From NCBI RefSeq assembly GCF_026914265.1, contig NC_069125.1, forward strand, positions 68,898,046 to 68,962,045: a stretch of DNA of 64,000 nt, written 5' to 3'. A program made the translations under genes and the position numbers. The first letter of the stretch is position 1. The number at the start of each line of letters is the position of its first letter. The notes beneath the pieces are model-generated. The model was given only the letters and a program-made list of their open reading frames with translations. It searched no databases and had not been told where the DNA came from. Shown here piece by piece: positions 1 to 64,000 of the stretch. Source of the DNA: Mya arenaria (taxonomy: Eukaryota > Mollusca > Bivalvia > Myida > Myidae).

Positions 1-539
1 GTTGACAGCATTAAAGAGCTCAACGAAATGTTCTTTACGAGGCATTTTAGGCAGGGTTAAACAAATTACTCATTTTTAAAGAAGTTGTATCGCCAACACG
101 AGAAGGAAAAAGTGGAGTTTGATTAAGTTGGTACTCGAGAATAAAAAATCATGTAAAATAGGGTAAATACTGTTTCAATATACGGATTGGCTATGGAAAC
201 AAGTCGTGTTGCAACGGAAATGATTCGCGCTGCGCCAAGTAATACGTTGTTTTTGAGGTCGACTTCGACTGCTTGCGTGAGATTATCCGGTCTGCTTATT
301 TAAACAGAGGTCGAAAAATGACGTATATTAAACTTTTTACTATCACGGAGATATCTCAATGATCTGATGAGGGAGATTCTCTGCCAGTCCTTCTGTTTGA
401 CGAATTGAATATGCTCATGCCACGAGCAGGTACTAGAAAAGGTAACACCCAGATGTTTATGGATTGTTACTCCCGCTATTTGAACTACTGTCAATACAGT
501 AAGGTGTGTATTCGAAGAGAAAATAAGTGATACTGTTTT
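1..539. other. Left edge, no gene recognised
   Basis: This is AT-rich sequence with only short open frames that show no recognisable domain. It may be the eroded left part of the retroelement fossil that follows, but no end repeat was recognised here. Confidence 0.4.
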
Positions 540-2867
540 TGCTGAGTTAAATGATAAAAGCTACCTTTCAGACCATTTATAGGAAGACAGGTACAACTCA
601 CGGACCAAATGAATGTCCATATAAGGACTGTGTTTGCTACAAATGTTCCAAAACAGGACATCTGCAAAACTCTTGTAGAGCGGAGAAACAGCAAAAACAG
701 CTTCCACCAAAACAGTTTAAAAAGGGACCAGGAAAGCAGAACTTTGTGGAGGACGATGACGATGATGAAGTGTACACCATGTATAACATTGGTGATCAGA
801 CAAGCCATATAAGGTTAAAATGAACTCCACAAGTGTGTCATTGGAGCTGGACACTAGTGCTTCAGCAACGAAAGTTAATCGGGAGACCTAGGAAGGGTTG
901 AAAGAATCTTCATCTCTTGAGAAAACTAAGGCAAAGTTGAATACATACTCTGTGGAGCATTTAACAATCCTTTGGAAATGAAACGTAAACGTGAAATACG
1001 AGGACAAGAACATCGTATTGCCGATCATTGTGATGAATAATGATGGGTCGAATCTCCTTGGAAGAAACTGGCTTGAAAAAATAAAGCTTGACTTGGGAGG
1101 GGGGTGGGGTATTTTCTGTGAAAGTCAGACATACAGAGGTTTCTGGATCGCCAATTCCAACGAAATTGTGTTAGCCATCGAAAAATGATGAAACGCCGGT
1201 AACATCACAACAGGCCAGGCTATGGACGCAAAGGGATCCGGTAATGTCAAAAGTTGTGTTTTTGCAAAAAAAAGGATGTCCGGAAAAATGTCCAGATAAG
1301 GAATTTAGACCTTATTTTGCTGGGATTTGAGCATGCATGATGGATGCATTCTTCGGGGAAATCGTGTAATTATACCTCCACGTGGACGTGTAACAATGTT
1401 GGACACGTTGCACGAAGGACATCCAGGCGCAAACAGGATGAAATCCTTAGCCAGAATGTATGTATGGTGGCCTTTAATTTACACTGCAATTAAAAACATG
1501 TGAAAGACTGTCAATTATGTCAGACAAACAGAAACATGCCCACAGAACTGAAATTACATTTGTGGGAATGGCCGCAACGACCTTTGGTTAGACTGCATGT
1601 CGAATATGCAGGTCCAGTCATGGGGGAAATGTTTTTGGTCATAAACAATGCTCATTTGAAATTGATCGAAGCATTCGATACGAACAAAGCGACTTCAGCA
1701 GTGACAATGGAACTATTACAAAGGACATTTGCTACATATTGACTATGCCAGCATCTGGCCACAGACAATGGTAGTGCATTCACTATTTCAGAATTTGACG
1801 AGTTCATGAAAAAGAATGGAATAAAGCACATTCCAGTTGCGAGTTACCACGCAGCGAGCAATGGTCTGGGAGAGTGAGCTGTAGTATAATCAAAAGTGGT
1901 TTAAAGAAGCAACGTCATGGCACAGTTGGTTATGGTGTTACTCACCAAATGATGGTCGTTTGTTGAAAAAAACATTAGATCATTTGCGTGACCGACACTG
2001 TGTTGTTACCACAGACGAGCCTGAATTGGAGGATGTTATACCCTCAATTTCAAATCCAGCTACGCTCATGCAAAAGCAGGATACTTTCGTGAGTTTGCCA
2101 GAAGTGCAGGATCCGTCAACCACCGCCGACACTTCAATAGCAGCGGAACAACCACAGCAAACACCAAATCAACAGCTACAACAACAGCAGTATCAACGAC
2201 CACAACGCGAGAGCAAACCGGCAACGTAACAAGAATTAAGTGTGATAAACGATTCTTAAAATATGGTTGTATGTTAAAAGGGCATAATAATCCCTAACCA
2301 TCCACATAAGTGTCAAGTGTCATAACTGATATTTCATTCATTAATTGATAGGAAATTAGTATGTATCAATATTTATATACAAGTATATGCTATTATAATT
2401 AATAACCATGTGTATATGTTTATAAAGTTATGTGAATGATTGCTTGAAAGAATAAATATTTCTATGTATATCTACTAAAATTCACAAAGAAAGCTAATCT
2501 AGGGCATTGGGTTTTTGTTCTCATGTATATTTACAGAGTGTTTGACATGTTGATTAGTCAACACTCACATTAACTTGATAACGTTCTGTTATTGGAGTAT
2601 AGTTGCAAACCCCAGGATTCAACTTACAAATGCCATCATATGTTATCAAAACAAGACAGTTTTATTTCATGGAAGGTCAGGGAAAACTTATCAATGGATT
2701 CATGAATGAACTCTTCAACTAGAGGGGAAGGATGTAGTAATGTGAAAATAGACTATATATAGTTTGATGTTTTCTTATGGTTTGTAATGTCTAAATGTTT
2801 TCAGTTGTACTGTGATGCTTGTCGAGAATAAATGTGTGTAAAGCTTATGAAATCTTAAGTTATTACA
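540..2867 (+). mobile_element. Ty3/gypsy-type LTR retrotransposon fossil
   Basis: This is a broken copy of a Ty3/gypsy-type LTR retrotransposon with several breaks. Parts recognised in order are a gag zinc knuckle of the CCHC kind near 620-685, an aspartic-protease-like piece near 840-1090, an integrase HHCC zinc-binding segment near 1395-1530, and part of the integrase core up to about 1870. A Gln-rich tail ends near 2229. A purine-rich tract at 2721-2732 directly precedes a short 3' LTR at 2733-2867. No matching 5' LTR was found in the window, so the left limit is approximate. The number of breaks suggests an old, inactive copy. The family is assigned from domain order and the integrase zinc-binding signature; BEL/Pao is less likely. 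Confidence 0.8.
2733..2867 (+). repeat. Probable 3' LTR of the Ty3/gypsy-type fossil
   Basis: The segment begins TGTAGTAA and ends TTATTACA, a near-perfect short inverted pair of the TG...CA type. It follows a purine tract, AGAGGGGAAGGA, that looks like a polypurine primer. Inside are a TATATATAG box near 2753 and an AATAAA near 2828, the usual promoter and poly(A) signals of an LTR. At about 135 bp it is short for the family. A single copy cannot prove LTR identity, because the partner was not found. Confidence 0.6.
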
Positions 2868-3390
2868 GTCGTCGACAATGATGTATAAGTAAATGCTCGA
2901 GTAAAACCTCCTTGTGGGATTCCATCTGGTAAGAGTATTAGACAATTATCAAACAAGACAACGCATTGTTTCTTTTACTGTGATAATCAGTAAGTCATGA
3001 TGATGATGATATTAATTATAATAATAATAATAATAATAATAATTAGAAACCGGAAATACTACTTCCCTCACGTTTTAAAGAAGACCTTCATGTCAAATTT
3101 TTTCGAGATGTCACAGAATACTGCTCTTCTTTGCGGACGGACTAGGGATAAATAGTTACAAGGCGAATGACAGTGGATTCCTTAAGAAAACACCTTACAC
3201 CAATGGGTTTTAAGTAGTCGTTTGACGAAAGACATTCAACATGTTTTGATGCAGAATTCCTTATTCAAAAACACAAAACTATTGAACGGTAATTAGCGAC
3301 AACTGGCTGGATCGGACGTCTTACAAATAGCGCTAACTCGAAATAGCAAGTTTCCACTTCTTTTTTTACTTTACCAGAGCGAAGAGAGTA
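2868..3390. other. Intergenic, with a TAA microsatellite
   Basis: No gene was recognised. A simple repeat of ATG then TAA/AAT triplets runs from about 2997 to 3045. Confidence 0.6.
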
Positions 3391-3391
3391 A

Positions 3392-4341
3392 CTTAACAAG
3401 AGGGCCAAGATGGCCCTATATCTCTCACCTTAGTAAAACTTTGTGATATACTTGTTGATAATTAAAGGGCAATAACAGAGATTTCGCTTCTCTGATAAAT
3501 TATGCCCGTTTACATTCTCACCAAATTTTGTGATGATTGGAGAAATGGTTAAAACTTTATTGATAGGACAAGAGCAATTTTAGGTAATTTCTATAATCAA
3601 AGCGCAATAACTCTCGGAAATCTACAGCAATTTTGCTCATTATCAAACACGTTCATACACATTCTGACCAAATTTGGCCTGGATTTGACAAAGGGTTCAA
3701 AAGTAATTGATAGGACTACATACTGGATGGTGCCTGTCTGCCCTTACATACACCATAGGTGGAACTATTATATGTCCAGTTTTTAAACAGGCGTGTTAAA
3801 ACATGACAAATATGTGTTAGTTTAATAAAAAAAGGGCTCTGTGACCTAGTTTTTGACCCCAGATGACCCATATTCGAACTTGAGCTAGAAATTATCGAAA
3901 CAACCTGTCTGACAAATTTCCAATATATTTGGGCTGTAAATGTTACCTCTAGAGTGTTAAATAGGTTTTTTTTTCTATATATGGGCTCTGTGACCTAGTT
4001 TTTGACCCCAGATGACCCATATTCGAACTTAAGCTATCAATCATCGAAACAACCTTTCTGATAAATTTCCAGAATATTTCGCCTGAGAAAGTAGCACCTA
4101 GAGTGCTAACAAGATGTTTCTATTTTTGAGTCATGTGATCTAGTTTTTCATCCCAGATGACCCATATTCGAAGTCGTCAGAGTAATTACTTGGACAAACA
4201 TCCTGACCAAGTTTCGTGACAATTGAGGCAAAAATGTGACCACTAGAGTGTTAACAAACTAAGTGTGGACGGACGACGAACAGACGACGGACATTCATCG
4301 ATCCTAAAAGCTCACCCTCAGCCTACGGCTAAGGTGAGCTA
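3392..4341. mobile_element. Non-autonomous dispersed element with TIR-like ends
   Basis: The left end reads AACAAGAGGGCC...CTCACCT and the right end reads ...GGCTAAGGTGAGCT, so CTCACCT and AGGTGAG form inverted ends. The inside has no coding frame. It holds about three imperfect tandem units of roughly 150 bp, each starting near TGTGACCTAGTTTTTGA (about 3835, 3990 and 4135). A related piece with the same opening lies at 62818-63237. Elements of this look are common in bivalve non-coding DNA. The transposon superfamily cannot be named from this copy. Confidence 0.65.
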
Positions 4342-4599
4342 AAAAGTCCCACTTTTACATTTCAGTTGTTACTTCTCTTAGGAAATATCTATTTTCGGTC
4401 CATAACATTTGACGGGAAATATCAAAGTCCTGCAGTGTTGGATCGATATGTCGATGTGATTAGGAAGAGGATATTAGATATGATTAGGGATAGGATATTC
4501 TATGTAGTTAATTGCGTGATCCCGTCGTTTTTGTACATAAATGTCATACTCAATGAAAATGTTGATACCCTCATTTGAATCCGACCGGAGGACTACCCA

Positions 4600-4860
4600 G
4601 ATACAGCATGCATGTCGGTCACGTGGCTTGCCCGATTTACCGGATACGCAGCGTGCCCAGGGGTGGGATTTTTTTTATCCTAACCGGAAAAACATGATCA
4701 ATTTGTGAAAATAATTGACGTAGAAAACGCATTTTTGTAAATTTCACTAAAACGCGTGCGATGTTGTTTACTGACGTCAAAGCGTAGTAACTTTAGATCA
4801 ATTTTGACGTCAAAATGTTAATTTTGCACATTGTAATGAACTATATTTAAAATATCGTCA
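4600..4860. repeat. Dispersed repeat, copy 1 of the foldback family
   Basis: The reverse complement of this stretch aligns by eye with about 26640-26890. Shared blocks include the GCACGCTGCGTA motif, the run of A before TCCG/TCCC, and a GTGAAATxTACAAAAATG block followed by an ACGTCAGTAAAC block. The two copies are therefore inverted relative to each other. No coding capacity is seen. This copy lacks the clear long foldback of the second copy. Confidence 0.6.
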
Positions 4861-5059
4861 ATGGCAGTAGAAACTTCAGGAGAAGATACTAGTTTTTTAG
4901 CTTTAAGTACAAGAAAACGTTTGAAAGACAGGATATTCAATTCTCTAATAAACGGAAAGTTATGTTTATTTTTTAAAAATATCTTTATTTAAACATACGC
5001 AACATTTTTTAGTATAAAATGTAGCGTAACAGGTTAATATATATTGCACGATATTCCTT

Positions 5060-5235
5060 TGATATGTTTTGGGTCAAGGAATGGATGGTATGATCAACTG
5101 GTATACGTGTGCGCCTCTCACCGAGGAGGCAGTAGGGTCGATCACCTTCGGGTTGGACTTTTTCATTGCCACTCAATAAGGACACCTGTACTGGTTTCTT
5201 CCCAGGAGCCCATTTGCAGCTATGTTCATTTGTAG
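5060..5235 (+). repeat. tRNA-derived SINE-like fragment
   Basis: A tRNA-like body can be read near 5092-5150. A CCTC/GAGG stem closes a seven-base loop resembling an anticodon arm with CAC. It is followed by GGGTCGATCAC, close to a pol III B box. Further on comes CTGGTTTCTTCCCAGG, which resembles tails of mollusc SINEs. The A box is weak and no flanking duplications were identified. Confidence 0.4.
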
Positions 5236-5479
5236 TACATGTAATATCTCTTTTCTCTATGAAAAGGACATATAGGTTTATCAGTTACTGTTATGAAACT
5301 AGCTTATTGTATGAAAAATTCATCAATCTACATTACCTATCATAGTCACTTATTGGTTACATTTTGGGGCCACTCAAAAGCTTTTTTTTGTATTCGATGT
5401 TTATTTCCTGTAAACAGAATTGTAAAAAAGTAAAAATAACACTTTCAATGCTTTCAGCGATTTCATTATGACCTGGAGT

Positions 5480-5711
5480 TGTGTTTGCTCTTGGTACTGG
5501 GTAATGTCCATGAATATGCAAGGTTCTCAAGTTCATCTGTGTTTGCTCTTGGTACTGGGTAATGTCCATGAATATGCAAGGTTCTCAAGTTCATCTGTGT
5601 TTGCTCTTGGTACTGGGTAATGTCCATGAATATGCAAGGTTCTCAAGTTCATCTGTGTTTGCTCTTGGTACTGGGTAATGTCCATGAATATGCAAGGTTC
5701 TCAAGTTCATC
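5480..5711. repeat. 58-bp tandem repeat, four perfect copies
   Basis: Four copies of a 58-bp unit starting TGTGTTTGCTCTTGG lie at 5480, 5538, 5596 and 5654. They read as identical, so the array is recent or homogenised. Short open frames on both strands through it are by-products. Confidence 0.97.
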
Positions 5712-6560
5712 TGTGTATTGACTTTTATTTCTACCGAAGGTCGCCCGGTTCGTTACCCACTAGACAGTTTTTCTCACTGAATAGTCGTACAGATTTTAAG
5801 TATGCAAAAATAATCTCCCTATCTATCACAGGTTATCGTAAGGGGTTGAATATATGTAATCTAGAAAAAAATAATTAGTTAAAATGATATATTTTGAAAA
5901 GTACTATTTGAAACTGCCGCGTACTTTTATTTAAATATTTGATATATTGAGCTCCCCAGAGTTCGGAAATACGGAGCAAGTACTCCATTTTTGGTTTTCC
6001 AGATTCTAGTTCATTTGTCATACATCATTTGCATTGAATAGACGAAAGATCGAAACACCGAATATATACGCGTCTAAGTCTCCGCCAACTCGGAAAGTCA
6101 ACATAACCATCGACCGTATTTTCACTGTTGTTTTATCACCTTTTCAGCGCTACGCCCCGACATCGCAAAATTTCGAACACGCAACATCAAAAGGCACATG
6201 CATTTGAGATGTTTTGTTTCGCGCTTAAGCTTATATTGTATTTATTTTACCGATCGTTAAGATAGTAACATCAACTTATGCGTGAGAGTAAAGCTACAAT
6301 AATAATGAGCGATCAGGGATACTCGTTGACGGCCATTTCGGTGGACTACGGGAGAGTATTGTCTTTTATGTTGGGTAAACCAGAAAACAAAAATCATGTA
6401 AATACCTTTATTCGTGAAAGTCCCTTTATCGCATATTTGAAAAAGACTCAACATTTGTTAAGGTTTTAATTTGTAATATACACTAAAACAGGATTTAGAA
6501 TAATGCCATTGTATAAAACAAGTAAGTTGTGATAATTATGTTTTCATATGTATGTAAAAT
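5712..6560. other. Intergenic, no gene recognised
   Basis: AT-rich sequence with only short open frames that lack domains. It lies downstream of the first IL-17-like gene, which reads leftward. Confidence 0.5.
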
Positions 6561-6566
6561 CTTTGA

Positions 6567-6572
6567 TTTATT
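6567..6572 (-). terminator. Poly(A) signal of the first IL-17-like gene
   Basis: AATAAA on the minus strand, about 60 bases past the stop codon at 6630. Confidence 0.55.
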
Positions 6573-6629
6573 TCCCTTTAGTCACCTATAAAGCACAATA
6601 GACTATTGTCCAGCAACGCCATTCACAAA

Positions 6630-7199
6630 CTATTGTGCAACCTTTTGAAATTCGCAAGTGCATCCAACGTCAACTTCTTCTTCGTCTAAAAAGTATACGT
6701 ATGTGTTGTTTCGACAGGTTCGTCGGATGACTGGAAGATAACTATGTGTAGGCACACATCGACCCCTCAGTTTTTGACGCACACTTCTGGCGCATCGTCG
6801 GCAAGAACACTTGGCTTTCACTATGATACTTGGCCTTCTGTTCACATCGTAGTCTATCACGCTGTACCAAGGGCAAGACAAATGGGATGTCACTGTGGCA
6901 TTCTGGGTGTTTTCAGTGTACTTCTTACATCGTCTTTCTCCTGACAGATACATCTGAAGTGAGTCACATTCTTTTGACAATTGACCTTCAATGTTTTCAA
7001 GAACAGAGGAAATGTCAACCGTTCTTTCCATAGCTTCAAAAAAGTTGTTTTCAAGTTTTGATGTTAGACTGTCCACAATGTCAGTCAAGTTCGCTGGTTC
7101 AGTACAGGCCGCGCCAGAAACCTTAAAGAGATTTACACGCAATATACACGTTACAACTAAGAACAGTAAGCGAAATTCAAACAAAACTACATTATTCAT
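6630..7199 (-). CDS. IL-17-like secreted cytokine 1
   Basis: A 189-residue predicted secreted protein of the interleukin-17 family, a cystine-knot ligand that in molluscs is linked to innate immune signalling through IL-17 receptors. Residues 1-29 form a signal peptide with a LLFLVV core. The family signature lies in the C-terminal half: CPWY at 109-112, an NRRP turn at 120-123, AKCSC at 129-133, and GCTC at 179-182 near the end. Extra cysteines at 136, 148 and 162 supply the usual pairs. The frame is open without introns from the ATG at 7199. An AG at the end of GATTTAG about 12 bases upstream could be an acceptor, so a short first exon cannot be excluded. The gene is divergent from the next IL-17-like gene, with start codons 2.9 kb apart. 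Confidence 0.88.
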   Translation of the reverse strand: MNNVVLFEFRLLFLVVTCILRVNLFKVSGAACTEPANLTDIVDSLTSKLENNFFEAMERTVDISSVLENIEGQLSKECDSLQMYLSGERRCKKYTENTQNATVTSHLSCPWYSVIDYDVNRRPSIIVKAKCSCRRCARSVRQKLRGRCVPTHSYLPVIRRTCRNNTYVYFLDEEEVDVGCTCEFQKVAQ

Positions 7200-9940
7200 A
7201 TCATTTACTGACTAAATCACTATGTGGAACAGTTCTTATAATATATTTACAAATGAATGTACAATATATTACAACATAACCACTTTTGCTTCTAAAAGAA
7301 TATCATTTATACACACCACGACTCTGCAAGACAGCAAAGACCAGAAAAGCAAATATTGTATGGTCGAAATACAAACATCCCGTGCGAGTTTCATGCTTTA
7401 CGAACGTCTTCGATTTGTGGTTGGCATAGGTTAGAAAACCCGAAATAAATACTTTTAACTACCAAGCTTCATTACACATAATTCCAAAGGATTTACCACC
7501 CCGTAAATGAACTGAAATGATTTGTCTAAAGGAATATTTTACCTTATTAAATCAAATTGTTCAATTGATGTTTCCACTTAAGGCAATTGCATATATTTTA
7601 CTTCCCCTAAAATTATACTCTTTATGGCATTGATAAGCTTGGTAATATGTGATTTATAGTTTGTCTTGCAGTTGATAATAATTTTAAATGGAATACTCGA
7701 AAAGTCTATGAATAGAGCCATGCGAATCGGTTAATTCCCAATTCATTACATAAATTGAGCACGTTTCAGCCACATGTTGGTTTGTTATAAAAAGACGACC
7801 CAACACATTTTTATTTCCATTTTATATGTATCGTCGAAAATGTAAATCAAGAGAAACGAGTCCATTTTTAGCTCAAATAAAATAGTATGTATGGCCCCAA
7901 TGTCTCGAAAATAATCAGCGTAACAAGCTTATGTTAAATGTTATCATGATAAAATACTAACAATGATTTCCCTTTAAAAATCTAAAACACTTTTTATAAC
8001 ATGCTAAAACGCTAGGCTAAAATTTTCTTCATGAGAATAATATAACACAAACTATACCAATACAAAAATAGTGACCTTAGACTTGTAAGGGAGCTCCAAA
8101 TTGTTCGGCAAATTGGGGCATGTTATCAGAGCACTTAAACGTCAAGTTCGTATAATATGCCAACTAATGAAAGATATAAAACTCACCCGTTGAAACACTT
8201 TTGTACTTTGGTGAATACATTGTGCATTTATACAACACCTTACATGCACATTGCTGATTCGGATACACTTTCAAGACCGCATCAATCAAGCGAAACATTA
8301 AATATTTTAGATAAACTTGTAATATCGAAATATGTGAAAAGTAATCATCTTGACGTCGTTAAAACGACCAATGTAAAGTAAAAAATATATTTGGAACAGA
8401 ACTTTTTTAAACCACTGTTGTTCGACATTTAGAAAATCATTCTAAGAAACAAGTAATGAATCTAGGCCTAACGAAAAGTCGCCAAAATCATAGTTCGAGT
8501 TTTCGAAGATTTAGTGTTGTTATCTCATTTTTAGATTAATTTTGTTTTCCATCTGTTTGAGAATCAGGAATAGTTGGAATGCAAAATATGTTACAATTCT
8601 AAGAAAGGCTATATCAAAAATATAAATGATGGTGAAGGCTATCTTGCTTTGATAACTATTTCATAAAGACATGAAATGAGACACGGATTCGAGTATTTTC
8701 ATACATTATTATTTGATCGTATTACATGTCAAAGAGCCGTCGCAGCTATAATGTAATTGAATGACACACTAAAGTATAATATTATTGACAAAACAAGGAT
8801 TTTATGCTCTTACATGTCGTTAATGTCTTTTTTAATACAAATGGAAAGTGTTCTATACTGTTTTACTTCTATTTGTAAAGCGTGTATTATCTTTTGCAAA
8901 CCTGGTAAAATGCGGAAGTGAAGATAAAGAGTTTCAAAAAAAAGTTAAGTTGAAAGGTAATGTTTCTTAACTTCAACGGTATAATGTACTTCCTTGTGTG
9001 CTTATCGGTTTAATATCGACGTGAAAATTCAGTTCAGTTATGCGCCACCATACTCCTATTTAAACGATCTGATAGTGAAATGCAGATGAGAGCAGAAACA
9101 TGTTCGTTTTAACACTTTCTGTTCAACTTGCAAAAGAATAATATTTATCGTTTCCCAATGCCTATTCGTGAGGAAAACTTCTTTTTAAACAGGTGTCAAT
9201 GAACATGTGTAAGATTTATTATTTGTTGAATATTCACTTGAACATGAACATGGCTACGTACAACTTTTATGACAAAAAATACACACAAGTAAAGCTATAC
9301 TTTAAGTATGATATAACACTGTCTTTCTTCAGTAAATGGCCGTTGCGCGATGGAAGTATATTACTTATTTGCTTATAAAATATTTTTGACTTCTTTAACA
9401 ATAGTTCGTTCATTATGATGTTAAGCATTTCAAGCCACGGTTCTTTTACCATGTTTTCGCTGTCGTTGAAGGCTGTGCGTGCGTGGGTTCCAGGACATGT
9501 TGACCAACTTTCCGCGTATTTAATGATTTGTCTTGATTTATAGATATGTATGAATGCATAATCCAATTGTTGACTCACACTCAAAACTCTAACCTCTTAG
9601 TATCGCATGAGTTTGCTATCTATTAATACATTCGTAGATTCATTAGCATATCTGATAGCACCGGTTACTTAAAAATAGTTATATGCATCTTAGGTTGAAA
9701 TATAAAAACATCCCGAGTGAATTTTGAATGAGTAAGAAAATATTTTCCTTATTTCTCGTCCACTACCAATAGCATGTGGTCGGAATTTAACGCACATTAT
9801 CGTTTATTGGTAAGAGTCCATTTGGGGGTGTGAATTAATATTTACCTGAAAGTGGGACACAGCGGCAGTTTTGACCGCTTCGGATACCCTGGGGCTACAC
9901 CATTGTAAGTACAGAATGCCTTTTTGGAATAGTAAGATGT
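7200..9940. other. Intergenic between divergent IL-17-like genes
   Basis: About 2.7 kb of AT-rich DNA separates two IL-17-like genes facing away from each other. No domain-bearing frame or clear repeat was seen. It probably holds the regulatory sequence of both genes, but no site could be named with confidence. Confidence 0.5.
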
Positions 9941-9941
9941 G

Positions 9942-9950
9942 TATAAATAG
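9942..9950 (+). promoter_or_regulatory. TATA box of IL-17-like gene 2
   Basis: The sequence TATAAATAG lies about 130 bases before the proposed start codon at 10073. A start of transcription about 30 bases downstream would give a 5' leader of roughly 100 bases before the ATG. A second AT-rich candidate lies near 9988. Confidence 0.5.
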
Positions 9951-10072
9951 CACGCAGATTCCACGTTTGGAAAATTACGTGTACTAATATAAATTTATTT
10001 CAAAATTGAAGCTTAACTATTGTATCAATCAAACAGCTCTTCAAAATTGATAAAAACAGATGCATAGTTAAA

Positions 10073-10797
10073 ATGCAGGTACGGAAAGGCATTTAGGTTA
10101 ATTCATTCACATTTGTATAGATATTAATGTCATTGAATTGGGAATATAATACATTGTTTGTTTGTGCATTGGAAGAATGTGCTTTTCATATAAACATCTT
10201 CCTTGTTGTCAGGTAGATGTTCTAGCCGTCCTTGGATGTCTACTGGTGCTGATAGTGATTAGTTTGAGTGAAAGTTGTAAAGAACCAAGTGAGGAAACAT
10301 TAAGAGAAATTCTCTACAATAGTACCAAAGACGAGACCTTCTTCCCGTCCTACCTGTTTCCACAGATACCGGGCACAGATATCGACACCATGAATGGTGA
10401 AGGAGGACGACAGAAAATCGCCTTCTGGTATGGTAAACGGAAGTGCAAGAGAAGACAGAAGAAATCGGGCATAGAATTTATGGATATTTCAACCTGTCCG
10501 TGGTATTTGATGATTACTCATGACGAAGAAAGGTTTCCCCGAACTCTTGGTACAGCAAGGTGTCGCTGCAAGAAGTGTTATAATGATGCACATGAACAAC
10601 CCAAAGATGTTACAAATAGTACGTGTAAAGAAGTATTTATCACACAACCTGTGCTAAGAAAGAATCACGCCTATTCAAACGGTAACAAGGAATGCACGTA
10701 TACAAGATCTAACGAAAGGATAGCCGTGGGATGTACATGTGTTTTCGTGCGAACAGTTAAAAGTGAAAAAATAATTAATGGGAAACCGAAATCATAA
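10073..10797 (+). CDS. IL-17-like secreted cytokine 2 (two exons)
   Basis: A predicted 196-residue IL-17-family ligand. Exon 2 (10213-10797) follows a good acceptor (CCTTGTTGTCAG) and opens directly into a hydrophobic signal core. Upstream, ATGCAG followed by GTACGG at 10073-10080 gives a two-codon first exon in the correct phase, so the protein would begin MQVDVLAVLG. Signal cleavage is likely near residues 21-23. The signature reads CPWY at 97-100, a DEERFP turn, ARCRC at 117-121 and GCTC at 175-178. A basic KRKCKRRQKK stretch at 77-86 could be a processing or heparin-binding site, which is inference. The only start inside the unspliced frame is an ATG at 10177, before the acceptor. This is the sole plus-strand member of the cluster. 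Confidence 0.87.
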
Positions 10798-12470
10798 AAT
10801 CATGTAAATTTATTGTCAATTGCTCAGGAACGTTTGAAACAAATTTGTTCAACAGTTTTATTTATGTACATATTTATGTTATCGTGTATTTGTTGTTTGC
10901 TCTTATCCATTTTATTTTTGGACGAGAATTTTTTAACACAATTGTTGTAATCATTTACTTTGATTAGTGTGTCCTTTCCTATTCGATTATGTATGTAATT
11001 TATAATGTACGATTTTTCAACATAAAAATATGAATTACAGGTTGCATTGAATTCTCGTATACTTTCGTATAAATATTTTTCAAATTGATCTGTCTCGATA
11101 AACCTATGTCACCCTTCCTAACAAACTTTTGAAGGCCGCATTGTACTTACAAACAATGTGTTTCTAAGAAAGTTGTAATCGTTTCTCTGTAAGGCACAAT
11201 ATTTCAAGTTCCGATGTTTAAGTGAGAGAGACAATCTTTATAAAGGTATATAGTGTTTAAGCTTAAAGGACCGAAGTTTAAATGAAAGACATAGTCTTTT
11301 GTGCTTGTCTTTGGCGGTTCCATTGGATCATTTTATGTTTTCTAATTTATTCCATTACATGCCAAACATAAATAATTTATTAGTTATCTTAAGGATAATA
11401 GTAGACAATGAGCACATGTACGTGCCGCAGGCCGGATACTTTAATCGAGCACATATTATATATTACTCATAGTATTAAAGCACAATAAGTAAATCTTGCA
11501 TGTAAAATACATTAATGAACGTGGTCAGTAAAAATGGTTAATGCGATTCAAGAAATACACGTATAAAGTGTACTGAACAATATATATTCGTAAGCAATTT
11601 ATTTTCAAAGGAGAATATGTCAGATCAATAGTTCATTCATATTTTACATAAATGAACCATTACGCTTAATCGACAATCAAACTTCACACCCGCTTACAAA
11701 GATATGTTAGGCCAGAGAAAAACAGAGATAAAACTTTAGGCCAAATAGGAAATGTAAAAAGCTCAGGAAAGCTGTACCCACCACACCTTACAACGAGCAT
11801 GAACAAATAATGCACTTATGCCGTGTATGTTCAATTTTAACACATACAGAGCAACATGAAATTTTAATGCACGTTTATAAATAATGTCCATAAATGTTTT
11901 CGAACTTTAAATGCACATCCAAACACTTAAAGGGTTGAAATGCGCAAACGAAGTCCTAAATCATGGCAATGTGATGTCCCACACGATGGTTTCCGTACAT
12001 AAAGTATTGTCAACGTTGAATGATTGCTTCAACTAAAACGAACCTAATTTAGACATTAAGAAACTTGCTATAAACGATTTGTTTGAAATGTACCGACATG
12101 TCGATGTCTGCCCAAGCACAATTAACTGGTTCCCTACAAGTATTTGAAAAAACAACAACAACAACATAAATGTATAATTAATGATATATTAAATGCCAAA
12201 CTGAAACGACAAATATGCATGACACAAAATGGCATGATTCAAACACGAAGAGATGTCCATAACAATCGTTCGGACGTATACCCCTTATCTAGTTTGGCAC
12301 GATGTCGGGATACTGTTATATATGATTGTTTTATTTGTGGTTATCTTGATGACATTTGGGCTAAAGGGAAGCAGTCCCTTTATACTGTTAAACGACATTT
12401 GTTGCGTGAGACTAACACAGGTCAACGATTATTATCGGAGCAATCCAGAAACGTTTACATCCATCTTGAA
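10798..12470. other. Intergenic, no gene recognised
   Basis: AT-rich DNA after IL-17-like gene 2. Two overlapping short frames near 12144-12492 have no recognisable domain, and one contains a hydrophobic stretch. No convincing gene was found. Confidence 0.5.
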
Positions 12471-12471
12471 A

Positions 12472-15400
12472 TGTAGTATAAGTAGATGCTGATTGCTTAA
12501 TGGACGTCCGTCCTGAAGTTTAATATAAGTAGATGCTGATTGCTGTGGGGACGTCATCCTGATGTGAAGAAATAGAAGATGCTAATTTAACAAATTTTGA
12601 GGAAATTTAATAATGTTTAAGGGAGGGAACTTTTTCTCATTGCCGAATGTTTAATTGTCCACCCTTTTTTATTTTGGCGCCTTTCTCACTTGTTCTTTAG
12701 TTTTAATCTGGTTCGGACGTGTGTTTTTTTTGTAGAATAAGTCGATGCTGACTGATTCATGCACATCCAGTTTGTGGTGTAGATTAAGTAGATTCTGATT
12801 GCTTCATGGACATCCACTTTGAGGTGTAGTTTAAGTAGGTGCTGATTGCTTCGTGGACATCCACTTTGAGGTGTAGATTAAGTAGTTTCTGACTGCTTCA
12901 TGGAAATCCACTTTGAGGTGTAGATTAAGTAGATGCTGACTGCTTCATGGACATCCACTTTGAGGTGTAGATTATGTAGATGCTGACTGCTTCATGGACA
13001 TCCACTTTGAGGTGTAGATTAAGTAGATTCTGACTGCTTTATGGACATCCACTTTGAGGTGTAGATTAAGTAGATTCTGACTGCTTCATGGACATCCACT
13101 TTAAGGTCTAGTTTAAGTAGATTCTGATTGCTTCATGGACTTCCACTTTGAGGTGTAGTTTAAGTAGATTCTGACTGCTTCATGGACATCCACTTTAAGG
13201 TCTAGTTTAAGTAGATTCTGATTGCTTCATGTACATCCACTTTGAGGTGTAGTTTAAGTAGATGCTGACTGCTGTATGGACATTCATCATAAAGTGAAGA
13301 ATAAGTAGATGCTGATTGTGAGGATATCAACCCTGAAGTGTAGTATGAGCAGATGCTGATTGCTTTATGGACATCAACCCTGAAGTATAGAATAAGTATA
13401 TGCTGATTGTGAGGACATTCACTCTGAAGTGTAATATGATAGATACTGATTGCTGTGGTGACATCCACCCTGAAGTGTAGAATAAGTATATGCTGATTGC
13501 TTCATGGACATCAACTTTGGGGAGTAGTTAAAGTAGATTCTGATTGCTTCATGGACATCCACTTTGAGGTGTAGATTAAGTAGATTGTAACTGCTTCATG
13601 GACATCCACTTGGAGGTGTAAAATAAGTAGATTCTGATTGGTTCATGGACATCCCCTTTGAGGTGTAGTTTAAGTAGATTTTGATTGCTTCATGGACATC
13701 CACTTTGAGGTGTAGATTAAGTAGATTCTGACTGCTTCATGGACATCCACTTTGAGGTCTAGTTTAAGTAGATTCTGATTGCTTCATGGACATCCACTTT
13801 GAGGTCTAGTTTAAGTAGATGCTGATTGCTGTGGGGACATCCACTTTGAGGTGTAGTTTAAGTAGATTCTGATTGCTGTGGGGACATCCACCCTGAAGTG
13901 TAATATGAGTAGATGCTGATTGCTGTGGGGACATCCACCCTGAAGTGTAGAATAAGTAAATGCTGATTGTTTTATGGACATCAACCCTGAAGTGAAGAAA
14001 AAGTAGATGCTGATTGTGAGGACGTCAACCCTGAAGTGTATTATGAGTAGATGCTGATTGCTGTGGGGACATCCACCCTGAAGTGTAGAATAGGTAAATG
14101 CTGATTGCTTCATGGAAATCCACCCTAAGGTGTAGAATAAGTAGATGCTGATTGTTGTGAGGACATCCACCCTGAAGAGTAATAAGAGTAGATGCTGATT
14201 GCTGTGGGGACATCCACCCTGAAGTGTAGAATAAGTAAATGCTGATTGCTTTATGGACATCAACCCTGAAGTGTAGAATAAGAAGATGCTGATTGTGAGG
14301 CATTTACCCTGAGGTGTAATATGAGTAGATGCTGATTGCTTCATGTGCATCCACCCTGAAGTATATAATAAATTGATGCTGGTTGCTTTATGGACATCAA
14401 CCCTGAAGTATAGAATAAGTAGATGCTGATTGTGAGGACATCCACCCTGAAGTGTAATATGAGTAGATACTGACTGCTGTCTGGACATTCATCATAAAGT
14501 GAAGAATAAGTAGATGCTGATTGTGAGGATATCAACCCTGAAGTGTAGTATGAGTAGATGCTGATTGTTTTATGGACATCCAGCCTGAAGTGAAGTATGA
14601 GCAGATGCTGATTGCTTTATGGACATCAACCCTGAAGTATAGAATAAGTATATGCTGATTGTGAGGACATTCACTCTGAAGTGTAATATGATAGATACTG
14701 ATTGCTGTGGTGACATCCACCCTGAAGTGTAGAATAAATAGATGCTGATTGCTTCATGGACATCAACTTTGGGGAGTAGTTAAAGTAGATTCTGATTGCT
14801 TCATGGACATCCACTTTGAGGTGTAGTTTAAGTAGATACTGACTGCTGTCTGGACATTCATCATAAAGTGAAGAATAAGTAGATGCTGATTGTGAGGATA
14901 TCAACCCTGAAGTGTAGTATGAGTAGATGCTGATTGTTTTATGGACATCCAGCCTGAAGTGAAGTATGAGCAGATGCTGATTGCTTTATGGACATCAACC
15001 CTGAAGTATAGAATAAGTATATGCTGATTGTGAGGACATTCACTCTGAAGTGTAATATGATAGATACTGATTGCTGTGGTGACATCCACCCTGAAGTGTA
15101 GAATAAATAGATGCTGATTGCTTCATGGACATCAACTTTGGGGAGTAGTTAAAGTAGATTCTGATTGCTTCATGGACATCCACTTTGAGGTGCAGTTTAA
15201 GTAGATGCTGACTGCTGTGGGAACATCCATCATGAAGTGTAGAATTAGTAGATGCTGATTGTGAGGACATCAACCCTGAAGTGTAGTATGAGTAGATGCT
15301 GACTGTTTTATGGACATCCAGCCTGAAGTGTAGTATGAGCAGATGCTGATTGTTTTATGGACATCCAGCTTGAAGTGTAGTATGAGTAGATGCTGATTGT

Positions 15401-17088
15401 TTTATTGACATCCAGCTTGAAGTGTAGTATGAGTAGATGCTGATTGTTTTATGGACATCCAGTCTGAAGTGTAGTATGAGTAGATGCTGATTGTTTTATG
15501 GACATCCAGCTTGAAGTGTAGTATGAGTAGATGCTGATTGTTTTATGGACATCCAACCTAAAGTTTAGTATGAGCAGATGCTGATTGTTTCATGGACATC
15601 CATCCAGAAGTGTAGTATGAGTAGATGCTGATTGTTTTATTGACATCCACTCTGAAGTGTAGTATGAGTAGATGCTGATTGTTTTATGGACATCCAGTCT
15701 GAAGTGTAGCATGAGTATATGCTAATTGTTTGATGGACATCCACCCTGAAGTGTAGTATGAGTAGATGCTGATTGTTTTATGGACATCCACCCTGAAGTG
15801 TAGTATGAGTAGATGCTGATTGTTTTGTGGACATCCAGCCTAAAGTGTAGTATGAGCAGATGTGATTGTTATATAGACATCCAGCCTGAAGTATAGTATT
15901 TGTAGATGTTGATTGTTTTATGGACATCCAGTCTGAAGTGCAGTATGAGCAGATGCTGATTGTTTTATAGACATCCACCCTAAAGTGTAGTATAAGTAGA
16001 TGCTGATTGTTTTATGGACATCCAGCCTGAAGTGTAGTATGAGCAGATGCTGATTGTTTTATAGACATCCACCCTAAAGTGTAGTATAAGTAGATGCTGA
16101 TTGTTTTATGGACATCCAGCCTAAAGTGTTTTATGGACATCCAGCCTGAAGCGTAGCATGAGTAGATGCTGATTGTTTTATGGACATCCACTCTGAGGTT
16201 AGTATTAGTAGATGCTGATTGTTTTATGGACATCCAGCCTGAAGTGTAATATAAGCAGATGCTGATTGTTTTATGGACATCCAGCCTGAAGTGTAATATA
16301 AGTAGATGTTGATTGTTTTATGGACATCCAGCTTGAAGTTAGTATAAGTAGATGCTGATTGTTTTATGGACATCCACCTTGAAGTGTAAATAGATGCTGA
16401 TTGTTTTATGGACATCCAGTCTGAAGTGAAGTAAGAGTAGATGCTGATTGGTTTATGGACATCCAGTCTGAAGTGTAGTATGAGTAGATGCTGATTGTTT
16501 TATTGACATCCAGCTTGAAGTGTAGTATGAGTAGATGCTGATTGTTTTATTGACATCCAGCTTGAAGTGTAGTTTAAGTAGATGTTGATTGTTTTATGGA
16601 CATCCAGCCTGAAGTGCAATATAAGTAGATGCTGATTGTTTTATGGACATCCAGTCTGAAGTGTAGTATGAGTAGATGCTGATTGTTTTATGGACATCCA
16701 GCCTGAAGTGTAGTAAGAGTAGATGCTGAATGTTTTATGGACATCCAGTCTGAAGTGTAGTATGAGCAGATGCTGATTGTTTTATGGACATCCAGTCTGA
16801 AGTGTAATATAAGTAGATGCTGATTGTTTTATTGACATCCAGCTTGAAGTGTAGTATGAGCAAATGCTGATTGTTTTATGGGCATCCAGTCTGAAGTGAA
16901 GTAAGAGTAGATTCTGAGTGTTTTATTGACATCCAACTTGAAGTGTAGTATGAGTAGATGCTGATTGTTTTATGGACATCCAGCCTGAAGTGTAGTATGA
17001 GTAGATGCTGATTGTTTTATGGACATCCAGCCTGAAGTGTAGTATAAGTAGATGCTGATTGTTTTATGGACATCCAGCCTGAGGTGTA
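12472..17088. repeat. Minisatellite 1, 47-bp unit, about 95 copies
   Basis: A long tandem array whose unit is close to TAGTATGAGTAGATGCTGAT followed by a TTGTTTTATGGACATCCAGCC-like half, 47 bp in all. A run of unrelated sequence interrupts it near 12585-12730. Variants cluster regionally: TTTGAGGTGTAG types near 12.8-13.8 kb, CCCTGAAGTGTA types near 13.9-15.3 kb, and TTTTATGGACATCCAGCC types after 15.3 kb. A higher-order unit of 369 bp occurs at 14481-14849 and again at 14850-15218, with a shorter relative near 13270-13560. Long minus-strand frames across it (for example 13811-14488) are by-products of the repeat. Confidence 0.97.
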
Positions 17089-17122
17089 AAACGATGCAAT
17101 GTGGCCAAGAATTGCATCGTTT
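17089..17122. repeat. Hairpin at the edge of minisatellite 1
   Basis: AAACGATGCAAT at 17089-17100 and its perfect complement ATTGCATCGTTT at 17111-17122 are separated by ten bases. The 12-bp stem sits exactly where the tandem array stops. Confidence 0.8.
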
Positions 17123-19125
17123 AAGAAAATAAATAATTGTACATTAGTATACCTCGCTTCAATAGAACATAGAGTAAAAACGCCAGGCCAATATATTCGA
17201 CTAACACCTCGCACTGTCACCCTCTGCCGCACGGTTACCCTCTGACGTCATAACAATGACATGGCACTACAAATTAAGCGCCATATGAGAAAATTATGAT
17301 GGATAAAGCTGGCAGAACATATGAAATTGCCAATACGCTACGAATACGAAATTTACAGATAGTGTCTTACATAAGTCTGCTTTACCTGAGCGCTTTGTTT
17401 ACCTGCCGACAATTGTTGCAAAACTGGCAGCAAGATTAGCAGCTTTCAGAAAGAATGAGTTATTGACATTTAAATTAATGTAATAAACCTGTTGAACTTA
17501 TAAAAATCAAATTTTGTTCTCTTGATTTACATCGAATACTTCAAAATAAGACATTTTTGTTCGGTTTGATAAAGTAGATATTGACTGGCTTGAGAAAACA
17601 TAATATTATTTTGGCTGGTCCCTGGGATATCGAGCACAGTTGAAAAGAGCAACGCTTATTTCATTTTTTATCTCCTTTAACGGAAGACCGAGAAACAAAC
17701 ATGCGTACGAGGAGGATATAAAATAAAAATACACATGCCTAATTTTTTTTTTGGTCGGAAATAAAATATATTTATTGCGCGATGCTCTGTGCGTATCATG
17801 CCTGTAAAGTATTAATTGAATATATAGTGTCATCGGCAAGCTTTTGTTAAACCTTATTTTCCATACAAACGAAATCGTCACACATGTGAGTATTTCGTTC
17901 GAATTCCTCAAATATGTGTGGCGAATACGAGCGAATGTGTCACAACTTTGAAGAGTTTTGATACGTTTTTTCTTTACAGCAAACGTCTACAATTACCATA
18001 TTTCAAATATTTTACTAGACTATTATGTCATACTGTGTATTTGAAATTTGAATGACACTGACTGTTCACAAGTTACAAGGAAAATTATTCTGCCCCTCCT
18101 CTTGACAAAATATAGATATTCATGCAATTAATATATTATGGACTCAACAAATCGAAAGCGAAGTCAAAGGTCAAGGTCATCATTACGTAGCTTTTTCAAT
18201 AAATAATTAAGAACGCCTAAAAATAGTTTTTATTAATCTAATACGGCACGAAACACTCCCTCCGATGGTCAGTGGACAGTGTCTACCATACAATAAGTAA
18301 AGTATCAGTCGCTGTATTGTAAAGACAAATATTATGAAGGACAAGCTATGGAACTCCTATACATTTTGGAGAGATATTGTCTTAGACTATAACTAAATTT
18401 AGGAGACTACAATACACCTGACGGATATTTATCATAAACGCAAACTATACTGTCAACTGCAGGGGAGTTGCTACGATTACTCACCTGGAATAATACATTT
18501 TAATAATTTACCAATAGTGTGAGAAGTCCTAATAGTGAGATGAGTATTATAAGACCCATTATGTGGATGTTAAAAAATCCAATCGGAAAGCGTCTATGAA
18601 TAAACATTTAGATATTGTAAGAAAAGTTAATACTTATCAATAACTGTCCATAAACTAAGTTGTAAAGGAACCTTGTCCGTAAATAGACAAAATACCGTTA
18701 TAAAAATGTAAAATAATGAATATTAGCCAGACGGAAAAAACGAAAAACAACAAACTGATTCGCTTGCTTTTTATTTCGACTGGTTGCTGGTCAGATGCAG
18801 TGATTATTTCATTTGTCAAGGGAAAGTTATAATGATAAGAAACCCAGGGTTTAAGTCTCGTGTTTATACCGCAATGCACATATTACCTATATATAGGCAG
18901 ACATTTATAAACTCAAAGAAGGCGATTACGCACCTGATATGTATGTTAACATTTTTTTGTCTCTTTGACTTCGCATTTGGTTAATTAGAAGTGTAAGCAT
19001 TATTAATTACATTTTAATAGACCCCACTATAGATGGTGTAAGTTGACATAATATACCAAACTATAAGGACTCCCGTATTCACATATGAAGATGTATTCAA
19101 TATGCTAAAGCAATGGCATTGTTTA
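17123..19125. other. Intergenic, no gene recognised
   Basis: AT-rich sequence with short frames only. No repeat family or domain was recognised. Confidence 0.5.
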
Positions 19126-19470
19126 TTAGAACGTGTACATTGTATACATATTTTTACACGAACATTGTAAATTATGTTTGTAAATTCTCAAAATGTAGCG
19201 TTCGTTAGGTCGCATTTTAGCGCAAAGCATTAAATGCGTGTAAGTCCGTATCACACGTGAATCAAGTGTTTGATGAATCAACACGGTGCTGCTCCAGGTC
19301 GTTGTTTCTTTGGAAGGCTTGTCTATGGCTTGAACACATGCTGACCCCCGTTTTGGCTGCCGCTTGCGCTTCTTTTTGGCAAACACTTGATCCATAAAAT
19401 AATAAAGAAAACACATGCACGTATATGTAAAGGTCCAAAGTTGTAAAAACAATTTAAACTTATTTGGCAT
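19126..19470 (-). CDS. Hypothetical small secreted basic protein
   Basis: An open frame of 114 residues starting at the ATG at 19468-19470. It has a plausible signal or membrane anchor at residues 8-30 (FLQLWTFTYTCMCFLYYF), then a strongly basic KKKRKRQPKR stretch, and cysteines further on (SAC, LCAK, CSCK). It does not show the IL-17 signature and I do not recognise it. The basic stretch could be a furin-type processing site. It may be one exon of a larger gene, or a chance frame in AT-rich DNA. Confidence 0.25.
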   Translation of the reverse strand: MPNKFKLFLQLWTFTYTCMCFLYYFMDQVFAKKKRKRQPKRGSACVQAIDKPSKETTTWSSTVLIHQTLDSRVIRTYTHLMLCAKMRPNERYILRIYKHNLQCSCKNMYTMYTF

Positions 19471-21920
19471 AATGGTAAGGGCTATCGAGTCAAAGACAGA
19501 TTTAGTTTATGACTATTTAATTTACTAAGCTCGCAATTGATTTAAAACTGGAATAATCATACACTTGATAATCAAATATCGACGATTAATTCCCTCACGT
19601 ATTTAATCAATTTATTTCAGGTGGGTGACAGGTACGTGGCGAAAAGTTACTTGGGTTGATATGACATATTTTCCTTTTCTTCCCTCATCTGAAAGTATAA
19701 TATATTATCATAAAACTGTTACATTTAAGATGCTATCGTCGTTTAATTGGATTCAGTATAGCAATAAACCATGAAACCTGTAAAATATTTTTTTATTTAG
19801 TTATGCACACATGAACATCACTACCATCATATTCCTTACCGTTCAGTAATGATATATATAACGACCATCTATGATGCAATGGGTTGTTCAAAATATCGAT
19901 ATTGATGCAGATGATGCTATGAAAGGTAATTGGTTAAGGCTATTTCAATGTTTGATTTCCGCCAGATTTAAATGACAAATAATTTAATTTGATTTGAGTT
20001 TTACTACTTCGATGATTAGATTGATGGAGCTCATGTTTGTTGTGGTTTTGTTGTGGACTGGGTAAAATCTGAAACACTGTCTACAGGCCCCCGTGAATAC
20101 ATTCCAGGTCAACTCTTCGTGTTACAGAGTTGGAAAACTGTTTCTACGTGCTCGTGATGAAATGTCGTTTTGAGTTTTTCATAAAAAATCAATACGGGAA
20201 TATCAAGACATCTTTTAAATTACAATTTTTCCTAGCTTTATTATCATTGTTTTGAATTCACACGGAAATGATTTCACTTTCATTACTTAAGTATTTCTGT
20301 ACTAACGACAAACGAATAAATATCGCACACATGGTGTAGCATCCTTTCCGAAATCCGAATGGAACGTCGAATTTTGATAACAACCTACATTTCCTACATA
20401 TTAAATCGGCTATCGGCCTTTAATAGGTACTAGGCTCAATCTTTTAAAATTGACATTGAACAGCTTGACAGATATGACGTCATAATTTGATTCCCTGCTG
20501 AAAGAAAATGATAAAATTTGTAATCCAAATGACTAAAAACTGGAAAAGGGATCTACTACTTCACTCGCCCCGTCTTTCTGAATCCATAAGATTTGACATT
20601 ACATGTTTTAACTAGTCTATTACTTAAATTTACCACATCATTAATGCTATTATGAATTTGCAAGTAATGGTCATGTAGAGATTATTTTTTCAGGAATTTG
20701 AATTTAATCAATTACTGGTTTGACGTTATTGTTTATCGATTTCTGTTTAATGTTTTTAAGCACCAAACTCAATTTACACAATAGCGCTGTACGACATGTT
20801 TTTTCTCTCACTTTTTGTTTTAAAACTAATTATATGCCATGAGTATTGAGATTAGGAATCAGTTACCTAAACGAAATAAAACAGAGTTAAAATTGTGTTA
20901 TGTCGGGTAAAATTGTATATGAATGTTCAATGCACATGCTCGTCGCATGAGAGAAAACGGCTCATGTTCTCTGGTTCTACAAAATATAGAAGCGCAAATA
21001 GCCAGTGAACATGCAGGCGTAAGAATTATGGAATATAAACACGCGAACATTTGAATAATACTAAATTCACATTGGTCCAACAATAAGTGCATACACAGAC
21101 GAAGAATCTTTTATGTGAGACTTTCAAAATAAACATGAACACCAATACAATGATTTGTTTATTCAAAAAGATCTTCCGCCTGTACACAAAATTGGTTCAT
21201 CTATGAAAGCATTCGGTGAAAAGGCATTTCGTAAGTTTGACGTTGTTAGCTTTTCGATTTCCGAACCAATAAAGACTCGCTTGTCAGAGGTTAATTATAT
21301 TACCCAATACTCGTACAGTAAGAAGGAAATTATATGTAACATATCTCAGATACCCGTGATCTCATTACTTCCTATATATTAACAAAATAATACCATTTGA
21401 CATGTACATGCATTGTTAGAACAATGTTGAAATAATTTACTTAAGCTACCACTCGCAAAAAGTTCAGAATTAAATGTTAATTCAAAGTAGATCAAATGTC
21501 GATTTTGTTGTAAAAGGAAGTTCATTGGGTATATTCAGTGTATTCACTATTCAGTATTGAAACCGTCTTACAATGTACAACGTAGCCTTTCAATCAATGA
21601 GAATATTTCATAAAGCAAGAGTTTAACTCCTCGCATAACATGCATTATCATGCTATTTATTATTGGGAACGTGCTTTATCCTGTCACGAAGTAGTATTTT
21701 TTAAGAACTTAACTCCAAAAAAACAACTTACCTAGACTAACGACGCTAAGATCAAATGACCACCACCGAAATATGACACAAACTAGACCTTTACATAATA
21801 GCACAATGACATTGAATACCCGTGCATTTCAAAAATAAATAAATATCATTTTGAAAGCACTAGGCAGTGCAATTACTAGCCCATATATAGCCTTTCAATT
21901 GTCGTTTTCGATGTACCAGC
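19471..21920. other. Intergenic, no gene recognised
   Basis: AT-rich sequence between the uncertain secreted-protein frame and the second minisatellite. Only short frames without domains were seen. Confidence 0.5.
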
Positions 21921-21924
21921 CAGA

Positions 21925-24805
21925 CTTGACTCTGATGATGCACATAGATCCTGGCCGGCCCACAACAGCCGATCTTCGACTGTGATGATGCACTTAGATC
22001 CTGGCCGGTACACAACAGTCGATGTCTGGCCGGCCCGAAACAGCCGATATTCGTCTGTGATGATGCACATAGAGCCTGGCCGGCCCAAAACAGCCGTGAC
22101 TCGTCTGTGATGATTCACATAGTGCCTGACCGGCCCGAAACAGCCAAGACTCGTCTGTGATGATGCACATAGAGCTTAGCCGGCCCGAAACAGCCGACAC
22201 TTGCTGTGGTGATGCACATAGATTCTGGCCGGCCAAACACAACCGTGACTCGTCTGTGATGTTGCACATAGTTCTTAGCCGGCCCAACACAGCCGAGACT
22301 CGTCTGTGGGGATACACATCGTGCCTGACTGGCCCGAAACAGCCGTGACTCGTCTATGATGATGCTAATAGAGCTTGGCCGAACCGAAACAGCCGAAACT
22401 CGTCTTTGATGATGCACATAGTGCCTGGCCGGCCCGATTCAGCCGAGACTCGTCTGTGATGATGCACATAGAGCTTAGCCGGCCCGAAACAGCCGACACT
22501 TGCTGTGGTGATGCACATAGATTCTGGCCGGCCAAACACAACCGTGACTCGTCTGTGATGTTGCACATAGTTCTTAGCCGGCCCAACACAGCCGAGACTC
22601 GTCTGTGGGGATACACATCGTGCCTGACTGGCCCGAAACAGCCGTGACTCGTCTATGATGATGCTAATAGAGCTTGGCCGAACCGAAACAGCCGAAACTC
22701 GTCTTTGATGATGCACATAGTGCCTGGCCGGCCCGAAACAGCCGAGACTCGTCAGTGATGATGCATATAATGCCTGGTCAGTCCGAAACAGCCGGGACTC
22801 GTCTATGATGATGCACATAGTGCCTGGCCGGCACGAAACAGCCATGACTTGTCTGTGATGATGCACATAGAGCTTGGCCGAGCCGAAACAGTCGTGTCTC
22901 GTCTTTGGTGATCCACATAGAGCTGGCCGGCCCGAAACTCGTTTTTGATGATGCTAATAGAGCATGGCCGGCCAGCTTCAATCGTGACTGCTACAGTTTT
23001 GATGATGTACATTGAACCGTAACAACCGGGACTGGTCTCTGATGATGCTCATTGAGTCTGACATGCCCGCAACAACCATGACTCGTTTCTTACGTTTCAC
23101 ATTGAGCCTGGCCGACCTTCAACAACACTGACTCGTCTCTGGTGAATCACAATAGCCTGAACGGCCCGCTTCATCTATAACTCGACTCTGATATTTCATA
23201 TTGAGTCTGACCGACCTTCAACAACCATGACTCGTCTCTGGAGAATCACAAAAGACTGACCGGCCCGCTACATCGATCACTCGTCTCTAATGATGCACAT
23301 AGATCCTGACCGACCCGTAACAACCGAGACTGGTCTCTGATGATGCTCATTGAGTCTGACCTGCCCGCAACAACCATGACTCGTTTCTTACGTTTCATAT
23401 TGGGCCTGACCGACCTTCAACAACAATGACTCGTCTCTGGTGAATCACAATAGCCTGACCTGCCCGCTTCATCTATAACTCGACTCTGATATTTCATAAT
23501 GAGCCTGACCTACCTTCAATAAACATGACTCGTCTCTGGTGAATCACAAAAGACTGACAGGCCCGCTACATCGATCACTCGTCTCTGATGATGCACATAG
23601 ATCCTGACCGACCCGTAACAACCGAGACTGGTCTCTGATGATGCTCATTGAGTCTGACATGCCCGCAACAACCATGACTCGTTTCTTACATTTCACATTG
23701 AGCCTGACCGACCTTCAACAACAATGACTCGTCTCTGGTGAATCACAATAGCCTGACCTGCCCGCTTCATCTATAACTCGACTCTGATATTTCATATTGA
23801 ACCTGACCGACCTTCAATAACCATGACTCGTCAATGGTGAATCACAAAAGACTGACCGGCCCGCTACATCGATCACTCGTCTCTGATGATGCACATAGAT
23901 CCTGACCGACCCGTAACAACCGAGACGCGTCATCATCTGCACATAAAGCCCGACCGACCCGTTACAACCCAGACTCGTCTCTGATGATTAACATAGATCT
24001 TGACCGGCTTGCTACAACCGATACTCGTCTCTGATGCTGCAGATATAGCATAACCGGCCCGTAACAGCCCAGACTCGTCTCTGAATATATACATGGAGCC
24101 GCAGATGTAGATGTACATAGAGCCGCAATAGCCGAGACTAATCTGTAATGGCGCACATAGTGCCTGTCAGACCCGTTTCAACCGAGACTCGTTTCTGATG
24201 ATACACATAGAGCCTGACCGACCCAGTACAACCGAGACTCGTCTTTGATGATGCACATAGATTCTGACCGACCCGTGATTATCGAGATTCGTCATCATCT
24301 GCACATAAAGCCTGGCCGACCCCTAACAACCGATACTCGTCTCTGATGATAAACAAAGAGCCTGTTCGGCTCGCTGCAACCAATACTCGTCTCTGATGCT
24401 GAAGATATAGCCTGACCGACCCGTAACAGCCGAGACTCGACTCTGAATATGTACATAGAGCCGCAACAGCCGAAACTTATCTCTAATGACGCACATAGTG
24501 CCTGTCCGACCCGCAACAGCCGACACTAATCTCTAATGATGCACATAGTGCCTGTCCGACCCGCAACAGCCGAGGCTAATCCCTAATCTAATGATGCACA
24601 TAGTGCCTGTCCGACCCGCAACAGCCGAGAGTCGTCTCTGTGATGCAAATAGAGTGTGACAGCTACAACCATGATTTGTCTTTGATGATTCACATTCAGC
24701 CTGGCCGGGTCGCTACAACCGGGACTCGTCACTAATGACACAAATAGAGTCTGACCGGCTAGCTAGAATCGAGACTCATCTTGATGATGCACGTAGAGCC
24801 TGCCC
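21925..24805. repeat. Minisatellite 2, 50-bp unit, about 57 copies
   Basis: A tandem array with a unit near CTGGCCGGCCCGAAACAGCC followed by GAGACTCGTCTGTGATGATG and CACATAGTGC, 50 bp in all. It is noticeably more GC-rich than its surroundings. Two higher-order registers are visible. A 299-bp block at 22172-22470 repeats almost exactly at 22471-22769. A different block of about 299 bp occurs three times at 23041, 23339 and 23638. Units diverge toward the right end. Minus-strand frames such as 22354-22866 follow from the repeat and are not called as genes. Confidence 0.97.
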
Positions 24806-24850
24806 GGATGTGGGTTCGATTCCTACCTGGGTTTCCCTCTCATGCCCGCT
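24798..24850 (+). repeat. tRNA-like B-box fragment at the array edge
   Basis: GGTTCGATTCC, a perfect pol III B-box core, lies inside a five-pair T-arm-like stem (GTGGG/CCTAC) immediately after the last recognisable 50-bp unit. No full tRNA body or A box is present, so it is more likely a SINE remnant than a tRNA gene. Confidence 0.4.
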
Positions 24851-26639
24851 CAAAATGGACACCAGTAACAGTTTCTACACAGGAAAAGGACTCGAGCTTT
24901 CAGCAGTCATAATCGAGCTAAAAGAATAAAAAATATAAACTAATTCTGGAGCCAAAATAAGCCACACAATTTATTTATTTTTTTAGATTTTTCAAATGAT
25001 TGGTCTCTTTAATAAACTATGTCTATTGGCAGTATATGAAAAGTAACGTTTGCAGCTTTTGTATAATTTGTTGCTAAATTTCCATATGCTATCTTTTGAG
25101 TAGTTGACTCATAAAAACGATAAGATTGGTTAGTAGTTATTGTTTGCACAATATTGACCAACCGATACATAGTTTGGATATCTTTGACCAAACCAAAACC
25201 TTAGTCGGTTTTAAACAATTGGCTGCATTGCGATTTTCTTAAGAACATTATGTCTCCTACTTAAGTGAAAATAACATGGTTGTGCGGAGACGTGGACCCA
25301 TTTTTATGAATAGCTTCTAGTCTTAGTTCAGGGTGAAAAGTGATTATACATGTAACAGTAAATGTTACTTGTGAAAGCATTGGTGGTGAAAGTTGCTGAA
25401 TGCATACTGTATAGCATGTACCAATCACGGTGTCACTGAAAGTTTACCACCTTGCACCCTTGTGGCGTTTGAGTGAAATGTTCACGTCAACATACTACGA
25501 TCCGATCAAATTTTTAAGTATTTGTACGGACATGTACGTTGTCATTTAAACCTTTTTTTGAAATGAAGTATGTTTAAACCAGACTGCGGTGCATATTTAG
25601 GGAGCGGCTGTGACTCGATCACGCAAACTGTGTCCATTCGAGTAAGTGTCGTTTGGGTGCAGGCCAACTCAATTTTTGCTTTGAGGGTTGGTTGATCAAT
25701 TTTTAATAATTTTTTCATCTTTTCATTGGAAACTGCTTTTACGTAATTCTGTTAAAGGGAATCGCTGATGTTTTGTAAAATGCACCTTTTTATGACGAAA
25801 TCCAAATCATCATCAGCGTTAAAACTAAGGTACTGACAGCTAGAACCTTCAAACCAAGGGTGATAAATGCTAAAATAGTCTTTGTATAGTTTTCTGCAAT
25901 ATCGGTTTCAACGAGTAAAACATTTATTATATAAGATGTTTAGATTTACATTTCCATGAAGACTTGTCTCATAAACAAGTGCCCATGACTGACTCCTCGT
26001 GTAATCAATCTCTTAACCCTGTGATAGGGAAGAGATTGAATTGCATTTCTTAATCTGCCTGAAATGTATGAGGCTGCAGGCCAGAAAGCTGCTACCTTTC
26101 ACTAGGTGTTCACAAAGGGATGTAATAGTAATACTAACGAGATATTTACAAGAGCGTTTTGTTACACAAAAATGGTACCGGCCACCGCTAAATAGTAAAT
26201 ACAGATTCCATCAGTCAACCCAGAATCAAGGTCAACCGCTTGAAGGGCCAAATGTTGTTTTTCAGCCGTCACCACGGGGGGAGGGGGGTGGACAAGGCTC
26301 TCGTTCTGAAGCGGGTAGCAGTACCGAGGTGTCTTGAGTAACTGACTCTAACTGCCCAAATGTACGAGCAATAGTATAGACAATCGAACAAATCCTCCAG
26401 GTCTTTTCTAGCACACCGGATAAGCATTTCCGGTGACGTCAGCAGTGCTGGAAAATCCCATCTGGCATCCCCCCATGCCATATGAGTCACACGCTGTGAC
26501 GTAATACTTTTTATTTCTTTTATTATATACTTTAAGTAACCATAATTATGAGATTTCAATAGATGAGTTTCATAAACATTAACTTTGCAAAAATATATCT
26601 TCACAACAAAACGAAATAACCCTTCAAAGACTTGATATC
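24851..26639. other. Intergenic, no gene recognised
   Basis: AT-rich DNA. A frame at 26041-26337 has no recognisable domain. A G-rich patch occurs near 26276-26292. Confidence 0.5.
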
Positions 26640-26940
26640 GAAGGAACTTATTGACGTTGACAGTGAATAAAAATTACTGCGCGTCATCACGTCAGTAAAC
26701 ATTATCCCACGCGCTTTTTGGTGAAATGTACAAAAATGAGCTTTTTTATGCAGTTTCTTCACACAAAAAAAATTAAGGTATGCTAGAAAAATATATATCA
26801 TGTGTATCCGTTCCGGATAAAAAAAATCCGACCCTCGGGCACGCTGCGTAGCCGGTAACTCGGCAAGCCTCGTTACCAGGCAACGCAGGTGCCCTCGGGT
26901 CGGATTTTTCTATCCGGAACGGGAACACATGACAGATATT
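26640..26940. repeat. Foldback repeat, copy 2 of the dispersed family
   Basis: The right half (about 26798-26940) is a long near-perfect inverted repeat. Its outer arms read CATGTGTATCCGTTCCGGATA and the complement of ATCCGGAACGGGAACACATG. Its inner arms pair ATCCGACC, TCGGGCAC and CTGCGT with their complements, and the loop itself contains GGTAAC and GTTACC. The left half shares blocks with the reverse complement of 4690-4860. It looks like a MITE or foldback element without coding capacity. Confidence 0.75.
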
Positions 26941-27079
26941 ATTAATATGGCACGGCATTCGAACCATGCATATGAAGTGATATTTAGGCCAGAAGGGGTT
27001 GAACCAGCGGTGAATACTCTATATCTTGCATCTCCCTACCACACTCTGTAGATTCTCTATGTCTTATTGTTAGAGATGT

Positions 27080-27580
27080 GATATTATCGCATTGCCTGAA
27101 TGCGACGTTCGATGTGCTTCAGGTTGGCCTGCACCCAGAACCTCGAAGGATGTCAAGCATTTCGTTGGTTTGTTCAACTATTACTGTAGTTTCTGTTTTA
27201 TTCAGAACTATGCCATGTTACCAAAGCCGTTGTATTGTTTTATTGGCAATAATGCGTTTCTGTAGGGTGAGGAGCCGCAGGCAGTGTTCGAGGCACTAAA
27301 ATAGTCACTTATGACACCATCAGTTTAGCTCTCCCAAACCAAAGCGTATTGTAGTTTCCTCGAACGCACAGAAAGTACTGTGTTACACGTCGATAACGGC
27401 TGCGATAAAGACGTGTTAATAGGCCCTTGCTATATCATAGCGTATAGTTACAGATTTCTACAACTTCTAAAAGAATCATTTTGGTAATCGAATATTCGCA
27501 ACGACATCTTCCAGACCACCAAATCGCCTTAATACGGTGGGTGTGTCTGACCAGGGCCTATTAAAGAAGCGCAGGCAATT
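27080..27580 (+). mobile_element. Ty3/gypsy-type pol fragment (fossil)
   Basis: A broken remnant of a Ty3/gypsy-type retrotransposon. In one frame near 27140-27190 it reads VKHFVGLFNYY, the block that follows the reverse transcriptase palm in this family. Further on comes EEPQAVFEALK, typical of the link into RNase H. The rest of the stretch is too eroded to name with confidence. Several breaks are present, no LTRs were recognised, and the limits are approximate. It abuts the third minisatellite. Confidence 0.55.
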
Positions 27581-27679
27581 CCATCGCAACACCTAACACC
27601 AAATATTGATCTAGCGGTTTGCTTGGTAACACTGCATCGAGCAGTCATAATAGCAAAACGGCATGCAGAAGCAGCGAGA

Positions 27680-29835
27680 TGCTAGAACACGGACACACAG
27701 ACCATGCCACTGGTTCATCCTGACGGACTCCCACCCAGATACTATAACACGGACACACAGACCATGCCAACGGTCTATCCTGACGGACTCCCACCCAGAT
27801 ACTAGAACACAGACCATACCAACGGTCTATCCTGACGGCCTCCCACCCTGATACTAGAACACAGACCATGCCAACGGTCTATCCTGACGGACTCCCATCC
27901 TGATGCTAGATCACGGACACACATACCATGCTAACAGTTCATCCTGACGGACTCCCAACCAGATACTAGAACACGGACTCACATACCATACCAACGGTTC
28001 ATCCTGACGGACTCCCATCCTGATGCTAGATCACGGACACACAGACTATGTTAACAGTTCGTCCTGACGGACTCCCACTCAAATACTAGAACACAGACCA
28101 TGCCAACGGTTTATCCTGACTGACTTCCAACCAGATACTAGAACACGGACACATAGACCATGCTAACGGTTCATTCTGACGGATTCCCACCCAGATACTA
28201 GAACACGGACACACAGACCATGCCACTGGTTCATCCTGACGGACTCCCACCCAGATACTAGAACACGGACACACAGACCATGCCAACGATCAATCCTGAC
28301 GAACTCCCACCCAAATACTAGAACATGGACACACAGACCATGCCAACGGTCTATCCTGACGGATTCCCACCCAGATGCTAGAACACAGACCATGCCAACG
28401 GTTCATCCTGACGGACTTCAACCCAGATACTAGAACACAGACCATGCCAACGGTCTATCCTGACGGACTCCCACCCAGATACTAGAACACGGACACACAG
28501 ACCATGACAACGGTTCATCCTGACAGACTCCCACCCAGATACTAGAACACAGACACACAGACCATGACAACGGTCTATCCTGACGGACTCCCACCAAGAT
28601 ACTAGAACACGGACACACAGACCATGCCAACGGTTTATCCTGACGGACTCCCACCCAGATACTAGAACACAGGCCATGCCAACGGTCTATCCTGACGGAC
28701 TCCCACCCAGATACTAGAACACAGACCATGCCAACGGTCTATCCTGACGGACTCCCACCCAGATACTAGAACACAGGCCATACCAACGGTCTATCCTGAC
28801 GGACTCCCACCCAGATACTAGAACACAGGCCATGCCAACGGTCTATCCTGACGGACTCCCACCCAGATACTAGAACACGGTTTCACAGACTATGCCAACG
28901 GTTCATCCTGACTGACTCCCACCCATATACTAGAACACGGACACACAGACCATGTCAACGGTCTATCCTGACGGACTCCATCCCAGATACTAGAACACAG
29001 ACCATGCTAACGGTTCATCATGACGGACCCCCACCCAGATACTAGAACAAAGACCATGCCAACGGTCTATCCTGACGGACTCCCACCCAGATACTAGAAC
29101 ACTGACACACAGACCATGCCAACGGTTTATCCTGACGGACTCCCACCCAGATACTAGAACACTGACACACAGACCATACCAACGGTTCATCCTGACGGAC
29201 TCCCACCCAGATACTAGAACACGGACCATGCCAACGGTCTATCCTGACGGACTCCCACCCAGATACTAGAACACTGACCATGCCAACGGTCTATCCTGAC
29301 AGACTCCCACCCAGATACTGGAACACAGACACACAGACCATACCAACGGTTCATTCTGACGGACTCCCACCCAGATACTAGAACAAGGACCATGCCAACG
29401 GTCTATCCTGACGGACTCCCACCCTAGTGCTAGATCACGGACACACAGACCATGCCAACGGTTCATCCTGACGGACTCCCAACCAGATACTAGAACACGG
29501 ACTCACATACCATACCAACGGTTCATCCTGACGGACTCCCACCCAGATACTAGAACACGGTTTCACAGACCATGCCAACGGTTTATCCTGACGGACTCCC
29601 ACCCTGATACTAGAACACGGACAAACACACACACCATGCCAACGGTTCATCATGACGGACGTCCACCCAGATATTAAAACACGGACACACAGACCATGCC
29701 AACGGTCTTTCCTGACGGACGCCCACCCAGATACTAGAACACGGACCGTGCCAACGGTTCATCCTGACAGACTCCCACACAGATACTAGAACACGGACAC
29801 ACAGACCATGCCAACGGTCTATCCTGACCGACTAC
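27680..29835. repeat. Minisatellite 3, 60/52-bp units, about 37 copies
   Basis: A tandem array with a unit near GAACACGGACACACAGACCA then TGCCAACGGTCTATCCTGAC then GGACTCCCACCCAGATACTA, 60 bp. A second unit class lacks eight bases of the GGACACAC part and is 52 bp. The two classes are interspersed, with runs of the short class near 28660-28860. Minus-strand frames across it (for example 28378-28729) are repeat by-products. Confidence 0.97.
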
Positions 29836-30064
29836 TGCATGACCGAGACTTTCGGAAGAAAACCGAGGAGAGTGTTGGGATTTTTGATCGCTAGATGTTA
29901 AGATCATGACGTTACGGCGGTGACTCTGGGTAACATGTCATTCAATGTCAGAAGCCAAAAGCAAACAATTATGTGTTCAATTTATTTTAGTGTCAAATAT
30001 ACATTGATACCATACATACACTGAACATGTATAAAAAGTCGTGTTACAAAAATATTTGAGTTAC

Positions 30065-30120
30065 AGTTGTAGTAGTAGTAGTAGTAGTAGTAGTAGCAGT
30101 AGCAGTAGCAGTAGCAGTAG

Positions 30121-30160
<40 letters not shown>

Positions 30161-30232
30161 GGTAGTAGTGGTAGTAGTGGCAGTAGTGGCAGCAGCAACA
30201 GCAGCAATAGCAAAAGCGGTAGTAGTGGTAGT
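30065..30232. repeat. TAG/CAG-type trinucleotide repeat
   Basis: About 165 bp of GTA, GCA and GTG triplets. It begins 54 bases beyond the poly(A) signal of the third IL-17-like gene, so it is probably outside the transcript. In one frame it would read as poly-serine, but there is no other sign of coding. Confidence 0.95.
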
Positions 30233-30285
30233 TTGAAAGAAAGCAATATGGTTATAATTTATATTCTCGAATTGTACAAAACTAT

Positions 30286-30291
30286 TTTATT
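30286..30291 (-). terminator. Poly(A) signal of IL-17-like gene 3
   Basis: AATAAA on the minus strand, about 170 bases past the stop codon at 30462. Confidence 0.45.
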
Positions 30292-30461
30292 AAAGAAAGG
30301 AACATTTTGCGTGAAAACACGCTATATAATTGTTGTTTTGTCATTTAAAGAGCTTGCTGTTCTTGGATACGAAAGTAATGTCTGAAACCACAGAAATTAT
30401 CTCGAGTCCAAACCTATAAACGTCTCCTATTTGAGTGTTAAAAACAAGGTTATGTTGGAGA

Positions 30462-31013
30462 TTATAACGATTTTCGTGAGTCCAGAGCACAAGTACATCC
30501 AATGGTAATTTCCTCCAATACCTCCTTGTAATCATAGACGCCATTTGTGCAGCCAGTTCTCTGCCAGACTTTAGTAAAGTAGCTTATTTCCCTACAAGAA
30601 GACCTCCGTGGTCCCCCAACACAATCACCTCTCGAGGGACAGTTACATTTCGCCTCCATTAAAATCTGCGGAATACGAGTCTTTTTGTAATTTAGTTGAT
30701 AGTGGTATGGGCACATTTCGAATATACGAGTTCGGTTAGTCAAAATTCCATCAAGTAGATCCGTTTCTTCTTCAAACTTGCAGTGTTTGTTTCCGAACAG
30801 ATACATGTTTTGAGCTCTTGTTCTTCTTGCAGTACTAGTTGTTCTATATTGATATATTGTATCATTTAATGATGGAAGCAGCCAAAACGAATCATGAAAT
30901 GCAAACGGTATCTCATTTACTCGTGGTAATGCTTCAGGTTCTCTACATGATAAAACTATGCTTGCATATGTCCAAAGTAAAACTAAGATTAAATCACACA
31001 GGAAAATGTACAT
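30462..31013 (-). CDS. IL-17-like secreted cytokine 3
   Basis: A 183-residue predicted IL-17-family ligand. Residues 1-22 form a signal peptide with an LILVLLW core. The signature is CPYHY at 101-105 in place of CPWY, an RIP turn, AKCNC at 121-125 and GCTC at 172-175, with additional cysteines at 131, 140 and 155. The start chosen is the ATG at 31013, because the signal peptide begins there and a TATA box lies 80-90 bases further upstream. The proximity leaves little room for an upstream intron. It lies 558 bp downstream of IL-17-like gene 4 on the same strand, so the two form a tight tandem pair that nevertheless differ widely in sequence outside the cysteine framework. Confidence 0.88.
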   Translation of the reverse strand: MYIFLCDLILVLLWTYASIVLSCREPEALPRVNEIPFAFHDSFWLLPSLNDTIYQYRTTSTARRTRAQNMYLFGNKHCKFEEETDLLDGILTNRTRIFEMCPYHYQLNYKKTRIPQILMEAKCNCPSRGDCVGGPRRSSCREISYFTKVWQRTGCTNGVYDYKEVLEEITIGCTCALDSRKSL

Positions 31014-31093
31014 TGTTTTGCTCTATGATTAGATTTTAATATTAATAAACCAGTAAGTTGATTTTAAGTCACGTTGTTCAGATCTATACGTTG

Positions 31094-31101
31094 TTTATAT
31101 A
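31094..31101 (-). promoter_or_regulatory. TATA box of IL-17-like gene 3
   Basis: TATATAAA on the minus strand, about 80 bases before the start codon. This places transcription start near 31070 and gives a leader of about 55 bases. Confidence 0.55.
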
Positions 31102-31376
31102 GTAGTTTGGTGCCTAATTATGTAATCCTTATTGGATCATTATGTGTTTGTAGTTTTGCCAATTCACTTCCTTTAAGTAAGCAATGACAATGCTAATTTG
31201 AACAATAACCTAAATGAAGTATAAACTCAAACATATTATACATGAAATACCCAAAGCGAAACCGATAATGTTTTAGGCTGTTATTCTTTAGATTGGCGCT
31301 GTATGTTTGTTTCCATTGTTAATAGTTTTCTATTTAAAACAACAACAAATGAACCACGTCTCCATTCAAAACACAC

Positions 31377-31382
31377 TTTATT
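31377..31382 (-). terminator. Poly(A) signal of IL-17-like gene 4
   Basis: AATAAA on the minus strand about 190 bases beyond the stop codon at 31572, and before the TATA box of the next gene. Confidence 0.45.
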
Positions 31383-31571
31383 CCAATCATATCAAGATAA
31401 TTACATTTCCATTTTTAAACATACAGATATACCATACATGACTAGTAAACGCTATATAAATATTCTTGTAAAGTCTGAAAGACGACACAGCGGTAAAAGT
31501 CACCAACATATTCCAATAAAGTACAGGTCCATCTGATAACATCTGATCTTAGTCTGGACGAATCATTCTCG

Positions 31572-32291
31572 TTACTCAATCATTCTTTCGTGGTCGCTTC
31601 CAGTGAGTTCACCTGTAGGGAGTCTCACTGCCACACACGCGACGTTTATATTTTCATTAATGGTCGCATACACGTATTGACCATTTTCACAACCAACCCT
31701 ACGTAAAACTTTAACTTGATGGACCACTTCTGCGCAAACAGAATTTTCAAGTCCTGGATCGGGACACAAACACTTGGTCTCCAAAAGGACTTTTGGTATT
31801 CTGTTTTCATCAGTGTTCTTTATATATGCCCAACTACATGCGGCTATGTTGTTGATCGTGTTTGCTCTACGGCGATGGCGCAACAGACGTCCCTCTGCAG
31901 CTACGAATGGCTTGTGGCATGTTCTGGGGCCGAAATAATGGCTGGTGGAATTATCGATGTAGCGTTCTGGAACACTGTCGAAAGACTCGGCATGGTTTGG
32001 TATATAGTTTGGAAGGCCACTGAATGTGAAGAAGGTCGTTATATCTTCGAAGTTCAATCCATCGCGATTTATAGTTGGTGGTTCTTCGCATTCTTCGCTG
32101 GCACGTGATGCATCAGATATTCCGCACATGTAAATACAGACGAAAACGACATACTTCTGAAATAGAAAAGGAACAAAAACTTATAATACATATATATATT
32201 TCAATATATATATTGTAAATATTCGAAAAATAAGTGTTTTTGTTTACAAAGTAGAGTTTTGAATTACCAGTATTCTGTTTGATATGGTCAT
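31572..32291 (-). CDS. IL-17-like secreted cytokine 4 (two exons), altered CTC motif
   Basis: A predicted 202-residue IL-17-family ligand. Exon 1 (32268-32291) encodes MTISNRIL and ends at a GTAATT donor. Exon 2 (31572-32156) follows a TTTCTATTTCAG acceptor and continues KYVVFVCIYMCG, so the two together form a normal signal peptide. The family signature reads CSWAY at 115-119, an ENRIP turn, TKCLC at 135-139, and further cysteines at 149 and 164. Where the other four members have GCTC, this one reads ACVAV at 181-185, losing the second cysteine. It also has a longer hydrophilic C-terminal tail ending in RMIE. A run of arginines (RHRRR) lies near residue 102. The missing cysteine would remove one knot disulfide unless another residue substitutes. 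Confidence 0.86.
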
Positions 32292-32345
32292 ATTGTTCGA
32301 ACGATGTTTGTAACAATTGTTTATCATATTTGAGAATACGTTACC

Positions 32346-32353
32346 CTTTTATA
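32346..32353 (-). promoter_or_regulatory. TATA box of IL-17-like gene 4
   Basis: TATAAAAG on the minus strand, about 55 bases before the start codon at 32291. Transcription would start near 32320. Confidence 0.65.
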
Positions 32354-33195
32354 GCCTTTCCGTTCACACTGTCCGGTAATTCCGTAGAAATACAACTAAT
32401 TAAGAGGCTGGGCATTTGTTTTAATTTGTCCAATTATGCCGGATACTATTGTAAATGTGATTATCCCTGACGACTAAGTTTCGCGTGTCTGTTTATGTAA
32501 CCTTTGTCTTTCAAACAAATGGACTGTAAGTTAATACGAATTTCCTCATTGTACGGCTTCTAAGGCATATAACCTGCGACCACGTCCCAAAATGAGAATT
32601 TAACCTTCCACAAAGAAGTCCCTCAAAGACACGCTATTATATTTCTCTGGTTTCGGGCATGTATTTCAATATTCACCAATGAAGAAACAATGTATATGTT
32701 TTACTCTAGCCGGACTTACTTATCTATCAATCTTATACTACCAAACCAGATTAATTGCTTCATTGTTTTACAAGTTCGTCAAGTATGTCGGGGAATAAAC
32801 TGCAGACAATGCGATCGTGTCAAATATTCTTTTTTTTATTATCTGCAAAATGTATTCGCATGATATGAACTAAACATAAATTAGATGTTAAATACAACAA
32901 AAGTTCTCGAAGGAAATAAAACATACTCGATATTTTACCATGCAAAATGAAACAGTGTGTATAAGAGGCTGTTCGTGGGTGCAAAAATACAAACACCGAA
33001 AATGCGTTACATGCGCATGATTTAGGGAAAATTTCATCTTAAACAATGCATGTGTGCGTACGCTCTTAATTCGTTAAAATAAACAGTGAAATAAGCAAAT
33101 GCATTGAAAAAGTGGCCGAGGTCCTTATGAAATCCTTTAAATGATGGTCCCATGGTTCTTTTTTGCGGCTGCAACAACGCGAACATTGTAACTAT
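32354..33195. other. Upstream region of IL-17-like gene 4
   Basis: AT-rich DNA with no coding frame of note. It contains the likely promoter-proximal region of gene 4, but no specific factor site can be supported. Confidence 0.45.
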
Positions 33196-33201
33196 AAGTT
33201 A

Positions 33202-33236
<35 letters not shown>

Positions 33237-33245
33237 CACACACAT
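33196..33245. repeat. TC/TA/CA compound microsatellite
   Basis: Consecutive runs of CT, TA and CA dinucleotides. Confidence 0.95.
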
Positions 33246-33322
33246 GATTTATTATTTCCATCCTTCGTTTACTTTCGATTACATTCGAAGTGTTATTTTG
33301 TTTTGTTTTCATTTTTCATCTA

Positions 33323-34400
33323 ACGCATGACAGTGTTATATGACTTATCATATAAGTTTATGAACAGTCTCTGCCAAACCGCGATTGCCGTAAGCCGGCA
33401 CCAGGGACGCTGACAGTGTTATATGAATGTTCATATATGTGTATTAACAGTCTCTGCCAAACCGCGATTGCCGTAAGCAGGCGCCAGGGACGCTGACAGT
33501 GTTATATGAATTATCATATATGTTAGTGTACAGTCTCTGCTAAACCGCGATTGCCGTAAGCAGGCGCCAGGGACGCTGACAGTGTTATATGAATTATCAT
33601 ATATGTTAGTGTACAGTCTCTGCCAAACCGCGATTGCCTTAAGCAGGCGCCAGGGACGCTGACAGTGTAATATGAATGTTCATATATGTTAGTGTACAGT
33701 CTCTGCTAAACCGCGATTGCCTTAAGCAGGCGCCAGGGACGCTGACAGTGTTATATGAATTATCATATATGTAAGTGTACAGTCTCTGCTAAACCGCGAT
33801 TGCCTTAAGCAGGCGCCAGGGACGCTGACAGTGTTATATGAATTATCATATATGTAAGTGTACAGTCTCTGCCAAACCGCGATTGCCGTAAGCAGGCGCT
33901 AGTGACGCTGACAGTGTTATATGAATTATCATATATGTTAGTGTACAGTCTCTGCCAAACCGCGATTGCCGTAAGCCGGTGCCAAGGGCGTTGACAGTGT
34001 TATATGACTTATCATATTTGTTAATGTACAGTCTCTGCCAAACCGAGACTGTCGTAAGCCCGCGTCAGGGGCGTTGACAGTGATATATAACTTATCATAT
34101 ATGTTAATGTACAGTCTCTGCCAAACCGCGATTGCCGTAAGCCGGCGCCAGGGGCGCTGACAGTGTTATATGACTTATCATATGTGTTAGTGTACAGTCT
34201 CTGTCAACCCTAGACTGCCTTAAGCTGGTGCCAGGGGCACTGACAGTGGTATATGACTTATCATATATGTAAATGAACAGTCACTGCCAAACCGAGACTG
34301 CCGTAAGCAGGTGCCAGGGGCGCTGACGGTGTTATATGAATTATCATATATGTTAGTGTACAGTCTCTGCCAAACCGACACTGTCGTAAGCCATATATAT
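33323..34400. repeat. Minisatellite 4, 84-bp unit, main block
   Basis: About 13 tandem copies of an 84-bp unit that includes GACGCTGACAGTGTTATATG, TATCATATATGTTAGTGTAC and CTCTGCCAAACCGCGATTGC. Each unit carries a small inverted repeat, TATATGA and TCATATA around four bases. The central copies are nearly identical and the right-hand ones are more divergent. The block stops where a LINE begins and resumes at 35925. Confidence 0.95.
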
Positions 34401-35924
34401 GTTTATTTACGTTTTATCATGTTTATACAATTAACATGTGCACAGCCATTCTATTTAAGAATTATAAGAAACGGAGTGGCAACCACAATCTTGCATTACT
34501 ATCATTAAATCACATGTACATAGTTATATACACTAAAACTACACCTAACTGACAGATGCTAATTTCTAAAAAAAAATGCAGTATTTATTTAAGACAACCA
34601 TGTTTACATTCACGAATTATTGCATGCCATTGATAAGAAAAAAAGATGTTTTTATGTGGCTAAAACTTAGAAGATGAAAACATTGACTAAGAGCAAAATA
34701 AATGGCTAAAGTTGCGTGTAACACTTAGCTATTACTTTTACTATATACATGTAAAACATTATTTCTACATTTGAGTATTTCACAGCAGGTTTTTACAAGT
34801 TATTTTATTACAATGGGGTCTGGGTGAGCGAAAAGAAAATTAAATTTGTAAATATCTGGCATACCATTAAAATTAACAAATACACTTTGAGCATGATCTT
34901 ATTTATTATATTTGGATTCAAACACTGGTATCCAACCAGTTTCACCATAAACAGCTGCATTTGGCGTGTATTTACCAGTACCAAGGAAAAACCTCATCGC
35001 TCTATTATGGATTGCGTTAATACAACTTATGATTTTACACTCTAAAACGACGCTCCAGGTAATGACAGGAACAATACAGGTATAATACTATTTCTTGTAA
35101 ACATTGAAATGTAATCCCCAAAACTTATTTTGCAATGAGTAGTCCAAGTGCACGGCTAGCACTTTGTGCTACCAGTTTTGCTGTTATATTATAATCTAAA
35201 TGTTCAGTTTACATATTTCCTAAATACATATATTGACTTTTAACAATTAACGGAGAATTGGCACATGCAAACTTAAAGCTAGTTTTTGGTATTGATGCAT
35301 TTCTAAAATGCACAATTTTTTTTCAATATTAACAACCATCCTATTGGTACTACACCAATTGCAGAATGAATTCAACATGTAATGTAAATCTTCCTCAATT
35401 TCAGCTAGTAAAACTAAATCATCAGCATACCGTAAAATTGAAAAAAAATATCATGCAAAATCCACACCTTTATTACAGCTTTTAATAAGCAAAGATAAAT
35501 CATTAACATAGATATAAAATAAAACTATTGATAGAGAACATCCTTGTCGTACGCCAGATTTTACAGTTAACCTGTTGCATAGGTATTACCACGATCACAT
35601 GAACAAACATTTGGCTACAAAGATTTAACTGCAGTTAACATTTTGGTATAATAAACCTACATTTTCCATAGGGCATTCCTATTTAAAGAGTCGAACGCCT
35701 TCAAAAAGTCTATGAAAGCACAGAAAGTAGACTTCATTTACGGGTCTCAGCTATGTTTGTCAGACTAGAAACATGGTCTATAGAACTTCGACCATTTCTA
35801 AAACCATTTTGTTTTTCAACGATCATATTTGGACTATCTGCCCATTTCACAATTCTGTTGTTCAGAATGCTAGTGTACAACTTATACATAGTACAAGCAA
35901 TTGTGATACCCCTATCAGTTAGGC
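34401..35924 (-). mobile_element. LINE (non-LTR retrotransposon) with reverse transcriptase, degraded
   Basis: Reading the minus strand, the reverse transcriptase blocks appear in order. DRGITIACTMYKLYTSILNN and QNGFRNGRSSIDH lie near 35916-35760, CAFIDFLKAFDSLNR near 35720-35680, SGVRQGCSLS near 35570-35540, and YADDLVLLAEIEEDLHYMLN near 35435-35375. A later NRAMRFFLGTGKYTPNAAV block lies near 35015-34950 and is typical of LINEs common in molluscs and other invertebrates. The blocks fall in several frames and stop codons occur between them, so the copy is dead. No endonuclease domain is present at the 5' end, consistent with 5' truncation. It interrupts minisatellite 4. Confidence 0.85.
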
Positions 35925-36215
35925 TTACAGTGATATATGAATTATCATATTTGTTAATATACAGACACTGCCAAACCGAGACTGTCGTATGCCGATGCTG
36001 GGGTGCTGATAGTGTTATATGACTAATTATATATGTAAATGTACAGCTTCTACCTAACCGCGATTGCCGTAAGCCGGCGCCAGGAGTGCTGAAAGTATTA
36101 CATTTTGTATATGACTTACCTCTCCGAGACTGGTGTAAGCCGGTGCCAGAGGAGCTGACAGTGTTTCACTTATTACTAATTATGATGTACAGTCTCTATC
36201 TAACCGAGACTGCTG
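35925..36215. repeat. Minisatellite 4, right block beyond the LINE
   Basis: About three and a half diverged copies of the 84-bp unit (ACAGTGATATATGAATTATC, then GCCAAACCGAGACTG). They continue the array that stops at 34400, so the LINE entered an existing array. Confidence 0.85.
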
Positions 36216-36715
36216 CTTTTCTTGTTGGTACATGTTGTGCTCTTAATGGCACTCGCGCAAAATGTTAATGTAGCGTTTTATAGGTTGTTGACCCTTCCTT
36301 TTTGTTAAAGCTTCATCAAATCTCCATTATCTTTTACCAATTCTCAATGAATTCTGACGTAAAAATGATACTCCGTATTTCCGTAAGTTGCAACTAGCGG
36401 ATGGTACTTTTATCATAGACATTGACGATAAGCAGGAGTCGATAGCAAAACGTTTATTTATCACAATTGTTTAATCATTCATTTATTTCAATATATCCTC
36501 CGCGTGGGAGATTAGAACACAATGATATATATATAAGCATATGTCAGTAGAAAAGGTTAATTCATGCAAGAAGTAGCATGAGAGTAATACATACACGTAT
36601 ACAATGGGTTCAAGTCAAACACAATATTTATGACAAACTAACAGCAATTGTATGATCATACAATATAGACATAATCATTTTACGCAATATATGCACAAAT
36701 GCCACTGTTTCAGTA
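36216..36715. other. Intergenic, no gene recognised
   Basis: AT-rich sequence between the last minisatellite units and the second LINE fragment. Confidence 0.5.
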
Positions 36716-36719
36716 TTAT

Positions 36720-37253
36720 TTAAACACTATCGAAAGTATTGTATACATTGTTGAACGCATCTTGTACATAACGAAAACTGAGCTTGCATAACAGCAATTG
36801 ATTATAGTCTTCATTTTGTATGTACTTGCTCCCTAAAACAAAATCTCTGAAAATTGTCGAATCTTTTTTAGCTAAGTCGGATCCGACATGTTGACCAAAT
36901 ACCATGTTTATATCACAATAAAAACTATCGCGAACAGCTGCTTTACACGGACAAGCAAACACGATATGCTCGGTTTTGTTAAAGAACACGCGTTTGCAAA
37001 TTAAGCAGACGGAGTGCAGTAAAGAGGGCTTGTCTAGCCACAAGTTAGCAATAAAGTGCGCAAGTTTTAAGTCCGAGCGATTATTTGCGGACCTCCACAC
37101 AACACATGGCTCAATTTGTTTATGGAGATTTTTGAATAGTAAAAACTCCCTGTCGCTAATAAGTCTTTCGCGCCATAAAGTAAGTTCTGTCTGTTTCACG
37201 GTTTTATGAATAGAGCTTTTCCAGCTCGACTTCGAACGCGAGACATTGTGCAA
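36720..37253 (-). mobile_element. LINE ORF2 C-terminal fragment
   Basis: An open frame of 177 residues resembling the C-terminal region that follows reverse transcriptase in many mollusc LINEs. It has a LFKNLHKQIEPCVVWR block, a basic helical stretch, and a CCHC-like unit (CLICKRVFFNKTEHIVFACP). It has no start context of a host gene and no neighbouring exons. It lies upstream of the other LINE on the same strand, which is the wrong order for a single element, so it is a separate truncated insertion. The intact frame suggests it is fairly young. Confidence 0.7.
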
Positions 37254-38726
37254 TATGAAATGTGACCACCCCCTGTTTATTGTCGTAGTTCAATATCATA
37301 TTACAATACCCCTTTGTAATCTACAATGACAAACTATTAATAAGTAAATATGTATACCTTTATTTTAACGCTTATACTTATACAAGTTAATGCATTGATG
37401 TTTAAACACGCAAATAATTATTTTAAAATCTTCAAACCGAATTGCACAATATTTGTTCGATCAGGAAGAAGGCGCTTCCTTGCGGAAATGCTGACTGTAG
37501 GGAAATCCTTGAGAATGTAGTTGTGGAATTTGAGGAAGTAATTATACAACTTATTCTGTATGATTAAAGAAATTAGCATACGTTTGAGTAGTTTGCAGGT
37601 AGTGCCCAAACCTTGTGACTAATTTGATCGAAAAACACCAATTTCAATTGGTTGTACAATAGACATATCCTCACATTCTGGTCGACATGACTTTGGAACC
37701 AATGCGATGACAGTACTTAAATTATTTCACGCTTAATTTTTATATCGATTGAATGTTTGTTTCCCGTACGTATAGGTTGAACCGTCAACATATCAGGGTG
37801 TAAGTTTATAGTTTAATTATTTTAGGTTATAATGGGAATCATTCAACCAGACGATTTTAATTTGCAATTCAAATATAAAATTGCAATAGGAAGTAAACAG
37901 GTAATTTCCGTAAGAGGATTAATACTCATGTTAAACTGACTGATTTTAATTGATTAAATACTTAATATACAAATGCCTACATTAGTATTGCTTCTTTTTG
38001 TTTCTGGCGAAAGCACATGTTCAGTAAAAAACACTGACTACAGGCCAATAAGATGGGGCTTTTTCAGTAATAAACATTTTTTATATGAAAGTAGATCGTT
38101 CGTCTGGTTGCGCCACAATTGAAGAACTGATTTTCATAATAGACCTTCAAACGAAAGATACAAAACTCCTATATATAAATTCTTTATTGATACTGCATGC
38201 AATCGTTACAAACTTATACACACACGATAAAATACCCACCTCCGAAACAACAATAGTTCTAATATCATCAAGCATTTATTCACGTAAAGCAATGGGTTTT
38301 AATAAAAGCTAACTTGCAAGTATAAAAGAGGCAACTATATGAAATATAATCCTGTTATTAGCAAAAGCTTTTAAAAAAATGTATATATTGTCTGACAGGT
38401 AATGACTTACAAATGAGACATACTTTAAATGTAAAAGAATGCATGAACACCGGTGCGGTTATGGTTCGTACAAAACCGTAAAAATGTCGTATATACAGGT
38501 TATTTAAAATAAAAAAGATACATAAAATATAAATATGTGGGTAAAAAATGACTATTTGGGTTAACATTTGGGCAAGAATTAAAAAAATGTAAACATGTAA
38601 AAATGTTCATAACATAAGGAATTTACTGAAAGACATTTGGGAAATAAATTATTGCAATCTATTCAAGCTGGACGTATATCAAGTTTCTATCTTATACGGC
38701 GTACTGCTCAAACGCTTCACATTCCT
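37254..38726. other. Intergenic, no gene recognised
   Basis: AT-rich sequence downstream of IL-17-like gene 5. Only short frames without domains were seen. Confidence 0.5.
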
Positions 38727-39278
38727 TTAGCTTTCTACAACGCACGTACATCCGATCACAATGGGTTCCACGGCGTACCTGTACACGTACTTCCCGGTGG
38801 TGCGGTCACACCCAGCCTTCCGTAGTACTCTCACGTAATAATGGACTGGCTGACATCTACTGCCCTCAATATCCGCGGAACAATTGTGACGTCTGTTGCA
38901 GTTACATTTGGCCTCCACTAAAGTCATCGGGCGTCTATTAGCATCAAAATTCAGCACATGGTGCCATCTGCACAAAGACATTTCAGAAACGTGCCCGCTG
39001 ATAGCGCCGTTTTCTACCGCGGAGCACGTACTGTTGTCTCCTCGGAGGTGTGATCTCTTAATACTTTTGAATCTTTCAATATCAATTGAATGGCGATGGT
39101 TGTTGGTCTCCAGCAGAAGAAATGATTCATGAACATCGTTTTCGAAGTTCAAACGCAAAAGGTCATCATCGGGCTCTGTGCAAGACGCGACATCTTCATG
39201 TCTTGTTAAACCACGGCATAGTGCTGTAGTGACCAGGGAGGCAGCCACCAGTGCTCCAATTATCATGTCAAATAGCAT
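38727..39278 (-). CDS. IL-17-like secreted cytokine 5
   Basis: A 183-residue predicted IL-17-family ligand. Residues 1-22 form a signal peptide (MIIGALVAASLV core). The signature reads CRWHH at 103-107 in place of CPWY, an NRRP turn at 114-117, EAKCNC at 122-127, and GCTC at 176-179, with further cysteines at 133, 142 and 157. The start is the ATG at 39278. A polypyrimidine tract and CAG lie a few bases upstream and could mark an acceptor, which would leave exon 1 as leader only; a second in-frame ATG lies at codon 5. A TATA-like sequence sits near 39400-39406. It is the last IL-17-like gene before the unrelated block to the right. Confidence 0.88.
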   Translation of the reverse strand: MLFDMIIGALVAASLVTTALCRGLTRHEDVASCTEPDDDLLRLNFENDVHESFLLLETNNHRHSIDIERFKSIKRSHLRGDNSTCSAVENGAISGHVSEMSLCRWHHVLNFDANRRPMTLVEAKCNCNRRHNCSADIEGSRCQPVHYYVRVLRKAGCDRTTGKYVYRYAVEPIVIGCTCVVES

Positions 39279-39399
39279 GTTCGGCTGAAAAAATACATGA
39301 CCATATAAGATGCCAAGTATAACATATTCTTATAAACTGCAGAAAATAGTTAACTTCGATTTGATTGTAAAATACTATTCTATACTTACATTCTTTTGG

Positions 39400-39406
39400 T
39401 TATATA
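39400..39406 (-). promoter_or_regulatory. TATA-like box of IL-17-like gene 5
   Basis: TATATAA on the minus strand about 125 bases before the start codon. Confidence 0.4.
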
Positions 39407-39409
39407 AAT

Positions 39410-42400
39410 ACTAAATCAGGCCCTCTTTGAAAAACTTTTATTTTTCTGTAAAGAGTTGGTTTCGACAATTTTTCAACGTTCGGTTCTAGTTGTGAATTGG
39501 TAAAATGGCCAGTATATATATATATACAAAAATAAGTGAAATGAATGAAATTATTGAAAGTCCCTTCTGTCTTCAGAAGGAAATAGTCACATGCGTTGTC
39601 TACTTTCTGACTGTCGATATTAAACAAAAGACAGTTGCGTTAATTGTCTTGATACTTTGTTTTCACTATGGAAAGATCCCAATCAATTTGCATTGTGAGC
39701 GATAGTATAATGACTGTCACGGAAAAAGTGTGGAAAACATTGCAAGCGATACTTGAATCGTTCTATTCTTTTGTGTCGCATTATTAACAGAACGGAACTG
39801 AACGGACAGTGGACCAATAAACAGGTTACTATATAACAGTCAATGTTCCTTTTGAAATCATGATGCGATTAGTGAAAATAAAAAATAGCCCCTGCTGCTG
39901 TGTCAACAACGCACTTGACGTTCTATGAACAACACAGTATATCATAGTTTGCTTCTACATGTTCTACGTCTACATTAGTCATTATTCCTCGTGAACTGGA
40001 CTCAGTTCTAATATCAAAAGGGGCATTGATGATGTTCAACAGAAACGTATTTCCTTGATTCCCAACAAAAGCCACGGACTGCTTGTCACAGTCTTGCCAC
40101 ACCTTACAATAATTTGAAAAAGATGTTTTACATGAACAACAGTAGAAAGTCTACATGCTATGTTTCAGGTAGCTTATAAGTGTTCCCAGAAGCTATAGGT
40201 CAGCTATAGTTCGGCCATGTAATAATGAATATTTTCTAGTCTGGGAAATAAAGTGTCCCCTTAGTTTCTATTGTAGATCAACTATTTTCAAATCATCAGC
40301 ACAATAATTTAAAGAATATGAGGACGACCGTTTTCTTGAACCAAACTCTATTATGCTGATGACGTCTCATCTGAATTCGATAGAACACGGTTTGTTTTAA
40401 AGCATCGATAGTGTAAACAATGATAACGATAAAACTACGCCTACAGTGTCACGTGACTCCTGAGTAAGGGTCCTCCGACAAGTACAAAGAAGCAGACGAT
40501 AATAATACACAGTAGTTTTACTTAACGATCAGATTGTTTACTCTCGCAAACTGCAATTGGACCGTACTCTAAAATGCAGAAAACCTACACTCCCCTTGAC
40601 GACAGTTGTTCTTAGCCTGGATAAATAATACTTATTAACATTTGACGACTTAATGCGCGCACGGGCGTATCAACCCCAGCATTGTTACAACTGCGGTGGT
40701 CAGCATGGTCAAGAACCTAATTGACATTACCAATCTGCTCAAATAGCTACGATGCTGCGGTCTGCATGAGTCGCTTGCTAAAGTAGCGCTCCAGTTAATA
40801 TTCATAAAGTGTATGTGGCGGATAATATAGTGTGAATAAGCAGCGTTTTTGCGTTATCACGCAATTAAAATCATAGAAAACGCATTTATTTTAATATCGC
40901 CGAGTACCAAATCATTATAAAAAAGCAGAAAACACAAAAGCAAGCACAAAAACATTCAAAGTAAACGCGTACTGAGTCAAAATAAATAAAGCGTACATAC
41001 ATGCATCTGTGTTAAAGATGCACTCATACTCCCAAATAAGATTTACCACAATTAGAACAATTGTTTTAATTTACCAAAAAGGATGAATAAATGTCGAAAA
41101 CAATGGTTCTTAAGAAGGATATCGAGATACCGAGTTTAATTTGAAGGAAGGGTGCAGAAATCAAGGTGTTTCTACCATATGACACGATAGAAGGTCACAG
41201 TAAATCTTTTAGCATTCACCTATCATTTATTATTTTTGCGTTTTCAACTATTAAATACACGGTTACAATCTTGTTATCAGTAATTAATATTTTCCATAGA
41301 TGCAACATGTATAAGTAGTTAAAAGTTTTTACTCAAAATGTATGTTTGTTATACATGAGTATGTATTGATTTTGAATAATAGTGTGTATTGATTTTGAAT
41401 AATAGTGTCACTTGAACGTTATCGGTTAAAAACAGAATCTGGGTCATCGGTTTAATACCTGGAATTGCGTTTGATTTGCAAAATATTTTCAAGTTTATTA
41501 GAAATTAAGAATGTGTAATAGTTCGTGTCTATTTACAATAGACACAAATATTAAACACAGATATGAAGGGAAAACTCCTATCAACAGGAAAGTGTCCCGG
41601 CAGTTCTGGTTTTGACCTCATCCTCAACAAAAAAAATTAAGATACTACAGGGGAGGGAACAAAGATATACAATACGTAATTAGTTCAATGCGGTTTTCTC
41701 CCTTCTGTGCTGCTCTAGTAGCGAAATTAGCTGAATTGACGAAATCTACAAAGAATCAAGAGTCTCGAGCACTGTTACATAATTATATTCATTTTTTTCC
41801 ACGAGTGACATAGGTTGAAGGCAATATTAAGATACATCGATACATACAAGGAATAAATAGTATGTGGGTGATTCGATCCAGAGGAATTGTGTGCGAGGAG
41901 CTTGTCATTGTAGAAAGAGACCTTAAACTCAAACGTTTATAACATGCCCAATGCATTTTGTTTGATGCATTTGGTTAAGAGGGCATACCTTGGTAGTTAA
42001 TTAAATAAGTCTCATGTTTGGAGTGTAGTGTATATTTGCTAAAAATGCTTTATCCGTGGCAGTACATTGCTTATGAAATCAAAGCCCCAAATAAGGTTTC
42101 ATATGCAATTATTTTTTTTAGTATTACTCAAAAACGTTTTATAATGATTGGGTATTCTACATAATAAATGAGTATGAGTAAGTTACAGATACTCCATGGT
42201 TTTGATTTAATTGAGTATCAGCATAACAAATCTAAAGGTTTTTGCGAAGGAATTTATGAGCAAGCATTTTCTATCTTTAGATGTTTATGTTAATGTGTTT
42301 TTTACAAATAACATGGCTATACATGAACTGACAAAACGTAGCAAGCCGAAAGTCTTCCAAAAGTCTTCCAAAAGTCTTGATCACTTTCATTAAAATTGAA

Positions 42401-44441
42401 TGCTACGAAAACGTGAATTAGTTATATATTTTGGTTGAATATCTTATATACGACTGATGTTGTTATTTTATATACATAAATTTATAGAAAGGAGATCCAT
42501 CGGAAACACAATTTTAAGCTACATCCAACGAATGAAAACAACATCTTTGGTTTTGACACTGACAGTAAAACAATGTGCGACACTGTCTGTCATGACCTTC
42601 TATTGCACAGGACAAAGCGGAAATATTTTCAAAGAACCATGTGTATGTATTTCTTCCGAAAACACACTGTCAACTGAGGAGTATATGTTTGCCTGTTTGC
42701 GTTTGGAAATAAAAGGGCTGAACTCGAAAACAATTATTGAGGTTCTGGCGTACAGTGGTTTTGTAATGACGGGGATCATTATGACTCGGACTCAGTCCAT
42801 AGTAAATGTCTTGACTCAAAATTGGTTCATGTCGTTTACTGACAAGTCAAAAAGTATTTTCAGAATCTGACCAGCTTGAGAAGGAAATGATGACAAAGAC
42901 CAAAGATAAAGACGTGTAGGATGCTGATACATTGAGTGGAAAAACAGTGTTCACTAATCTTTTTATTCAATCGTCTGTTGCATCGACGGTTATCCACAAT
43001 TGAATCATTCCGTTAACCTCCATTGATGGAGAGTAAGTCGTGGGTTTCCGACGATGCGTCTGTTGATGAACTGTGTAACTGCATATAAGAGTTTGGGTTA
43101 AGATGCGAATGTGCAAGTTTTAAAAAATTTTTAGATATCCTATGATTGTTCACATTATATAAATATGGGAGGCTTATTCGAGCAAAATTGATATAGTTGA
43201 TGCATAAAAGGGATGACCGACCGTAGTGTGTGAAAATTTAAGATTTTGGAACGTAAAACAGTTTTAACATGATGCAATATGATTTAAAGTTGAGCTGTTG
43301 AAGAATTATATTGGATTATAAAGATTATAATATCGGATATAACTGACATCGAAAAACAACTGATTCGAAGAATAATGACGGAAATATCGAAATCGTCGAC
43401 AGCAACATTTTTTCGCCAATATGCTGACGGGAAGATATCTGATTAAACATATGATGGGACGATGAATAAACTTGGCATGTAAGTAGTAGCTGAAAAAAGC
43501 AAGTGGTTGCTAAAGATCATCAATGGTACGCCTTTTACAACATCAGTATTGAAAAAAAAGAGTCCACAGGGACAACTTTTTAATAATATTGGCCAATATA
43601 GCCACTACATATGAGGCTACATATACATGTACATACATGAATTGAATTGAATTGAAAATTGAATACATAATAACAACGGTCTTGGCCTTGCTAACATGGA
43701 GAAGAATATTTTCAAATCTACAATTATTTAAGTATATAAAAAACCTGGGACCCGTGGTGGGACAAAAATCGACCCCAACATCATAATTTGAACAATCTTG
43801 GTAAAGGGCCTATTGGTGAGATTATACATCAAATATCAAACGTCTTGGATTTTCGGTCTCATAGAAAAAAAATCAAAGATGTTATGTTGTAATTTATACA
43901 AAGCGTGACACCCATTGGACAGGGCCACTTTAAACAACAGGACCATACTTTGAACAATCTTGGAAAGGACCACTAAATGTGCGTCAGACTGCATACAAAA
44001 CCCCAGCAGCTGTGTTAGGGAAATATTTTGGAAATGTCAAGAATCATTTTCTCCATCTTTATTTGTATTCACCAGATATATCAATAAATGCACAAGCTTG
44101 GTCGTTCTTGTGTTGTCTTCTGTAACCGCCCCGATAGCTCAGATTTTATAGACGTCCGTCAACTGAGTGAGTGACACATATGATAATCCTATGATACTAA
44201 AATTATTTTGAGTTATTTGGTTAATTTTACATTTTTTAATCGACAATATGCTGATAGCAATAAATTGGATACTTTTTCTTTAGTAAATGATGTATTTGTA
44301 AATACAGATCAGTGCAGGAAGTAATTAAGGGGCATGTCACTGCGTTTGATTTTGGCTATTTGACCTTTTCATATAGGACGATTTATCCCTAGCCCGGAAG
44401 TAATTGTAAATTAACGCGGGAAATTAGATGTAAACAAAAAT
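39410..44441. other. Intergenic, mostly unrecognised
   Basis: About 5 kb separating the IL-17 cluster from the XNDC1-like gene. A 137-residue frame at 42457-42870 shows no recognisable domain. A direct repeat of TGTATTGATTTTGAATAATAG occurs twice near 41364-41406. The stretch 43740-43985 contains TTGAACAATCTTGG twice and reads like a fragment of a dispersed bivalve repeat. Confidence 0.45.
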
Positions 44442-47400
44442 ATGCCTACTGAATCAATCAAATACGTGGTTTCGTTTTCATCTCAGGTAAACGTACACAT
44501 GTTCATGTGCACATGTATAAACATATATAAATTGGGTCATAAGGTAGTTGGACTGGACAAAGGGGACAGGGGCGTAGCGTGGGCAAATTTGATTTTACTC
44601 GAAATATTGAGATCTTTTTGCTTTGGGTCCTCCCCCTGATTTTTTTTAAATGAACGCAAAATCAGGGGTTTAAATTGATGTCAACTGTATAGTTTTTTAA
44701 GTTAAATTGGCATAGCCAGGAAAATTGACAGGCACATTCTTATATTTGGATACAATTCCAACGGGGCTCTCTTTATAGCTGTTTCAAGTGAGTTAGGGAC
44801 ACCTTCCGGCATCACTGCTGCCCATCTAGTTGATATCAGCCTCAAATTCTGTAAAGATTGCTGCACTGTCTCATTTTCCAGCTCACCAACCTGGTTTGGA
44901 ATAAGGTAATGCGCCCTAATACGCCCATGTGGGACAAGAAGGCGATCCCTTTATTGTGTAATGAGATGGTCTACGAATGGATTATACATGTTTCGTCTCT
45001 AGAAGTCTGATGGTGTTGCTGCTGGAACATTACTGTAGGCCTGTTTTCCTCCCTTTTAATGTGACAAGGAAGGGAAGGCTCTACTCCAACTTGCTGTGCC
45101 CAAACCACCACTTTAGTGAACAAATTGTCCCAAGTACCATCATCGTTCCTATCAGTATCAAGTTGGGCTGTTAAAAACTCTTGCCTCTAATAAAGCTTGA
45201 ACAAGATAGCATTTCTCTTTCTGCAACATCTTAAATAGAGGGGCGATGCCACTGAGAATGCACTCGACTGCTAGAGTGACGATGAAGTCGAAGCTTAAGA
45301 TCCCGCTTCTGTATGATGCATCCTTTATATCTCCATGTTCAGTCGCCAGCTTATTCAGTGCTGATTCCACGGCTACAAATGCGTACACAAACTCGAAACG
45401 AGGGGCAGCCCAACGCGTTGCACAGACTACAGTTTGGTTCTTTTCTCCATTTCTTGCTTGCTAGCCTGATCTCCTGCTAGCTGGTCTTTAAAGTATAGCA
45501 TTCGCTTAGCAGAATAGTTAAACGCAAATGCAATGGTTTGCACAAGATCCATCATATTCCTTGCACAGATCTCACTTTATGCGTGGACAATGGCCTTACA
45601 GTGTGTGTATACAGCTCCTGGGTACTGTTCTCTTGTGTGAACACCTCTAGTATATACAGTATGTTTACCTGGATGGAAAGGCATATGCTTGCACCAAATC
45701 CCACCTCGATGTCAATATCTTTATAAATTTAAAGTTATTGTCTGCATTCTTTTTTTCTTCTAAAACATCTGGATATGGAGGATCAAAGGTCATGTTTACT
45801 GCAGATGAAACTACCATAGGAAAACGGTGATGTAAACGATAAGGCAAGTAACACAGTAAAACATAATAGATACTTGAGCTAGGTTACCGGTCATAAACAA
45901 TATTGACACAGTGCTAGCTCTACTGAGCAATTAAACAATTGGCGTATTTTGTTACAAGAGTAGTATTTTTATGCCCCGGAAGGTGGGCATATTAAAATTG
46001 CACCGTCTGTCCGTCCGTGTGTCCGGCTCAATAACTCGTGTCCGGGCTGTAACTTTCCCTTGTATGGACAGATTTTAAAATAACTTGCCACATGTGTTCC
46101 ACATACCAAGACAACGTGTCGCGTGCAAGACCCGTGTCCCTACCTCTAAGGTCAAGGTCAAACTTAGTGTTTATTCACAATGGAGTGTTGCATAGAAAGA
46201 CATAGAGGATAGGTTGTCGTGTCCGGGCTGTAACTTTCCCTTGTATGGACAGACTTTAAAATAACTTGCCACATGTGTTCCACATACCAAGACGACGTGT
46301 CGCATGCAAGACCTGTGTCCCTACCTCTAATGTCAAGGTCACACTTAGGTGTTTATTCACAACAGAGTGCTGCATATAAGGACATAGAGTATAGGTTGTC
46401 GTGTCCGGGCTGTAACTTTCCCCTATATGGACAGATTTTAAAATAACTTGCCACATGTGTTACACATACCAGGACGACATGTCGCGAGCAAGACCCATGT
46501 CCCTACCTCAAAGTTCAAGGTCACACTTAGGTGTTTATTCACAATGGAATGCTGCTTATAAGGACATAACAGTGTAGGTTGTCAAGTTTGGGTGGTATTT
46601 TTTATGTTTAGAGGCAATTTAAAATAACTTGCCATATGTATTTGACAAGTAAAGGCAAGATCAACTTTTCATGTTCTGACCTTGTTCATAGGTCAATGTC
46701 ACATTCGGGGGCATTCGTCACATACTGTGACAGCTCTTGTTTATCTTTTTAATACTAACAGTAAGTAAGAATTCATCTATGCTACACCCTCTACATCCAT
46801 GCAAAATATTTTCATTGATTTTTTAGCATTTAAAAGGGAAATATTTTCATTGACTTTTTAGCATTTAAAAGGGATTTTTTTTACTTACAGTTTAAAAGTT
46901 AACTCGAATGAGTAAACAAGTATGCCACACTACACACATGATAGACAAAAGAAAGCATGGTGCAGAACCACAATTTATGGCTTTTATATCATGACATGGG
47001 ACCCCCCCCCCACCCCCCCAGGTCCGGAGGTATACATGGGCTGTGTTTTTACATTGTAGGTGGCCACACAGTGCCGAATGAATGCGGTGGGTTTTTTTTT
47101 TATTCCAAAAATGGCAGGTTATAGGCCTTGTCTAGTTATCCTGGGGTGCGGGGGGAGTTTTGCGGGGATTTACCAGCAGTTTGCTTGGCTGGACCGATAG
47201 TCAAAGTCCCGGCTATTCCCCGATGGGGGGGGGGAGGGGGGGCTGGTGCTGGTTACAATTGACTGGTACATAACAACTTATCATTATTCCACAAAAGTAC
47301 CACAATTTATGTAGAAAAAAATCCCTAGAGTTATAAAAAAGGTAAGACAAACGTTTTTACATTTAACAGGGCTTCCATTAAAGGAAGTTTGGAATACTTC

Positions 47401-50400
47401 CCCAAATGCCCTAAACTTACAAAAGGGAAGGTACAAAAACTTCCACTGTTATGAAGAAAACTTACAAAAGAGAAAGCTTTGCAGGCGTCGACACGAACAT
47501 TTTTTGAAGGGATCCCAAAGGGACTACTGCTTTTGAACTGGGATCCCTGCCTAAAACCAAAGATCCAATCCAAAATTAACATTACATACTGATACTTTCT
47601 CCACAGTTTTAGCCATTTTTTGTGGAAGACTAAATGTCAATTAAAAATGCCATAACACACTAACTTCATGTTTTAGAAAATAGAACAGGTGGAAATAGGA
47701 ATCAAGTCTTGAAATAAACTGTATTTGTGTTTTCAGGATGAGAAACATCCAGTCAGCAACTTGATCAAGGGAGATGGCTTCAAGAAGTGGCTCTGTCATC
47801 CGCAAGAACGTTCAGGACAAGTGGAAGCTATTTTCCAGCTGGAAAGGCCATGCATCATCTCATACATAGATCTGGGTACTCGATATCAGTTCATTGTCAT
47901 ATCATTAATTTTAAACAATAACTGAATATTCATAGGTTAAAGGACTGAACTTTGAGGACTTGTTGTTCAACATTATTATTTATAACCAATCATGGAACTA
48001 ACATAAAAGGGAAGTGTTATTGTTACATTTTTGTGTACAGAAGGGGTCTATTGTTGATTTTTTTCTGTTTCAGGAAGTTTATGGTGTGCTACCATTGAAA
48101 TCCAGGTTGGTTGTTCAGAATGGCCTGCAGGTCGGGAATATGAAACCCTGGCTTATACCGTCAACCTCATGACTCCTTCAGACAGCATGCAAAACAAAAA
48201 CCCAAACAAAACACAGATGTTCTCACCAGGTAGGTTATGTCTGACACAATGAATATGAGTCATACTGTTCCTTCATTTTGTTTTTGCTTGCAAGCTTATT
48301 TAACATTAAACACATTCTGATACATTCGATGAAACTGACAGCTTGGTCAAAATTAAATGATCAACAGAAATAAAAAAGAAAAAGAAAATGGTGTTTGAAA
48401 GAATTACGATTTTTATGTTTAGATCATTCAACTTAACAATGTATATATAATAATATTCATGAAAACAATTTCTAATTTTGGATTACATTTATTTTGAAAA
48501 GAGAGATATATGAGATGAATGACAAGAATAAGACATTTATCAGACTAATTTTAATGTCCATTTTTATTTTTATATGCCCATTCATATACGGTAACAGGGC
48601 GTATTGATACCTGCGGGGTAAGGGTAGGTGGTAGGGCAGGCAGTCTAGTATGTTGTCCAAACAATAACTTGAGAAACCTTCATCCAATCAGCACCAAATT
48701 TGGTTAGAATGTGTATGGCCATAATATGTTGGACAAGTTCAGTAACCAGCCATATCGCTCTGTCGATTCAGAGTTATCGCCCTTTGATTATAGAAATTAC
48801 CTAAAATTAGTCCTGTTTAATCAATAATTTTAGAAGCCTTCGTCCAAATTTGGTCAGAATAACTTCTTGGACAAGTTTGATAACCAGCCATCATGTTCCA
48901 TCAATCACTCCAGAGTTATGACCCCCAAAAATGTATATACAGTGTCATCTTAATTGGCTTAATGTACAATCACTTATCAGCAAACTTAGTATCCTAAAAA
49001 TTGAGATTAGCGTATAAATTGAGATCAGCTTATTTTGTGACAGTTAGTGTTCTTGTTAGTAGATGCAACCACATTGAGCTAATTGCCTGCAATTATATAT
49101 TTCCAACAAGAGTCACTGTTTTATCTATACTGACACGTGTATGATTGAACTGCCATTTTTTTCAAATTAATGTTATCATTTCCTCTATTATGTTTGAGCT
49201 ATTTTATCCAAACTTCATGATCATGGGTATATTACAGACATGTTCTGTCCTGAGATAGCAAAGAGGTCATGGGACAGGGTGAAGGTTGTATGTCGTCAGC
49301 CGTACAAGAAGCTCACCCAGTTTGGGCTCTCCTTTATCCGTGTGCGGTCAAATTCCACACCCACTGGGGCTGGTACAACGGGCCTTGCGGTCAACTGTGC
49401 TGAGAACAAATCTGCTTCTGTTAAAGACATTCAGAGACACTTCCTGGGAAAATTAGAAAATGGGTAATGTTAAGGATTAAATAGTTGAAGTTGTAGTGTG
49501 GTTTTCATGTGCTTAAAAAAAAGTTATGTGTAAAAATAATTAAAATGAACTTTCAAATACAGTAACTTTCATATGAATATAAATCAAACAAATAAGATAT
49601 TGGTGTGACCCAAATGTATTTCATATAAACTGAATTTTTATTCAATCAGGAAGAACAAAAACAATGACCCTCTGAAATCCCGCCTATTGAAGATAGCAGC
49701 CAGCTCGGAGAGTGGTTCTGAACACGATGACTCCCTGTCTCGCACAGCAAAACTTGTCCTGGCGGCATCAGCCATCAAAACAAACCCCTTTCTCAACCCT
49801 AGCCCTACTGGTAAAGGGGAGAGACCAGCTATGTACTCCAGCCATATGGAACAGAAATCTGCACCAAAGGTTATTGTAAATTTGTAGGAGTATTTTTTAT
49901 ACAAATAGGTATTGTTTTTCCCTTTTATTTGGCGTCTGGTCAGTGCAAAATCTTTGTCTGGCCAAAACTAAATAATTGTTCAAGATATCTGCATGAAACA
50001 TTGTACACAAAATCAACAAATGGTGTTGCAACTAAGGATAAAATAATGACCTTGTATTGTTGAAATTGATTGCTTATGATGCAAGTTGCAAATAATCATT
50101 TGCATAATCAAAGAAATGATAATAACCAAGTGGCTGTGATCATTTTAAATTGAAAAATACATATAATAGAATGTTTTATTCATTAAGAATCCCTCTTTGA
50201 CCTCAAAGTCTTATGTTGACCATGCTAGTAGCAACACATGTTCATTCAGCCATCTGAGAAACTATGACTGCATGTACATATTTCTATGTTACAGTTGGAT
50301 GAGGACATAGCAGAGTTCCTGGCCAGTTACCCTATAGATAGAACACAGCTGGACACCATCACTATCGCAGGTTTCACATCATCTACCTCAATAGAGTCAG

Positions 50401-53400
50401 AACTATTTAAAACAAAGTACAGTTGAACACTGTTAATCCGAAATCATAGGCACAATAAATATTATTTCGGAATAGCCATATTTCAGATTAACAATTTTCA
50501 GAAAATGACAGCATTCACAAATTAATAATGACGCAAAATATTATGTTGCGAAGATTCAAATGTCGGTTACACGTTACCAATAAAATACAGTCTGTTTGAG
50601 TGATCTTTCGTAAACAAAAATATTTGTTGATTTATTGTTTAATAAATGACAAATAATTTGTTATCATACTTCTTTTTTAAAATACATAAAACATTTAAAA
50701 ATGACAGCACATGTATGCATTCGGATAATAGCACGGATTGTTCGGTAGCCGGTCGAGTGTGCAATGCAAATCTGATGAGATAGATATTTTCGAATGATAT
50801 TCAGGTTGTGTTAACCAGCAATTATATACACACTACATTACACAAATGAATTGCTCATTATATGACATCGATCTTTGTAACATACGCGTGCTCAATGTCA
50901 TTCTTTAACAAGCACTAAGTGTGCTCCATTGTCACCTCAAACCGATGCCCAAGTGCATTCGAAGTATAGTGTGAAAACTATGACATGAGCGAGTTCGAAA
51001 TAAGAATTGATAAATAGGTGTGAAATATCAAATCTGGACTGTAATATTTACTTCGGACTAGGGATTTCGGATAAAAGATTAAAAATTTAGTTTAACATAG
51101 AAGAAGTAAAATCGGGACTGAAAAATAATTTTGAAATAGCGATAATTTCGGATAAACGGTGTTTGGAATAGCGGTGTTCAACTGTAAAGGATGATGATTA
51201 TAACCCAAGATAGATACATGTATATCTAGGGACTATATTGTTAAAGGAGTTGCATTGCATCATGTCCCAAACATATTGTGATGTCTGTAGGGTAAAAAGT
51301 ATGGCACCTACACAAATGAAACTTGAGTCATGTTTGTCACATTTCCATCAGGCTAACAAAAGTTAAGGAACTTAATAAAAAAAATGGTCTGAAAAACCTT
51401 GTGTTGTCATGTAGCACCAAAAATGTTTCACCTTCACACTTAAGGCTTCAACAGAATGGGCACCACCAATTTATGTTAATACTCTTAACTAAGTAAAAAT
51501 GGTATGAAAAGTTATGTTGCCTGCAACACTAGAAGGATTGAACATACGCTCACAAAACTTCAAAGGAATGTTGGTCGTCATGGGAAATGATGCATCTGCA
51601 ATCTTTGACATTTCACTTTGTACCTAACATTTCATCAATATTTATGGTCCTCAAAGTGTTTTGGGATTCTTTTAATGCTTTATATTATACACTTTTAAAA
51701 TTTTAACCTGAAAATATTTAAAGGCCTTTATTCCATATGTCATGTGAATTCCTTGTAAAACAGCTATAAAAACCCTGCTTGCTCATAAAATTCAGGAAGG
51801 GACATCTGATTATGGTGCAATTTGTGGTGACCCTTCAAGATCCCTGGGAAATATAGTTAGTGTCAACCTCTGTGGAGTCATTCATCACAACTGTGATAGC
51901 TCTAGTTGCCATTGACCTACTAGTAGATCAACAGGATAACTCTTGTGTTGCTGGTTTCTTCAGTTTCAGTTGACCCTACCAGGAACATACATTCTGTGCA
52001 TCAATTTCATTTCAAGATTTTGTAGTAAGCCTTGAGTAATGCTTCTTGAAATGGAGAAATATGGACCAGAACAATTCCCAGTCTCATATTTGAACACAGT
52101 CTTACCTAAGATTATAAGTGACTGCATATTGCACCTTGAGATACCCAAAAAAGGTTATCTGTATCCTTTGAACATACATTTAGGTAAAAGCTTGATATAG
52201 AACTGTTTTTTAGCTCTACTGGCCAAAGGCCAGAAGAGCTTATGCGATGGTAATGTGTACGTAGTCAATGCGTTCTTGCGTCTGTAAACAATTGCTTGTG
52301 AACACGATACAGTCTTGCCTAGATTATGGCCCTTGATAATATAAAAAAATGCTATTGTGTAAACAATTGGTTGTGAACACGATACAGTCTTCATTTTTGA
52401 TTGTTTCTCGATGAAACTTGTACAGTATCTAGATATCCATTAGAGCTCGGTTCCTTTCGAAAACCAGCCAGATCCGCCCATGCCTGCCTAGATTATGGCC
52501 CTTGATAGTATAAAAAAATGCTATTGTGTAAACACTAGCTTGTGAACATGATAAAGTCTTCAGTTTTGATTGTATCTCATTGAAACTTGTACAGTATTTA
52601 GATATCCATTAGAGCTCGGTTCCTTTTGAAAACCAGCCAGATCTGCCCATGCATGCCTGGATTATGGGTCTTGAAAGTATAAAAGATACTATTTTAAGCG
52701 AAGTCTATTTTTAGCCAAGGCTACATGAGCGTCTATTTATAGCCAAGTTTACATGTAAGGTCACAATTGCTTGTGAAGGTTTGTTCAAATTATGCCCCTG
52801 GGGTCATTACTGCCCCCCCCCGGAGATATTTTCAAAATCTTGTTTCAAACCACAAGGCCCATACCTTTTTTATTTGTTGTGGAGCATCATATGTTGCAAT
52901 TGAAAACATTTGAAATAATGCCCCTTGGGCAAAAGCTGGCCCCACCCCTTTTGACTTTTTTATAAATTTTTAAAGCTACAGTAATGAAATTTTGACCATG
53001 TGAACAGTTTTGCAAACAAGCATTAATGTTTTCCTCGGATGTCCTTGGCTTTGACCTTTGACCGACTTTATTTTTAAAGCTATAGAAATGAAATTTTGAC
53101 CATGAGTACAGTTTTGAAAGCAAATATTCTTTACCCTCAGATTACCTTGACTTGGCACATATTAAAATAGTTCATGCAAATAATCTGCTTACAACACCTT
53201 TCCTCAGATGTTGAACGTGCAGCGTTTTCAGCTAACCCAAGCACTAAAAGTGAACTATATATTTGTTGCCTATTACTCAAACGTACATGCTCTGAATTGA
53301 AAATGACCACAAGAGCCATGCCAGTAGAGCATAGGCCCTTTTGGGCCTCTTGTTTTTGTAACTTTTCAATATGAACTATATTATTGAATCAATGGAATAA

Positions 53401-56400
53401 AATATAATTTCAGATCTCAGACACAAGTTTGAAAAACAGAAAAGACGAAAGTTGACCAAAGATGAAAAGAAGATCTTCATCAAGATGACACAAGATTTTA
53501 TCATGGAATTGTTTAAAGAACAGACAAATGAGTGTCCGGGGAAAGAAAATGAAAAATCAAATGTGGATAGTGAAACAAGAGCACCAAATACTGTTCATTC
53601 TAGTAAAGATGAAAACAAAAATCTGAATGCAGATCAACATTCGTCGATTAGGAACACGAATCCTGTTGAAGTGAAATCTGCTAAACAATGCTCAAGTGAT
53701 ACAGCACCTCAAAGAGCTGAAATACTGAATGTGCCAAGGGACAGAACTCCTAGCACCAAAAGAAAACTAGAAACAGATGTAGTTACTCCCCCTGCAAAGA
53801 AACCAACTGGAATGAGACAACAAATGAAGAGTGTTGAAAAACAAATATGTGTAATTGATAAGAAAGATATTATGAATGACATAAAGAAAAGCAAAGGCAT
53901 CTTTGATCCATTAAAAAACTGCACTTCTACGCCGATTAATGTACCTTTTCAATACAAGGGCCTTAGAGGAAGTGACATTGATCTCGATTCATCTTCCATG
54001 TTTCCATCACCTAGTAGCGCAAAGAATAACAAAATCAACGCCGTCTCAGTTTGTGAGTCTCCTACAAATGGATGGTTAAACACCTCCAGAGGCCCCAATA
54101 TCTCTAACTGCTCTGATATCCAGTCCACTTCAATGTGCCAGAAGTCTAATGTTTCAGGCAAGTCAACTCCAATGAGTCAAAAATCTAATGTTTCTGACAA
54201 TGTGATTAAAACATCTTTCAATTCTTCTGGAATGAAGAAACCGTCATTTCTGGAGCTGCTGTCAAGCAGTGACGACGATGAAGATATCTTGCAGGGTTTG
54301 GAGGCAGCTATGAAGAAAGGCCAGCGTGGCAGGGGGCGTGGTCGTGGGAGAGGAAGGGGCAGGGGTGAGTGTAACATAGCTGCTATGTAGACATTCACTT
54401 TTACTTCCATCCTGGCTACACTTTCACATTTTAGTCTTAACGGTTAACTACTGTTTAATTACTTTAGTGTTTGATAGAATTGATAAGACATTATATATAG
54501 AAGCATTTATATATTCTAGACTAATATTAAAGTTTTTATTAATCATACTGTTGACAGCCATGGTCATGTGTTTTGAATGAACATAAAAATAAAATAACTA
54601 AATTTTAGGCCGAGGAAAACATTCTTCATCAAATTCAATTCACCTGGATGACGATGATGACCTTGACTTTCCCTCACCACAGAAGAGAGGCCGTGGCAGA
54701 GGGCGGAGTAGGGGTCGGGGTGAGTTGTAGATATGGAATAATGCTGCTGTATATAACAATAATCTAGTTATTGAGAGTGAAATTAAAATTCTGCTTTTAA
54801 ATATCCTCTCAATTGTACAGTTCAAGACTATGCTCAGATAAAACTGATTATTTGATAAATTCAAGCATTTCACTGTCACTTGTATTTGAACATTGACAAA
54901 CTATAGCCTTATTAATGCAGGGTTCTCAATAAGTTTTGGTTGAACCGTCTCAAATAGTAAAGTAAACGACCAGCTTCTACTTATTCTACTGAAAATTCAT
55001 TTAGTTTTCCAAATTTGAACCGGCCCTATTGCCATTTGAACCGTCCATTTTGGCCGGCAGCCGGTTCTTATTGAGAACACTGTAAATGTAGTAAACATAT
55101 AAAAAATGCATTAATTTGAATAGTTAATGAACATGGGAAAAATTTAGTCTCTACGCTTGTAATGCATTTTAGGTACAGGTAAAAAATCTGCATCTGCTAT
55201 TGACCTTGATGACAGCGATGACCTTGGCTTTTTGTTGCCAGGCAGCAGAGGGCGTGGCACGGGTAGAGGGAGGGGTCGTGGAGCTAAGAGGCGAAAGACG
55301 ATTTGGTGAGTTGTATAGGGAATGCAATCCTTATAGCTTGTTTTATTTTTTCTCCCTTCCTTTTGGATAGAGAGGTACGCTTCGAGGCAAGAATCTTCAT
55401 TTGGGTTTGTTTGTTTCATTGAATTCATTTGCATTTACTTACTGAATAAGTCTGAAAATATTTGTGATTAGAGGGAAAATGGTATTTGCATTAGTCTGGC
55501 TTTCCACACAATGAATGAAAGCCTGCTGTACTCCTACAGTGAAGCTCCAACACCAATAGACAATGATGTGATAGTGGCATCTGAGAGTCCGAATCTGCCA
55601 GCAGTCCCGCGAGGGTTCTCCCGCTGTCCAGGATGTCAAGGTGAGCTTAATCATGCAACAGGCTGTTTTATACAAGCCTTAAAGACACATGTTTAATTAT
55701 AATTGTAATCAATCATCTAAGCACTCTTCAGTCTTGTTCAATAGAATTATAACTAGATATTAATTTGACAGCATCAAATTAATCACACTTCTGCACTTTG
55801 TATATTCCAATTTGATTTAGCACTATTCTCTCTCAATTAAATTACTGTGATGTTTATTATGTGAATATGAATAATTAATGTCATGAGATAAATGCAAATT
55901 AATTATACAAACACATTTTTGGACCACCTTATCAACGAGCCTACGACAATGTATTGTAAGATCTGGAACTTCAAATAAACCTAGTGTAAATTTACTGTCC
56001 AACTTATTACAAAGATATTGCAAATCAACCAAGAATGAAAGGTTTGAAAAAAAAGATGTTTGACAAACTTGTTGAAAAGATGGCCCTTCTATGTATTGAC
56101 TTTGAGGACAATCCTATTTGCAGATTTCTTTGGAGAAAGCCTGTTGGGAGCCCACAAGATTCGATGTCCAGCCTTGAAGTCAAGCCAACCTGCGTCTGGA
56201 GAGAAAGCAACACCAGACTCTAGTTTATGTGCAGGAAACATGTCCGCAAAGCAGTGAGCATTTTAGACAGCTTTTCATTGTATTGAACTATACTATACAT
56301 ATTCTAAATGAAAACGTTTAAAGGCTATAGGCGTAACAAGCATGATTTTGCTTTTTATACAATTCTGATCACAGACAATAAAAATCAAAATCTGTCCCCA

Positions 56401-58185
56401 AACAGGTACCAATAAGTCGTTTATTGCAACTGTAAAGTTAATGAAATGAAACAGGATATTGGCTGAGGTTTTTTTTACCATTTGTAGTAGGCAATGTAAG
56501 GCAGGGTCTTTTAGTCTACACATTTACATTTTCTGCGTAATTATCTATAACTATCCATTCCCCTCAGTTCCTCATCACGATTTATTTAAGGTTCTTTGGC
56601 TTGCTATCAAATTCAAGTTAACCTTGCAATCTTATGAACATATTGAAATAAAGGGTTCCTTTTGTTTGTACGCTTTTACGCCGCATAAGACCTAAGGCCC
56701 ACAGCCTAAAAAATGCTTATCATTGCAAAGTAAATTTTACATGTGAACTCTGTTGAGTGTTGGTTTATAGTCGAACAATCTGAAAATAGATGTACATGCA
56801 GCTTTGTACAATGTATTCTTATTTGGTTATACATCAGTAACTATTAGGTTTACATCAGTAACTCTTTTCTGTACTTTTTTATACAAACAATTAATATATC
56901 TTAATAATTACCATAAATCTTCTGCCAGAATAATGTGTATTGAAGTATTGTATGACTAAACAAAGATTGATTTAGCTTCAAGTAATTTAATCATGTTCTG
57001 ACATTTTTTCAGGACATCAACTTGGACAAGGGAAGTTCGACCAACTAGTTTTGAAAAATGCAGTGGCTGCAATGGTAGTAACTTATTAATAATTATTATT
57101 TATTCTGGGTGTAATGAATATTATTTAGAATAACTGCTTGTTTGCATTGAATAAGTAAAATGCTTGTTTTTATCTTCAATATGTAGGTCATAATAGGTAA
57201 ACATGTAGGTCACAATAGGTGAATATGTAGGTCACAGTAGGTGAATATGTAGGTCACAGTAGGTGAATATGAAGGTCACAATAGGTGAATATGTAGGTCA
57301 CAATAGGTGAATATGTAGGTCACAGTAGGTGAAATATATTTGGCATGTTCACATTAGTGTTAAGTTAAACTTGTTATTATTATACCTTGTGTATTTATAA
57401 TCACTGTAGAGTTTCCACAATATTTTTCAGAGCACTTTGCCGCATCATCCCTGTCTATGCACCAGACAAAATGTAAACGATGGCAGATTTTGAATGGCAA
57501 CCAAACTAATCCAACAAGTCCAGCGACAGAGAAGGTATTGGCCAATCAAAACGCTACCTGTACAGGGCAGAAACTGGGCTCAGGTTTTAAGGGCTCTGAA
57601 TCACCAACAATATCTGGGAGTGAGTCCGCCAGCGGATTAGAATCGCCCCCATGGCTCCAGGCTGCTGAAAGGAGACTTCAACGGCAGACATCGGGGAAAA
57701 CTGACACAGTTTGTAGAAACAGTGAGAGTAATGGTACATGCAGCTCTCTTGTGAACTCCGATATGACGAGTCCGGTATTGGAGTCTCAACAGTTTATGTT
57801 GGAAAAATATAGCAGGAATTCCCTGCAGACCAGTAGTACAGTAGTTCAGAATCATAATAGAAGTCAATCTAGTCAGAGTCTGTCAGTGCTGGGAAACAAT
57901 AGTGCAAGCAGTGTAGGTCAAAGTACCAGTCACAGAGGATCACAGTCTAGTCAGATAGGTTCAGCCAGAGGGCTGGGTTACAGTGCAATCAGTGATGATG
58001 GTGGGATTACAGAATCCTGTGTAACTTCCAATTCAAATTATTCCGTAGCTAGTAGGCAGCCTTGGAACCAACCAGGTGCAGGAGCCGCAGAGCCCCAGGG
58101 AGAAGTTCAAGTAGAGTGCCCCCTGTGTGCTGACTTGTACCCAACATACCTTATAGAGATGCATGCAGCTGTATGCAGTTTATAG
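44442..58185 (+). CDS. XNDC1-like protein: XRCC1 N-terminal domain, RG-rich modules and three UBZ4-like fingers
   Basis: Thirteen exons: 44442-44486, 47737-47875, 48074-48229, 49238-49463, 49650-49869, 50295-50370, 53414-54364, 54609-54719, 55173-55305, 55540-55640, 56124-56253, 57013-57074, 57431-58185. All have GT-AG borders and agreeing phases, summing to 3105 bases (1034 residues). Residues 1 to about 165 match the XRCC1 N-terminal domain, and match XNDC1 better than XRCC1: start MPTESIKYVVSFSSQ, then GYIDLG-like and SWDRVKVVCRQP blocks. In XRCC1 this domain binds DNA polymerase beta; no BRCT is present here. Residues 288-604 are polar with possible nuclear signals (KRK, AKK). Exons 7 (end), 8 and 9 each carry an acidic stretch then RG repeats. 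Three C-x2-C-x11-H-x3-C fingers lie near 715-734, 779-798 and 1013-1032. A nuclear, damage- or ubiquitin-linked role is inferred. Confidence 0.88.
44750..45850 (-). mobile_element. hAT-like DNA transposon remnant in intron 1
   Basis: The minus strand carries pieces of a hAT-family transposase. LVQTIAFAFNYSAKRMLYF lies near 45545-45490, followed by CATRWAAPRFEFVYAFVA near 45425-45370, where the family usually has CxTRW. Next comes a helical stretch SGILSFDFIVTLAVECILSG near 45310-45250. A C-terminal part near 45150-44780 reads like the segment before the dimerisation domain. Several stops separate the pieces, so it is inactive. It lies wholly inside the first intron of the XNDC1-like gene, in antisense. 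End repeats were not located. Confidence 0.6.
45968..46745. mobile_element. Dispersed non-coding element with about 181-bp internal repeats
   Basis: It starts TATGCCCCGGAAGGTGGGCA and ends CATTCGTCACATACTGTGAC then AGCTCTTGT. Inside, GTGTCCGGGCTGTAACTTTC occurs at about 46039, 46220 and 46401, giving a period near 181 bp. A degraded fourth unit follows. It has no coding frame. Sequences of this look are dispersed in bivalve introns; it lies in intron 1 of the XNDC1-like gene. Confidence 0.6.
46805..47240. repeat. Short direct repeat and homopolymer runs in intron 1
   Basis: A unit of about 36 bp (ATATTTTCATTGA...TTTAAAAGGGA) is doubled near 46807-46874. C runs occur near 46999-47022, a T run near 47092-47101, and G runs near 47224-47240. 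Confidence 0.8.
48560..48945. repeat. Dispersed repeat piece in intron 3
   Basis: Contains ACCAAATTTGGTTAGAATGT, GGACAAGTTCAGTAACCAGC and a later diverged echo (CCAAATTTGGTCAGAATAAC and GACAAGTTTGATAACCAGCC). This gives an internal repeat of about 170 bp. The wording resembles the element at 3392-4341. It is non-coding. Confidence 0.5.
50418..51186. mobile_element. Pogo/Tigger-like MITE with TA duplications in intron 6
   Basis: The element proper is 50420-51184. Its left end reads CAGTTGAACACTGTTAATCC and its right end is the inverted form of CAGTTGAACACCGCTATTCC. Both ends are flanked by TA, the expected target duplication of the Tc1/mariner-pogo superfamily, whose pogo branch often starts CAGTTGAA. 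The 765-bp interior has no transposase frame and carries further pieces such as TTCGGAT near both ends. It sits 49 bases after exon 6. Confidence 0.75.
52212..53357. mobile_element. Dispersed element in intron 6 with inverted ends
   Basis: It begins TAGCTCTACTGGCCAAAGGCC and ends GCCAGTAGAGCATAGGCCC then TTTTGGGCCTCTTGTT. The GCTCTACTGGC end is thus the inverted complement of GCCAGTAGAGC. The inside has two diverged units of about 178 bp around ACAGTCTTCATTTTTGATTG and ATCCATTAGAGCTCGGTTCC. Later parts carry the block GCTATAGAAATGAAATTTTG. It shows no coding capacity. Confidence 0.65.
54918..55082. mobile_element. Small MITE in intron 8
   Basis: The ends CAGGGTTCTCAATAAG and CTTATTGAGAACACTG are inverted repeats differing at a few positions and enclosing 165 bp. 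The CAGxGTT start is typical of hAT-type ends. A clear 8-bp target duplication was not found. An interior ACCGGCC/GGCCGG pairing gives it partial foldback character. Confidence 0.65.
57181..57332. repeat. 22-bp tandem repeat in intron 12
   Basis: About seven copies of GTAGGTCACAATAGGTGAATAT with minor variants, between exons 12 and 13 of the XNDC1-like gene. The G/T-rich AGGT units resemble donor and acceptor motifs but lie deep in the intron. Confidence 0.92.
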
Positions 58186-58806
58186 ATGACTTTATATACT
58201 AGTAAACTATTGCTGGGTTCACTCCTATCTTTATGTACAATTAATGAAGTAGTTCAATTAATGCTGGGATGGATCCGACATTATTTTTTGGATAAATGCA
58301 TGTTTTAATATGTTTATATATGTCTTAAAAGAGTTTGAAAGATTTAACATAACTTGATCTGCTTTTGCTGTTGTGCTTTCTGTTATGCCGTCTTGTTTTA
58401 TTTTATATTTGGATGAAGCTTCTTTATTAACGCAACATGATGCTGATGTTCCAGTTGTTACGCCTGTTGAGTACATGGTCCATGTGTTTTGCTGGAGATC
58501 TTATGAGGTATTCAAAGGACATTTAATGAGTTGAGGCAATGCAGTAGACTCTGTCATTGCAAAGACCTATATACACAAACCTTTGGACAAATTTTATACA
58601 TCTTCCACCTCACAAGACATACTTGTTACAGTTAAATAATCATTCAAACGTATCAACTTTTGAATTATATTATTTCCCCGCTAATTTAACCCTGTACAGA
58701 GTTGAAACAGACTGACAGGCATAAGTCGTATACAGACTTGAATTGATATGTTCATGAATACCTGCTAACTTCTAAGTGCACTGAACGTAACACACACGCA
58801 AACACT
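58186..58806. other. Convergent 3' ends of the XNDC1-like and tetraspanin genes
   Basis: The two stop codons face each other across 744 bases. The interval should hold both 3' untranslated regions. No perfect AATAAA was seen on the plus strand. The sequence 58638-58930 recurs at 63571-63841. Confidence 0.6.
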
Positions 58807-58812
58807 TTTATT
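58807..58812 (-). terminator. Poly(A) signal of the tetraspanin gene
   Basis: AATAAA on the minus strand about 120 bases past the stop. The same signal is kept at the same distance in the second copy (63725-63730). Confidence 0.65.
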
Positions 58813-58929
58813 ATATTATAAAAGTATAAAAAAAAACCTGAGATATGTATGTAAATACTTAATAGAACTGAAAGTTATGCCCAGACTAGAACATCTGGAA
58901 ACAGCTGCAGGTCTGCATTTAGGTTTCTT

Positions 58930-61909
58930 TCAAACAAGACCGGCTCTTTTCTTCTTGAAAACCGCAATTATTATAATCACACTGAAGAATATTGCACCAA
59001 GCTGAAAAATGGAAGAAAACATTTAATTGAGGTCTAAACAGTACATTTTGAACAGTATGATAAGTGCTGTCTAATTTCGGAATAAAAACATTGAACTCTA
59101 AGCCCACCAGCTGAGGTCAAATACAAGTTTGTGACCGGAGTGATTAAAGCTATTGAAGAAATTGTATTCATCATATCGATTTATGGAGGAAATCAACAAT
59201 TGGTAGATAATGCAATACATGGCGTTACCTCTGCTAGAACTAACAGACTTGCGACGGAAACAGCCGCCGAACCTAGCTGGTTGAACGTTCGATCAAATGC
59301 GTCATAGCAACCCTGGAATGATAGAGATACGACAGCTACACCACACATGTAAACAACAACAGAACTATACTTTCTGAAATGGAAGTAGATAAAACAAAGG
59401 AAATAGGGAAACATGTGTATTAGAATTGTCCCCTTTCATTTTTACGTTCAGCAACAACAACCGTGACCGGGATAAATATGTTTTTTTTACGAAATTAATA
59501 GGAAAAACGGTATATGCTTAACGTCAAATGTTGTGTTGAAACCTTACATCTGTGATTGTTTTGGTTTATTTTTGTGTCGTAATAGGAATTACTCTGCGTC
59601 GACGACGTCAGCTAAACCTTGGGCAGATTGTAAATTAAGAATATTTTGTCCACTCATGACGAAACTTGGTGACAGTATATTGGGCCATAATGACTCGGTC
59701 AAGTTAGTCTTGTTTAATTATAAACTTATTTTATTACCCATTCATGATAAAACTTGGTGAGATTATTTATGGGCATACTATGTTGGATATATTTGATTAT
59801 GGGTCAGATCACCTCAGTACCTCAATTAATTACAAATTTTGCTCCTTTTACAATAAAATATCTACTAGAATTGGTTTGACTGTGGTAGGCACATTAAATA
59901 GGCGACACATTCAATTCCGAGGAATTATAATATTTAAAATGGAAGAGTTTTACTGTCCGAGTGCATCTAGTAACTACATACTGATGTATGATATCCTTGC
60001 AAGTTCACAGTGCAGTCTGTGTTTGTGTAGTTAAGGTAGTTGTCAACGGCCACATCCTTGCAGCACGCATGCGGGATGACGTCACTTCCGCGGTCACCGT
60101 TCGTCCAAAACGCTGACGGAAGCGTCTCAAAATCATTCGAGGACGCTGTTATTGGGTGCACTCCACAGCAATCAAACTGCAATATATGTTATAATAGAGT
60201 AGCGAACATATTTGTTTTCATATTGAAACTCGGGACACTCTTATCAACGATGCAATCAATCGTATTTAGTGGTTATCATTACAAAATGCATGATTAAATC
60301 TATTTTTAATGATGCCAATATAATAAACATATTTGGGATTTGGATATTGTAATTTCTGGTCTGTTCGGTCTAACGATCGACGGTTAGACGAGTACAGTTT
60401 TATATATCCAGACTAGAAATTGGTATGATGAATTAAAGTCGGACTAAACTAATAAAGCATTGATAGTTACGAAGTTCACTATTAATGCTATTATACCATC
60501 GTCGGAACCCACATTACTCATCGGAATAAACCATGGGAAAATATCAGAGCGCAACTTCTTAAGGAATGATTATTCCTTGGCATTTCCCGTCCCCGATTTC
60601 ATGACCGAAAGGTTTGAGGGGTGTATCTCAGGCGTCCATATTAACGTCTGGATTTCACGAGGACGAAGTATCTGCAGTCAACTTGGTCAGGGTATTCAAT
60701 GGTGTATGTTATGAGTAGCCAGGGTAGCGAGTATGCTTTTATACATACGAGTATGAAGATGAAGTCCCAGCCCACAGTGTAGACGGTGATGTCGGAGAAT
60801 CCCGTGTACTCCTTCAGTAGGTCCAGGAACAGGGTCTCCAGGGCGTAGTCCACCTATGGATCCAAACAGTATCATATAATATAACTGCTCTGATATGATT
60901 TATGACGAACATGTGAAGAAAAAAATGCATAGCTCTACCAGTACCGTATTTAAGTTAGCATAGCCAGTTATATAGCGCGTTTTTCCGTAAAAGTAATACA
61001 AATTACAGGGGACTGTCATTTACGGAATGTTCTGTTTATTTCGTATTTCATTATTATGTAGAAGTCTACTGGTATCAAGTACATACCTCTCGTAAAAGCT
61101 TGACCCACAAGCTGACCACGGCAATTTCAACGATTATGACGAGGATGATGATGCCTATGTACTGAAATAGATATGTTGTCAACACAACTACCAGTGGTAC
61201 ATGATTTTCCTTGAAAATAATACAGCTGCATTCCTTAATAATTTGTATTTAATAGATTTAAACTAAGTAACGGTTCGGATACTCACAAGAAACAAGAGAA
61301 CACGTAGTGTGAAGAACGCGCCAATGCCGCCTATGAGTGATAGAACAATGGCAAACGCTCCGACGATAAATATGATGATGATCAGCGCATCGACGACCGT
61401 GCGGAGGTTGAAGTCGCCAAAGTCCACGAGCTCGAGGAGCTCCATGACGTTCTCGTTCTTGCTGATCTCCGAGTCCACATACTTCCCCACGATGATGATA
61501 CCCACACCCAACAACTGCAAGTACACGTCGTGCATTATGAGGAGGCGGGGCGGGCTGTTTTACATAAACATAGGACTTAAAAGTGTTCTGCATTTTGTCC
61601 ACGAATTAAACGTATACATGTATAATTCTTAAAGGGGCAGTCAATGGAAGTAACAATATATACGCTCTGGTGGTAAGACCCTTAACCGCCGACATTGCTT
61701 GAACGGGTTTCAAACTTGATTCTACTTAAAAGTTAGCACAATCTTTAGGTATAAATTAATTTTAATATTATAATATTGAGGCACAAATCGCTACATACCA
61801 GCGATAAGATGTTCAGAACGACGAGCACGACGATGCCGACGTTAGCGAGGAACGTGAGTAAGGAGTTGTCGGGCCCGTTCTGGGCGGTCTTAGTCCCTCC
61901 ACCACCCAT
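58930..61909 (-). CDS. Tetraspanin (seven exons)
   Basis: Seven exons on the minus strand: 61799-61909, 61287-61514, 61087-61161, 60749-60853, 59982-60176, 59229-59312 and 58930-59001. All have GT-AG borders and all are in phase 0, totalling 870 bases and 289 residues. Tetraspanins are four-pass membrane proteins that organise adhesion and receptor microdomains. Membrane segments lie near residues 17-46, 80-102, 106-130 and 249-282, ending in a KKKRAGLV tail. The large extracellular loop (about 139-245) contains the CCG hallmark at 176-178, a HACC pair near 209-212, one cysteine near 228 and GCY at 239-241, giving six cysteines or three disulfides. The start MGGGGTKTAQNG has no clear alternative. 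The gene converges on the XNDC1-like gene, and part of it is duplicated to the right. Subfamily not assigned. Confidence 0.93.
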
Positions 61910-62810
61910 CTTCTGAGATTTTCTAGATCGCCTCCTCTTGGTTGCTGGCTTGAAGTTCGGTTTGATGGACGGTGCGATTTATTTAACGACTATTTGAAGC
62001 ATTCGTCGAAGTAATGCTTAAATAATGAAAATGCACTTTATGGAAAGCTTGTCCAGTCAGTACAATAATGCACGTTACACGATAATGTCGACATCTTCCA
62101 TCAAAAATGATAACTCGTTTGAATAAATATGGTATTGATGCGGTGATGCATTAAGCGAGTATTGAGAAATTAAACAGCCAAGTCCTACACCAAGAAACAC
62201 ATTACATCATGGTCGTACTCCAAAAACACACTGCACATTATTTGCATTTCATTAGCTTCGCCCCTATTGCAAATAGATGTTAATATATAAATAATATAAT
62301 TCCGTCATAAGAGCATTAAGCTATCCACTCTGATTTAAAGTTAGCATAGCTCTGCAACCAGGTACTTTAACCCAGATTGTTCACATATGATTCATGTACT
62401 ATATATCGAACCTCAGTATCGACCCGTATTCAACTTTAATGGTATAGGGCACTTCTAACCATAACCTCGTTCACTAAACCTTTTAACTGGCAAACATTGT
62501 TCGCGTCACAGATCAGTCGTTGCAGTATAATTATGCTTATACATTCTTAAGTCAAGATATCATTCTGTATTTAACACGTATGCGGAGTGGGCGTTTAAGT
62601 TTAGAGATGTACTTTTAACATGTGGTATAATTGATGATAATCAAGTGCCTATTGCAAAAAGATTCCTTGTTTTATACATACAGAATCAATTTTGATGGTA
62701 TGCATTTTTCATCATCTTTTACCACTACTGCATTTAAACATCTACTGTATTTTGCACAGTCATTTACTATATGTGAACTTTTTGATGACAACTTAGAATT
62801 AAATAAAAAA
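61910..62810. other. Upstream of tetraspanin, no gene recognised
   Basis: AT-rich sequence with no coding frame of note. It should contain the tetraspanin promoter; no clear TATA box close to the start codon was identified. Confidence 0.45.
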
Positions 62811-62817
62811 AAAAATT

Positions 62818-63237
62818 TAACAAGAGGGCCGTGATTACCCTAAAACGCTCACCTGAGTGAAAGTTTTAAACCATTTGGTTAAACATATTTGTTATTGAAA
62901 ACATACAAAGAAAGCAAGGTCATACACACAATATCAAAATATTGATTTGGACTATAGATATATATGGTAAAAAAAATATGTCCTTTCCCATTTTTTTTTT
63001 TATTTTTTTTGTTTATTATTTTTTTTTAGGGGGGGGGGGAGGGGAGTGAGGTTGATAGAGGACTACTGTATGATGCTACATACAAAATATTAAGGGTTTG
63101 GGCCTGATGGTTTCATACAAGAAGAATATAGCATATTTCCCTATATAGATTAGGAGGGGGTGTTGTTAACGACAGACGATGGACATAGATCGATCACAAT
63201 AGCTCACCTTCAACACTTCATGCTTAGGTCAGCTAAA
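62818..63237. mobile_element. Dispersed element related to 3392-4341
   Basis: It begins AACAAGAGGGCCGTGATTAC then CCTAAAACGCTCACCTGAGT and ends CACAATAGCTCACC...TTAGGTCAGCTAAAA. The ends thus match those of the element at 3392-4341, including GACGATGGACAT before the right end. It is shorter (about 420 bp), with a T-rich and G-rich interior near 62990-63045. Confidence 0.65.
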
Positions 63238-63724
63238 ATGACCACATATTGTTTCATTTCTATTTTCTTTATTTCAGTTTATAAGTTCTTCATATGAAGG
63301 GTATGTTATTAACACAGTCATGGCATGCACATGCATACTATAAAAGGGGTAAAATACCAAAACTCATCTTACTTATACTGTCTGATATTAAATAGGTGAT
63401 TTATTGAATACATGTACATGTTATAACTGATAAACTTTCGCTTTCTTTAACTGCACTGGGCTTGAAGGATTAACTTCCATAGGTACCTCCAAACAATTCA
63501 CTATGGACTGCAAAAATGCTGGCTTATAAAATCCATATTCAATAGAATTATAACTAGATATTAATTTGACAATCATTCAAACGTATCGATCAACTTTTGA
63601 ATTATATTATTTCCCCGCTAATAACTGGAAGGCAATAGTCGTATACAGACTTGAATTGATATGTTCATGAATTGAATACCTGCTAACTTCTAAGTGCACT
63701 GAACGCAACACACACGAAAACACT

Positions 63725-63730
63725 TTTATT
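63725..63730 (-). terminator. Poly(A) signal of the second tetraspanin copy
   Basis: AATAAA on the minus strand, in the same position relative to the stop codon as in the first tetraspanin gene. Confidence 0.55.
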
Positions 63731-63841
63731 ATATTGTAAAAGTATAAAAAAAGAGATATGTATGTAAATGCTAAAACAACTGAAAGTAATGTCCAGACTA
63801 GAACATCTGGAAACAGCTGCAGGTCTGCATTTAGGTTTCTT

Positions 63842-63913
63842 TCAAACAAGACCGGCTCTTTTCTTCTTGAAAACCGCAATAATTATAATCACACTGAAGA
63901 ATATTGCACCAAG
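63842..63913 (-). CDS. Terminal exon of a second tetraspanin copy (partial)
   Basis: Seventy-two bases that encode the same 23 residues and stop as the last exon of the tetraspanin at 58930-61909 (LGAIFFSVIIIIAVFKKKRAGLV-like). It is preceded on the minus strand by a CAG acceptor. The 3' flank (63571-63841) and adjacent intron (63914-64000) are also very similar to the first copy. Either a full tandem paralogue continues beyond the right edge, or only the 3' end was duplicated; the window cannot tell. Unbroken coding and a kept poly(A) signal favour a working paralogue. Confidence 0.7.
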   Translation of the reverse strand, partial: LGAIFFSVIIIIAVFKKKRAGLV

Positions 63914-64000
63914 CTGAAACAATGGAAGGCAACATTTAATTGAGGTCTAAAAAGAACATTTTGAACTGTATGATGAGTGCTTGTCTAATTTCGGAATGAA

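Follow-up and report, generated by a model that had tools for sequence, protein, structure and literature searches.

A probable bivalve XNDR/XNDC1 orthologue that joins an XRCC1-type N-terminal domain to three C2HC zinc fingers

Introduction

XNDR, also known as XNDC1, was named by Frankenberg and colleagues as a gene distinct from TRPC2, which adjoins it in most of the vertebrates shown (PMC3170594). Its describers report the gene throughout the jawed vertebrates, in teleosts and mammals alike, and failed to detect it in the lancelet and the sea squirt; no mention of protostomes was found in the text consulted (PMC3170594). Very little work has been done on XNDC1: a mouse screen published in 2026 reports that PubMed returns zero results for it and lists fused vertebral processes for the homozygous knockout mouse (PMC12876460). 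Among the open-access papers searched that contain XNDC1, XNDR or related names, no invertebrate XNDR was evident by title; one paper, on the fruit fly and the mouse, contains the name Xntrpc once (PMC11468086).

In XRCC1, a pocket spanning F67 and V86 receives the V303 loop of polymerase beta (PMC6614843), and the substitutions V86R and R109A in the human protein weaken polymerase-beta binding, with the KD rising from 10.2 nM to 284 and 170 nM, respectively (PMC8405949). As regards the fingers, those of WRNIP1 and RAD18 have a Pro-Val loop and a helix Asp, those of FAAP20 and Pol-eta have D(-4), A(0) and L(+3), and a third group has neither set (PMC4370504, PMC4267625). RAP80 binds mixed SUMO-ubiquitin chains through one SIM and two UIMs (PMC12731174) and also has C-terminal zinc fingers (PMC3391255). 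Cep104 has an XRCC1/APC10-like N-terminal fold and a C2HC array that binds Nek1, with CP110 as a competitor (PMC5222566). Here, we describe a gene from a 64-kb stretch of DNA (C4:68898046-68962045, hereafter the window) in the genome of a probable mollusc, of which 1.216 Gb in 18 contigs were searched.

Results and Discussion

The gene is located on the plus strand between positions 44442 and 58185 of the window, where 13 exons join in phase into a reading frame of 1034 codons followed by a stop. GT...AG ends were found in 12 of the 12 introns and the phase fits at every join, which bears out the exon structure proposed in a first-pass annotation of this DNA. Exon 1 (44442..44486, aa 1-15) begins the XRCC1_N domain, which continues through exons 2 (47737..47875) and 3 (48074..48229) and ends at aa 149 in exon 4 (49238..49463), the remainder of which encodes a linker. 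The Pfam XRCC1_N profile (PF01834) matched residues 1-149 along its positions 1-148 of 148 (E 8.5e-46, 156.1 bits, cut-off 21), confirming the XRCC1-type domain that had been annotated there, and a PDB sequence search retrieved the solved XRCC1 domain 1xna (E 2.8e-32). Because the profile is covered end to end and 1xna is aligned from residue 1, exons 1-4 can be regarded as supported.

The gene was rejected as XRCC1 itself, since no BRCT was among the five Pfam families listed for the protein to E 1 and a separate XRCC1 locus with a BRCT is present in the genome. Two XRCC1_N loci were found in total (five exon matches among 11 scored candidates); the second is at C4:57.52 Mb on the minus strand, 11.4 Mb from the window gene, and has at least one BRCT match (C4:57518412-57518540, 27.5 bits, over the cut-off), which reads VVFVLSGFQNPFRGELRDRALAMGAKYRADWGKDCTHLV. 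Both genes have the N-terminal domain in common, and they differ in the BRCT, in the residues at F67, V86 and R109, which are changed in the window protein, and, judging by eye, in their intron positions. Over 151 aligned residues, the window protein is identical to human XRCC1 at 61 and to the animal's own XRCC1 at 52, and the two XRCC1 proteins are identical to each other at 90. A genome search with the window protein returned 13 matches, of which 12 were this gene and the remaining one hit the XRCC1 locus weakly (E 0.0136); at the sensitivity of that search, the gene is single copy.

For the comparison with XNDR, we used a provisional sequence of the mouse XNDR domain, to which the window protein is identical at 68 of 152 residues. 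In 14 alignment columns the window protein and the provisional XNDR were split from both XRCC1 proteins, while the other two pairings were favoured by 3 and 1 columns, and a tree of these four taxa placed the window protein with the provisional XNDR in 100% of 200 bootstraps. F12, P20 and T86 are common to the window protein and the provisional XNDR, with P20 occurring also in the animal's own XRCC1. Two printed tammar primers (PMC3170594) translate to MAPVKI and RRTFFP and agree with the provisional sequence at those stretches only; no counterpart of RRTFFP was noticed in the window protein. The XNDC1-like N-terminus seen in the first-pass annotation is therefore favoured by the grouping, with the qualification that the XNDR side of the comparison is a provisional sequence, and orthology of the window gene to vertebrate XNDR/XNDC1, on the same provisional sequence, is a strong lead rather than proof, which we consider probable. 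Like XNDR, the gene combines an XRCC1-type N-terminal domain with a locus separate from XRCC1; the difference is that XNDR is reported, in the text available, from jawed vertebrates, whereas this gene belongs to a probable mollusc. Relatives were also sought in prokaryote and viral contigs, where 32 and 2 pattern stretches were found, respectively, and none was confirmed in either, as was to be expected because neither collection comprises animal genomes.

The linker continues through exon 5 (49650..49869, aa 189-262). Exon 7 (53414..54364, aa 288-605) encodes, after the rest of a Tad8-like segment that is discussed below, the stretch KRKLETDVVTPPAKK (aa 403-417), which looks like a bipartite nuclear signal, followed by a first acidic stretch and an RG block. 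Further modules of this kind are found in exon 8 (54609..54719), which has phase 1 at both ends and encodes a second acidic stretch (SIHLDDDDDLDF) and RG block, and in exon 9 (55173..55305), which encodes a third acidic stretch (AIDLDDSDDLGF) and RG block together with a basic KRRK. When segments with bounds chosen by hand were considered, the net charge alternated from -5 (564-590) to +9 (591-608), -6 (609-627), +7 (628-643), -3 (644-662) and +9 (663-684), each pair being an acidic stretch and then an RG block. Within 585-685 lie 18 of the 23 RG dipeptides of the protein. Positions 476, 615 and 651 mark the starts of I-x-L-acidic motifs, the last two of which precede RG blocks, and the pattern [VI]-x-L-[DE]-[DS]3, which was framed after inspecting the sequence, occurs three times, a number that was reached in 0 of 5,000 shuffles. 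Strict SUMO-motif patterns were at chance level, with a single LELLSSS match (at least one arose in 932 of 5,000 shuffles) and zero matches of the other pattern.

Three fingers with the RAD18/UBZ4 spacing, C-x2-C-x11-H-x3-C, had been reported for the C-terminal part, and the same three were recovered here, at aa 715-734, 779-798 and 1013-1032. Among 20,000 shuffles of the protein, at least one such motif arose in 13 and three motifs in none, and in the unspliced window read in six frames the pattern was found twice, as finger 3 and as one Cys/His/Tyr-only stretch. Finger 1 is divided between exon 10 (55540..55640), the 3' end of which lies within it (CPGC), and exon 11 (56124..56253), which holds its H-x3-C remainder; finger 2 is likewise divided between the 3' end of exon 12 (57013..57074, CSGC) and exon 13 (57431..58185), which goes on to encode a Ser/Asn-rich spacer, finger 3 (58117..58176, plus strand, CPLCADLYPTYLIEMHAAVC) and the stop. 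Support for the joins between exons 10 and 11 and between exons 12 and 13 comes from the complete finger that each of them restores. In both of these fingers, the intron falls five residues past the first Cys and in phase 1, which also supports the two joins, and finger 3 lies within one exon; since intron position and phase are common to the first two, they suggest that these fingers are duplicates of each other.

In RAD18 and WRNIP1 the Asp is placed two residues after the His, and its absence from all three window fingers, already noticed in the first-pass annotation, was confirmed: the residues at this position are I, T and A. Finger 1 has PG in the loop and G at H-2, finger 2 has SG and S, and finger 3 has PL and E (E1026) and, after its A at H+2 (A1030), S at +3; its E and A occupy the D(-4) and A(0) positions of FAAP20. 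Judged by these positions, fingers 1 and 2 would fall with the third group, as neither residue set is seen in them, and finger 3 appears to be a partial match to the FAAP20 class (E and A, but S at +3) with a WRNIP1-like loop; the chance that one of three fingers carries such an E/A pair is about 2%. The exact spacing and, in finger 3, the Pro and hydrophobic loop residue are shared with the UBZ4 fingers of RAD18 and WRNIP1, from which all three differ in lacking the helix Asp. With FAAP20 and Pol-eta, finger 3 shares the acidic residue at -4 and the Ala at 0, but it has Ser rather than Leu at +3 and is without the C-terminal Trp, and the gap between the second Cys and the His is 11 residues as against 15 in FAAP20. 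The C-terminal fingers of RAP80/UIMC1 resemble finger 3 in the C-x2-C-x11-H-x3-C spacing, the PLC loop and IE-x-H-A. The missing Asp is not enough by itself to exclude ubiquitin binding, since a different mode operates in the fingers of FAAP20 and Pol-eta (PMC4370504, PMC4267625); the possible ubiquitin binding, called uncertain earlier, narrows to finger 3, the only finger with residues for it.

Profile and structure searches with single fingers gave weak matches. With finger 1 alone, no Pfam model passed; with finger 2 alone, zf-C2HC_2 passed (29.4 bits, cut-off 27), a match that reached 22.1 bits within the whole protein; and with finger 3 alone, zf-WRNIP1_ubi gave 15.2 bits (cut-off 26.4), a model that was unlisted for the other two. 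For fingers 1 and 2 there was a weak resemblance to XAF1_C, both within the whole protein (22.2 bits; cut-off 25.8) and when taken singly, in each case below the cut-off. In the PDB, the best matches of finger 3 were the WRNIP1 UBZ (E 0.056) and the RAP80 zinc finger (E 0.15), neither significant alone, and those of fingers 1 and 2 were an oestrogen receptor (E 0.044) and a C2HC/C3H protein (E 0.089), which were also not significant. As yardsticks, the RAP80 finger matched WRNIP1 at E 0.033, about as near as finger 3, and WRNIP1 matched RAD18, a true UBZ4 pair, at E 3e-6. When finger 3 was modelled by itself with AlphaFold, the models (pLDDT 64.5 and 63.6) had helices but no strands and were too poor for judging the beta-beta-alpha fold of UBZ4 fingers.

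These results bear on the possibility that the ligands of the fingers are DNA or proteins, with ubiquitin bound by none of them, by analogy with the C2HC array of Cep104. The missing contact residues of fingers 1 and 2, the passing of the general zf-C2HC_2 model by finger 2 when taken alone and the parallel of Cep104, in which a C2HC array likewise occurs together with an N-terminal fold of the XRCC1/APC10 kind (PMC5222566), agree with such a role, but the Pro-Leu loop, E(-4) and A(0) of finger 3 and its nearest, albeit weak, solved matches, the UBZ and RAP80 fingers, do not, and we consider this possibility rather unlikely. The identities of the two proteins that serve as parallels were rejected, as no TOG, which would be needed for Cep104, and no UIM, which would be needed for RAP80/UIMC1, was among the Pfam families listed to E 1; by the tests made, the window protein is not a RAP80 and, at most, would work like one. 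In the open-access literature available, we noticed no described protein that joins an XRCC1_N domain to three such fingers, in line with what had been stated when the locus was first annotated.

The first-pass annotation had further proposed that the protein could link ubiquitin signals to polymerase beta. In the alignment, the window protein has T, T and Q at XRCC1 F67, V86 and R109, all encoded by exon 3, as well as A at L88, F at C12 and P at C20. It keeps E69, which we take to be a contact residue of XRCC1; C12 and C20 are presumably the redox pair of that protein. The animal's own XRCC1 keeps F67, E69, V86, L88, R109 and C12 and has P at 20. The polymerase-beta gene was found at C2:57.77 Mb (C2:57770955-57771634) as two pieces (E 1.6e-4 and 0.11), and only with a polymerase-beta C-terminal query; the genome search with DNA_pol_B_palm marked a single place, on contig C12, which we assume to be polymerase lambda from the way it reads. 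Read by eye, the loop of the animal's polymerase beta is RPVGSTG and then VPGEPLP, which puts V and S at L301 and V303. The animal's own XRCC1 thus keeps the F67-V86 pocket, while its polymerase beta departs at the two matching loop positions.

The proposed link to polymerase beta is thus weakened by T, T and Q in place of the F, V and R of the animal's own XRCC1, but the change is not decisive because the polymerase beta itself has V and S at L301 and V303. From the aligned residues, a canonical contact appears unlikely and a remodelled one possible. That the protein is a polymerase-beta adaptor with such a remodelled contact would fit the full-length XRCC1_N domain, the retained E69 and the departure of the animal's polymerase beta from the vertebrate V303 loop, which makes a compensating interface conceivable; against this stand the changes at three positions that its own XRCC1 leaves unchanged, and the weaker binding of human XRCC1 with V86R or R109A (PMC8405949), and we regard it as improbable.

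The weakest join of the gene model is that between exon 6 (50295..50370, aa 263-288) and exon 7, with the donor CAG|GTTTCA scoring -0.37 on an approximate donor matrix, at the 56th percentile among all GTs in the window. On the same matrix, exons 2, 12 and 5 also have modest donors (74th, 83rd and 86th percentile) and the other eight exceed the 91st percentile. The frame is kept as well when either of two alternative exon 6 donors is paired with either of two alternative exon 7 acceptors, and inside intron 6 there are four candidate exons with open frames. When exons 6 and 7 were joined directly, aa 263-307 matched Pfam Tad8 at positions 35-76 of the profile (E 6.2e-5, 23.1 bits, below the cut-off of 27), with exon 6 supplying the first half of the segment; Tad8 was unlisted for the exon 6 half, the exon 7 half and the form in which exon 6 reads through. 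The direct join is favoured by this sub-threshold match alone. Tad8 itself inhibits Thoeris defence. No support was obtained for a phage origin of this segment (0 PHROGs families), the best PDB match of the segment had E 0.34, and a genome search with it gave 0 matches, which shows nothing either way as the control genomes gave none either. That the locus consists of two genes, an XNDR-like one ending just past exon 6 (FKTKYS and then a stop) and another that begins with exon 7 and encodes the zinc fingers, is an arrangement to which the weak donor, the 3,043 bases of intron 6 and the 18 codons through which exon 6 reads to a stop would lend themselves, but it is quite unlikely given the Tad8 match seen only with both exons joined, the fitting phase and the lack of a Met in exon 7 before aa 312.

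Several features were observed around the gene. On its low-coordinate side is an interleukin-17 cluster of five ORFs, each scoring above the cut-off of the Pfam IL17 model (E 1.2e-11 to 1.8e-19), at 6633-7211 (-), 10150-10794 (+), 30465-31022 (-), 31575-32180 (-) and 38730-39329 (-). Long ORFs of repeated peptide units were seen by eye at 13800-16300, 22000-22950 and 28400-29760 and are likely minisatellites rather than genes. Also by eye, a repeat unit of about 180 bases was seen in roughly three divergent copies in intron 1 (about 46000-46600), and a short tandem repeat with units containing GTAGGTCACA and GGTGAATATG in intron 12 (about 57185-57335). At 59000-61600 on the minus strand there are pieces resembling a tetraspanin-type membrane gene, two ORFs of which had no Pfam match to E 0.01.

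Conclusions

The original interpretation of this locus is partly supported. The sequence itself shows the gene model, the identity of the domain, the altered interface residues, the finger signatures and the intron position common to fingers 1 and 2, whereas the species group, the orthology to XNDR, the nuclear location, the binding of ubiquitin and SUMO and the role in damage are inferred. The reading that we prefer, tentatively and with confidence somewhat short of even, is that the gene, present as a single copy, is a bivalve orthologue of vertebrate XNDR/XNDC1 and an ancient sister of XRCC1, and that its product is a nuclear, non-catalytic repair adaptor with RG, SUMO-like and ubiquitin-reading parts. 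We infer that such a protein would most likely act at damaged DNA. Its XRCC1-type beta-sandwich would hold a partner that is unlikely to be polymerase beta bound in the known geometry, the RG blocks would contact nucleic acid or poly(ADP-ribose), and the I-x-L-acidic stretches may bind SUMO. Finger 3 would use the FAAP20/Pol-eta mode to bind ubiquitin attached to nearby chromatin or repair proteins; as a putatively duplicated pair without ubiquitin-contact residues, fingers 1 and 2 may bind DNA or protein or be structural. Together, these parts would suit an adaptor in the nucleus that recognises modification marks, for which RAP80 is the working parallel. More speculatively, and in our view rather doubtfully, XNDR could be a sister of XRCC1 of bilaterian age whose ancestor was a SUMO- and ubiquitin-reading scaffold, polymerase-beta binding and BRCTs having been swapped for RG, SUMO-like and UBZ modules, and of which vertebrates kept a reduced version.

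A mollusc relative of XNDC1 would push the origin of the gene back beyond the vertebrates and would offer a concrete, testable parts list for the function of XNDC1. The window protein would also provide a naturally occurring form of the XRCC1 domain in which the contact with polymerase beta is altered, and it may couple damage signalling to a repair complex different from the usual one with polymerase beta.
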